Of a stretch of 64,000 nt of DNA, positions 1 to 64,000 are shown piece by piece (the first letter of the stretch is position 1; the number at the start of each line of letters is the position of its first letter). The position numbers were made by a program, and so were the translations under genes. Origin of the DNA: Phylloscopus collybita. Taxonomy: Eukaryota; Chordata; Aves; Passeriformes; Phylloscopidae. The DNA lies in the NCBI GenBank assembly GCA_027886175.1, contig JAJNNQ010000126.1, positions 1,054,001 through 1,118,000 of the forward strand, written 5' to 3'. A model generated the notes under the pieces. It saw nothing but the letters and a program-made list of their open reading frames with translations, searched no databases and was not told where the DNA came from.

Positions 1-81
1 CTGTTTTGTACCTTTAGAATGCATATTCAGTCTTCATACCTTCAAAATTTTGATTGTGCTTTTCATGGCTTTCTTTGGCAG
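1..81 (+). other. FCHO2: 3' end of an FCHO2 intron entering the window
   Basis: This is intron sequence ending in a T-rich tract and AG at 80-81. The preceding exon is outside the window and should end two bases into an Arg codon. Confidence 0.85.
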
Positions 82-156
82 GGCTACAATAGAGGAGACA
101 TATTCAAGATCAATGACAAAACTAGCCAAATCGGCAAGCAATTACACACAGCTTGG
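82..156 (+). CDS. FCHO2: FCHO2 exon: F-BAR helix start, human residues about 42-67
   Basis: This 75-nt exon opens with the third base of an Arg codon and then encodes [20 protein letters not shown], ending in GG of a Gly codon. It matches the human FCHO2 F-BAR segment with A48T and S64T differences. The acceptor AG is at 80-81 and the donor GTAAGT starts at 157. The segment belongs to the amphipathic helices that form the curved dimer. Confidence 0.96.
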
Positions 157-3100
157 GTAAGTCAGTGTACACAAGAGAGAAATAAGTGACTATATACATG
201 GTAAGAATCAAGTTTGATTCTGAGTATTTTATTGATGAAGTTGAGGGTTAGAATAACTTTGCAATGTTTAAAGATGATTGTTAGGCCTTTAATAACAGCG
301 CAAAAATTTGTGCAGCTATGACAAAGAGAAAGACAATGCAGTTTTTTGAAACTGAATAAAAAGACCAAAGCCGAAACATGGATAAACCTTTTCTCTGTTT
401 TTCTCTATCTTTTCCTCTGTGTTTAAAGCTGAGTTCTTCTCAGACATAGTGACCTGTGTAACATCTTCTTGAGCCTAAGGAAATTATTTTGAAGAGAGAA
501 CATATGGCCTGCAAACGTGGCAGTGAATTTATTTATTTCCATTATTTCTGGTTTTTTGAGTGTTATCTGTTCTCAGAGGTGTTCAGATTGAGACTTTTCC
601 ATAGATTTATTCCATAGTCAAATGGAAGTTTTATACACAGGGTGTGTTTTTAAAAACTAGAATGATTAATGGATGCTTTTTCATTAGAAAGATTAGGCCA
701 ATGAAAACTCAGACTTCTGAGAAAAACTAGATTTTTTTTTTTTTATTTATAGTAAGGTAATCTAGAAATGTGGGGAGCTTTCATCAGTGGATAATTTGAT
801 AATAGTTGTTGCTGCTCTTTAACAAGCAGACACAGAATGTTTGAACATAAGAGCTTTAAAACCGATGGTTTAATACTGATTTTTAGCAGCGTTAAACAGA
901 ATAGCAAGGCAGAAGTATATCTTTGGAATGGCTGGAGAAAGACCATTCAGCACAGAAATTTGCATCTGAGAAATGATCCCACCTCTTTGTTCATATTTCA
1001 TATTTATTAATCAGTAAATCCCTTTCAGTGGCAGACCGTCTTTGCCAATATTTTTTCCTCCATCTTGTGGCTGCAATGATGTAAGACAACTAGAAATGCA
1101 ACTAACCAAGAAATTCCTGTTTTGTTCACACTGTTCAAGTATATACATAGTAGTACTTACTACATCTTAAATTATTTTAAGCTGTTCTTGCACCATCTTG
1201 GTACTTGTCATTATTGTGTGTTCATCATATTAAATGAAATTTACTGTGTTTTACTTATTAGAGTCAATACAAGTAAAACATAAACATGGAAAAATTAGTA
1301 TATGGGATGCCAAGTACATTTGGAACATATTTAATAAGAAGAAGATTTTATGCCAGTTGTTGGGTGTTTTGTTTGTTTCACTTCTAGGAAGAGAAGTGAA
1401 CTGTAAACTTTACTGATTATTCTTTAGCACTACTAAAAAAAATTGCCAACTGAAGATATAAAAACCAGATTAACATTGTTTTCCTCAATCCAGGACATTT
1501 GCACCAGTTTGGGATGTTTTCAAAACCTCAACAGAAAAACTAGCAAGTTGTCACTTGGATCTTGTGCGAAAATTACAAGAGTTAATAAAAGAAGTTCACA
1601 AGTATGGAGATGAGCAGATCAAAGCTTATAAAAAGGTTATTAATTCTTTTTCTTATGTATGTCCAATGACTTGTTAACACTAAAATTAAAATGATTTGGT
1701 TTTGACAACCATGTGATATTTGGCAGACTAAAGAAGATGTTTCAGGAACTTTGGAAGCAGTACAAAATATTCAGAGTATCACTCAGGCCTTGCAGAAATC
1801 GAAAGAAAACTACAATGCAAAGTGTGTGGAACAAGAACGCTTGAAAAAAGAAGGGGCAACACAAAGAGAAATTGAAAAGGTAGCTCTGTCACATCTTACT
1901 ATAATTGTGTTACTAATTTTCTTACATATTCACCTTGTATTAGTAAATGGAATTATTCTTAGAAAAGGTTAAACATAGTTAGAAGGTGTGACTGCTTTGC
2001 CATATGCATGATACCGTGAATATCTAGATATGTTTTATTTACATATTTTACATATGTATTACATTGTATTACATGCATTGTTTGTCCTTACTGTAGTTGT
2101 AGTTCTTCACTTTGTAAATACTTGCATCAAATGATAGTTTTTGGTAGTGGCTTTAACAGAAGTTGTGCCCAATTGTTTTACCATCTCTTATGTTTTTGAA
2201 TATATTTCCTTACATGAATGCTCAATGCCCTTGTTACTGAACTCAGGAGTAATTGTGATATTCCTGCAATGAGATAAAGTAGCTGAGTACATGAGTATTT
2301 GAAGTCTGTTCATGAGTATTTGAAGTCTGTACATGTTCATTTGAAGTCTTTTAAAAAAAAAGATGTTAACATTTTCACTGGTGTTTTAAAGGGTTCCAAT
2401 CTCATGGACCAGAGATTCAAGGGATGAGTATCTTGAGGTGTATTTAGTACTGTCCTTGAGTTATGGTGAAGGGGCTGATCCATTCACAGAATCACCCAAT
2501 GCCCGGGGTTGACAGGGACCTCTGAAAGTTATCCTTTCTATTTCTCATGCTCAGGCAGGACCATCTCAAGCCAGTTACTCAAGGCCTTGTCTAGATAGCT
2601 TTTTAGTATCTTCAAGGATGGAGATTTCACAGTCCCTCTGAGCAACCTGTGCCAGGATTCAATCACCTGCACAGGAAAAAGGTGTTTCCTGATGTTCAGA
2701 GGGAGGGAACCTTTTGTATTTTCTCTTAGTGCCCATTGTCTCTGGTTCTATTACTGGGCACCACTGAAAAGAGCCTGACTTTGTTCTCTGCATACACTCC
2801 CATCAGGTATTTCTATCTATTGGTAAGATTCTCGCTAAGGCTTTCCTGCCCCAGGCTGAACAGTTCCAGCAGTCTCAGTTTTTTCTTAAAAAAACGGTGC
2901 TTCAGTCCCTTAATCATCTTCATGCCCCTTTACTGAACTCTCTCCCAGTATGTCCATGTCTCGCTTGCAATGAAAAATACAGAACTAGACACTACTCCAG
3001 GTGGGGCTTCACCAGTGCCGAGTAAAGGGGAAGGATCCCCTTCCTTGACCTGTTGTGAAAAAAAGAACTTTTTCCTGTTTTCAGGGATCTAACCAATAAA

Positions 3101-6100
3101 GAGGTCACCTTTCCTTGTCTCTAGTTATAACTTATTAAATCTTGATTCCTCTGGCTATTTCCATTTAAATTTACTGGTCTGTGTAGAACTTTGTTCTTGT
3201 TTGAATGATCCTTTTGCTTTTAGTCCTGCTGTCTTGGTGGAGAAGATAACGTTGGTTATTGTCTTTTCACTGATGACAAAAGTGATTCTGTTGAGTATGT
3301 TTCAACTGTTTTATCTTGGTATAAATCTAGCTTTTTTCACTCCAGCTTCTGTCTCAAATGACAGTTCATGCTGCATTCTAGACATCAATCAGATGTGTGT
3401 TGGCAGATGTTTTCCTGCTAGTGTATTCAAAGTATAATCTTCCTGAATTTTTGTAAGTAGACCTTCAGTAGGAAAGGTTGACTTGATGGAAAGCTTTCTA
3501 AGATGTAGTGTTCTCCTTGTTCATTTGGAAACAAAAAAAAATGTTCAGCATGACAGATGTCTATATGAGAAGGGAGAAAGAGGAGGTACTATAGGAGGAG
3601 GGTAATTTTTTTTTACTGTTTTATGCATCTTCCTTAGACATAATTATGTCATAATTGCATGCTCTACAAGTACTTAAAATATGTTTCCAGTGGGAGCAGG
3701 TAACTGATACTGTCACATCACTTCAGTCATGCCTCTATTGAAATTTGCACTTGCAATTTTGTAAACAGAGTAACCAGAGATTGTATTAATTTATTTTTCC
3801 TTTGCTAGAAATTAGAGGTATTACTTTCAGTACAACATGAAACCTATTTACTGGCAAAATCACAGATTAATTGCTTTCTCAGGAAGCAAGGGATCTGCAC
3901 CAGTATAATAAGAGTTTGTCACAAAGCCAAATGTTTGGAGAGATACTCTATTGAAGAGTCTAAGGAGGTATCTGAGACCTTGCAAGTCTCATTGCAGCTG
4001 GAAGTTAATACTAACTTACGTAATAGTTTCCTGTTGTTCTCTGACATGTAAACTTCTCTATTTATAGTGACTTAACAAAAATAGTTGACTGATCCTTATT
4101 CCTCCACATACTATAAATCTGCTCACACACTGTAAATCTGGTAAATAACAGTTCTAGCAATTGCTCTACCTGAGAATAGTCAGGTCTTATTTTCAGAAGA
4201 ATTACTAGTAAATCATACAGTGCCCATATGTTTTATAATTTTTTCTAGCCTGCTGAGTACTTAGTTTTTTAATTTCTCTTCAACATGTAATACTGGTATT
4301 CTGCTCATCATTAAACATGATGGGAGATGGAGAATGTTTTTGTTTTGTCAAACCCCTTGCACGTAAGGTTCAATTAAAAATACTTCTACAAAAAAAAATT
4401 ACATCTTTTAGCTTGACATTTCCTTCCTTCTCAGTGATTAAATTTGGAATCAACTTCAAAGCAACCTCAATTTTAAAAGCAAGATTTCATGGAGCATGTT
4501 GCGTTTTCAGCATAGTAAATGGCAGTTGGGAAGCATGAGAGGTCTGTGTGCTTCTCAGTGGTTCTCCTTTGTAAATGTGTAAGAGTGAGAATCATGAAAT
4601 ACAATTCAGGATAATAAACTGATAGGTTTGATACAACTTTTCTGAATATTCCATATTCTTGTTACATTAAGTATTTTCATGTTCTATTATGCTGAGTTTA
4701 GAAGACTTTGTGACTAAGATCTGCTTAGGCTTTCTTCATAACTGGATAAACAACTATTTGCTATGTATTCTAACCCTTTTTTCCCATTTTATTGTTGCAA
4801 ATATCAATTTGTTTATATTTGACAAGAGCTAATGAGTTATCTTCAACAATAAAAATTTGATTTCAAAATAAGTTTTATTATAAATATTTTTATTAATTTT
4901 TTCTTGTTTATAAGGGAAAGGGATAGTTGAGTTAATTTGTTACACTTGTATGTGATTTATGTGTAGTAAAATCTCTATTTGCTCTTATCTGGGATATTTG
5001 GTGTTGAAATTTTGTTATGACACTTTTCTGTTTTGGTATGCCCCTGGAAGATTTTTAGATATCATCCTAGGCTTTCTTTAAATAGTAACTTTAAAAACCT
5101 GTATGTGTGACATTTGACACATTTTTGCATTGATCTATAGGCAGCAGTTAAATCTAAAAAAGCAACAGATACCTATAAACTGTATGTGGAGAAGTATGCT
5201 GCATTTAAATCCGACTTCGAACTGAAAATGACAGAAACAGCACAGGTAAGTGTTGCATTAAATGAGTTACCTTTGGAGTCAGTTAATGTAGCCTATTTAA
5301 TTTCTGGAGCTATCTGAAAATAAAGATTTAAAAAAACTAGTCCTTTTGGAAATTGTTTGAAAGGCAAACACTGACCATGTATATTGTGATAGCACTGTCC
5401 TTGAATGACACAGTGGTGTGCTGGCACTCTAGAAGACATTTTGAAGAAATTTTTGGAAGGAAACAAAACTAACTTTTGGATTTATTGTATATGCATTGTG
5501 CTTATGTGCAAAATCCTCTGAATTGCTGGGCACCCTGAACTCCTTCATAGGAATTTTAATATTGGGATCCATTGTGGCTTTTCATTATTATTCCATCAAA
5601 ATACTTAAGTTACAGTTTGTTAAAGTGTCTGCCCAGGATTTACCTGGGGTTATGAAAAGCCATTACAGCTGTTTAAGTCTCTGGGGATTTTAAAAAGACT
5701 GTATTCTGGAAGATTTCAGGTTTCTCTATCAATGCATATGCCATTTCTTGCTACGTTTTAAACCACATTTGGCTAAATGTCCTTAGTTCCTTAACTGTAG
5801 CTATTCTTTTACTTTAAAATTTAGATTTTCACTTAATATTATAAGGGACACTTGTAAACTTTCCACATCTGTCCATACTGGAAATTAAAATTGTATGTGT
5901 GGAATTCATTTTAAGTATATGGTGTAGCTGCATACACAGTTTGGTTGCACTATTTCTACTTTAGAGATGATCTGATAGGAAAAATAATATCCATGAATAT
6001 ATGGAAGCCCACTTCTATGTGAATCATACCCTGTATTATCTTTATTCAGAATACATTTCACTTGAAAATATGCTGATTAGTTCTGAAAATTAAACTCTGA

Positions 6101-9100
6101 GGGGTGTATTTTCACTTTTCTTGCAGTGCAAAATCAGTTGCTTTAGCTTAAATCTGTCTTACAGTGTCCAACAAAATAAGTAAAATCATAGGGTAGGCTA
6201 CAGAGGATGGCTGTATCTTCTGTAATTAAGAGAAAGGCTGCTGAAGAAAAGAGAATCATTTTAATCTCCCTGTGATGTGATGAATATAGAGGCACATAAG
6301 TATGGCAGAAGACTGAGGGTCTAAGAAGCTAGAGATATATGTCTTGTATGGACGGAGTCATGTTTGTGAATCAGAGTAGCAGGAGGTGCGAGATGGGGAT
6401 CTTCACAGAACTCCGCGCAAATTGGAGAGAGGGTTAAGTGGTTGACCAAAGTTTGGACACACTTGAAAGGGCAGTTATAGAAATAGGCAGAGAACTAGGA
6501 AAGAGCAAAAGTAAACAAGGATTTCAAGACTGTTATGGTTGATTGTTGGGGAGGATGAGAACATTTTTAGTTCTGATTTTTGGCCAGGAAGGGGCCATTG
6601 AAAACTTTCCAAGTGATTTTTAAAATGGCTGTCAGCCTGGGTAAAAAGGAACAAACTGTAAAAATTATGTATGATGAGTTTAAAGATCAAACAAATAACA
6701 TTTAAAGAAGCAAAGAACATACATTTAACTAGAGAAAGAATGTGTATGGTTACAAGAGTGTTCTAAAAAGGAAGTGCAAAACAGATCCAGAAATAATATT
6801 TCTCAGTTTAGATGAAAAAACAAGACTCTGGTAATGGAGAAAAGAGAAAATTTGAACATCTTCTAAACATATTTTCTTTTGGTAGAAATAGATCAGATTT
6901 TTTGTAGGGTTAGATGGAAGTTCAAAAAGTAAGAAAAAGTTCAATAATTATTCTGAAAGGATAGCTTGCTTTCTAAAGTGCATTATTTCATAACTCTGAA
7001 TTCTGCACCTTACTTTCTTAAGTGTAATTGTATGTTTAAGATGTGGAAAAAAAAACAGGCTTATTTGCTCTTTTTTCATCTTAGTGTATTTAATTATTGA
7101 CATTTAAGATTCCATTTCAGAAAATATTTTCATTATGATTAATTGCTCGTATTTGTTTGCAGAAATTTCAAGACATAGAAGAAATGCACCTTCTTCGTAT
7201 GAAAGAGATTATACAGTCATTGTCAAATACTGTAAAAGAAATTCATTTACAAATAGGAGAGGTATTTTTATACTATATTTAGATTGTGCTTTATGTTTTT
7301 GCTTAACTATTAAATGGAATATTTCTTACTTTGTGAAATTCAACATCAGCTCAAATTTCCATGCCTTCCTGTTACATTTTTAAGTAAAATGTCACAAAAT
7401 TTACAGAATAAGACTAGATTAATTTTGTCTTCACAGAAAACAAAATATTGGAACAATTTGAAAGTTGAAGAATTTTTAGTGTGTTTCTAAATTCTACTTC
7501 TTGCATATTAATTTAGCACTCATTTCACACAGAATTAGGATACTACTTTTTTAATTAGAACTAGAAATTATATCACTCTGAGAAGTTACCAAATTTTTTA
7601 TACTGTTGGATAGTATGAGGAAAAGATATTTAGTAACAGAAGCTTTTATAATATCTTTTGTTTAGATGAAAGTTGGTTTCATTAATCTTTATAATCAGTC
7701 CTTAATTTTTTGATTTTTGAAGTGTCACTTTCTTGGCTTACACATTAGTATTAAGGTTTTCTGCTAATAAGTGATCGTCACAAGGGTCATGCTGTTTATT
7801 TCTAAAGTATATACACATCCTTCCTTGTTGGAAAAACCTATTAACAACATGTTGTTAGACCAAAACTATTACAACAGTAATGCTTTTTACTCAAGCAGGT
7901 GGGAGTTGTGATAATACAGTAGTAACAGTTCACACCCTAAACTGGTGCTGGCTGAAAAAAAACTGCTTGTCTTCCTGACATTGTAGTGGGATATGTTGCT
8001 GACAAATTCAGAAAATTATATATACACAAATTGTTTTATATGGAAGAAATAGAAGTAAAACCTAGACCTGTCATTTCATTTTTTGTTTGTAGTGTACCCA
8101 CACTTGCTTATACTACACCAAAGAGTTTCCTAGATAAAATACCTGTTGATTTCTCCAAGTCCTGTAACGTGTTTTAGAGGGAAAGTTTTTGAACCTTAGC
8201 TATAGCAAAAGCTACTTATTAAAGTTAATAGCTTTTTTTTTTGTTTGAAGGTTCACGAAGAGTTTATTAATAACATGACAAATACTACAGTTGAGAGTTT
8301 AATACAAAAATTTGCTGAGTCAAAAGGAACTGGCAAGGAAAGACCTGGTAAGAGATTAACACAATAAGAAATGTTAGCTTTAAAACTGAAAATTTCCATT
8401 CCTGGTAAAAGGTCAAAGTCATATTTGTTAATGTGCTGTATTTTTAACATACGTTCAAGTTCTTAGTATTCATTAACTTTGATATTAAATGATTAATGGA
8501 AATTGGTAATGCAGAATTCATTATGTGCATGTAGTATTTTTGTTCATAGTGCTTGGTAGTTTATAGGTCTATACTACTGAACTGTGCTGTTTCCTGGAAC
8601 ATCAAAAAAATTGGTCAAGAAGCTGTAGTTCCTTGTACAAACTATGTGTTGTCTGCTATGTGTTTATTGTACAAACTGTGATTCTGCATGAATTGTATTT
8701 CAGGACTTTATTCAATATTAACATATTCAGAGTAGATGTTTATAAGGTTGCTTATTGAACTAGTGGAACAGTTACATCAGCTTGATCAGCTTACCAAATT
8801 ATCATTTTAATAGATATGCAGTATCTAGTCTTTAATAAAATGTATTTTAGTATAAAAATGTATTTTAATATACAATAATGCTTATCACTTCTTTAGTAAG
8901 AAGCAAATTAAATAGTACTTTCTAAAGGTACTGCTGATTGGGTGTGGTGAGAATTTCCTGGACTGGCATAAAAAGGCTTTCTCACAGTACTGCCTATATA
9001 GTGTCACTTTAATATTGGCATGAATATACAGTCACGAGGTGTGTAAATACAGGAGTCAGTAGTACTGTTCCCTTCAGCACTGCAAGTCCTCACTAGCATC

Positions 9101-12100
9101 TCTGTCTTCTAGTAGAGGCAAACAAAGATGGGTTTTTTTCCAGGGCAAGAATGTACATACCAGAGTAGGTCATGAAAATTTATATTAAATTGTTAAATAT
9201 TATTAGGTATCTTACAATGTGTCTGTGAGGTGTTTTTAACATAACATTATTTCATATTCTTTCTGTGATCCTCTAATGCTGATATCCAAGTGGGCTGAGG
9301 TAAGATGACAAATGGAATGATTTTTGAAAGTTTCCTGTGTATTTATCAAATTTATGGCAAAAAAGAAAATGTGTGAACTTCAGGGTATTAAGTTCAGTTG
9401 GTCTGTAACAGGACAAAGGCATGACAATTTGGTGTTCAGACCTCTTTGATTAGATGCTGCAAAGATGTCACGGCTAGAGATCTCCATCTTGCATTTAAGG
9501 TTCTGGCAGCCTGGCTTACAAAAACCCTTGCTGATTTGTCCTAGAACATTGTACACTTCAAGTCATTCATGCTATTAGTGTGGATTTTGCCAGACAACAT
9601 TGACATTTTAAGAAAAGTAATACTTCACTTTTTAATTTAATGGAGAAATTGCACACTATTTTATACTTGCTGCTTTAAAGTTCTTCAAATCCCATCTGTG
9701 CTCTCTGGGGCCAAATAAAAACTTCTTCAAATGTATTCTAAGAAAGTTAAGCAAGTATTTTAAGGAACAATAGCACATTTAGTGTGTAAATGTATGCACC
9801 TTGGATTTTCTTTTACAGTGTTATATGGTTGTATTAATTATTAAATTATTATATTGATATTTTATTGTATCAAGTTTATCAAACAGCCATGGTGCAGGGA
9901 GAAAGCATAGTCAAATTCAACAGCAAAAGAACACAAATTCACGAGAAATTTTGAAGCGTTAAAGACTAGCAACACAGACCACTAATGACATTAATTATGC
10001 TTACTGGTTCTACTACATTTGTTTTATTAATTTAGAATCATAGAAGTTTGACAATTAGAAAGATTTGGAAGGCAGAGTGAGGTATCAGCCTCCTAAGAAT
10101 GAAAAGGAACATCCTTTCATCCACTGTTAAGGACTGCTTTTTCTTGATTAAACCCCCACGTTATTTGCATCTGAGAACTGTTCATGATGAAAAGATATTT
10201 TAATTCATGAAGCAAACGTTGAAAGTCTGTGGGATGTATTTATTAATTGGGCTGAAGAAGGAGATGGCTCCTCAGAAGGATCTAAATATTCAATGTAAAA
10301 AATGATACTGACTTGGCTTACAAAACAAATGCAGAGGAGCTCTCTTCTGGATATCACTGTTGATTCTGACCCAAATCTGTTCAAAGGCAATATTTTAAAA
10401 TTCCCCAGGACATGTAGGCCTTCTCTCATCCATATTATTTGTGGGTTACTATGAAAAGTGAGATAGTGGGTACTTTCAGATAAAACAAACTAAAAAGACT
10501 ACACATAACTAAGTATTTTAATTTATTTCAGTATATTTTAGCTATTTATAGTTCTTCACAGCAGAGATCACTTGCTTTTATTTATATCTGTAAAAATAAG
10601 AATGAATCTGAAATGAAGTACTGATGAGGGCTGTTTTATTATGGAGAACTACAAACCATTTACAATAAAGTTTGTTGCATATCTGAAATGTATCTCTACA
10701 GTGATGTCTGTTTTACCAGATTATATGGGCTCCCTCTGGTGGCTAATTTCTGTCACCTGGAGTCATAATCTACAGGGGCATCTAGAATTCAAGTTTTTCT
10801 TGTACAAATAACAGGTTTTCTTTCAAACAGTAATGCTTTGTGAGAGTTTTTTTAATTCACTCAGGAACCTCTTTACAATGGCTCTTTTTGCACAACTACC
10901 TAAAGAATTTATCTAGTCAGCTTTATAACCTGCTTCTCATTGAATTTGTTTTAATTTTTTCTTTATTAGATCAGTTAGAATTTAGACATTTTAATAACAC
11001 AATATTTGAAGTAATAATTTTCTGACTTCCATTTAGTGTAAAAAAAAAACAAAACAAAACAAAAAAAAACCAAAAAACAAAGACTAAACCATTTACAACC
11101 TGTTGCAAATCTTTAATTTTAACTGAAAAGAAAGTCACTCAGTGTAAAACACTGAAAAACACAGCTGGCAGGATCAGTAAGGCTTCAGATCAGACTTTAA
11201 TGTGTTCCCTGAACTGCCTCTAACATTCAGAGGAACTAGGATGAGGTCAAGGAGTGATCCAGATGAGGTTCAGCAAGACCAAGTGCTAAAGCTGGGTCAG
11301 GGCAACCCCTGGTATCGACACAGGCTGGGGATGGACAGATCACAGCAGCCCTGCCAGAAGGACCTGGGGGTGCTGCAGGGGGAGAGGCTGGACATGACCC
11401 AGCCATGGGCACTCACAGCCCAGAGAGCCAAACGTGTCCTGGGCTGCATCCAGAGCAGGGTGGGCAGCAGGGCCAGGGAGGGGATTCTGCCCCTCTGCTC
11501 TGCTGAGAGCCCACCTGCAGTGCTGCATCAGCTCTGGGGACCCAGCACAGGATGGACATGGAACTGTTGGGGTGGTCCAGAGAGACACCGAGTTTATTAG
11601 AACAGCTCTCCTATGAGGACAGGCTGAGAGAGTTGAGGCTGTACAGCCTGGAGAACAGTACACACCAGGAAGAGCTGATTCTGGCCTTCCAGTACTTAAA
11701 ACAGCCTTATAGGAAAGATGAGGACAAGAAAATAGGGCCTGTAGTGATATGACAAGGAGGAGTATTTTTAAACTAAAAGAGAGTAAATTCAGACTAGATA
11801 CAAGTAAGGCGTTTTTTATGGTGAGGGTGCTGAAACACTGGAACAGGTTGCCCAAAGTGATAATTTTCCCATCCATGGAACCATTCATGGTTGTGTTTGA
11901 CAGAACTCTGAGTAACCTGATTCTCGGGGTCTCTGCTTGCCCGAGAATGAGGGATGGGCACTGCCCCTGGTCCTTCGGGAAGCCCCGAGATGCCCACAGA
12001 GAAGGCGAGGAGTCTTCGGATGTTCTTTTTCTGAGTTTTCTTCTTTGTTTATTATATCTTATCTTTACAATTCTCTCTGTGCTCTGCCAAGGTCTGGACA

Positions 12101-15100
12101 GCACGGGAAACAGGCGACGACTGCCCCGCCTGCCCACAGGTTGTCATCTTATATACAGATAATTACGTGCACATTATTTACAATTGTGATCCAATACATA
12201 CACTTAACACTAGACAGGTATTTTCTACTTTAACTCAATCCCTCTAAACCTACTTCATGTCGTCACCACTGTGCAAGATGGAGACAAAGAAGAAGGAGAA
12301 GACTCTAGGGTAACACCCAGAATCCTCCATCTTGTCTCTGGTCCTTCTTATCTTGAAACCCCTAACGTGAAAATATTATTACTTTCTAGTACTTTCAAGG
12401 CCTTGCAATTCTTCCCATAGTGTTGGTAATCTTTCCCATGGACTATAATCGGGGCCGCTGCCTGTCTGGGGTCCATGCCAGGGTCTGTAACCCCCCTGCA
12501 CATATCTCCGACCCCCCTGTACAGGTTTTAAACCCCCCTGTACAGGTTTCTGCTTGTCCAGGGTTTCCAGAGGAATACCCTGGACTCCTACACCTGATGG
12601 TGTCAAAGATGTCTCTGCTCATTGTAGTAGGGTTGGACTAGATGAACTTTAAAGGTACCTTCCAACCCAAACCCATAGATTCTATGATTCTATGATATAT
12701 ATTCATGGTGTTAGGCTTAATAGCAGAATTGATACCATCAGTTGGAAAATGCTTTAGTCATATGGTTCTGCAATGTTCATCAAAACTTGCCCACTTCTGA
12801 TTGAGTGGCTTCCTGTCTGATGCTTCATATTCCTTGGAAAATTAATTTATTGTATGACAGAAAGTATCTGGCTTTCTTCTAAAGTATATTTAAATCAATA
12901 ATGCAGGTGATGCCAGAGTAATCTTATTCCATATTAATGAGGTAACAATGAGCTCTAGCTCTAGATAATTAATCTTCTATTAATCTATTAAAAAATTGGT
13001 TTGTGCTAGTGTGCAATGTTGGTGCACAAGACATAGAAGCTGCTAAGAAGTTCAAGCTCATGTTCTTTTTATACTTTATAACCTGAAGTTGTCCAGTTAA
13101 TATCAAATGTCTTTTAAGAAGTTAGTGAATGCCTATATATCTGTAGTTGATAATGAGTTACTTTTAGTGTTAGTTACTGAATTACCATGTTCTCTTCTCT
13201 TCTCTTATAGAGGGAGCTAAATGTGTTTGTTTGTTCCTGTATTAGTTTTTGCCCACTACATGGTTCACCCAGAAGGCTCCATCCAGCCTGGCCTTGAACA
13301 CTTTCAGAGATAGGGCATCCACAGGCTCTCTGGGCAACCCATTCCAGAACCCTCACTGTAAAGAATTTCATTCTAGTATTTAACCTAAACCTGTCCTCTT
13401 GCATGTTAAGGTCATTCCTTCCTTCCTATCACTACATGCCCTCATGGAAAGGCCCTCTTCAACTTTTCTTGTAGACCCACTCTAAGTACTGGAATGTGCT
13501 CTGAGTTCTCCCTGGAACCTTTTCTTCTTCAAGCTGAACAGCCCCAACTCTCTCAGCTTTTCCTTATAGGACAGATGCTCCAGACCCTCTGATCAATATA
13601 GTGGCCCTCTGGAGTCAATTCAGCAGGGTAACATCTTGTACTGGGGATCCCAGAGCTGGATGCAGTACTATGGGTGGGGTGTCACCTGAGTGGAACAGAG
13701 GGGCAGAATCCCCTCTTGTCCTGCTGCCCATGCTGCTTTTGATGCAGCTCAGGATATAATCAGTTTCTGGGCTCTGCCCACGGCTGGATCACAGTAAACT
13801 GCTTGTCCATGAACACCATCACATCTTTCTTCCAAAAAGCTGCTCTCAACCCATTCTCTGCACAGCCTGCATTTGTGCTTGGGATTACCCTGACCCAGCA
13901 TCCTCAGCTGGCCTTTTTGAATTTCCAGAGGTTTGCACAGGCCCACCTCTTGGGCCTATTCCAGATCCCTCTGGATGGCATTCCCTCTCTCTAGTTTCCA
14001 CCATGCCACACAGCGTGGTATCCTTGGCAAACTTGCTGAGGGTGCTCCCAGCTGTCCATATTCCTGACAGAGATGTTATACAGCACCAGTCCCACTACTG
14101 TCCCCTGAGAAACACCACTTTTTACTGCTTTCCACTTGGACATGGAGCTTTTGATGGCAACGCTGTGAGTGCAATCTTCCAGCCAATTCTTTATCCACCA
14201 ACTGGTCCATCTGTCAGTTATGTGTCTCTCCACTTTACAGACCAAGATATCATGCAAAACAGTGTCAAATGCTTTGCAGAAGTTAGATGACATCAATTGC
14301 TCTTCCTTTATCCACCAGTGATGTAATCCCATTGTAGAAGGCCTTTGTTTTCATTAATTTGTTTTGGTATCATTGTTAGTGTTTGTTGGTAGTTTGTTCC
14401 TCTCTTTTTACCCTTTTTTCTTAAAAAAATAATAAAGATTAAATCAAGAATTTTACCATAATGCAGATAAAAAAGTGGAAAGCCATAATCATGGTTTGCT
14501 CCCTAGTTCTCCAATAAAACAGTGATGAACAGATGACAATTAGTACATATTTAATATGAGAGAGGGACTGGGTCGTTTTCAGCTGCAGTAATTTTGTTTT
14601 AGAAGTATTGGTTTTGTGCTGGCTTGATCCATGTTTCACTATCTGTGAACCCATAAAAATACTTCCTGTCTCCTCTCATTATCTATTCAATTAATCTGAA
14701 TTTTTTCAAAGCCTGAAAGAGGTTTGCATTTTCTAAAATATTGTATATTCCTGCCTGCAATTTATCTACTCTTTAGATTAAATGATAACAGTACTTCTCA
14801 GTATTTGTTATCAACAGTGGCTTTTGGTCAGCTATCATTGGCTCTTGCACTTACAGCAAAGTATTGGACTTTAGTTTCTCTTGCCTTTTTAGGTATTAGA
14901 AGTATAGTATGTATATTTTTGATAAAATGGTGGTCCTACAGATAACAAGATTCAGAAAAAACACATGTAACATTCCTATTCTGTTTCTTCCCTCCACCTG
15001 ATGCTGTTGTACACCACAACACAGACTCCAACTTCAGAAGGCTGAAAATGACTCCCTTATTTTTGGGATGTGTCTCCCTTTTTATACTGTTCTATGCAGA

Positions 15101-18100
15101 CCAATTTGATTGGTGAAACAAAGACAAACCTCTTTGATCACATTGGTCAGACCAGAGGGACATCAAGAAGAAGCCCCTCCTGGGAAAAGGAATGTAAACA
15201 AGGTTACAGTTAGAAAAACATGTCTCCTGCTGACAGAAAATTCCCTGGGAAAAGAGTTTCAGAAAACCAAAACATCTAGTCTGAAGGGTCCTGGTAATTC
15301 CCGTCATGGGAAAGAGTAAGGTCATGCATGCCTAGTGGAGACATAATTTCAAAATGATAAAAAGAATCCTGAATTTCCAATTTCTGGAAATGGCATTAAG
15401 TATGCTAAGGATAAATTTTTCATGAATTAGGACTGAATCAGAATCACTACTTTTTCACAGGGTAGCACATACCAGAAAAAATACCCTGGCACCTTTCTTC
15501 TGGTGATCCTTTTCTGTTCTGAGGGAACACATTTGGGAGCTCTGCCTGTTAGCAGAGATCACGAAGCATTAAAGCTTCAAATTTAATAAATATTTAAACC
15601 CCAAATTTTACCAAGCCTTTAATTCAACTGATTTCTGATTTTGTGAACTCAACTGAATTATTGATTATTTGATTAGAATGTTTTATGTGGCTGTCTGTTG
15701 GCAGTGGCATTGGTGCAAAGTTTGTTGTGAATTCACCTCATGCCTTTGCTAATTGCCTATTGTGAGTGTTTTAGTCCTAAATTCCCATTAAAAGTAATAC
15801 TTATGTGTTTTTTTCCAAAGCAAATGCAAGACTGTCAAAGTGAGCTGAACCCAGAAGTGAGCACAACTGTGCATTAATGCTGTCAGCACTACCTTTCAGC
15901 TGTGGTGCTGATAGTGTTCATGTTAGTAGTTTCAGAAAACCATGTTAGTACTCCTATTAAGTCAGTGTGTTGTGTTGAACTGCACGTTTGGTATCTAATG
16001 AAGAAAGGTACCAAATGAACAAGATTTAGCAGTGAGGGAAAAAAGAGGGTTAAGAATAAATGTATCACTCCGAACAATTTTTAGAAACAAGTTAATACTT
16101 TCCCAGAGTTTGAGAGGCAAAACAAGGTCAAGCAAGTATTGAAACTTGCCTTGATTAAAGCTTACTAGCATTTTACGTGATTAAATAATGAACTCTTTGA
16201 AAGAAAGACTTTAAACAGTACTGGGTGTGGTAGGGTTTTTTCCTATGGGTTTGTTTGATATCATGGTAGTTTATAGCACGTATAAAAATACTTTTCTAGG
16301 ACACTAAACAAGTTACAAAGTAGATGGAAATAAACATTGAAAATGGTTAATACTGACTTTTGAACAGCCCTGCGGGGCTTCTTTGAACTACTTTTCCACA
16401 GGGAAGCGTAACAAAGCAAGTATTTATTTTATGTTCTTATGAATTATTTTCTTTAAATACTGTGAATACTTTAGTGCTGCTGATGCTTGTGGTTAAATGC
16501 ACAAATAGCTTGGAGTGTCACAATTTCCCAAAGAATGTGCCCACGTATAGTTCTACACTGTTAATGGTCTGGAGAGTTATAAAGGAGCAAGCTTGATTGA
16601 AAAAATATTTAAATGCAAGTGGAGGAATCATAGCATTGATAAAAATATCTAAGACAACATCAGTAGACATAACAGGGCAAAAGCTAGATTGTGAATGATT
16701 TGGAACACTCAGTAAGATGTAAAGTACTGTTGGGCGCACTCAAATTTTCTTCCTACAGGCAAACAAATCAGTTGCAGCATGACATTTAAAGAGTTTTTTG
16801 GGATTACAGGAGCAAAGCAATGTCCATTTTAGTAACTTGAATAAGAGGAATAAATTAAGTGGTGATAGTCATCAGAAAATGCAGTAGGATGTATGACGGA
16901 TTCTACTATGACCAGAAAACTTGAAAAACCTGAAAAATGGAAAAAAAATTGCTTTATCAGCGTAAAAGAAATTTCAGTATAAGACCTGTACTTATGTAAA
17001 ATCATAACCATATATGTAATTAACATTTAGGAGAGATTTGATATTTTGAACTTATTTCTTTGGGGTATATTTTTCTTTTAAGGTAGGAAATGTTCTTTGT
17101 TTTGTAATGGAAAAAAAATATTTTTGTCAGAAATTTCTGGATACTGTAAAATATATTACCCTATTTTTGCTTCTTAGGCTCACATTAAACATCACAACCT
17201 CTGATGATTTCATGAGCTTAAGTTCAGAACTTCAGTAAGAAACCATATCTCTTCATTTAGAGGGAGAATGTGTGACTGCTAAAAAGGATGTGATTCTTTG
17301 AAGCTTCTTTGAATATATGGGCCATAACTTGACATATTTATAGCATCCTGTGTTTCAGAATCTTAGCTGAATCTTCTTAAAACTGAATGTGTCCGTATAT
17401 TTCTTTCATCACTGCATACTTGCATGGTCTATCTTCAGCAGGTGCATCATGTACCATGCAGACAGGCAGAGCTATTTACTTACATTTATAGACTAGAAGT
17501 ATGTAGTTGCTTAGTGCTTTTTCCACACCTCTCCTACAATTTTCACAAGAGTGGTACTTTCTATAGAAATTGATGGAAAAGGAGAGTGTAAAAATGAGGA
17601 AGTTGCTAGAGAAAGAAGCATGCAAACTCATTTGGAGAGTCAGCAGACAGCTGAGTATGTATTTGTATGTATTGTGTATGTTGGCCTGCCACTTAGCTTG
17701 TGAATATTTAAAGCCAGCCATATCTCACATTCTGTTTTTTATGCAGTCAGAGAGAAAATACGGAATGAAGCTGATGCAAAAGTGGGAGTAGAAGAGGAAA
17801 GAAAAGCAGTTGTAATACTCTGCAGATTGGTGTATTAGCTGACATTATGTTTTGCTGGTCACAGACCTCACACTTTCATAGATCATAGCTGAAAATTGCA
17901 GTGTTTGTTGTCATACTCAGGTGTTGCAGCCTAGATGGATCTCTACCTTGAATCATTGCCTTTGGTACATGCTTTCTGTCTCTTTTGAAAACTCTTGTGT
18001 TATCAGAGCAATGAAAAATACTTTGTAACTGATGTTTGCCATCTTTTTATTTTAGAGAAAAAAAATCTGGTCTCTCCTTCTGGTGATAAACATCTTAGTT

Positions 18101-21100
18101 GGTAATAGTTATTTTAAGGCTACTGAGATTATGATCCTTTTCTGCTTTCTTTTTGCTCTATAAATCACACAGAAGTAGTGTCCCCCGAGTATAATGTACT
18201 TGCTGTATTCACATAGTTTGTATGCAGAGTACCAGAAAAGCCTGAGATGGATAATGTTTCCTTTGATCTGGTGAACTGAGTGCAGGGCTGGAAGCCTAGT
18301 AACAGAATCAGGGTTAAAATTGATTGTTTGTTTAGATGCTCTCTTCATATGTTAATTTCTTCATCTGAAAAATATTCTTTCCAAGGAAGGGCTACATATG
18401 TTGCTACTGATAATTTCATTATTTCTGATGCCATTGTCATCTCTATCTTTCTTTTTTTTTTTTCCTTAATTGAATACTATTACTGTGCTATAGTGTTTTT
18501 TTTAACTTTTTTTTTTAAAAGGAAGATTTGGTGATGCATTCAACATCTCTAGAGGCTATGTATCAGGTAGGCTGATATATCATTCTGAGAATGTAACGAA
18601 GAGTAGCCAGAAATTCAGTGATTGGTGTGGTGGAACTTTATCAAACTAGATTAAAAGATAAGATTTTACCAGTATTATTTCAGTGTTTACCTCAGACTGA
18701 CCTGTTGGCAAGCCAGTTTTATTTTTTTGTCCCTTTTCCCATTTTTGGCAAAGAAAAGCTGACCAAATCCATAAATTAAGATTTGCTTTTAGCAGTTTGG
18801 TACTAGCATTGTAACTGTATCACATGTATGAAATTTAGCTCAAAGAAAAGAGCTGCTCATCTTTACTCTGCATTCCTCCAAATAAGATATGATTTAATTT
18901 ACTCTTTTTTTTCCTTCATTTTATAGAATATAGAATAAGAAGTTCTTTTCTAGGAAAAAAAATATCTTATTGTTTTATAAAATCATTTCTCATGTGTGGA
19001 CAGGCAATAAAAATGAGAAGATGGGAAGTTAGTATTAGAAACACTAATGACAAAATGTATTTGGGCTTCCTGGCTTCTGAATTTGAAGGCTTGACATTTT
19101 TTGCTAAACATGTCACAGGATCAGATGATAGCAAGAAAAAGATTGCTTATATGTTTGTGTACATACAAAATTGACCTTTGTGATGCAGCTTGACATCTAA
19201 ACACCAAAAGCAGTCATTTGTTTTGACAGCAGAATTAATTGAGGCTAAAACAGTCGAAATTCCACTTGTATCAAGCTGTTCATTAGGAACTGCTGTCTGG
19301 CTTTAGTGCTGTCAGAAAAATAACCTGTTCTGCTATGATTAAATAGCAGAATGATGGTCGGTCCACTGAATTTGAGAGAGAGGTTGAATAAACTTTCTAC
19401 TGCGGAAACAATTCAGAAGTGACACGCTGCAAGGGGGGTCAGAATATGCATTGATATCCAGCTGAGCTGTCAACTGGCACTGAGCCAGGCACGCAAAGCT
19501 TTGCCATTTGAAGCAGCATGTGAAGCATATGCGGTTTAAAAAAATTGTCCTCCTTTCATGCATGGTTTACACTCGGAGACAAACTTTTGTTTTTTGTTGA
19601 AAACAAGAATATGGTTTGTTATTTTATTTATAACTATTTTGCTTGAAACAGATATGTTAATGTTTATATGTGTGCATGCATGTGTGTAAACTGATTCCTC
19701 AGGTTGCAGGGAAAGGCAGTTTTGGGGGGGGTGTTCTGAGGGTCTGAGCATTTCCAGCTACTGAGAATTACATACAGTTAATACCAATATAATGTTTCTT
19801 TCTGTCATGCACGTCCCCCTTAAGCTAGAAAGAAGACAGTTTTCAAAAGCAGATGCAAATGTAAAGCAGTTCTTACTTGATTTGTTGACTTCTTGATTTG
19901 TTTAACTTTTTAGCTCTGTGGGATTTTCCAGTTCATTGATATACTTACTGGGGGCACTTTTTCAGGGTATGACACAATATTATGTTTTCCTTACTAGTAA
20001 TATTGGTTGACTTTTGCATTTGATTTGTTTATTTAAGAATCCAAACAGCAAAATCTTTTTTTTTCCTCTCAATTGAGGAAAGTGTGAATTATTTTCTTGT
20101 TTTGACATTAGCAAAACATTCTCCCAGTGTCTCCCTCACAGAGGTTTTATGTAAAAGTTATACAGACAGACTAGAAAACTCATATCTAGGGTTTTGTGGA
20201 GAGAGATTTTGCCTGGTTTTTGTTAAGTAGCAGGTATTAGATAGTGGTTATAAAGATAGTTTCTGTAGTTGCCTTGAATATACTCTGAACGGGCTGTTCC
20301 CATGGATGTGAGCTAAATATGTAGTAGGAGATTCAGTAATTTAATATACAGTGTAATTACATCTTCTTCATTTGTCTGTCAATAAGAACATTATCTCCTT
20401 ATTGCTAGCTATATAGGCTGCCTTTGGTGGCATGAAAGCTCACATATTCACGTGTCACTTGTAACAAGAGAAACATCAAATGTAGTTACTGAAGATGTGT
20501 AGTCTAGGAGATGCATCCTGAGATACAGACTCACTCACTGGTGCTTAATTCACTTCTTGTAAATTATGATATTAACTAAAATAATTTTTTTGCATTTATA
20601 CAAGTTATTTATTCTGTTCCAGCAAACCAAAGATTCTTTATTTTCAAGAGACTAAGAAGTGACCCAATCCTGGTGTAATTGCTCTAGTCTCTTGTCAATT
20701 AGCAGCTGTCTGCCTCTATGTGTTTGTGAAACCGTACTCCTTTTGCCTTTTCTTCTTGTCCTTATCCGTCCCAGCTGGTAGAATACTGTGAGCATTTAAA
20801 AACTCAGTGCAGCTTGCAGTGATGCTTGCTGGGAATTTTTATGTACAGTTAGAGGAGCTAACTGATTTTTGATGCCTGCTTCCTTCATAGAATACTGTTT
20901 CTCATTAGCATCTAGAAAACGAGGTATATATTCTTAAGTGACTGAAATCCTACTAGATACTCATGTCTTTCTGTTACAAAAGGCAAACCTTCAATTGTAC
21001 ACTGTATTTATTAATTTTTTTTTCTATTCTGTGAAAAAATACAGGCAAGTCAGTGCAGAGGTATTTGAGGTGTTAAAGCCAGCATTACCAAAGTATGGAT

Positions 21101-24100
21101 TAATTTAGCAGCAGGCAGAGTAGGCTTTTGAAAGTTGTGCCCTCTTTGAAACAGAACATTAAATCAGAGACCTTTGCAATGACTAGATGTCAGCTATAAC
21201 TTTTTATTTACTCTGAAAAAATGTCTTTAAATGTCTTTTGTTGTAGTTTTAGAATTTGTTTTTTGTGGTAATATGAATGCTTGAGAATAAGCTTCCATTT
21301 CAACTCACAATTCATCTCAATTGTCTTGTTATGACAAAAAGATCAAAGAAAATTTCAGTGCTTTGATTGTGGTATGGCCAAATAGCAGTGTCATCAGCAT
21401 TATCACCTGCACTGCAGTATGGCAACGTTTACATGGTTCTTTCAGTGCCTTAGGCTACCACGTGGCATGGACTCTAGAGACTGCTTCAGGGAATGACTTC
21501 AGTCCCCAGCACCAGCACAACTTCTTAAATGTGAAGCAACTGCTTTTCTTTCTTTGAATGTTGCAATGGACAGTGAATCTTTACTTGCATCAAAAATTTT
21601 AGCCATTGTAATCATCCAGATTTTGAGCTGAAGTCCTTGTTGGTGTTAAGCCTTTAACTTAACACTGCAGTCATTGGGCACAAGTCTGTTCTGAAAACGT
21701 TTTGCCTCATAGTGGTAATGCATCCACCTTAAGAACACCTTTGTAGTTGTTACAAAAGTTATTGAGATACTAGGACATAAGTTTGCCTGTTTTAACTTCC
21801 ATTTGTATATTACATCTGTCTGGCAATCTTCATTCGTGCCAATCCACTGGTAGTTCTTGACTATAGCAACTTCTGACTTGACTTCTGATTAAGGAATCAG
21901 AAAGATATGGTGTTGCAGAGGAGAAAGCTTTCTGAGTTGAGATTTTTTTAGAGGTTTGGGGGATTTTTTTGCAGTGCTAGTGCAGCTGCTTTTGTTTCCA
22001 TGTTTTACACAGACAGTGGGCACTGCTGGAAAACTTCTTAAGAAACTGTCTGAATTCCTTATTGATGCTATTTTCCCTTAACAGTATGTGTGCCTAAGGC
22101 CTTCTGGCTGACTAGGAGACTGCAGCTGGTTCTAGCAGAGGACAGTGTGGTGACAACACACAGTTCTGGCAGGACAACCTTATTATCACCTCTTTGGACC
22201 CAAAGACATCTGCCCACAGGACATGTCTATTTCTGAAATGTTATTGTGATTTAAAAATACTATGCCCAAGGCCAAATGTGGTACTCTTTATGGCAGACAT
22301 ATAGGAAGCAGAATTGTTGGGAGGTCTGAAGTTACAGAATAAAACTGTTACAAATGTCCCTCTGCACCATTCATAAGGGCAAAATGTATGCATAGATGCA
22401 CAGAATATTCTTAGTAGGAAGGCAAGGATCATCAAGTCCAACTCTCAAGCTAACAGCCCATACTGAGCTTGAATCCACAACTTCAGTGTTACTAACACCA
22501 TGCCCTAACCAAGTGAGCTGGAGACAGCCACTGACATGAAGTTCTGAAATTCCAAACCACCAACACAAAGGAAGAAGGGCCCTATACAAATTTGACCAAA
22601 ATAGGTTTTTGAGTTGTAGTTGGTTCACATGATGTCTGTGTGTTTCTGTAGTAAGGAAGAATCTCTCTTCAAATAAAAATCCTTACAAGGTGCAAAAACC
22701 TTACATTTAAAGGCAAGTGTTTTAGGCAAGCATAATGGGAAAAAATAGAGGAACTTGGATGTCTTGTTAAAGAAAATCTTTCTGTTTATTTTAGAAGTGA
22801 AAGTTAAGATACTGATCTAAATATAGATCAGCTATACTTGAGCCTTATTATTTCTTTTAATCATTAGTGTAAAAGTCTTAAAATTCAGGAGATCGTTCTT
22901 AGTAACTGGGAACAGTAAAGAAATGGTGGAGTTTTGAAAAAGCCTGAGTATTTTATTCCTCTGAAAATATATTTAAGTCTCAGGGTTTACAGGTTTCTTT
23001 CTTTTGTTTTGCGGATGACTGTGGTTGTGGCTTTTTAAAAATTTTTCCTAGTGAAATGAGAATATATAAAAGCAAGAAACAGAAATGTTTGAATCATTAG
23101 CAAAGTAATGAAAAATATGTTGTCTGAAGTGTAGTTCTGAAGCAGTAATGGTTGTGTTCCTCCGGTTCTACATTTTATGGCATTTTTATGAATGTCTTGC
23201 TTAATATCCTTTGAACATTAGAGTTCAATTTTGTAAAATAAAATGTTGAGGAAATCAGTATGGAGATGTAGACATGTGCAGTTTCTAGAAATCTAAAAAC
23301 CAGTTCTAAAAATTTTTTCTGGATTTTTTTTCCTGTTCTTTTGTTTTGCAAGATATCCAGGTTTGTGTTTTTGGAGCATGCTGACTTTGTTTTATTGTAG
23401 ATTTAGTGGAGAGCAAAGGAGAAAGGATTGGAAGACCAGCTTAAAATGAACATGTATTTATGACATTTTGAGAGATTGAGAGAGCTGTTAGGAATTTGCA
23501 TCTTGTTTTGCTATATTGAATTATTAGACTTGCATTTGAAGTCGTTTAGTAATTGAAATTTAAAGGGCTATTAAGACTGCTGCTCGAGATTTGCTCTTTA
23601 ATATTCTGCTTTCAAGAGCATCATTTGGAGGCCAAGCAATTACATTTTGATAAGTATGATATTGATGGCATCTAGGCCAAAAATCTTACCCTGCTGTTTT
23701 ACAAACACTTAGACTTGTTTTTACTGATTGGGAAAATTTTGCAAACTCAGTCTTAATTATAGTAAATATAGATCAATACTTTGAGCATGCCATAATTTAA
23801 AAGAAAAGAAAAAAAAAAAAAAGTAATTTCCCCTCTGTCTTATCTGTAACATATCTGTATATAAGCTTGTGTGCATGCTATCAAAATGTTTGCAGAAAGG
23901 TAAGTAATAACCCCTGTGGCTCAGTGATAGCATGCTAAACTTTTTCTTCTGTGGATACAGCTACAAGATAATCCAGCATTGTCTGGAAAAAAAGTTGCCT
24001 GTCTGCATGTGTTCTTAGTTTTCATTGCACTTCCACAGGTGCCGGTATGATTCTGTCATTTCCTGAACCAGGTCCTACAGAAACTCATCCTGGTTTCTGT

Positions 24101-27100
24101 ACAGTTATTTCCTAAAATGGCTCATAGTGGGATTAAATAAATCCTAGACTTGGCCAAATTGAATAAATGAGGCTTAGGACATCCATGTGCTACGGCAACC
24201 AAATGTTAATTTGTGGCAAATGTAATGTGAGGAATTTCTTTAGATCCAGAACTTAACAAGTGTTGGGTTTGTGGTTTGGTGAGGTTTTTTTTGTTTGTTT
24301 GGTTTGGTTTGTTGTGGGTTTTTTGCTTTTTTTTTTTAGTCTTGTTGAGTCTTAATGATTTTTTGAAAAATTATCTTCTTCATTGCTGTGTTTAAGATTT
24401 TACATGACACTTCATGACACTTCTAACTCTGTAGGCAACTGGCTATGGAGAGGAAACACTAGAACTAGCAATGCAGATTTAGCAAAAGTGTGACTTTCAA
24501 AATTAGGGCTGTAACTTCTCCTTTTTCATTTTTCCTTATACAACTCTTGTTAATTGAAAGAAAATAAATTGAAAACCTTACATTGATCCTATATCAGAGA
24601 TGCAATTTTGAATGAGGATACCAATTAGATACAGGCAATTGACCTGTAGTTAGATGACGAGTAGTATTTTAATTTTTCAGTATGAAAGAGTGAAAAAACT
24701 GTTTTACGTATATGATTTTGCAGTATTCTTAGCCATGGGCAGAGTAATTGTGCCTTTCAGTTACTACCAACATTTATAATTAGATTATCTCATATTTTCA
24801 GGCAATATGAGTTGTCATTAAAATAGATGAAATTTGACCTAATGTTCATCTTCGTTGTCATTTCTTTAAGGCCCTATTGAATTTGAAGAATGTAACACAT
24901 CCACTGTAGCTGAAGGTGAGTATGCCATAGCATACTTATTCACATGAGGATGCTGTGGATAAAGACATGAACTGTGAAGCAAAGAGAGTTCACTGTGGGC
25001 ATCTGTATAACTTTAAAGTGCTCAGTAGAATAAAATGCACTTTTTCTTTTGAGGAACAAACTTCAGTGACAATAAGATGTATAAAACTTTTATAAGTCTA
25101 ATGCATAAAGGTCAGATAATTTGAGTGCTTCTCACAGTTATACTTTGGCTAAGGCTTTGTCTTTGCAGAAGTTTGGATTTGATTCACTTTTGAATGTGTT
25201 GTAGCTTAATTTGCAAGTGTCAAAACGTGGCCTTGGCTCTTTGCATTGTTACTGTAACAGTTAAACTATGCCTAATGAAGTGTTATATTTGCAAAGTCTT
25301 TCTTTGTTGGTGCAGCTTATTTTGCTTAGGGGGTTGTTTTAAGTGATTAAGAACTGCTTTCTGTCCATAAGCTATGTCTACTTGTGGGACAGAGGATAAC
25401 TATGTAGTACAACTGTAGCATCCAAAAGCTTTTTAGTTGCCAAGACTTTAGCTGAGACTTAAAATCTCCTCTAACTGAAGCCGAGAAGATCCATGTTCAG
25501 AATTTACTCTCATACTTCATTGTTCTGGGCTGCATGAGGCACAGAGAAAAAATAAGGCCCAGACATTTAAAAATAATTTTGGATCAAATTACGTGGCTCA
25601 GTATTTATTACTGACTCTACAACTACCTGATTTGAGAAGTTTGGAGTTATTGAAAATTTCTAGGAGCAGAGGGGTTCCTTATGCACTGTGTAATGTATTT
25701 TTGTAAAGATAAATGTTATGAAGTTCTTGAATTGACAATTTGGAAATCAAATTATTTCTACCACTCTGCTCAAAAGCATGCTGTCAGTAGTATCATGCAT
25801 CAAAACCAAATTGTAGACTAGTTGGATCAGATGCTTGCACTTAGTCATTTTGTTTGGCAGTCTGCTTTGCCTCAGCAAACATTGTGAAGAAGCAGATGTG
25901 GCAGTAAGTCTGAGGGAATATTTAAGTGTATTTTAGTTTTAGTAAATTAAATGGGAATGAAAGCAAACTTTTTTTCAGTACTGTAGCTAATATGCATCCA
26001 GTACTAAAAGCAGGGAAGAAACAAAAGAGGAGAAGTGTCATTCCAGAATCAGTGCAAACCAGTCTTGGAGAAATCATGAACTGGGAAATCATGAATTCAC
26101 ATCAGCTGGAAAGCCAAGAAACAATCCTATTTTCAGCAGGACAAAGATCTTACTTTTGAGGAAAGACAGGAGCTTGCAGCTCCTGGAAACACACAGGGAA
26201 AAAACAACAGGGTGTTGAACTGTGGTAGCTGGGAAGGCAATGTTCAGTTTCTCATCCATGGCTAATCAGGATTGCCTGGAGCAACAGCTCATGTTGAGTT
26301 TTTGTGAGCAGAGTCCTCTTCCTCAAAACCGTCTATTGAAAAAACACAGTCTGTATACCCAGCTTGGAGATCCAAATCAGTTTTTTAAGGATTTTGTTAC
26401 TAATGTGTTGAATCCTATTTTGATTTCTTTTTTTTAAACTGGTATTTTACTTAAAGCAAACTGGAAAAATATTCCCTTAATTTGGCTCCATACCTATTTT
26501 TACTGCATACCTGTGGCAGCATTTAAAACATTGACATTTATAAGCATCATGCTATGAATATAGCTAAATATGCTAAATATCTCTTTGATCTATAAATTGT
26601 TTGTTCCGTAGGAATAAAACCACGGAAAAGGAAGCCTTTTGGTTTATCAGGAATAATGAAAAAAGAAAAAGATACTGAATCTGTGTAAGTATATTTTCAC
26701 CCTGATGCCTTGTCTTGTATGAAAACTAGTAATGGGGATAAAAATTAGCCAATATTTAAACAACAAAAAAAAGTCTTTATAATAGCATACATCCTGCGAT
26801 GAATACAAAAACATCAGTTATTTACAATTTTTTGTGACCAAGGATTTTAACATAAATAACAAAAAATAATGTAAGTGTATTCACAGTAGTCAACTCATAT
26901 TTTATTGTTTCCTGTGCATAGGTAAGTAGTTTTCCATTCTTCTACACCTTAGCATTGTAGATAATGTAATTCACATTAATCCTAATAAAACATGTCTGTA
27001 CATGGTAAAAGTACCAGATGGTTATGTTTGCAGAATTGAAGCTTCAATTATTCTTTTGTTAGAAGAACTTCTGCATATACTGTCAAAGGACAGAAAAATG

Positions 27101-30100
27101 CACTATATCATGAGGACACTCCCTTCTCAAACACTATAATTTTAGTTCAGGACTGATATCCCCTATATATATACCCTTTGCCATATTCTTTGCATATGCT
27201 CAATCTCCCAGGAGTTAAATCTCTTCAAAAATTGAGTTTGAATGACAGTTCTGAGGTGAATTAGTCACAGTTTCCATATCAGTATTTAAGGTCAGTGTAT
27301 TTTTTTTATAATTTCTACATGTATTTTCTCAAGGTGATGGCTTACAATTTTACAAGCTTGACAATATAAAAATATTTCCAGAGGCAATATCTGCATACAT
27401 ACTTCTAAAAAATAACTTTTAAAGTATTTTACCAGTGTTATTTTTTTAACATACTGCTGAAAAATTCATGACCTAAGAACAGCAGGTGCTAATATTATTT
27501 TGTTTCTGTATTCATACACTCTACAAAAGTGACTAGATTCTGAGATCAGAAAGAAAAATGTATAATGGCATGATACCAATCTCCTATGTAATATGTGCCA
27601 TAGGCTTTTACAGAGATTCTTGCATTACTACTAAATTACTTGCAAAACTACTAAATGAACTAGAACATCACAAATAAATAACAGAGGATTCATTATGCAT
27701 TTATATAATATATTCTAATACTTCTTTTATGATCTCTTTAGAGATGTAGATTGCTAGTCTGTATTTTGTCTGATTTAATCTTCAGCTGATGATCCTATTA
27801 CAGACTGGAAATGATAAAACTGTCATGAGAAATTTCTCTGCACAGAGAAGTAAAGTTCTGCCTTGGTCTTGTGTTTTATTAGTCTGTAAGCTTGTTTAGT
27901 TTGTGTAGGGCAGGCTTTCCACATCTAGAAAAACTCTTATGGTTAGTAGGCTTCTCAGTTTGTCAAGACAGTTTTTAAACTGTTGATGTCTGAATCGGTA
28001 GTGTGTCTAGTAATGGTTTTAGTTCAGGGGAATACCACACAGGGTGCATTCTGTTACATATTGCCATGGTTTAGCCAAGGATTTCACTTCTAACCACTGC
28101 TTTGCATGATTTGGTCGTTCCAGTTTTTATCTACATTCCTTAAATTCCCTGATAAAATCTCCACTTTCTGAAATATTACCTTATAGCAGAAGCATGACAG
28201 AGTTCTTTAATTTTAAAAGAATGATCATAAGTCTAGTGATTTTAAAGTACTTTTGCCTACAGCCTGATGTCCTCATTTTCCACCTTACCAGCATTTGTAA
28301 ACTGCTGTGTTTCCATAGCATCTGTGGAACACATCCTGAGAGATGCTGAATGATACTAGATCTGTTTGAGATCTCCGTTTCTGTTTGCGATATTTTGGCT
28401 CACTGATTTTGGAAACCTTCATTGTGGCCTGAATTGTATTCATTCATTTGCCTCGTATTTCACATTTCTCAACTTTTTATGTACCTCAGGCTGTCTGTTT
28501 GCATACAGACACTTTTTGAAACCACATCTCTCAGGGGAAGAATATACTTTGTATTTTCAAGCAGTAAAATATCTTTCAGAACAGCTCTATTGCTATGAAA
28601 GATGTAAAACAAGTAGAAATTTGGTCACATATGTCCTCTTTTGTGCGAGGCCTTTCAGAGAAGATGGAATCCTTCATCTTACTGTCATTTCCTTAACATA
28701 CTGTACAGAAATTTGTATAAGTGCTTCCATGTTAGCAAGTTTTTTGCACCTGTTTTTAACACACTGTAGTAAAGTCTATGGGTTTTTTTTTGTCTTTAAC
28801 CCATTTATTTTTTTCAGGGAAGATGTTTTAGATTGCAGCAAATTTTATTTTTTCCATGTTCATTTTTCTGTAAATGCATGTTTAGGATGTTCAGATTAAT
28901 GATATAAAAACACTCCTGTTCAGTTACACCATCACTATTTGTCAGGGTGCAAATTAGAGAGGACTTGTGTGCTACTCAAGTATTTCCACATCCTGTAAAA
29001 GTAATTGCTTCTGCTTTTTGAAGACATCCGAGAGAATCAGTGTCATTCATTATTTTAAGTGCTACTGCTCAAATAGAAGTTACAGCAGAGAAGTTTAGCA
29101 TGTGAATAATGTGCTTGCAACCACTGTATTTCTGCAGGCAACTTTATTTTTATTTTTTTTTAGTGCTTTTTAGGAAGATCCTTATTATTTTGTTCAGCAC
29201 CTTCTAGTACTTGACTGCAACTGTGCTTGACAATCATGAACTGTTTTAAGAATGAAACTCCTAAAGAGGAAACTCTGAATTCCTCTGAAGAAAATCTTAT
29301 TTCTTTTGTGAACTGGTTTTTGTCCAAAAGGTTTTGTGCCTGCAGGTAGACTATTTCATTAGGGTCAGTGACTTCTGCTTACTGTGCACATCAACCATGG
29401 AGACCTGAAACTTCAAGTATAGTCATCCAGAATACAGTGTGGTAGTCTTCACTTTCCTTGATTTTTTTTTGTTTTTATTTTTAATTCTTCTCACTAATAT
29501 GTGAGTGTGATTTTTCATCATTCCTTTTGAGTTTTTCTTCTGCCTTGTTTTGAGCATAAACTGTCGCTGTTATTTAAATCTCTCTCAGTAGAATAAGGAT
29601 TATTAAAAGTAAAAATTTCAAGAGCCTTAGAGGCAAAAGGGTCATTTAAATTAATTGAAAATATTGAAGGAAAAATAGTGTGAATAAAATAAGTTGTGCA
29701 TTTTATAATTGTAAATTTTCTTCTTCTTCTTCTTCTTTTTTTTTTTTTTTTTTTTTTAAATAGGGAGTGTCCAGATGCAGACTCAGTTGTAAGTAGACTT
29801 ATTTCCAAAATAAATGCATATGCTAATACTATCAAGCCCTACAATCTGATGAAATTTAACTTGGATACAGTCCCTCCAATACATAATTTATCTGATAGCG
29901 GATTTAGTATTTTCATAGCATATTCAAAGTGTTCATTTTGTGCAGTACATGATCTTCAGCAGTGTGTACAAACAGGTGTCCGGAATACATTTTTGTCTCC
30001 TAACAATTTTAGGTTTTAAGCAAAATAACAGAGGATTCATTATGTGTTTATATAGTATATTCTAATACTTCTTTTATGATCTCTTTAGAGATATAGATTG

Positions 30101-33100
30101 CTAGTCTGTATTTTGTGTTTTCACTGCAAATATATGTTACTTTATTTTTCAGCTAATAGTTTGAATTCCTTGGCTAATAGATTGTATGAATGAAAAATAT
30201 TTAGTTTATTGTGGGCTCAAGTTTGTATCATCACATTCCTCTGCTTACTACTGTTTCTTTTGAGAAGTCCTTCTAATATTAATTGGGTTCTGCTTTACCA
30301 CTGGCAATAGAGTGTAGGAATATACTGTTTAAAATATGCCTTCAAATGCAGCATTTCTAGATGCACTTTATTAATGGTCTAGTTTTCATTACTGTTAGTT
30401 AGATCTGTGATATCTGTCTTACAACTTTCTTTAGTCAATTCAGGTAAGTGACCATTTCAAATTAAATATGTTAATGATTTTTTTATTTCCTTAATTTAGT
30501 CTTTTCTTTCTATGCAAACATGTATGTTCTCTTGATTTAATTTATAACAAAGATTGTAACTCCCTATAGAAATATTTGGGAAAAATTTACAGAGTAATCT
30601 AAGTGATTTTCTGTAGACTGATTTGTTTTTAGTTCAGTAATTTAAGTGCCAATTATACTACACAATTTAAGTTTTCAAGTTCAGTTATTTTGTGGATTTT
30701 CTTATTTTTATTTGCTAACTAATAATAAAAGTTGCTTTGAGAAACTTGATTAGAAACATCTAGTAGAGTTATCCCTCTAAATGGGGAAAAGTAAGTTTTG
30801 CCACATAACAGAACTATATGTGTAAGAACAGATGTTAATTCTTGACAAGACAATTATTTAATATTGTGCAGTCATCTTGACTTACAGCAAATTTCTTTCC
30901 TTGGCGTGTTTAAAAGAAAGTAACAAAAAGAAGTATCCTTATAATTATCAGGCTTCTCATGGAAGTAAAATCAATTGACAATTCAGGTTGAGTCATTGGA
31001 ATGACTGGATTTGACTTGCAATGTTTATTTTCTTTGCTTGTTTTGGTCTCCATGTTTTTGGAAAACAATTAGTTCAAAAAATTCAACTACAAGTTGGTTT
31101 GGCATTCTTTCTGGCTACATGAGGCGCATCATATGATCATCTAGGTAAATTCTTGATACTGTTGTACTTTTTTTTTTCTTTTCTTTTTTTTTTTTTTTTG
31201 CCTGATCAACATTTTATGACTGCATTTGGAATTTAAAATGTGGTCTACGATTTCTGCTTGCTTTTTTCAAGCAACAATAGTATTCTGTATAGTGATAGAA
31301 GTCATTACTTTTATAGGAGAAGTCATTACTGTAATTCTAGTGAAGGAATTATATGAGATTCATTTCACCTCTTACAAACAAACAATCCAAAGTGCATTTA
31401 TGTTTTAAGGCTGGAGTGCTCTTTTGAAAGGTCTCATTTCAAGTGTTTATAATTTGTCTTGGCTTTTACTTCTGGATTTTCTTTCTGCTGAATTTTTGAA
31501 ACCTGATCTAAATACTTTAAACAGTGCCTATCATCTCTATGACAATTTGTTTTGTATGGATATTTGCAATAAATTATGCATTTCAAGAAATTGAACTTGG
31601 AAAACTATTATTAAGCAAAAAGAAAAAAAAAAGCAATTATAATTCATGTTTGATTGCTATGAAATACCAAGGAATAGACCTCAGAAACTTAAGATGTCCC
31701 AGTTTCTGTCTGGCATATATATGATTAACATGATTTTTTTTTAAGAGGTAGCTTTTGTTTATTTGGCAAGAATTTTAATTATGTGAAAGGAATGTAAGAG
31801 ATAACCACTCTTCAATATATAAAAATATAAGCACTAAGGTAAAATTATTGCGAATTTTCAAGTTAAGGATGTAGTAAGAATTGATTTCTATACATTATCT
31901 ACCAGTTCTGTCAGGTACTGTGGATCCTTGAACATACTATGTAGTCAATACCATGAAGGTCTTCTCACTAGTCCAAAATGTGTAATGCAGTCTGTCAAAC
32001 TTGTATTCTCTATTTCCAAAAACAAAATGGGTGAAATGGGTCAAAAATGTCTTTTGTCCCAAAATGGATGCTCTCAAATTTATCTGTGGTGAGACAGATC
32101 TGCTTATGCTCATCCCTTTTATAGCTGTCAGATTATATATACTGGAAAATAAGTTAATAAAATGTTAATTCCTGTGAATTAACATTTATTTTTTATTTTT
32201 TTATAAGTATGTTTTATAAGTGCTGTAAGAGGTTTTTGTACGCTAATGAGTAGGCAGCTGCAGACTGAGAACTGGTATTTCTTAAAAAGGTAGACAACTT
32301 CAATAAGCAGTTTCTGTTTAAATATAGAGATTTAAAATTCTTGAGGTTTTTATATGTCAATCTATAGTGTAACTTCCATTAAGCCAAACCTTGATAATTA
32401 AGAAAAGTGGAAATTTGTAGTAGAAAATGCACTCAAAAGAGATAGCAACTAACTCTCTATGGGGTTTTGCCTTAGAACATTTTTCTAAAGCCTGAAATGT
32501 CTCATTTCCCTTGAGTTTGCCATGTCTCTAGAGATGCCCTCTAGGAAGATATGAGGCCTAAAAGAAACTTTTATTTCTGGGAAACATTTACAAGGTTCTA
32601 CTTGGGTCCAATAAGATCTGAATTGGGATTGCAACCCTTCTCTTTGTCGGGATGCTTGCCGATCTCCTTCTTCTACTTCACTGCCTATTTTCATGAAGAC
32701 TGTAATAATGTAATTATCTTTGAGTTCTCTGTTCTTTCTGTCAAATCCATTTGCAATTGTCCAGTAATTGCAATAGTAATTAAGAAGGGAGTCATAGATG
32801 TATAGAACATAATGCTGGAAGTTTTTTTTCAGGGGAAACTGGAATGCAAACACATATCAAGGCATCTAAAAGTTTTCATTAACCTCTTCACATGTGAGTG
32901 TAGCATAATTACAGTTATATAGAATTATAGATAATTTTTAGTATTGGGGACTATTTGAATTTGGAACGATCAAATTCTGAGAAGTGGAACACAAGTGTAA
33001 CCTAATATTTAATGAAACTCAAGTAATTTTCTTATTTGCATTTTCAGCATTTTGTTCTGGCATATTTTGAATAGCTGCTATTACGACAAGGCTTTTTGTC

Positions 33101-36100
33101 ACAGGACAAGACAGGGGCACTTTGAATACCCATTTTTCTTTCTTTCTGTATTTCTAACAATAGGAGAAACTAACTGTCTAGTCTCTTCTTCTGTGTCTTT
33201 TGGGTTAATAGGCACCCTAAGGAGAGGAGGCCAATATTATGCCTCTGTCTTAACTAAGGATATGCCAGAGTCAAATTTACATCTCAAATTATGTCAAAAG
33301 TGGAGAGCCTTTTTGTTCTCTTCTTCCAGCCTATGAGCTTCAGCTGCTTACTTGGAGTCCTCATCTGGATTGCAGAAAGCCAGTTGAGTTCTGGAAGAAA
33401 AAAAATAAGAGTGAGCTGTTCAGGTGTATTAGATCTTCAAGCATGCCCTCAGGAAAACTTGATGAAGAGCTCTCATAACTGCTGTAGTTATCCCAGGAGA
33501 AGAGAAAATACAAAGAAATCAAACTGGAGCATAGTGAAGGTTCTTTACTCCTTGAATGATGATCAGCCTGTCAGCAGCACTAGTGTTGCAGAGGAAGGGC
33601 CAAATGAAGTAGCTAGACTGCAGTGTTCCTCCCTTGTCCTTTGTATGTAGCTCAGGGCCACTAATGACATGGTAATGGTGTGGCTTCTTCAATTGCCTTT
33701 GGATGGCAGATGGGACTGAGCAAGGAAACTGAAATAAATTATTCACCAAAACTAAAAAAATGTGTTTTGTCAATAAGAATGCTTGGTCCTTATTATACAG
33801 GAAATTTTACTTATCAGGACCTTATATTTTATTTCTTAAAAAAATTATTAACCCCAAAAAGCTTGTAGAATATGCCAAGACAAATACAAAAGTATATAAT
33901 CTAAATTTCTGGCATATGTTTAAAACTATATAAGATTCATTTAAAGCATTACATCTTCAAACACAGGGAACACTGTGGCTTTTTTAGCTACATGTTTAAT
34001 TGCTTAACAGAACCTCAGAAAGGCTTCCTGGAAGTCCACCTTTCCAGTTGCTTCTGCAGAGTTCAATTCACATGCACAATGAGGTTGTTGAGAGTTTTTT
34101 GACTGTGAAGACCACTACACCTTTGTGTAGGGGACAAAAAAGACCTCCATCCCTGTTGTATTAATAACAACTTTTCCCAAAGGCCAAAGTTTGCCAAGAT
34201 CATCATCTTGTGTGTTGAAGTTCGGAAATTATACACGTAGATTGTGAACTTAATCTCTGATCAGCATGGTAGGCAAATTACATCTTATTGGTATTGGGTG
34301 CTTGATGTTTAAGATAACACTATTATCCATTACATAATATATAGTTCTGTAATTGTAGGAGTATGGAAAAGGAAGTGAAAATTAGTCAAATAGATGTAAA
34401 TGCCTTCATTAACATCAGATTGATGAGTATGTGTATCTCTCAGGTTGCTGTGTTATCTACCACTGTTATTACCTGTAGATTTGCAAATGAAATGTTGGTA
34501 TTTCAGAAAGCAGAATGTTCACTGGTTCAACCATTCAAAATACTGAGAACAGTATTTTGAAATTGCTACTTGTAAAATTGTGAAGTACCATTTTGCATGT
34601 GTGTGACACAATTTGCCTATGTCTATACAAAGGTATATCCAGTATCTCTTATACCCATTTTTTATGTTGGTTTACACAAAAATATAAATTCAGTATCTAG
34701 TTAATTAAAGCAGGTGTTAACAATGATCATAATTGGCACAAGATCAATATGAATTACTGACAAGGCTGGAAATACAAAGGAAATTATTTATGTGTGTATA
34801 CGCTGTTTAGAGTCAGATGTTTGAAATTATGTGTATTTAAATTTTAGTTATAGGAAAAAATACAAATTAAGTTTTCTCTACAGGACTTGAAAAGAAGTGG
34901 TAACATAGACTAACTGAAAGAGAAGGAAAACATTTTCTTCTCCTGTGTTCAGAACTTGAGCTGTGAAGTATCCATCTCTATTATGTACATGAAGTTGTGA
35001 AAACAGACTGCATGCTAAAGAGCTATTTCTGAGGAACAGCTGTTTTAAGTACATTATCAAGATCAGAAATAATTATTATGAAAGTATTACAAAAGAAAGC
35101 TAAATACTGTAAGATTTTAGTGATTTCTTCATCCTAGAGATTATTCAGTAAATTAAAAATACAATGAAAATAACTTCTAAGTTCTCTCACAATTTTATAT
35201 CAAGTCAATTTTTCCAGCTATGTTGTGCATGCTGTGTCAGCCCAACAATAGTACCCTTTACATGTATGGCCCAGTTGTAAGAAAAATTAAATATTGTACA
35301 TATAAAGATTTTTATTGATTTTCAATTAATCTTAACCATGAATTATCCTGATTTATGAAAAAATTAGCTGTTGTGACAATTAAATTAATTTTAGAATTCA
35401 GAATTTGTAGTATTACAAGAAAATATACTTATCCTGTACCTATATGTTTTTGTTCTGTTTACTTTGATGTCAAGTTTCATTAGTGGTTTTGGTATATAAA
35501 CAAGGTCAGCTTGAGGTCAAGCGTAGCTAAGAACCCTGATTTGAGCAAGTAGAGCTAAAGTATTGGACCGTGTGATTGTACTCTTATTACTTTTTTTGTT
35601 GTTGTAATTATTTATTTATCAAATAGCAGTGAAGTCTAGGTCTTGCAAATATTTCAAGAAATTGCATCTATTATGGTCAATATTTTAAGGTTAGAGAGCT
35701 TAAATGTTGGGGTTTTGCCTTAGCTTAATGCAGTATTTAATTTGCTACAGACTTACATCTGTACAGAACTGTATTTTTTATACTTTCCTTAGCAGAAAGT
35801 TTGAGCTATGTGTGAATTCCATTTATTTCAGAAGTGCTAAATTTAGGGAGCTGTAGAGAGGAGAATCTTTCTTAGTGAATTATCAGGCATCCCATCTGTG
35901 ATATCTGTAAAAGATACAGAAGAATAACTACCTTTTCATAATTTTATTGTTCTGTACTTCAAAAGCTATTCAGAGATATTCTATTTAAACTCAGCTTCAA
36001 ATTTTATCTGAAGTCATGAGATTCCTTTCTTGTCCACTTGAAATCACCAGCATAAGTAGTTTTGTTGTATCTCTTGACTTCTAACAAATTACATTTTGGC

Positions 36101-39100
36101 CATACTGTGTATACATATCTGTTGGTCAAATTGCTTCCCAGTAGAAGCAATTTGTTTTCTGGTAGAATAAACTGATGCTATACTAGAATAAATCTTTTTA
36201 TATATATACATATTTTAATTTTTATAATAGATTAGTAATTGCTGAAATCACTGTATTTTGAAGACACCTTGGCTGTGTTTTTTTGTGATAAACTTACTGA
36301 GACATTAGGCAGTTCACATACCCTACCTATACACTCACAAAGTTGTGAGTGGATTTTTTGGTTGTGCATGGGGAAAGTATCTACATATCCATGTTTATCC
36401 TGTATATATAACATACATGATGTGAGGAGCTTGTGCATTTTAAAATTTACGTTATCCTGGAGACTTGTTTCTGTCTGCCCCAAAGTTTTTTTTAATGAAA
36501 CTATATGCTTAGCTGAGCATTTTAAGTTATTTTAACATCATTCTTTTCAATTTCTGTTTAATTGCCTGCCAAGAACAGAAAAGCAGAACTTGTCTTAAGT
36601 TCTCAGATGCTTATTGGCTTTGAAGATTCAAGATAGCATTGGAGAGTTGTAAAGGAAGACTTGGGAATAAAATTTTGAGCACCTGTGATGTGGATATTCT
36701 TTTCTGAAGTAACAGTGCAGGCATGCTGCCTGTTCTAGGGGGGCTGGAATTTACAAGCTGGGCTTTGACTTGCATACTTAAATATTGACTAGGGCTTAGG
36801 AAAGGTTTTACCTTTGATCCATCAGAACCTCTTGTTAGCTGAGAGCAGTGAAAATTGGGAAATTCTTCTGGGGCCAAGAAAATGTAGCCTAATTTAACTC
36901 AGTACTAAAGCTGAAATAATGATTTCTGTTCTTTTTCATAGAGTAATTGTTTAGTAATTAATCAATTGGTAATCAATTAGTGATTGATTAGTAAAAGCAG
37001 ATGCATTTCAAACTTACCAGTTTTCACAGGAAATTTAGAGCTTCTTTTGTAATATTTTGTGCTGGGGTATTTTGTCACACAAGTTCTGAATGACAGATCA
37101 TAACTTCAGATAACTGTAATAATATTGAATAAAAATCACTTTCAGGAGTTGTTGTAATTTTAATTTGTCAATGATATAAAATTCAGTCTGATGTAAGAAT
37201 GACATGGTTTTTTAGTTATTTATCAATCGCATAACTTTTGTTGTTGTTTTTAGAACTTTCCTGATGTAGATGATGAAGGATACAGCATTAAACCAGAAGC
37301 AACACAGGATATCCTTTTTACTATTATTGTGCTGAGTTATTTGATGTTATTACAATTCTTTGGAGAGAGGAAGTACTGACTAATGAGTTAAGGAAGATGA
37401 ATGACATTTATGCCTATGTTGCAACCTTGTATTCTTACATTCATAGCTCTTGTAAAATGAACCAATTTTTTTCTTGGATGTGTGTGTGTGTGTGTGTGCA
37501 AATGTTAAAGATTAGATTAGATTAGATTAGATTAGATTAGATTAGATTAGATCTGATCTCTTGGGAACTTTGAAAGGACAGTAAAAATAAAAAGCAAAAA
37601 AAAAGCCAGATCCAATGCAGATACAAAATTCTATGCAAATCTCTCTCCTTGAAAAGCTCTCAGAGAATTTATAAAGTTTGCAAACTTTTTAAAGCATATT
37701 GAATTGTTATCTGTTCTATACCCGCATGCTCCCATTTTTTTCGGTAGCTCTAGAGCAGTGTAGAAATAGAAGTTCTATTACTTAGTGAAGTCATTACACC
37801 ACATACTGTTTCCAATTGGTGCTTTTAGCTTTTACTGTCTTTTTAATAATAGCTTTCATATACAGCATAGATTTTTATTCTGAGTCACGTTTATGGAGGC
37901 TCTCTGCTGTTCTCGTGTTACTTTGGAGGAAAATTCTTGTCCACTTTTTTTGCTACTGCCGCAGAGGAAAGTTCTGCTTAAGAGCTGGGAATGGTTACCA
38001 TAGATCTAAGCAAGCCTAGTATGTTAGCAAGATAGCTAATTTTTGGAAATGTGTTCACTGAATTTTCTGGGTACTGCAGATAAAAGATGAATTTAGCCTG
38101 TACCATTACCTTAAATTGCAAAAACTTTTAGCAGTTAACAACTCAGTGGCCAGTTCATTGTCATAACTTTTTGTTATCAGCTTTGCAGAATATGCCTCTA
38201 ATGCCCACATGGAAGAGTCCTGTAACAACAAAAGCAGTTGGTGTTATCTCCTGTTTACAAAATTGATATAAAAGGGATAGACTTTTATCCAGTTCTAAGA
38301 GGAGTATTATTTCATGCTTTGCATGTATTTTTGAAAGTGAGAGATAAGTGAACAACATTTGTGCTTATGATGAATGATTCATCTGGGCATCCTTTTTTTT
38401 GTCTCTTTTTGTTGTGAAACAAGAGAAAAGACATACATTCAGTGAAAAATATCCATGATTTGCAATCTGTCATGAGATAGTACTTTAGCTTCTGAAAATC
38501 TTGACCAGCTTCAGGGACTTATCAGCTCCCTTTCTCTTTCCTCCCTTAGCCTTTAGAAATCTATTCTGTTTATGGGAACTCATGAGATAATTTGTTGGAG
38601 GACATTGTTTTATTATAATGACATTCAACTTATAAAGACAGTCTGAGTTAGGTCTGTATATTAGCAAAACACTTTACAAAAACTGACTTATTTGTAGGAA
38701 ATCAATCTTGAAGGTCAGTGATAACTTTCAAGACAAGAAATCTTTTGATGAAATTAGAATTACTTCTTTTTGAAACCTTTTCAATAAATGCTTTATTTCA
38801 AAGGAAGAGATAGGCATAAGATTAAGATACTTGGCTTTTTCCTCACCACAACTTTCAGATCCTTTCTGCTGAAAGGGATTTGTAATGTCTTTAGGGTTTG
38901 GGTTTAAAACTTTGTTATGGAGTAGTTTGAAGGAATTTAATGCAAATGTCTGTCATATTTTCAGGTGAAAATAACAGAATTGACTTAGACAATATGTACA
39001 CTTCTTCCAGGTGGTACAAAACATTTGTGTTTCTTTAGAGGGAAATTTTTTCAAATTTTTCTTGCCAAAACAAATGCAATTTTTAAGACTTAGCTTGGGC

Positions 39101-42100
39101 CTTTCAGAGCTTTTCTTCAGTGCAGCTCCTGTGCACATAAAGAGCTGTTTATTTTCCTTATTTTGAGGGCTGAGATATCATGGTGATTCCTTTTTATCCA
39201 AAGATGATCATACTTTAAGCAGCTGATATTGTTCAGTTTACTGTGCAGCCTTCTGTGTAACTGGCATCCTTTCCTGCAAAATTTTCAGTGCTCCTGTAAA
39301 AGGAGCAAGTAATGGTGGCTCCTGCTCTTTCCTTCACTGTTTATGTTAGGTACAGGTACCATGGGCATTTCACTGCTCATTAAAGAACCTAGTCTTTTCT
39401 TCATTTGGTTAAAAGATTTCTACATTTTTCATGTCTGTCAGAATCCCTGTTGGAGTCTTGCAAATTATAATTTTACATGCAGAACTGTTGCTGCTTTAGA
39501 ATCTTAAATTTAACCTCATGTCTTCAAATACGCAGTTGTTCAGTTATCTGACACCATGTGTTTCTGAACAGAATCAGCATTCTGAAGATAAATGGAATAA
39601 ACCCCTAAATTTTAAGTCTTGAGTTGTGAATTTTGGACTGTGGATGTATGTAAGTGCAAAAAGAGGTCACTTAATATGAGCATTTTGTGGAGCAAAATTA
39701 TGAAGTAGATTAAGCAGATGACTTTGAGGTATTTCTACCTTAACTGAGAAAAACATACCAAAGAGAACCATTTCTATTCATCCAGTGATTCTGACTCTGA
39801 AGATGATGAGCCCAGAAGATTCCATGTGGAAATAAAACCTGTTCAGCCAAATAATAGCTCTCAATACACTATGCCTTCTTTGGATGAATTAAAAGTATCC
39901 ATAGGGAACATCACTCTTTCTCCAGCAATATCTGTAAGTTTTTTTTTTCCTTGTATTTTTAATGTGTTGAAAAGTAGTAAAGAAACTGTAGTGTAAATAT
40001 ATATGATAGTGTTCAGAATTTATTCTAGTTTCAATAACCTTTTTTCTTGTGCACTAGATAATTTTTAGTACACGTTATATTCCAATATATTTGAATTGCA
40101 CTTTTATATTGCAATATAACATTAAGTACTTTTCTCATATTTAAACTTTCCCGTGAGTCTTTTGAGTGCTCTGTTCTTGTCTTTGTGCTCTTGTCACCAC
40201 AAGACATTCAATTACATGTTAGAGTTAGCCAAGCATGGCTTTTAATGTAATTTGCTGATTAGTTTTCAATAACATACAAGTCTTTCAAAACAGGTAATAT
40301 AATGTACAATGATACGTGTAACATTTGCAATGCAGCTTTATTGATGTATCCTGCCAATTCATGGAATAATCCTTTATACCACAGACAATAAATAATATTA
40401 GGGTATGCCAGTAGAGTACTCAGAACAAGACTGATTCTGATTTTAAGAAAAATAGTGCACATAACATATTAAAATAATAATTTTTCTCTTTTTTCCCCTC
40501 ACTACATTTTGAAAGCAGAGGCACAGTCCTGTAAGTAGAGAATGGCTTTTTATTTGCATTTGTAGTTAAAACTAAGTAAGTGTAGTATGTGAGAGGACTT
40601 GTTGGGAAAACATGAAGATTATTTCGTTTCATCTGTACCATGTGATAGAATCACAGGCTATTTAATTTTCTGTCCCAGACAGTAAAGAGATCTAAAAATG
40701 CTGCTCCCTTTCTCAGCTCTATAGTATTTATTCCTGCATTTTCATACTGGTATGGAAGATGTGCACTGATTCCTCTGTCCAGGCTCATGTTCCATGGTCT
40801 TCCACAAACTCACTATGTTTTTGCCCGCCACTGAAAAAAAAAAATCTCATAGAAATTTGAGTGGAAATAAGAATTCTGGGACTATTAAGTGGTTTATTTC
40901 ACAGTAGAAGAACTTACTCCTATTTTCTTTTTTCCTGTTTCAGGCACAAATGAATCAAAATTCATCCAGTAAGTGTGAATCCTTTAGTTAGTTTTTTAAC
41001 ATAGAATGAAAACAAATCTCTTTTTAATTGTTGGAGACATAAACTTCTTAAATATCTGTATTTTAAATTGAATAAAATGTTTCTCTTGTTAGTTTTATAT
41101 AACTCTTCCTTGTCTATGTACTTGGCTGTTCCCTGTTATGGGGACCAGATGAGCCTATATCTGACAGTAATGAGGAGCACATCCTGATGCCAAAGGATGT
41201 TACCCCATGGAAAAAAAACTCCTGTGCAAGGTCGTAAAACCCTTCCACCTACTCAAGTTTAATATGATCCCCAAACCAGCAAAGCACACCGTATGTGTGT
41301 ATGATGTAAAATACCTACATAGAGGATAGAGCATTAGCTTCTGTTTTTCAGGGTTTGTTAGGGGTTTTTTTGGTCAGTGAGAAACCAGGCCAGATTTGCC
41401 AAAGAACAGTATTGATGTAAACTGTATAATTCAAGGAGGAAGTTTCAAGTAAACAAAATTCCTTATAAAATGCATTGGTGATGTAGTCTTCTCATATTTC
41501 AGGAATATCTAAACTTAAGTTATCAGAAATAACTTTTTCTGATAAATTAAATTCAGAAATACATTTTCTTTTTCCATTTCAATAGTAATTTGTTTTGAAC
41601 TGCCAACATTAGTATTAACAATCTTTTTATAATGAAAATGAAATTTTTATTTTATATTTCACACTTCTAGTGATAACACTGTATCTTTTCCTTAGGTGAA
41701 GAGTTAACAAAATCAAAACTTTCTGCTCCAACTACTGAGTAAGTTCGAATTTAAAATTCTATCAAATGCTGTTTTGCAGAAATTTGTTCTTAATTTTCTA
41801 ACACTCTGAAACTCACTGGAAGTGACAGCTGAGTCCTATTTTAAGTTGCACCTCTATTGCATTATAAGACTAAGTGTATCAATGGATATTTCCATTCATC
41901 GACCCCTTCTAATATATTTGATTTATTGTGATCAATCTCAGTTGATATTTTTAATTACATGGCTACACAATGTTTTAAAATAACATAGATTTTGTTTCTA
42001 TCCAAGAGTGTTCCATGGTAAAGTATTTAGGATTGAAAACCCCAAATTTACACTGATCTGCATAGATTGCTTACATGTTTATAGGCTGAAATAAATGAAT

Positions 42101-45100
42101 TTGAGGAAGTAGATCTCAAAAATTACAGTTATTTAAATGACGTTATGGAGTATGTCCACAAATTTTCACCAAGGTGTTGGCTAAGATAGTCTCCTTATCT
42201 CTAAATCAGTTCTTTGACCTGCAACTTTTGACTAATTCTTTTCTTTTTAGCTGCAATGACTAATATAGACTAATTTGTCAAATGTTTTTATCATATTATT
42301 GAGGGACTTCTTACAAGGGTTATGTAGTGATAGGACTCAGAGGAGTGGCTTTAACTGAGAGTAATTTTAGATTAAATATATGGAAAAAATTCTTTACTGT
42401 GAGGTCTGGTGAGATTGGAAACAGGTTGCCCGTAGAAGTTCTCTATGTGCTGTCTCTGGAGGTGTTCAAGTGTTCGGTCTGGAAGGGGCTTTGAACCTGG
42501 TCTAGTGGATGCCAATGTAGTTGGAACAGAATTTTTAAAGATCCCTTCAAAGCCAAACTATACTGTGTTTATTATAATTATTAGGTTATCAAACTGCTAC
42601 TGAAGTTTATGATTTTTATGAATGCATAAATCTTTCATTTCTATTCCAATTTTAACTCTTAATATAGAAAGGGGAACAGTGATTTCCTGGCATGGGATCC
42701 ACTCTTCAGCACTTCTCTTGAATCTTCCTCTTCAGCTTCTTTGGCATCCTCATCCTCCTCAGGTAAAATATTTGATGGTAGAGATTTTTCGTATTTCTGG
42801 ATGTTCTGGTGTTGTTTTTCAGTTATTGCAAGGGGATGTGCTTTGATGTGTAAATGATAGAATTTTATAAACAGTACATTGTCTTGGAAGTGTTACATGA
42901 CTGAGAAGGCAGTATATAAGTCTTTCAAGCTGTAGAGCAAGAGGGAAGAGGGAGTGCAAGACAATTTAGGAAAATTCTATCTTGCTCCTGCCTTTTTTTT
43001 ATTGCTTTCTCATAGTTACTGAATAATTGCTTACCATCTAGAATGTAATCATTTTTTTTTCAGCTGGTAAAGATGGGAGATTAAATCGAGGTTGTTTGCA
43101 GCAACTGTGAGACATGTTGAGCTTGCACAACGAATAGGGATGGATTTCTTCTTTCCAGGAAAGTTGATTGGGCTATGTAGTACAAAGGCATTGCAGAGCT
43201 TTGCTGTGAGGAACTTGTTTCCTGTAGGAAGGCATGATTCTGGTAGGAGATGTGAAGGCATAATCCAAGGGGCAATGGATAAAAATGACAGGAGTGAGAA
43301 TGAATTAAGCTGAGATCCTGAAAGCAGGGGTATTGCAAGGAAAAGGATGGTGTATGGCAAGTGGGAGGTGGAGAACACATGGTGCCTGGGAATTTTGGGT
43401 TGCAGGATATTAGTGTTGGTAGGACACTGGCAGGTCTTCCTGAAACCTGGTATTTTCAAAGTACAGTTTCATAGTTCTGTTTAGTCTACCTACTGTGTAT
43501 CTTTATTCCAACATCTTAATTTTCTTTTAATTTAGACACTTCTCTCCTCCCACTCACCTGAGAAAGGAAGTGTGTGCACTTGTGTTTTTCACTTACTTCA
43601 CAAGTATTTACTTGTATTCCAAAAATAGTCCTCACTTCTTTGTTCATGATTATGGCTTTCTAGTGATTTTCTCCTCTACTTGATCCTGCAGATTGAAGAA
43701 CAATAAGGAAGATTACATGTATCAATAGGAGAATTCTGAAAAACTGGTGTTATTTCTTGGCTTAAGTAATGTTGTTTTAGCAACAATAAACATTGCCTTG
43801 TAACACTTCAGATTTTAGGTAGAACTTCATCTTTCACTACAAATCCATGTTTCTTAAAGGTTAAGATTTTAACTAATCTGGAATCTGGTTTACAGAATTT
43901 ATCATAATTTTCTCATCTTGACTTAAATAATCAGTAGTGTTGGCAAGTGAAACCACCATGTGTGGTAACACATTTAAGAATAAATTCTAGAGAGAGAGAT
44001 ATTACTGGAATATTCTGGAAAAAAATGGTGCTTTCTTAAAATATTCTGTTTTGATAGCTTTGGTCTTGTGTTGGAGTCTGCAGAGAAAGGCAGAGGATAC
44101 TTAACTTGTTGTGCTGGTGGTTGTAGCTGTATTCTGGTGTTCATTCTGCTGTGCCTGGATGGGAAGTGAAAGCAGGTTAGGAAATCTTCATACAGTTACT
44201 CCTGGCAGCAGAACTGTGGAGAAAATAGTCTCTGGCTAATGAGTAATGACAGACATCCATAACATCCTCTGTGGCTGTATCTGGCAGGGAATCATCTACC
44301 CTAGCCCTCATACCCTTGAGGATTTTCCACACAGCTCTGCAGTTCATTGAAATTGGTGCAATAGAGGGGCTTGTGGGCTTAAATCAAGTTTAGATACATC
44401 TGTGCCTTGGCAAACTTTATCTGATAAATAGTTATTTCAAGGATTGTTGTTCTAGGGGTTAACTAAGATTTACATTTGTGAAATAATATGTAGAATTAAA
44501 TAGAAAATAAGTGTTCCAAAGTATAAAAAATTTCCAATACATGTGGGGCAAAAAAAATGGGTTAATGTAGGCCATGTTGTTTAAATTGTGTTCTAATGCT
44601 TGTTAACTTGCAAGTTAGTTCTAGAACTTTTTTTAAAAAATACTTAACTTATCTGATTGTAATTTCCTTGAAATCAATTTTTTTTTCTTCAGCTTGAAGG
44701 TCAGTTGTAAGCTGGTACTTAAAGTTTTTGAAAATCTCAGTCCAAAACTTAAATTACATACATTAGTTATGTGAAATACAGTATATGTCCCCTACAGTTT
44801 AAACATTTGTTTAACTATTGTTTTATAACTGTGTTAATCATTGAACACTTAAACTCCCTTGGTATTTGATCAGACAGTGGTTTATGCAGCACAGAAGTAA
44901 TCTTTGGTCATCCATGAATAATCCCACTTTATTAGAAGCTTAAGATAACTCTGTTATCTTGAACAAACACAACAGACATTTTTAAGCTAGCTCTTGATAT
45001 TTTAAAAATGTTTCTTTTAGTTATCTTCCTTATTTTCATCCATATGTACATCTCCACATTGTTTTTAAATAGGATTTATAGTAGTATTTTTAAAGCCTTT

Positions 45101-47250
45101 GAATGATAGTTAAAATATCTGCTAGAAAGGGAAAGCTATGTTAAAATTCTTAATGTTTAGGTAGACTTAGAGAATGTGTTTGTTTATGGGAAAAAGACCA
45201 CTGTAGAGAGGACAACCATACTTTTAAGTATGTTTCTCTCTCTTTTTGATTTTGGTTGTCACTGCTGTTGCTCCTAGCTCTGCCAATCTGCTAGTTGTTG
45301 AGAATTGACTAACCCCTGCATTTTCTGCTTCTATTGTCATCTAGAACAGCAGGCAACAGCAAGTGCAGGAAAACTCCTTTTTTCAGCAGTCAGAAGACCA
45401 TAAGATGAGAGAGGAAAAAAAACTGAGGTGGAGGATGCCTCATCCATATTGTTACTCACTAGACACAAATTGATACAGACAGAATAACTATCAGACCAAA
45501 TCCTGTGACTCCATTGTCTTCATTCATTCACCTGAAAACCAAATCTGTTGGACCTTCCTATTACAAATTTTAGGGCTAAGAGGATCAAAGTCTTTGGAAG
45601 GAACAGGTTAGGTCTGATTAAATAACTTTGAAGGAAATTAAAAGCAGAATGCTGTGGAGAGGAGCCAAAAATGGAGTAGAATGCAAGAAGGGAAAGACAA
45701 AGACGAGAAAAAATTAAATCACAACAGGTAGGAAGTCAGAGGAATAAGGACAACTGTGAGAAATAGAGCCTTAAGTGGAGAGATAAACAATTTTTTTTAT
45801 GTACTAAAAAACGGAAAGTGATATGATTGGCAGTGTGAATGCAGTACATATGTGACTGGCTTTTTTCTTTCTTCTGTTTGTGAATTGGGGGGCTTATCTT
45901 AGTAGAGCAGTTATTTTTCATGCTGGCTAGTAATCCTTATTCAGTGGGTATTGAATACTTTTTTGAATATTGAAATTTTTATCTTTTCATTGTCGGTCCT
46001 AGTTTCAATTCTTCCCTTTTCCTTCAGCTACCCTAACAGAGCACAATAGGAGCTCCTCCTCATCCACCACTGATTTGCCTAGAATATCTCAGTCTTTGCT
46101 TGGACACCAGACAGATTCTGGGTCTACAAGCCCATCCTCACCAGGCTTTACCATTAGCACTTTGTGCAAATCTGGTGTTACAGCAGCGCCATCAGGGAGT
46201 ACCAGTACTTTATCCTGTTTTTCACGGTCTCAAAGTCAGTGGATTTCCTTTGCTGATGAACTTCTTACAATTAGACACACAAGCACAGACAAGAAGGAGC
46301 CCCAAAGATTGCATTTTAAAACTGAAAATGCCTGCCTTGCCTCTTCTGCTTTGCTTGGGAATTCTTCCAACAGCTGTGCTTCTGAGGATCAAAGTGACCT
46401 TTTCAATAACTCTATATGCCATGAACAATTATTCATTGAAGAAACTGGCACTGCTGCTGAAATATCTTCTGCATCATCTTCAGCACTACTGGACTATAGT
46501 TTAGTGTCTTCTTGTGCTCATACAAATAAGGGTATGCCAAGCATGCATTCTGTACTGCTCTTTTGCTAATAACTGACTCCAAAAAGCAAGCTTTGGATTC
46601 ATTTTTCTTTTTATTATTATTGCTCATCTGATGTTAAAATTAACTCATCTTCTTACTTAGAATGTACTAAACTGCCTGTTAATACCAGTTGGGACAGTGA
46701 AGTAAATATTCACCTTGAAATAAGAAGAAAATTCAAATTATTTATTTAAAGGCATTGCTTGCTTTTAACTATGCAGTGTTGCTTTTCTAGAAATGGGAAT
46801 GTATTTTTGTGGCATGTCAGACAGCAATGAGATCTCAAAGATTAAGTAATTTCATTTGCAAAACCAATTCGTTTTACATACAAGTTTCCAAGAGTGGTTG
46901 GTATAACGTCACTTGAGAGCAATGAGAAAGCCCCTGATGTTACTTTTAGATGCACTTTTCAGGGTGTCACATGACACTATTTTAAAGGCACTTATGATTT
47001 GTGGTAACTCTTAATGGCACTTGTACAATAGGAACCTCTAGTAGAAACATCACTTCCAGACATTCTACTCAAGTAAAGAACTATTTATCTTCAGTGTGAT
47101 CTTTCTAATATTTTCTTAACTTCTCTTTCTTTCAGCAAGGCCCACCACTCCTCTTTCTGTGGGCACCATTGTACCCCCTCCAAGGCCTGCTTCAAGACCA
47201 AAGCTGTCTGCTGGGAAACTTAGTGGGATTAATGAAATAGTATGTATTGA

Positions 47251-47281
<31 letters not shown>

Positions 47282-50200
47282 TGCCATTTTGATTTGATTT
47301 CAGATACAGCATTCATTTACACTGTTACAATGGAGTTACTTTCTAGCCAATGTTCAAGGAATCACAAACGCAGATTTTCAACATTGCCAAATAGACATGG
47401 TAATAGTTTATGATAACTGTCTTATTACAACAAATAATTATTAACACAAGTACAAAGGTCCAAACCATAATTACTGCATCAGCTGAGTGCTTTTAATTAA
47501 GCAAATCAGTAATTTGATAATGAAAGATGGTACATGAATAAGACTGAAGTTTTCAAAATGCAAAGTGCTAGTGAAGTTATTAACAAATCTTCCCTGATTT
47601 AAGGATATCACCAAAGCTTTGGGAAATGAGTGGGGTTTTTTTCAGCTGTATGTTGATAGAAGTAGCCCTGTTGTGACTTCTCCTTGTACTTGGTGCTGGT
47701 TTGTGGAGAAGGGAGGTGGTAGATCACAGCAGTTGCCCATGAGGGAGTGAGAGGTTGTGCACTGTCTGCATGTGCCTGCAATGCGGGTTCGCCTGCCGAT
47801 AAGGAATGTGGTAAAGAATGCAAATAACCAAGCAGCCTATCAGACTAGGCCATGCCTAATTTCCTCTGTAAATATTAGTATTCTGCAGGTTTCAGTTGAC
47901 TTCCTGACTTGGAAAAATGTTCCCATGGTAAAATCCTCTTATTGTATTTTAAAGTAGCAAGATATTTTCACCATACTCTTGGTACAAACAAAATTCTCAT
48001 CTTATGCTTTGACAAAACTGACAAAATATTTTCAAACTGTTTTGCTTTTCTGTAGGATCAGAACAAAGTTCATTTTGAAATTCTTTTCCCTTTCCAATAC
48101 AGAGTTTCCTTCATGTTCTGTTCATGTCTTCATAATTAAATAGCTTATGAAATTTGCTATTATTGGATACAAGGAGAGGATTGTCAGTTTTCTTCATTAT
48201 ATGTTGACTCTTTTTACAATTCTCATGGTCTCTATCAAAGTCAACAAGTTCAACAGAATGGGGAAGAAAAAGTTACTCTGACATCCCACCCTTAGGCAGA
48301 AGGAAACACCTAAGATCCACAAATGCTAGTGGTTGAAAGGAATGACTAAAGTCAGAGTGTCCACAAAACACATGAAGCTTTATTATTAAATTATGCACTT
48401 GGCATGGAAAATTGGTATGTTAGTCCCTGACCTACTATATATGTACATGACAGTGGGTTCTGGATAGAGGTAGAATAAAAAAGGGAGAGGAAGGAACATA
48501 TGAAATAAACAGGAAGAGAGAGAGAGAAAGGGAGAAAAAAAGATCACCAATCCTGGTTCCAGTGTTGGTTCAGCTGATGGACTGTCCTGGAGGTATCACC
48601 TAGGCTTATTGGCAGTACCTTTTTATAGACAGGTTTTCCCCACCCTGGAGCTAAGTTTCTTGTTTTCTATGCAAATTAGTTATCATGCACAGTTTGTTCC
48701 TTCAGAGTTTTCTGGAATTCAGTCAGAGGGCTTTGGGGGTCCTGGGTGGTCTTGATGCCCCTCTACAGTCCATGCCCACTTCTCTGCCTCATTCCTGTAT
48801 TTGAGCTGTACCTGTACTTGTACTTATCTGCAGGAGCCTAAACAGGATATTTGTCATGGAAAAGTGCTGCCTACCACCACACAGCCCCTTCTCCAGCCAC
48901 ATCTTGTTCTTTTTCAGTTTGTTATTACCAACAATGCTTGGTTACTATCAGTAGACCTCAGCTGTTAGAACCAACAGTCCTTGGTTATTAACAACGATCT
49001 GTGGTTACTGCCAGCAGACCTTGTCTATTAGTACCAACAATCCTTGGTTATTACCAACAGTCCTTGATCATTAGCAACAGTCCTTGTCTGTTATTACCAA
49101 CAATCCTTGGTTGGTCCCACAGCTGTGCAGCTATCAGTGTTTCAGACATACACATTAGCCCCTTATCTAATGGGATTCTACAGTTATCCTGCCAAAATGA
49201 TGCTTTGGGGGTTTCAGTACCTTTCAGATAGGTTAATCCCAGCATGATCATTAGTTAAATACCTTAACAGTTAAGTGTATCCTAAAGCCATCCAGAGACT
49301 TAGAATGGAAGTGACTTTTACGTTCTCTAGGCCAACCTGCTTGAAAAAGGGCTGACTTCAAAATTGTATCAGATTGGTCAGGCACATGCTGAGTTTTGAA
49401 AATCTCCAGAGTGGGAGATTTTACAATCTGCCAATCTGGCAGCCTGTCCCAGGATTTTACCACAAGATTGCAAAAAGGACTTTTTCCCAAAGTCCAGCTG
49501 ACACTTCTTCTCTGTAATTCTTGCATCTCTTAGAAGAGCCTGACTCTGACTTCTTTGTGTGCCCCTTTTTACCTAGCAGGAGACTGCTAATAATTTCCTT
49601 CTTAAACTTCTGTTCCCTGGGCTGAAAAAACCCTGGTGCTACAGCCTGTTCCTCTCTTGCTCCTGTACTCCAGTCACAACTGTTTTAGTTGCCCTCTGCT
49701 GTTCTCATTTCTAATTCATTAATAGCTCTGCTTTAGCTCTCTAAATCTATATTTGCCACACATACACAGGGCTGTAGTCTTATTTTCTTATACTGTGTTC
49801 TATTAGTAGTAGTAGTATTAAAAAACTGTTGCATAATCAAATATATTAAACTTGACTACTCTGTCAAAAAAACTATAATCTATGAAATAATGGAATTTAC
49901 TCCAATGGAAAATGCAGGTTCTCTGTTTTACACTAAAAACTAGGATAGATAAAATATTAAAGAAACTATGTTGAGAAACATTATGAAATTGGTTGGGGCA
50001 TGAAATAAGAACTTTTTGTTTACAGTATTTTTTTTTCATCTCTTTAAAACCACTTTGTGTTTTATTCTTGTGATCTCTTTTGTTCAGCCTAGGCCATTCA
50101 GCCCTCCATTGACCTCCAACTCAAGTCCACCTCCAGCAGCTCCTTTGGCACGTGCAGAGAGCATTTCTTCCATATCCTCTTCTGCTTCCCTCAGTGCAGC

Positions 50201-53200
50201 AAACACACCTACAGTGGGTAAGTGCAATTAACTATTTTATCTTACTTGAGAAATAGGACAATTCAGCCACCAGGTTGCATCTGTTTGTGAGAATCACTTT
50301 TTGGTGAGAGAAACTTTGCAATGTCTGCTTCTAAATGACACTGAGACACAGGAAAGTAGACTAAATTAGAGTAGACCATAGATCCATGTTCTTTAGGGAA
50401 ATAATATTCACAATTAACATTCCATGAATTCTCATTTGGTATGCTTGTATATCCATCAAGTGCAACATGTTATAATATATTCGTTCAGAAGATGTTATTG
50501 TGTAAGTGCAGAAATACTTAGGGATACTGAAAAATTTGAATGAGTACAAATGTTCACAAAACTGAGTTCTTTTATGTTCTTTTAATTTTGTTTGTTGTTC
50601 CATAATTGCAGTTTCCAAAACATAAATCTAATGCATCTTTTTCTTCAAGTTAGTTAAGAGCATAAGCTAAGCAGTAAAAGCAAAACAAACAATTAAACAA
50701 GAAAGATCAAGATGAAAAGGAATGTGTTGCCACTAATTTCAGAAGGTTTTCTCTTGTTTTTTAGAAGGCCCTTCAGTTTTGATATTTGATTATCATAAAT
50801 CAAAAGGAGGTATTGGGGTTTTTTTAGTTAGTTGGGGTGGGTTTTTTTGTTTGGGGTTGGCAGGGCTTAAGACATTTAAACTTGTTTATTTAGCAGTACT
50901 GAACTGTTTAATTCCTGAACACCATTACACCTTTAGTCACAAGTTAAACTAAATTGTCAAGTTATCATTTCATTATCTGAAAATTTTATTGATGCCAAGG
51001 ATTCCTCAGACAGACTCACCAGCTCAGAAGAGCATCCATGCAGCACCTAGTGGGAGATCTGCAGTGGGCATGTTTCCACTCTATGCTGAAGCAAAGCTAC
51101 TAAATTCTGCCCAGCCTTAGCTCTTACAGTTCAGTGTCCATCAGTTCCACAAATGCTGAGAAGCATCACAGAAATACAGTTGATATTTGGTTGCCAGAGT
51201 CTATCCAGGCTCACATCCTCACATCTCAGCTCTGGTGTCAAGGAGACAAAAATTGGTGGCAAAAGCATCAACATCCCCAGCTCTGGGGAAATATGTGTGT
51301 GTGTTGTTGGAAACAGTGACAGAGTGAAATCATGAGGTGAGGCAGGAGGTAACGAGGTGTGTGCTGACACTGAAGTTTGATGTGGTTATTATTCTGGCCT
51401 AGGAAAAATAAATAAGGCCAGTTCCATCTGCACTGACTGTATGAATCAAATAGTCCTGGGAAAATGGGAAGGGCAGTGCAAAAATCTGAAATACTCTGGG
51501 GCATGAGGATATAGTTTGCAATACATCCTGTACTGTTTTGACTTTTGCACAATCCACTGTTCCCCTTATGCCATTTGTTCTGAATAATGGAGAATTGATT
51601 CTGATTATCTTTTTCCAAGTGAACTTCAAGGCATGCCTAATTGAGTGCTTCTTTTATGCTTTAGCCTTAATTTAATTTGCAAAATATTTTTGAATAATTA
51701 TTTTTAACATCTATATTTGCTTGAAATATTTTGTTTTCTTGCAATGTTTTGTTTCATTTAAATGTAATAGATGATGATCTTTTGATTCGAAATCTTCCTA
51801 CAATTGAAAAGCTTTGTGAGACACCACCAGGTATTGTACTCAAAGCACATTTATGTCTTAACTAATCATTCTAATATACTACATCTAATAAAATTGTATT
51901 TCTTTTGAAACAAGTTTCTCCAGATATTTCTGGTATCAGGCACATACAAGTTGCTTAACATCTCTACTACATAACAAGTTGTATGTTGCTGAAATCACCA
52001 AAACTTGATGTAAACACTTTTATATGATGTTATCTTCTGTCTATCCACTTCCCTGCTCCATAAATAAGCTGAAACTTGGCCTTGCCTCTTCAGTTTGTCA
52101 TTACTACTTTCCTTCAAGTAAAGTGAATATATTTTTACTTTGACAATCCTTTTCCTCCCAAAACAAGTAGGTAATAATGTTTCTATATTTACATATAATA
52201 CAACTCGTAGAATACAGACATAATAAAGATAGTACTTTCTTTAATAAATTTTATTTTCATGACAGCTGTTTAGCCAGTATTAAAACTCTCTGGATCTTTG
52301 TTCCTAAACTGAACTAAAACCATTTGATCAGCTTTATTCATCTGCCCTTTTTATGACCAATGATGCAGTCTTTTGTTCTGCAGTTTTGGTCTGCACCTTG
52401 AAGGTGTCAGTGCAACCATTTGCATGGTTATGTCACTAGCTCTTGTGTCAGCACAGCTCAGGGACTGGCAGTAGTGATCAGGCTGAGGCTGGTGACAGGG
52501 CATTTAAGCCAGGTTTGCCACCACCACTGCCGAAGGTGATAGAGCTGGAGCCTTGATCTGGGCTGCAGCCTGAGATGAAGTGAGGGTACCTTCATGCAGC
52601 TGTCACTTTCCATCTGAGACCTCACAGCAGATATAGAAAACCCTGAAGCTGAACATTGCTGCATTGAATTGTACTCTCAGCAGCAAGGCAACAAAACTAT
52701 GGCTTTCAATGTCAGGACAATGTTTGTTTCATATGACAGAATGACAGAATCATGAAGGTTGGGAAAAGACTTCCAAGAGCAAGTCCAGGCATTGAACAGT
52801 CACCACCTTGTCAACTAAACCATAGCTCTAAGCACTCCAGTCATTTCTTGAACACTTCCAGGGGTGGCCACTCGCCCACCTCCCTGGGCAGCCCATTCTA
52901 AGTGAAGAAATCCTTGCTGTAGTCCAGCCTGGATCTCCCCTGGCACAGCTTGAGGCCATTTCTTCATTTCCTGTTGCTGACTGCCTGGGAGAAGAGACTG
53001 CCCCTTACCTTGCTACACTCTTCCTTCAGGCACTTGTAGAGAGTGATAAGGCCCCCCTTATCACTACTTTTCTCCAGGCAAAATATCCTGAGCTCCTTCA
53101 GCTGTTTCTCATATGACTTAACTCTCCAGACCCTTCCCTTGCTCCATTGCACTTCTCTGGATGTATTCCTTGAATTGAGGGGCCCAGAACTGAACACAGC

Positions 53201-56200
53201 ACTTGAGGTGCAGCCTCACCAGTGCCCAGCACAGGGGGACAATCCCTGCCCTGCTCCTGCTGGCCACACTCTTGCTGCTACAGGCCAGGATGCCATTGGC
53301 CTCCTTGGCCACCTGGGCACTGCTGGCTCGTGTCCAGTCACTGTCACCAGCACCCCCAGCTCCTGTTCCTGTGGGCAGCTTTCCAGCCCCTCTGCCCCAG
53401 CCTGTGGCCCTGCCTGGGGTTGTTGTGAGCCAAGGGCAAGACCCAGCACTGGGCCTTGTTGAATGTATAGTAATTTATTTATTTTTTAGTTTATTTTTTT
53501 TTTCTAGGAGAATGCATAGATTTTTGAGTCAAAAGTTGATGAACAGTGGGAGCAAATAAAAAAGAAGTGATCTCATTTGTAGTTCCCCAAATAGGTCACA
53601 GAGAAATATAAATACATATGTATTTTCTTTGGTATTCCCTAAAAAAAAGTTAAAAGAATGTAATTATTTCTAATAAATTTCACTTTCCAGTCAAGCAAAG
53701 AGTATTTGTCTTTTACCAATAGGAATATAATTAATATGTTTGCATTATTCTGCATAATTTTTGAAATATTGCTATAAAAATGTACATCAGGCCATTAAGT
53801 AAAAGATTTTAAAATAATTGATACACCTGTATACAATACAAGATAATCCTGTCTACTCTACAGCTGTTTGTTGTTACTTAGTAAATTGTCAGAAAAAGAC
53901 ATTAAAACAGCTCAGCAACCGTAGTGCCACATTGACTGAGTGTACACTTTGGCTTTAGTGAAGAATAATTCTGCAGTTCAGTATTTCAGCAAACAGAATT
54001 TCTGTTAATTGAAAACTCATTATTTTATTGAACTTTTGCCTCTTGAAATAATGATTTCTGTATTCCTGAGACTATTGGGAATCACAGCTTTTATTGGTAG
54101 TTTCCAGGGAGAGAAAAAACTTGGGAATCATGATCTATGTATTGTCTGAAAGAATAAAGAAAAATGACCTACTGTTCATACTGAAAAAAATGAATAAATC
54201 AGTTGTTTTTATCTAGAATCATATTTAGTTAATTTAAGAATTTTGGTTTTCAACACCTTTGACTAGATCTCTTGGATCTAAGGAGGCCTAAGTGTTGCAC
54301 AAATATTTTCATGGTAGTGAGAAGCATTCTGAACATTTTACTGCCTTATGTGAGAAATTGTAATTGAGAGAGAGGTATGAGGTAGAAGAATTAGACCAGC
54401 TCCTGTCTTTTCCTATCTTTCTGTCACTACTTCATTCATTTACCTCTTAATTTAAGGTCCAATGTGAGATATTAGGTGCTCTGTGAAGAGCAAGGCCCCA
54501 AATTCCTTTTTACTTCTGAAAGAGCTCAGAAAGGACAGCCACTTGGAGTAAAAAGGTTTGATTTGCCATGGGCAATATTATACAGAAGCATTTCGTCCCT
54601 GCTTTATGGTGTGAAAGAGAAATTTTTCAATCTGCTTATGGAAGATGAAGACTGTACCTCCTTGTGATAAGCAATACTACATGATACAGACCATTTCTTC
54701 ATGGTACAAAAAACATAATAAGATGCTATCTGCTGCACTAAGAAAAAAAAAGAAGAAACTTCCAGTATTGTATTCCATACACGTGTAGAAAATTTGTGAA
54801 AATGAAATCCCATGTCAAACTGTTCAATCAACTGTGTATGTGCATTTCAAAAAGCCTTAGCATGAGGTCTTGGTTGATTTTTATATCTCTGTGTTGGAAT
54901 TGTGTTGTGTTGGCACAAGCGACGAGTGAAGACTTCTCCAACAATTTCTACTTGGGAATTGCAATGTTTGTTGGCTGAAAAAAATTAAAAGAATGTTCAA
55001 CAGTTCACTTTTATGGGGTAATATTGATGAATTTGTGTTTAATTTTAATTTGCGTCATTTTTACTGTAAGTGAATTCTTTGTATTTCTGTGACCATTTTA
55101 TCATGCGTTTTTTTCCATACAAAAAGCATACAGTAGGGATTTTTTTTAAAGCATTCTAGTCAATTTGGGTCTGTTGACTTTACCCCCACCAGCAGCCATT
55201 TTAATGCAGTGTTGCTCTGTCTCACGTATTTCCTTGTGTCTGTTTACATAACGTCATGCCAACAGTCAAACCTGCGTTCTTAGGCTGCTGAGCTGCATTT
55301 TGGTGGTAGGATTTGTACTCTGCTTATGTATTTCTACACACTTTAGAAGTAATGCCTCAGATGATACTGTGACGTTGGTGTAAACTCTTGTGAAAATTGC
55401 AGATGTAGTCAACCATTCTGAAATCTACTAAGCTTTTTGAAAATTAAACCTATACACTGTATGTATTCTAGGTGTTTCACGTGGTCCCAGTCCCGTCAGC
55501 CTTGGAAACCAGGACACCTTGCCTGTTGCAGTAGCCCTTACTGAATCTGTTAACGCCTACTTTAAAGGAGCAGACCCCACAAAGTTAGTTAAATAGTGAA
55601 TTGTGTTGAATGTATTGAGTTACAATAAGAAAAAACACTGGGTCTACTTTTACATACTGGGGGAGGGAAATGAGTGTGCATTGGAAGAGGAATTCAAAGG
55701 GGTTTTTTTTTCCCTTGGGTATAAATGACAACAGTGGCTAATTGTCCTGTAATGCCAGGAGTTCACATATACCCACTTTACAAAAATGTGTTCAATGAGA
55801 GCACTGAGAAAGACAAGGATTTTTATCATTGTCAGGTAGGTGTTACATGTAATTATGTGCAGCCAAAGGCATTCATTCCCTGTCACATCCATTGCTATGC
55901 TACTTGGCCTTGCCTAGGCAGAGCCATGCCATATTTTCAAAGCTTGAAAAATATCCAAGACTACTGTATGCTTAAGCAGTTTTAAGTTTTTTTCTTTCTT
56001 ATTTCATCTTACTTGAAAGCTGAAAGTGACAGTAGATAGTCACATTACTCTCATTTGAGACTGATTTTCTGTTTTTAATTCAGTTTGTATGATTGTGAAA
56101 TCTCAGTGGTTGCTTTAAAATTAGTATTAGAACTAGGTAGTTAATGAGTTGCAATGAAGCTGATTTTTTTATTCTCTTCTAGATGTATTGTGAAGATTAC

Positions 56201-59200
56201 TGGTGATATGACAATATCATTCCCAAGTGGGATTATTAAAGTCTTCACCAGCAACCCATCTCCTGCTGTGCTCTGCTTCAGGGTGAAAAACACAACCAAA
56301 TTAGAGCAGATTCTTCCAAATGCACAACTTGTATACAGGTTTTGTATTTTTATTTATTTATTTATTTGTTATTTGTATTGTAAGCTACATAATTTGTAAA
56401 ATATAAGTTGTTGTCTATGCAAATCAGAATTCTTTGCTATCTGGTTAAGTCAATTACATACAATTAGATTTTCTGAATTAATCTTGTTCAGCTTAACTCT
56501 CTCCACTGCTACTGTTAAAAATCTCAATGATTATTGGACTTAAAACATGTGCTGATTATAACAGGAGCCATAAAAAATAATTTGTAAATGTGTCTGTGTT
56601 TTCATATGCATTTTATAAATCATTTCTTTATACAGTAGTAATAATAGTAAAACTAAATGATGAAACAGTAGGCTTAAATGGAAAACAAGTTGTAGGAGAT
56701 TCATGCACTCTCCTTTGCCATCTACTAGTGTATTTTAAAGCCGAATCATTACACTAATCAGATTCTTTACATAGCTACCTCTCAGATGTGTTGCAGTGTG
56801 CTTGGAAGAATTTGTAGGAAAAAAAAGGTTGCTGATTAAGTAGCAAAATTGTTGAAATTGCACTTGGAGATACTGTTTGTTAGAAAAATAGAAAATCTGG
56901 AATATTTTAGCAGAAATCCATTTCAGCTGAGCAGTTTCTCTTTTCATTTATTGGAGAAATTATTTGAATGCTAAGCTAAGTGTTTTTAAATGCTGTATTT
57001 TTTAATTACTGAAATAATAAATCAAACCATATGTGTGTATTATTTTGTATTTAATTTCATTTGTTAGTTCATACTTAATGTAATTAATAATTCATACAAA
57101 ATTAAGTTTAATTACAGTTTGACATGACAGTTTATAACTGCAACGTTAGCAGAGCTGCATCTGATGAAGTGAAATATACTGAAAAAGCATATTTTGCAAA
57201 TGTCTAGTATTCTTGAATGAATGAGTCATGTAATATTTCATTCCTAATTAATGATCTGTCTTTGTAGTGATCAGTCACAAAGTGATTCCAGTACTAAGGA
57301 CTTTTGGATGAACATGCAAGCTATTACTGTCTACCTCAAGAAATTATCAGAGCAGAATCCATCTGCGTCCTACTACAATGTGGATGTTTTAAAGTATCAG
57401 GTAAACAATTTTATCCTTTTGTAATTTTTTAGGAATTTCAGCAGATATATACCCAGAAATTAAAAGATTTATTCTTTGTCTGCCAGCATGGAGGTGAACT
57501 GTCATCCCTCATCTAGACCAGTTCCGGGTATGTCTCTACTTACAATGTGTAGATTCTGCCCAGGCTTAGCAAATTCCAGCTATGCTTCATGTCATTCCCT
57601 AAGATACAGGGCTTGTTTCAGCTTGCTAATGCTTCAGACCAATCCTGCAAGCAAGCTTCAAACACTGGGTGTTTTTTTTTTTATTTTTGTCAGCAAAGTC
57701 AAATTCTCCTTTAAGAGATTTGATGGGGACTTGTAGTTTGTACTTGTACTGTGTTTGATTTTGCAATTGCCTAAGTTTTGGATGCTGTCACTGATGAATT
57801 TTAATGCATGGTTCTGGCTTTCTATTGAAAGAGAGTAGGTTTAGATTAGATATTAAGAAAAAGTTCTTTACTCAGAGGGTGGTGAGTCACTGGCACAAGT
57901 GGCCCAGAGAAGTTTTGTATGCCTCTTCCTATCCCTGGCAGTATTCAAGGCCAGACTGAGTAGGGCTATAAGCAACCTGGTCTAGTTGTCTGTGCCCATG
58001 ATGAGGATGGGTTGGAACTATATGGTCTTTAAGGTCCGTCCCAGCCCAAAAAATTTTGTGAATCTATCTGAGAATGTGTGACATACTGATTTCTCACAAT
58101 GTAATAGCACGGGAGTAGTCAGAATGGGTTTACTGAGCATAAGCCATGCTTGACCAAGCTGACAAACTCCTATGGTGACATGACTGCCCCTGTGGATGAG
58201 GGCAGAGCAGCAGATATTGTCTACTCTCACTTCAGGAGGCCTTTCAACACCGTGTAACAGAATCCATATAGAAATGCTGGTGAAGAACAGAGCAGACACT
58301 GAGGTGAACTGACCCCCAGGGGACATTGATTTTACAGTTTAATGGCTTCATTAATGATCTGAATGTCAGGACAGAGCGTACCCTTGGCAAGTTTGCTGAT
58401 GGTATCAAATGAGGATGGCCCTCTGGATAAACCAGAGGGTCATTTTGCCCTCCTAAGGGGGCTCAACAGGCTGCAGAAATGGGCTGAAAAGAACCTCATG
58501 AAATTCAGGAAGAAGCACACTTGGGGAGTCACCAGCTGGAAATTATCTTGGCAAAAAAGGACCTGAGGGTCCTGCGGGTTACCATGTTGAACATGAGCCA
58601 AACAACTCACAGCTCATGCTGCAGAGGCAACACATTGTCTCCTGGATGGTCTCCTAAGCTTCAACAGGCACAGTATTGCTAGTAAGTGAAGGGAGGGCAT
58701 CCTTCCCCTCAACACTGGTGACACCACACCTGGGGTGCTGTGTTCAGTTCTGGGTTCCTCATTGCAAGTGAGACTGGTTAGAGTTCAGCAAAGGGCCACA
58801 AAGATGATGGTGGGATTGGAGCATCTGTCCCATGAAGAAAGCCTGAGAGAGTTGGGATTCCTAAGCCTGGAAAAAAAGGTAAGTTCAGGGAAATCTCATC
58901 GGTATGTATAAATACCTGAGAGAGGGCACAGAGAGGACAGAGCCAAGCCATGTTCACTGGTGCCCAGTGACACAGTCAGGGGCAATGGACACATGATGAA
59001 TCTCAGGAGATTCCCTCTGAACAGCCAGAACCACATTTTTTGCTGTGACAGTGGCTGACCACTGAACACAGGTTGCCTAGAGGGATGGTGGAGTCTCCAT
59101 TCTTGGAAATGTTCAAAAGTTGTCTGGAGCTTAGACATCCTGCTAGAGGTGGCCCTGTGTGAGCTGGAGGGTTGGACCAGACAGCCTCCAGGAGGTCTCT

Positions 59201-62200
59201 GTCAGCTTCAGCCATTCAGTGCATCAGTGAGATGATATTCTGTTGTTAATAAAAAGTCTTCATGAATATTCAAGACTTACCTCAAAGGGAGAACAGAGAT
59301 TTTCTAGGCCTGTCTTGAAATGTCTGAACATCTGAGACAACTGTCTGCACAACAAAAAAACCCTGAAAAGTGCCTGTCAGTCCAGCTGTTCATACCTGTA
59401 GTTACCACATCTGCCTGGCATACTGAACCTGCAAAAGGCATGTTAGGCACAGAGAATTCTTAAAAAAGATGGAAGGAAAAAAAATTTGGTTTGCTGAAAT
59501 GAGTACTGTGTATTCTTCTTGTAAAAATGAGGCATTGGCATGTGGAAACCCAGACAGATAAAAAAGGCTTTGGACTGACAAAAAAAGGCAAGAGTGTGCA
59601 CCAGGGCACAGGAGGTTCCTCAAATAGATTGAGAAGGTAATTGAGATGCATCAGCACAGTAGAAAGAGCTCAGCTCCAGAAGCAACATTCAACCTGCCTG
59701 CAGCAGGAAAATAATGCTCTGAAGAGGTGAGAACTATTCTGCTGGCTGCCTGTCCCATGACAGGTGTTGTCCTGTGGTGCTGGCAGCTGAATTGGCACAG
59801 CACACAACTGCTAAGGATGAAGCCATTTCACTGCAAGCATGCATCTTGCATAAAGCAGAACACAACAGAAACAAAGCTTACAAAAAGTTATAAAAGAGCA
59901 GAATGGAGCCTCATAGGCCAGAGGAAGTTTAAACCTTTTCTTTAAGTGTTTTAATTTAAAATTAAAGCAGCAGGAATTCCTTTAGGCAGCAGTCTTCAAA
60001 ATTCTGTGATTATGGACTCGGGTCAATTGTTCTCTTGATATTTTATCAGCAGTAAGACTTATATTAATTACCATCATCCCCTAATTCTGCCCAAAAGGTG
60101 GATATTTTAATTAGTTATTTCCAATAATTTATTCTTTTACAGGTATCTTCAAATGGCATACAGTCCACTCCATTGAATCTTGCAACTTACTGGAAATGTG
60201 ATGCTAGCACTACTGATGTGAGAGTGGATTATAAATACAATCCAGAGTCAATGAATGTGCCTAGTATGCTGTCTAATGTCCAGGTTGTGGTACCAGTAGA
60301 TGGAGGAGTAATAAACATGCATTCACTTCCACCTGCAAAATGGTAATATTAATTCTTTTCAGTATTTTTTCAGATTCCTTTCAGTGTATTCTTTAGTGTC
60401 ATAGCCTGAAAAAATTCACAGGAAGAAACAGCAAAATGTGTAGTATCAGATGTCTAGATATTTTGTGGTCTAAAACAGAGCATGTGCAGCCAATTCACAT
60501 AAACTGAAACAGTCAGTAAGTACCCTTCCCAACTGTGTAATAATACAAGCCTTTATGAATTTTCCAATGTTTGCTTTCTTTTGTCCAATAGAGTTTTAAT
60601 ACAGTAATTTGAAATGGATAAAAAACATTTTCTGTATGTATCAATGCATTCTTATAAGGAGTTTATATAGAAAAAGTAGCAGAAAGGCAGTTTTTAAAAA
60701 GATTTCCTGATTGTTCTAACTTAAAAATTAGCTTCTAATGGAAACAGTTTTAAAACAAACTCTGCAACTGAGTAACTGAGGAGTTCTCCACAAGCCAGGT
60801 AGCACTGTCTCTCAATTCAAGCCTCATGTAGATTGCATTGGACTAGCAGCTACCTGCCACCACCTTCGAGCCTGCATTTACAGTAGCACTTCAAAGTGTG
60901 ACATTGATAGCAGGAAATTATGTTACAAGTTTGTAACAAGCAGAGGGGGTAGTAGGACTAGACAGAGTAATCCAGCCCTGGAGCAAAAGGTGAGCAGAAT
61001 TCAATCACTCTGCCTGTCCAGCATGTACATACTTGCCCAGCTGTAACATAAATTCTGGACTGTTTATTCCCCAAATGGTCTTTTTAATGCAAAGAGGGCA
61101 AAGAACACCAAGTTGAAGGAAGTTAGGCTTTGCTAACCTTGTTTCTTATAGATCAGTTTACCTTACAAAGCAAGGTTTAAAAGAAAAATAAACATGATGC
61201 ATTTGTTGGGTAGATACTGATGTTTCTGGAGGCAATACAGTTACAGCTACAGTTATTGGACAATGTAGTAAAGAGTATAATTTTAAGTGGAAAAAAAATC
61301 CTTACAGGACTGAGTCCTTCTTGACTTGGTATTTCAAGGAAACAGTACTTTTAACCAAATCTTAACCTTATTCTGAACAAGAACATGTTCGGTATCCTAT
61401 CTGAACAACACAACTACTCTGTGGTGAAGCCAGTCTCCCTAGCCAGGCTTCTTCCACAAACCCTCTGTAATGAAGCTGGAGTGAAAGCAGGAACACCCAC
61501 CCAAAACACTCCGTGTTAGCTGGGAAGGCTTAGGGAGAGTTGCATTTGTGAATTCACCTAGGCAACTTCCAACACCCAGAATTTTGGCAAGCTGAGCAGA
61601 GGGGAAAAAAAAAACATTTATGTTCTAGGCAGGTATAGTATTTGTGATGTACTACCTGTTCCATCTAGTGTACCGGGTGGTAGGGTTTTGGTCTTTTTTT
61701 AGGAAAAAATTCTCTTACAGTGTGACTTCCTGTGAGTAAATACGTGCTACTTATGTGGGCATTTCAGTCCTGGTACATCAATGCCGAGAACAATTTCAAA
61801 CCTATCAGCCCTTCATGCTGCTCACAGCTTTAAGTTGTTGATTTTCCTTTGATGCAACTGCTAGAAAGTCCTCCAGGAGTTAAAATGCCCTGTCAGCTTA
61901 GACACTCTTGGTACCCTTTTCTGCCCCTTTAAAGTGTCTAAAGTTAGCTTGAACAGAGTGTCATGGATGCCAATTAGTTTTACTAGAATGGAAATAGAAT
62001 AAAATTCATGCTCTCAGGACTCAGGGGAGAACTCATTGCTCCCCATTCTACCATCATCATGAAGCATCAAGACACAGCTTCCAGACTGCTTCCAGAGTAA
62101 CTTACACTTTAGGACTGCAGAGCAGTTTGAAGGTTTGAATTTCCTAACTGTAGGTGGGGACAGTGTTAAATGTTTAAAAAATTATGGTATAAAATAAGGT

Positions 62201-62478
62201 AAGGAAGTGTGTTCTTCTGAGCTCCCTGCTCTGGAGTGATGCAGACACACCCTTCTCTTTTTCTCTTTTCCTCCTGTAGTTTTCCACAGACTTACCTTAA
62301 AATGTGCAAATATTTTTATATTTCCATTTAGGGATGTTTGTAATATACCAGTGTAAATCAAGGGAAATCAAATTCTAAACAGTGCTTGTAACTAACCTAC
62401 CATTCTCCTACAGGAATGCAGACCAGATGAAAGCATGTTGGAAAATATCTAGCATTTCAGAGAAGTCTGAGAATGGAG
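82..62478 (+). CDS. FCHO2: FCHO2, internal part of the gene (24 exons, both ends missing)
   Basis: FCHO2 is a muniscin. It dimerises through an N-terminal F-BAR domain that binds PI(4,5)P2-rich curved plasma membrane. Its linker activates AP-2, and its C-terminal MHD recruits EPS15, intersectin and cargo adaptors such as DAB2, so the protein acts at the start of clathrin-mediated endocytosis. The exons listed separately here translate to a near-collinear match with human FCHO2 (810 aa) from about residue 42 to about residue 750. Without the two cassette exons they total 2123 nt; with them 2687 nt. Every exon junction keeps phase and no frameshift or stop was found, so the gene looks functional. 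Exons for about the first 41 residues lie before the window. Those for the last 60 or so residues lie after it. FCHO1 is less likely, because the linker and MHD wording match FCHO2. Confidence 0.97.
157..1493 (+). other. FCHO2 intron, no recognisable element
   Basis: AT-rich intron with donor GTAAGT and acceptor CAG. Short minus-strand open frames at 162-368 and 743-946 show no recognisable domain. I see no repeat family here. Confidence 0.7.
1494..1635 (+). CDS. FCHO2: FCHO2 exon: F-BAR core, human residues about 67-114
   Basis: This 142-nt exon completes the split Gly codon and encodes [20 protein letters not shown], followed by a Lys-rich helix that ends in AYKK. It ends in phase 0. The acceptor is CAG at 1491-1493. 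The donor is GTTATT, which is weak at positions +3 to +5, and the intron behind it is only 91 nt. Basic residues here fall in the membrane-facing helix region of the F-BAR family. Confidence 0.96.
1636..1726 (+). other. Very short FCHO2 intron (91 nt) with a weak donor
   Basis: The intron runs from GTTATT to GGCAG. If it were retained, translation would stop at a TAA about 14 codons in, so correct removal is needed for function. Confidence 0.9.
1727..1879 (+). CDS. FCHO2: FCHO2 exon: F-BAR coiled-coil helix, human residues about 115-165
   Basis: This 153-nt phase 0-0 exon of 51 codons begins [20 protein letters not shown]. Its second half, including [17 protein letters not shown], is the same as in human. 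The donor is GTAGCT. Exon length is a multiple of three, so skipping would remove a helix segment without a frameshift. Confidence 0.97.
2290..2352. repeat. 21-bp tandem repeat, three copies
   Basis: The units at 2290-2310, 2311-2331 and 2332-2352 share CATGAGTATTTGAAGTCTG. The first two differ only in the last base. The third is more diverged (GTTCA in place of GAGTA). Confidence 0.9.
2480..3070 (-). mobile_element. CR1 LINE fragment (3' end, antisense to FCHO2)
   Basis: The left end reads as the reverse complement of a CR1 3' tail (CACAGAATCACCCAATGCC, then GACAGGGACCTCTG). It continues with typical antisense CR1 wording such as AGGTGTTTCCTGATGTTCAG and CCAGGCTGAACAGTTCCAGC. Boundaries are approximate. 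It carries no intact ORF. Confidence 0.85.
5141..5245 (+). CDS. FCHO2: FCHO2 exon: F-BAR helix, human residues about 166-200
   Basis: This 105-nt phase 0-0 exon of 35 codons begins [20 protein letters not shown] and ends in KMTETAQ. It matches human except near AFKSDFEL, where human has LAKADFEQ. The acceptor is TATAG and the donor is GTAAGT. Confidence 0.97.
5246..7162 (+). other. FCHO2 intron, no recognisable element
   Basis: AT-rich intron of 1.9 kb. The stretch 6300-6480 is slightly more GC-rich and has a few CpGs, but I could not assign it to a repeat family. Confidence 0.65.
7163..7261 (+). CDS. FCHO2: FCHO2 exon: F-BAR helix, human residues about 201-233
   Basis: This 99-nt phase 0-0 exon of 33 codons begins [20 protein letters not shown] and ends IHLQIGE. 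The human equivalent begins [20 protein letters not shown]. The acceptor is TTTGCAG and the donor is GTATTT. Confidence 0.96.
7262..8250 (+). other. FCHO2 intron, no recognisable element
   Basis: AT-rich intron of about 1 kb ending in a T9 tract and TTGTTTGAAG. No repeat family or RNA gene was seen. Confidence 0.7.
8251..8347 (+). CDS. FCHO2: FCHO2 exon: end of the F-BAR domain, human residues about 234-266
   Basis: This 97-nt exon begins [20 protein letters not shown] and ends in GKERP plus the first base of a Gly codon (phase 1). It differs from human at a single position (A to T in NNMxNTT). This is the last F-BAR exon. The donor is GTAAGA, and the following intron is the largest in the window. 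Confidence 0.97.
10727..10745 (-). promoter_or_regulatory. Candidate CTCF binding site
   Basis: The minus strand reads TAGCCACCAGAGGGAGCCC, which contains the CCACCAGAGGG core typical of vertebrate CTCF sites. It sits in an otherwise AT-rich intron. This is a motif match only, with no occupancy evidence. Confidence 0.45.
11040..11085. repeat. A-rich simple repeat (CAAAA-type)
   Basis: A run of A tracts interrupted by single C bases (AAAACAAAACAAAAC and similar), about 45 bp long. It lies about 150 bp upstream of a CR1 copy. Confidence 0.8.
11225..12696 (+). mobile_element. CR1 LINE 3' portion, split by an LTR insertion
   Basis: The sense-strand CR1 shows landmarks such as AAGGACCTGGGGGTGCTGCA near 11358, ATCCAGAGCAGGGTGGGCAG near 11449, and AACAGGTTGCCCAAAGTGAT near 11841. 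It is interrupted at about 11922-12592 and resumes with GATGTCTCTGCTCATTG and GTTGGACTAGATGAAC. It ends in the diagnostic CR1 tail of ATTCTATG repeats at about 12679-12696. No intact reading frame remains. Confidence 0.93.
11922..12592 (-). mobile_element. Solo LTR of an endogenous retrovirus inside the CR1
   Basis: This 670-bp block is foreign to the CR1 on both sides. A 7-bp direct repeat ACCTGAT lies at each edge (11915-11921 and 12592-12598), consistent with a 6-7 bp target-site duplication; the exact edge is ambiguous by a base. On the minus strand it has a TATA-like TATATAAG (complement at 12145-12156) and AATAAA (complement at 12048-12053) about 100 nt downstream, as in an LTR. Three CCTGTACAGGGGGGT-like repeats lie near its right end. 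There is no gag, pol or env. The family was not identified. Confidence 0.75.
13255..14345 (-). mobile_element. CR1 LINE fragment (antisense), longer copy
   Basis: The antisense CR1 begins at the left with wording such as TTGAACACTTTCAGAGATAG and GGGCAACCCATTCCAGAACC. It runs through the 3' UTR region into the end of ORF2, whose reverse-transcriptase remnant is listed separately. It is 5'-truncated and diverged. Confidence 0.92.
13991..14332 (-). pseudogene. CR1 ORF2 reverse-transcriptase remnant
   Basis: A 113-codon open piece on the minus strand contains [16 protein letters not shown] and [16 protein letters not shown]. These correspond to the F-x-KAFDTV and SG-V-PQG-VLGP-LF-I motifs of CR1 reverse transcriptase. 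The catalytic YADD or FADD box is not intact: the frame reads into VCQGYHAVW where the FADDTKL-like stretch belongs. It is a dead fragment, not a host gene. Confidence 0.85.
14966..15330 (-). mobile_element. LTR-like element (endogenous retrovirus), minus orientation
   Basis: Read on the minus strand, the block has a CCAAT box (GACCAATGTGATC, then CACCAATCAAATTGG), a TATA box TATAAAAAGGGAG (complement at about 15074-15086) and an AATAAG signal about 20 nt further on (complement near 15057-15063). This is the promoter and polyadenylation layout of an LTR. Its ends are estimated and no duplication was found. No coding remnant is attached. Confidence 0.6.
22395..22529 (-). mobile_element. tRNA-Ile-derived SINE with CR1-type tail (TguSINE1-like)
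   Basis: On the minus strand the element starts GGCTGTCTCCAGCTCACTTGG and continues GGTTAGGGCATGGTGTTAGTAA. This closely follows tRNA-Ile, whose A-box region reads TAGCTCAGTTGG and whose anticodon arm reads GGTGCTAATAA. A degraded B box (GGATTCAAGC) follows. The remaining part, GAGTTGGACTTGATGATCC to ATTCTGTG, is a CR1 3' tail, so CR1 machinery would have mobilised it. TguSINE1 of passerines has this architecture. Confidence 0.82.
23806..23823. repeat. Poly-A tract
   Basis: AAAAGAAAAG followed by an uninterrupted A run inside the large intron. No transposon body is attached that I can see. Confidence 0.8.
24871..24915 (+). CDS. FCHO2: FCHO2 exon: start of the linker, human residues about 266-281
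   Basis: This 45-nt phase 1-1 exon encodes [14 protein letters not shown] between split Gly codons. Human reads LIEFEECDTASAVE. The acceptor is TTTCTTTAAG and the donor is GTGAGT. Length and phase make it skippable without a frameshift. Confidence 0.95.
24916..26611 (+). other. FCHO2 intron, no recognisable element
   Basis: AT-rich intron of 1.7 kb. Open frames at 25926-26159 and 26222-26437 show no recognisable domain. The acceptor is TTCCGTAG. Confidence 0.7.
26612..26684 (+). CDS. FCHO2: FCHO2 exon: basic linker segment, human residues about 281-305
   Basis: This 73-nt exon encodes [20 protein letters not shown] and TES plus two bases of a Val codon. Human reads [20 protein letters not shown]. 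The cluster of Arg and Lys just after the F-BAR domain probably helps membrane contact (inference). The donor is GTAAGT. Confidence 0.96.
27676..27769. repeat. 94-bp direct duplication, copy 1
   Basis: It matches 30023-30116 without gaps over 94 bases, with four differences, all transitions. It starts AAATAACAGAGGATTCATTA and ends GTCTGTATTTTGT. The two copies lie in consecutive introns on either side of the 25-nt exon at 29764-29788. Confidence 0.93.
29716..29757. repeat. (CTT)n and poly-T microsatellite forming a polypyrimidine tract
   Basis: About six CTT units run into a T tract of more than 20 bases, followed by AAATAG, the acceptor of the next exon. It doubles as a splice signal and a length-variable microsatellite. 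Confidence 0.93.
29764..29788 (+). CDS. FCHO2: FCHO2 microexon (25 nt): ECPDADS segment
   Basis: The 25-nt exon completes a Val codon and encodes ECPDADSV; human has ECPDADSL. The acceptor is AAATAG behind the T-rich tract and the donor is GTAAGT. Length is not a multiple of three. Skipping would join GT to AAC and give a TAG five codons later, so a skipped transcript should be a decay target. Confidence 0.94.
30023..30116. repeat. 94-bp direct duplication, copy 2
   Basis: Ungapped near-copy of 27676-27769 (90 of 94 identical), same orientation, about 2.35 kb downstream. It begins 235 bp after the donor of the 25-nt exon. Confidence 0.93.
31170..31199. repeat. T-rich simple tract
   Basis: About 30 bases, almost all T with two C interruptions. 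It is not next to an exon. Confidence 0.85.
37254..37308 (+). CDS. FCHO2: FCHO2 exon before the AT-AC intron
   Basis: This 55-nt exon encodes [18 protein letters not shown] and the first base of an Asp codon. Human reads [19 protein letters not shown] before the same Asp. No GT lies at the expected end. Instead the exon is followed by ATATCCTT, the U12-type donor. The bird sequence is one residue shorter than human here. Confidence 0.93.
37479..37499. repeat. (TG)n microsatellite
   Basis: About ten TG units, 12 bp before an ATTAG array in the same intron. Confidence 0.93.
37511..37551. repeat. (ATTAG)8 pentanucleotide repeat
   Basis: Eight perfect ATTAG units followed by ATCTGATC. The units are perfect, which suggests recent expansion and likely length polymorphism. 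Confidence 0.96.
39755..39933 (+). CDS. FCHO2: FCHO2 exon: acidic Ser linker and conserved [10 protein letters not shown] motif
   Basis: This 179-nt exon begins with the last two bases of Asp and encodes [20 protein letters not shown], then a segment containing [19 protein letters not shown]. Human has [20 protein letters not shown] and the same second motif. The SDSDSEDDE run suits casein kinase 2 (inference). The conserved part lies in the AP-2-activating portion of the muniscin linker. The donor is GTAAGT. Confidence 0.96.
39934..40518 (+). other. FCHO2 intron before the 12-nt microexon
   Basis: AT-rich intron ending in GAAAGCAG at 40511-40518. The region before the acceptor is T-rich (TTTTTCTCTTTTTTCCCCTC). 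No repeat was seen. Confidence 0.85.
40519..40530 (+). CDS. FCHO2: FCHO2 microexon of 12 nt encoding RHSP
   Basis: AGG CAC AGT CCT is bounded by CAG before and GTAAGT after. Human FCHO2 carries RHSP at this place, between SPAIS and the VQMN segment, which supports the exon. It is phase 0-0, so it can be skipped without frameshift and would remove a Ser-Pro site. Confidence 0.92.
40531..40943 (+). other. FCHO2 intron between two microexons
   Basis: A 413-nt AT-rich intron. Acceptor TTTCCTGTTTCAG. No mobile element was recognised with confidence. Confidence 0.85.
40944..40968 (+). CDS. FCHO2: FCHO2 microexon of 25 nt: AQMNQNSS
   Basis: It encodes AQMNQNSS plus the first base of a Ser codon; human has VQMNRNLS. 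The acceptor is TTTCAG and the donor is GTAAGT. Removing it alone would shift the frame. Confidence 0.93.
40969..41695 (+). other. FCHO2 intron, no recognisable element
   Basis: AT-rich 0.7-kb intron. Region 41110-41300 is slightly more GC-rich but was not assigned to any family. Confidence 0.7.
41696..41738 (+). CDS. FCHO2: FCHO2 exon: [13 protein letters not shown] linker segment
   Basis: This 43-nt exon completes a Ser codon, encodes [13 protein letters not shown] and ends with GA of a Glu codon. Human has EELTKSKPSAPPN. The acceptor is TTCCTTAG and the donor is GTAAGT. Confidence 0.94.
41739..42667 (+). other. FCHO2 intron with a short CR1 piece
   Basis: AT-rich intron. The CR1 fragment at about 42297-42570 is listed separately; no other element was seen. 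Confidence 0.75.
42297..42570 (+). mobile_element. CR1 LINE 3' fragment (sense)
   Basis: Diverged sense CR1 with typical order: GAGGGACTTCTTACAAGGG, TAGATTAAATATATGGAAAA, AACAGGTTGCCCGTAGAAGT, then AACCTGGTCTAGTGGATGCC. The tail after AAGATCCCTTCAAAGCC is worn. Confidence 0.87.
42668..42762 (+). CDS. FCHO2: FCHO2 exon: LAWDPLF and Ser-rich linker
   Basis: This 95-nt exon completes Glu and encodes [20 protein letters not shown], then a run of Ser and Ala. Human has KGTSDLLAWDPLFGPSLDSS. WDPLF is the conserved hydrophobic patch of this linker. The exon ends in phase 1 (donor GTAAAA), compatible with both the 46028 exon and the 47136 exon. Confidence 0.95.
42763..46027 (+). other. FCHO2 intron before the cassette exon
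   Basis: A 3.3-kb AT-rich intron. A 136-codon minus-strand open frame at 43049-43459 has no recognisable domain and probably results from purine bias of the + strand. No known repeat was assigned. Confidence 0.65.
46028..46531 (+). CDS. FCHO2: Probable 504-nt FCHO2 cassette exon adding 168 linker residues
   Basis: The region is open for 168 codons in exactly the frame required by its neighbours. It is phase 1-1, with acceptor TTCCCTTTTCCTTCAG and donor GTATGC. Skipping restores the human-like join from the Ser-rich run to ARPTTPLSV. The encoded segment is disordered and rich in Ser and Thr. It contains [11 protein letters not shown] (residues 70-80), which fits the WxxF-acidic motif for the AP-2 alpha appendage. 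There is also SEDQSDLF (119-126) and EQLFIEE (133-139). I do not recall this segment in human FCHO2 (810 aa), so I read it as an alternative exon. It could also be constitutive in some tissues. Codon use looks coding, with no stop and no repeat similarity. Confidence 0.8.
46532..47135 (+). other. FCHO2 intron, no recognisable element
   Basis: A 604-nt AT-rich intron ending in TTCTCTTTCTTTCAG. Confidence 0.85.
47136..47239 (+). CDS. FCHO2: FCHO2 exon: Pro/Arg-rich linker, [20 protein letters not shown]
   Basis: This 104-nt exon completes an Ala codon and encodes [20 protein letters not shown], then [14 protein letters not shown], ending in phase 0. It is almost identical to human. [10 protein letters not shown] resembles an SH3-binding proline motif (inference). 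The donor is GTATGT. Confidence 0.97.
47252..47282. repeat. (ATT)n microsatellite 12 nt after a splice donor
   Basis: About ten ATT units start within 15 nt of the GTATGT donor at 47240. Confidence 0.93.
48280..49260 (-). mobile_element. LTR-like element with internal tandem repeats, minus orientation
   Basis: On the minus strand there is a TATA box TATAAAAAGG (complement at 48617-48627) and AATAAA downstream (complement at 48379-48384). Upstream, in the U3 position, lies a 63-bp higher-order tandem array at 48921-49109. Purine-rich GAGAGAGAGA sequence lies at 48511-48540. I could not define the ends or a target duplication, and no coding remnant was found. An unknown repeat of another class remains possible. 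Confidence 0.5.
48921..49109. repeat. Higher-order tandem repeat: three 63-bp blocks of 20+23+20 bp units
   Basis: Nine related units resembling GTTATTACCAACAATCCTTG follow one another. Lengths run 20, 23, 20 / 20, 23, 20 / 20, 23, 20, the 23-bp ones having an extra three bases (GCT or TCT) at the end. Units start at 48921, 48941, 48964, 48984, 49004, 49027, 49047, 49067 and 49090. Confidence 0.9.
49270..49700 (-). mobile_element. CR1 LINE fragment (antisense)
   Basis: Diverged antisense CR1 with GGCAGCCTGTCCCAGGATTT, AGGACTTTTTCCCAAAGTCC and CCCTGGGCTGAAAAAACCCTG in the expected order. Boundaries are approximate. Confidence 0.75.
50088..50217 (+). CDS. FCHO2: FCHO2 exon: Pro/Ser-rich linker ending NTPTVG
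   Basis: This 130-nt exon encodes [20 protein letters not shown], then [20 protein letters not shown] and PTV plus one base of Gly. It is nearly identical to human. It ends in phase 1, so it can join either the 60-nt exon at 51771 or the MHD exon at 55472. The donor is GTAAGT. Confidence 0.97.
50218..51770 (+). other. FCHO2 intron, no recognisable element
   Basis: AT-rich 1.6-kb intron. Overlapping short open frames on both strands near 51131-51629 show no recognisable domain. Confidence 0.65.
51771..51830 (+). CDS. FCHO2: Probable 60-nt FCHO2 cassette exon (20 residues)
   Basis: A phase 1-1 exon of 60 nt encodes [20 protein letters not shown] when joined to the previous exon. The acceptor is AAATGTAATAG behind a T-rich region and the donor is CAG-GTATTG. 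It is open in the required frame and can be left out without a frameshift; human FCHO2 as I recall it goes directly from TVG to VSRG. DDDLLI fits the acidic dileucine pattern [DE]xxxL[LI], although this is a short motif. It is less certain than the 504-nt exon because it is short. Confidence 0.65.
51831..55471 (+). other. FCHO2 intron with a GC-rich CR1
   Basis: A 3.6-kb intron with antisense CR1 at about 52735-53466. The rest is AT-rich. About 55190-55330 has a TAACGTCATG sequence with an ATF/CREB-like half site and several CpGs, close to the next exon. No other element was seen. Confidence 0.7.
52735..53466 (-). mobile_element. CR1 LINE fragment (antisense), GC-rich
   Basis: It begins with the reverse complement of the CR1 tail (GACAGAATCATGAAGGTTGG), followed by CTCCCTGGGCAGCCCATTC, GGCCCAGAACTGAACACAGC and CTCACCAGTGCCCAGCACAG. 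The long open frames on both strands at 53043-53559 come from this element's GC-rich body and are not host genes. Confidence 0.92.
55472..55583 (+). CDS. FCHO2: FCHO2 exon: start of the mu-homology domain
   Basis: This 112-nt exon encodes [20 protein letters not shown], then [16 protein letters not shown] and the first two bases of Lys. It matches human from about residue 520 onward with no difference in the recognised part. [17 protein letters not shown] opens the MHD, the beta-sandwich that binds EPS15 and intersectin. The donor is GTTAGT. Confidence 0.98.
55584..56182 (+). other. FCHO2 intron, no recognisable element
   Basis: A 599-nt AT-rich intron ending in TTCTCTTCTAG. Confidence 0.85.
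56183..56338 (+). CDS. FCHO2: FCHO2 exon: MHD strands, [20 protein letters not shown]
   Basis: This 156-nt exon completes Lys and encodes [20 protein letters not shown], then [20 protein letters not shown] and [11 protein letters not shown], ending two bases into a Ser codon. Differences from human are conservative (M to I, T to S, I-S-R to T-T-K). The donor is GTTTTG. Confidence 0.97.
56339..57267 (+). other. FCHO2 intron, no recognisable element
   Basis: A 0.9-kb AT-rich intron with a short TTTA repeat just after the donor. The acceptor is TCTTTGTAG. Confidence 0.8.
57268..57400 (+). CDS. FCHO2: FCHO2 exon: [23 protein letters not shown]
   Basis: This 133-nt exon completes Ser and encodes [10 protein letters not shown], then [20 protein letters not shown] and [14 protein letters not shown], ending in phase 0. 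The first part differs most from human (DPSQCDSNTK). The rest is nearly identical. The donor is GTAAAC. Confidence 0.97.
57825..58075 (+). mobile_element. CR1 LINE 3' end (sense)
   Basis: Typical CR1 3' order: TAGATTAGATATTAAGAAAA, GGTGGTGAGTCACTGGCAC, AGCAACCTGGTCTAGTTGTC and GGTCTTTAAGGTCCGTCCCA, then a worn tail. Confidence 0.9.
58095..59235 (+). mobile_element. CR1 LINE fragment (sense), longer copy
   Basis: A second, longer sense CR1 directly after the first. It runs from the end of ORF2 (worn GACAAACTCCTATGGTGACAT and CTTGGCAAGTTTGCTGATGG, the latter matching the ADDT region at DNA level) to AGACAGCCTCCAGGAGGTCTC near the 3' end. The coding part is full of stops. Confidence 0.9.
60143..60342 (+). 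CDS. FCHO2: FCHO2 exon: [23 protein letters not shown]
   Basis: This 200-nt exon encodes [10 protein letters not shown], then [40 protein letters not shown] and [16 protein letters not shown], ending in TG of a Trp codon. It matches the human MHD core with scattered changes (for example EAMVAPSVLSNI in human). The donor is GTAATA. Confidence 0.97.
60343..62413 (+). other. FCHO2 intron, no recognisable element
   Basis: A 2.1-kb intron. Region 60780-61060 and 61380-61900 are a little more GC-rich, but I could not assign them to a repeat family. Confidence 0.65.
62414..62478 (+). CDS. FCHO2: FCHO2 exon: [23 protein letters not shown], followed by a GC donor
   Basis: This 65-nt exon completes Trp and encodes [20 protein letters not shown] and G plus one base of the next Gly. 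Human reads NAEQMKAFWKLSGISEKSEN. The expected boundary is GGAG followed by GCAAGT, a textbook GC-AG donor. No GT lies at this point, and the next GT (62483) would not give the human-like join. This is the last FCHO2 exon I can find in the window. Confidence 0.94.
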
Positions 62479-64000
62479 GCAAGTTGAACTCTTTTGTTTT
62501 GCTTTCTTGTACAGAAATGTTTTAACAGTAAACAGGTGATCATTTTAGCCTCTATGCCCTCTGATTCCTTCTTACACATTTTCTTGTGCTGTATCCTGTT
62601 TACTGGTTCACCTTCTTCTCAATCAATTGCCTCCTGAGAGATTCCATTATGTGTGAGATGTCAAAAGATAAATTTAATTATTAGCTATACAAGGAAAAAT
62701 AATTAAGTACCCTGAGAACAGTTAGTAGTTCTAAAACAGAGTTTAGATGGGATAGGAAATTATTGCATTTGTGCTATTTGGAAGTGAGCAGTTACTCAGA
62801 TGAAAATAGGTTTAGTATCTGTGTTATCTATGTTTTTCCACATATAGATAATTTAAATACATTAGAAGGAGGTAAGCAGAAGAAGTAGGGATAAAAAAAA
62901 AAAAAAAATCCTAAAGTCCTGAGCTTAGATATATTATTCTTGACCAACATTTTGAGTCTTGGTTTTGACCATAATGACTCCAGGAAAGAACTTGATCTAT
63001 GCACATCTGCTCAGAGTGGTAATTTATACAATATTGCGTAAGGTACCCATAGTTGTCCTCTGCACAGTGCCCTTCTCTGAGCTGTAGTTGATGTCACAAC
63101 TCCTGCAGTCTCTGCAGGTGCAATATTTCTCTGAAGTAGTACAGCAGCCAAAGTATCTCATCTTTAAAGCCTCTGTGCAGAAATGAACTGCTAATGTAAA
63201 GGAAAGGCCTTTAGTCTTATTAAGAATTTAGTGAAGAGGATTTGAAATCACTGATTTGCCTGTAAATATGACTGGTTTCATATAGAAACCACAAGCATGA
63301 GAAGAGAAGACAACTTCTATTCCTGCAAAGGCTGCAAAGTTGTGGTTATCATTCCAACAAAACGAGAGAATTTTATTAAACACAGGTGATTAGTCTGGTG
63401 TACTTTGTCCTTCACTAACCTCACAGCCCTTTGCTATTTGTCTTCCATACATTGGATTAGACTTTTTTTTCTCCTTTTCCAAACTCTGTGGCTTTTTTTA
63501 AAAGGAAAAATTATACTGAAACACAAATGCAGCCAGATGAAGAGGAACTGTACACCTGCAGAGCAGCACAGAATTGGCTGCTAGTGATCCAGATTGCATC
63601 TTGTGTGTTGACAGCAGACCTGCACATATCCCACTGCTTCTGCTGTATTCCTTCTCTTCCCACCATATTTTCCTCCCCTTTTCTTTGAGTATAGTACTCT
63701 CAGCTCAGGAGGAAGTAATGCTGTGATGATCTTGACTTAGAGAAGCAAAGAGAGAAGTTGCACAAACACTGTCAAGGTCAGGACAAGTGGCTTCAAGTCT
63801 TTCTTCCTGGTGAACAACAATGATAAAATTTTGAGGGTTTTTTATGGTCCAACACATTATGTGATCTGTCAGTTGGAGAGAGATAAAACACAGAACAAAG
63901 TTTCAAAGCACTTGAATATACGAATTTCCATACTTAGAGCAGAAAGAACTTTCAGTTTACAGAAATAAGGCAGACCTACTGAAGAAATTAAATTGATCTT
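62479..64000 (+). other. 5' part of a GC-AG FCHO2 intron, running out of the window
   Basis: The remaining MHD segment (in human beginning SGSLRAKFDLSEG) was looked for up to 64000 and not found, so the acceptor lies beyond. A poly-A tract occurs at about 62896-62909. The 66-codon open frame at 63488-63688 has no FCHO2 similarity. Confidence 0.8.

What the first reader, a model, noticed from the sequence alone, without database searches (positions are those of the whole stretch)
46028..46531. 504-nt in-frame cassette exon adds a 168-residue segment to the FCHO2 linker
Seen: the stretch is open for 168 codons in the single frame allowed by both flanking exons, has phase 1 on both sides, a strong pyrimidine tract with CAG, and a GTATGC donor. 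Skipping it gives exactly the human-like protein. Known: the muniscin linker controls AP-2 activation. Inference: inclusion would make a long FCHO2 isoform of roughly 970-980 residues with different endocytic activity, possibly tissue-specific.
Basis: partly seen in the sequence, partly recalled or inferred. Interest (0 to 1): 0.8.

Follow-up and report, generated by a model that had tools for sequence, protein, structure and literature searches.

The report
Reptile-bird extra exon in FCHO2
A bird gene for an early clathrin-endocytosis protein carries a large optional exon that is also annotated in other birds, a crocodilian and a turtle but was not found in the mammalian protein, and that probably adds a flexible segment with one extra docking motif for the AP-2 adaptor.

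Summary
Databases already hold it: predicted FCHO2 isoforms of many birds (zebra finch X1, 980 aa), a turtle (Chrysemys, 64% identity) and a gharial (68%) carry it. No mammal, squamate, amphibian or fish row appeared in those two hit lists, so it is at least as old as Archelosauria. Skipping is annotated in Chrysemys; skipping in birds was not tested. No title or abstract start listed by our paper searches describes it.

The segment is predicted disordered. Most likely role (inferred): a splice-controlled linear-motif module just after the AP-2-binding part of the linker. It carries a WxxF-acidic motif (75 of 77 annotated proteins), the kind that binds the AP-2 alpha-appendage sandwich subdomain, while the neighbouring LFGPxL alpha-appendage motif of human FCHO2 is degraded in 84 of 84 readable proteins: a possible trade-off.

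Unexpected: the ~42 nt after the donor, judged by their read-through peptide, are more conserved between birds and gharial than the exon, and one gharial isoform is annotated as ending there, without the mu-homology domain.

The parts
46028..46531 (+). 504-nt alternative coding exon of FCHO2, 168 residues, phase 1-1, inserted at the equivalent of human residue 448/449 (recalled human sequence)
46005..46027 (+). polypyrimidine tract and CAG acceptor of the exon
46532..46537 (+). GTATGC donor of the exon
46532..46573 (+). first ~42 nt of the downstream intron; read through, its relatives spell a tail (GMASMHCVLLFANN in 4 of 9 ORFs, 1-3 changes in the rest; GMASMHCVLLFPNN in gharial) more conserved than the exon; holds a GCATG at 46541
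46541..46545 (+). GCATG, a possible RBFOX site 9 nt into the downstream intron (motif role recalled; lead only)
46240..46260 (+). codons of W-I-S-F-A-D-E: candidate WxxF-acidic AP-2 alpha-appendage motif
   Evidence: motif class from PMC3794858 (passages)
46429..46446 (+). codons of LFIEET, in one of the best conserved stretches of the exon (SEDQSDL.NN...HE.LFIEET)
42668..42762 (+). upstream FCHO2 exon holding the linker 'C block' ([14 protein letters not shown])
42693..42719 (+). C block core WDPLFSTSL: WxxL kept, LFGPxL alpha-appendage motif degraded
   Evidence: PMC9054013 (section 14)
47136..47239 (+). downstream FCHO2 exon ([23 protein letters not shown]...)

Best explanation
The stretch is a genuine, selectively maintained, alternatively used exon of FCHO2, present since at least the common ancestor of turtles, crocodilians and birds. 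When included it inserts 168 (most often 170) disordered, serine-rich residues between the AP-2-binding part of the linker and the proline-rich part before the mu-homology domain. Most likely it acts as a splice-controlled linear-motif module: its W-I-x-F-acidic motif docks on the sandwich side of the AP-2 alpha-appendage, adding to or replacing the weak alpha-appendage contact that the C block makes through LFGPxL in mammals and that archelosaur FCHO2 has lost. Shown here: exon structure, frame, protein-level conservation, predicted disorder, presence of the motif, degraded LFGPxL. Annotated, not measured by us: inclusion in birds, inclusion and skipping in a turtle. Inferred: alpha-appendage binding, the compensation, and tissue regulation. 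The confidence given is for the whole statement; the exon itself is near certain, the mechanism well under one half.
For: Exon structure and frame. Homologues: 9 of 318 candidates, 76 of 7988 scored candidates and 66 of 4506; the rows are all named FCHO2 of birds, turtles or a gharial; of the hits only P0004 has a name (uncharacterized protein of an eagle). Identity to the window: turtle 107 of 168, gharial 114 of 167. In a simulation, neutral drift to about 67% aa identity left the frame stop-free in 8.5% of 400 runs, and stop-free without frameshift in 0 of 400, with an assumed indel rate. Disorder: mean pLDDT 36.4, 0 of 167 residues at or above 50; serine 23%; no Pfam match. W-I-x-F plus acid in 75 of 77 annotated proteins (misses: P0081, low-quality 'FCHO2-like'; P0085, partial) and in 8 of the 9 ORFs (P0004 has C for W). 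WxxF motifs bind the alpha-ear sandwich subdomain (PMC3794858, passages). The human FCHO2 C block binds the alpha-appendage at 100-200 uM, and changes at FG or PP take the FCHO1 block below detection (PMC9054013, section 14); LFGP is in 0 of 84 readable C blocks here. The insertion falls just beyond the AP-2-binding linker 314-444.
Against: No RNA or binding measurement was available. WxxF occurs by chance in 3.8% of shuffles of this peptide, 1.5% with the acid, and the 20-residue windows starting just after the W are among the least conserved of the exon. The best conserved stretch ([19 protein letters not shown] to LFIEET) has no assigned motif, so another partner may matter more. One eagle ORF has C for W. 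In mammals the alpha-appendage contact may be minor: excess alpha appendage did not change AP-2 binding to the FCHO1 linker in pull-downs (PMC4215538, passages). The WxxF protein we read about is NECAP; tolerance for isoleucine after W was not checked. Whether LFGPxL is degraded also in lineages without the exon was not examined, so the trade-off is a correlation within one clade, compared with a recalled human sequence and the paper's quoted motif.
Confidence: 0.5

Rival explanations
1. The exon is real but its sequence is mostly a spacer: it lengthens the disordered linker and adds phosphorylation sites, without a dedicated AP-2 motif.
For: Fast evolution: 64% identity to turtle, the lowest of 23 exons (others 67-100%), though only 4th lowest against chicken. 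Serine 23%, threonine 11%. Disordered prediction. FCHO linkers work by weak, avid contacts with a variable-length spacer (PMC9054013, passages).
Against: Distinct blocks are kept: LFIEET in 73 of 77 proteins, WIxF-acid in 75 of 77; 37 of 170 columns are invariant across 38 distinct sequences including turtle and gharial.
Confidence: 0.3
2. The exon is also, or mainly, an alternative last exon: reading through its donor gives a truncated FCHO2 (F-BAR plus linker plus a short tail) without the mu-homology domain.
For: Gharial isoform X3 (P0086, 632 aa) is annotated as ending ...YKGMASMHCVLLFPNN, past the donor, with F-BAR but no muHD match. The tail agrees with gharial at 11-13 of 14 positions in 9 of 9 ORFs, against 67-71% exon identity for the three birds compared.
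Against: The stop is not kept: 3 of the 9 ORFs run on past it (P0002, P0003, P0006). The window has a shifted, earlier stop in the tail. In 75 of 77 proteins the exon is followed by the next exon's ARPTTPL; exceptions P0085 (partial) and P0086. Predicted models can arise from unspliced RNA (general knowledge).
Confidence: 0.12
3. In birds the exon is constitutive or nearly so, not a cassette.
For: The bird isoforms we retrieved contain it (P0085, a partial model, only in part); strong pyrimidine tract.
Against: Our searches scored the exon itself, so skipping isoforms of birds could not appear. The donor is weakish, the exon is symmetric, and a turtle has both forms annotated.
Confidence: 0.25
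4. The open frame is a chance ORF in an intron.
For: Two other introns in the window have open runs of 176 and 179 codons.
Against: Frame and sequence are conserved across birds, turtle and gharial.
Confidence: 0.01

Closest known systems
FCHO2 long isoforms in RefSeq/UniProt predictions (e.g. zebra finch X1, 980 aa; chicken XP_025000609.1)
   Same: Same gene, same exon, same position
   Different: Predicted entries; no title or abstract start listed by searches (some listings capped) is about the exon
SGIP1 / SGIP1-alpha, the brain muniscin with splice variants that differ in function (PMC8740024, outline with abstract seen)
   Same: A muniscin whose alternative segments change endocytic function
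   Different: The SGIP1-alpha segments lie in the membrane-binding domain and C-terminal region; no sequence link to this exon was tested
NECAP 1 C-terminal WxxF motif (PMC3794858, passages read)
   Same: Short W-x-x-F motif in an endocytic accessory protein
   Different: NECAP's motif is C-terminal and shown to bind the alpha-ear; here it is internal, followed by ADE, and untested
FCHO linker C block LFGPxL (PMC9054013, passages and section 14 read)
   Same: Muniscin linker contact for the AP-2 alpha-appendage, about 14 residues upstream of the insertion
   Different: Binds the platform subdomain; degraded in the archelosaur FCHO2 proteins read

Membership tests
FCHO2 (muniscin) | F-BAR/FCH domain and C-terminal muHD in one protein | tested here: met
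   Zebra finch P0011, 93-100% identical per exon to the window's spliced protein: FCH 2.2e-19, muHD 1.2e-70; window exons align to FCHO2 from residue 42 to 749 (recalled human sequence). First and last exons lie outside the window.
Protein-coding cassette exon | Splice sites, multiple of 3, same phase at both ends, open frame | tested here: met
Protein-coding cassette exon | Both inclusion and skipping transcripts exist | tested here: inconclusive
   Annotated in Chrysemys (X3 with, X6 without). No bird skipping isoform was sought; no RNA data.
Protein-coding cassette exon | Frame conserved in relatives | tested here: met
WxxF AP-2 alpha-appendage ligand | W-x-x-F core with acidic neighbours in a disordered region | tested here: met
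WxxF AP-2 alpha-appendage ligand | Measured binding to the alpha-appendage sandwich subdomain | not testable with these tools
   Needs ITC, pull-down or a complex structure
LFGPxL alpha-appendage ligand (C block) | Intact LFGPxL | tested here: not met
   Window LFSTSL; LFGP in 0 of 84 proteins with a readable C block, of 85 (P0085 has none)
RBFOX-regulated exon | (U)GCAUG just downstream of the exon and RBFOX-dependent inclusion | tested here: inconclusive
   One GCATG 9 nt into the intron; chance about 2.6% in 30 nt; no binding or knock-down data

The most novel reading that the evidence does not exclude
In turtles, crocodilians and birds FCHO2 swapped its way of holding the AP-2 alpha-appendage: the constitutive LFGPxL contact decayed and a WxxF contact on the other face of the appendage was placed in an optional exon, so that cells can turn this step of clathrin-coat initiation up or down by splicing.
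Probability: 0.2. Interest if true: 0.65.

Novelty: new member of a known kind. Interest (0 to 1): 0.4.

Why it matters
FCHO proteins mark where clathrin pits start, and their linker sets AP-2 activation (PMC9054013). A clade-wide optional exon at the end of that linker would be a natural experiment on how muniscin-AP-2 contacts can be rewired, and a caution that results from mammalian FCHO2 may not carry over to birds and reptiles. The binding claim can be tested with a short peptide.

Tried and rejected
Rfam and tRNA scans of the window: nothing. PDB sequence search with the exon peptide: two hits at E 0.27-0.28, both uncharacterized proteins, ignored. Pfam: no match for the exon; a weak FAM209 match (E 0.016, under the cut-off) in the intronic extension of P0003, ignored. 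Repeats around the exon: nothing that explains its origin. Scans of genome contigs and viral contigs for DNA of relatives: none confirmed, so no nucleotide comparison (dN/dS, direct intron alignment) was made; intron conservation is inferred from read-through protein only. Turtle 29-residue segment sought in the bird intron: no convincing match (best E 0.26, with a stop). The structure model was too poor for a fold search, so none was run. Clathrin box, DPF/W, FxDxF, NPF and dileucine patterns: none in the window's exon peptide; one YxxPhi (YSLV), not kept in turtle.

Literature: searches paired FCHO2 with splicing, isoform, chicken, microexon, RBFOX, bird, Z chromosome or splice variant. Some listings are capped (20 of 4,339; 15 of 1,209; 10 of 13; complete in 14, 36, 48). 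No listed title or abstract start is about this exon; most listed papers were not opened. Searches were for AP-2 motifs and linkers. Opened: PMC4215538, PMC3794858 and PMC4468903 (passages), PMC9054013 (passages and section 14), PMC8740024 (outline and abstract).

Rows dropped before counts: 15 proteins whose exon start did not fit the search pattern and P0085 were left out (62 of 78 sequences kept, window included; 39 distinct). One search also left out P0081 (38 of 39). One search recounted the motifs on all 77 proteins P0010-P0086 and the C block on all 85 (P0010-P0094).

Full report
What is there. The window holds most of FCHO2 on the + strand. Guided by a recalled human sequence, 23 exons were placed with splice sites; the first exons and the last lie outside. 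The finding's exon, 46028-46531, is flanked by 42668-42762 and 47136-47239, with phase 1 on both sides. Inclusion gives an 875-residue partial protein, skipping a 707-residue one, neither with a stop. Only the frame allowed by the neighbours is free of stops. Its acceptor has the joint best pyrimidine content of 23; its donor scores 6 of 9, with 2 lower and 7 equal. Open runs of this length are rare in simulated introns (1 of 300), but two other real introns here have slightly longer ones, so length alone would not prove it.

Conservation proves it. A search with the exon peptide returned 9 ORFs among 318 candidates, 82-96% identical. Four span the whole exon; five cover 62-90% of it, four of them starting at an internal methionine. 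None shows a stop or frameshift within what it covers. A search with the joined protein, scored on the exon alone, returned 76 of 7988 scored candidates (only those sharing most words were scored): FCHO2 from songbirds, raptors, owls, doves, cranes, cuckoos, parrots, penguins, duck, chicken, emu and kiwi, and the turtle Chrysemys; several rows are isoforms of one species. A search with the turtle exon returned 66 of 4506, adding a gharial and further turtles. No mammal, squamate, amphibian or fish name appears in the rows of either table. These are absences from predicted proteins at E 1, not from genomes. Identity to the window is 107 of 168 for turtle and 114 of 167 for gharial. A neutral simulation reaching similar identity kept the frame intact in 0 of 400 runs, with an assumed indel rate; without indels 8.5% stayed stop-free. 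NCBI taxonomy places the turtle and the gharial in Archelosauria, as it does birds by general knowledge, so the exon is at least that old.

Inclusion and skipping. The evidence is annotation. Chrysemys isoform X3 (P0084) has the exon; X6 (P0087) lacks it but keeps a separate 29-residue segment at the same junction. Proteins of six other turtle species (P0088-P0094) also show that segment without the 168-residue exon; whether those species have other isoforms with it was not seen. For birds the searches scored the exon, so skipping isoforms could not appear; skipping in birds remains to be shown.

The peptide. It is 23% serine with a net charge of -6, has no Pfam match, and AlphaFold2 with 10 sequences gives mean pLDDT 36.4 with no residue at 50 or more: disordered. 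Against turtle it is the least conserved of the 23 exons (64%; others 67-100%), against chicken the fourth lowest (84%). Blocks stand out: [19 protein letters not shown]...HE.LFIEET, and W-I-x-F followed within four residues by D or E. The latter is in 75 of 77 annotated proteins and 8 of 9 ORFs. [quoted passage not shown]

The neighbourhood. In human FCHO2 the AP-2-binding linker used in published work is residues 314-444 (PMC4215538, passages; PMC9054013, passages). Its last block, C (423-438), holds WDPLFGPSL: LFGPxL binds the alpha-appendage platform weakly and WxxL binds mu2 (PMC9054013 section 14). The insertion lies at the equivalent of 448/449. LFGP is in 0 of the 84 proteins with a readable C block, of 85; instead they read LFSSSL, LFSTSL, PFATSL, VFGSSL and the like, while WDPL is kept in 71. 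FG and PP changes take the FCHO1 block below detection. Hence the proposal that the exon supplies another alpha-appendage contact. This is inference. No binding was measured; a WxxF occurs in 3.8% of shuffles of such a peptide; the residues just after it are among the least conserved; excess alpha appendage did not change AP-2 binding to the mammalian FCHO1 linker; and the clade comparison has no outgroup beyond human.

An unexpected feature. The frame stays open past the donor, and the tail spelled there, GMASMHCVLLFANN in 4 of 9 ORFs with 1-3 changes in the others, is GMASMHCVLLFPNN in gharial: 11-13 of 14 identical, against 67-71% for the exon in the three birds compared. The gharial protein is annotated as ending there, 632 residues, without muHD. 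Either this is a truncated isoform, or the first ~42 intron bases are kept for splicing control; in the window they include a GCATG, about 2.6% likely by chance in 30 nt. Against a protein role: three ORFs run past the stop and the window itself has a shifted end. I favour splicing control; nucleotide data from relatives would be needed to decide.

Verdict. The exon is already present in automated annotation; no listed title or abstract start in our searches describes it. What is added here is its age, its motif content and the link with the degraded C block.

Noticed in passing
window 37309-39754: FCHO2 intron with AT-AC ends (ATATCCTT ... AAAAAC) and a CCTTAAC branch-like site: looks like a U12-type minor intron (class recalled).
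   Followed up: partly
window 51771-51830: A second optional FCHO2 exon, 60 nt, phase 1-1 ([20 protein letters not shown]); a pattern for it matches 22 of 77 annotated proteins.
   Followed up: partly
window 40519-40530: A 12-nt microexon (RHSP) in the linker; RHSP is in 43 of 77 annotated proteins, with an extra Q before it in zebra finch and duck.
   Followed up: partly
P0087-P0094 (turtles): Turtles have an extra 29-residue segment at the same junction, seen with (Chrysemys) or without the 168-residue exon; no convincing match in the bird intron.
   Followed up: partly
P0081 (Aegotheles albertisi, contig of 25 Mb): Low-quality 'FCHO2-like' second copy keeps a degraded exon with the WxxF region disrupted; possibly a W-chromosome copy, since PMC4468903 lists a W-linked FCHO2 as a likely pseudogene in flycatcher.
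   Followed up: partly
window 13994-14350 (- strand): Reverse-transcriptase fragment (RVT_1, E 8e-7, just under the Pfam cut-off), probably a LINE remnant in an FCHO2 intron.
   Followed up: no
window 62479: Apparent GC donor (GAG|GCAAGT) after exon 62414-62478, placed by eye.
   Followed up: no
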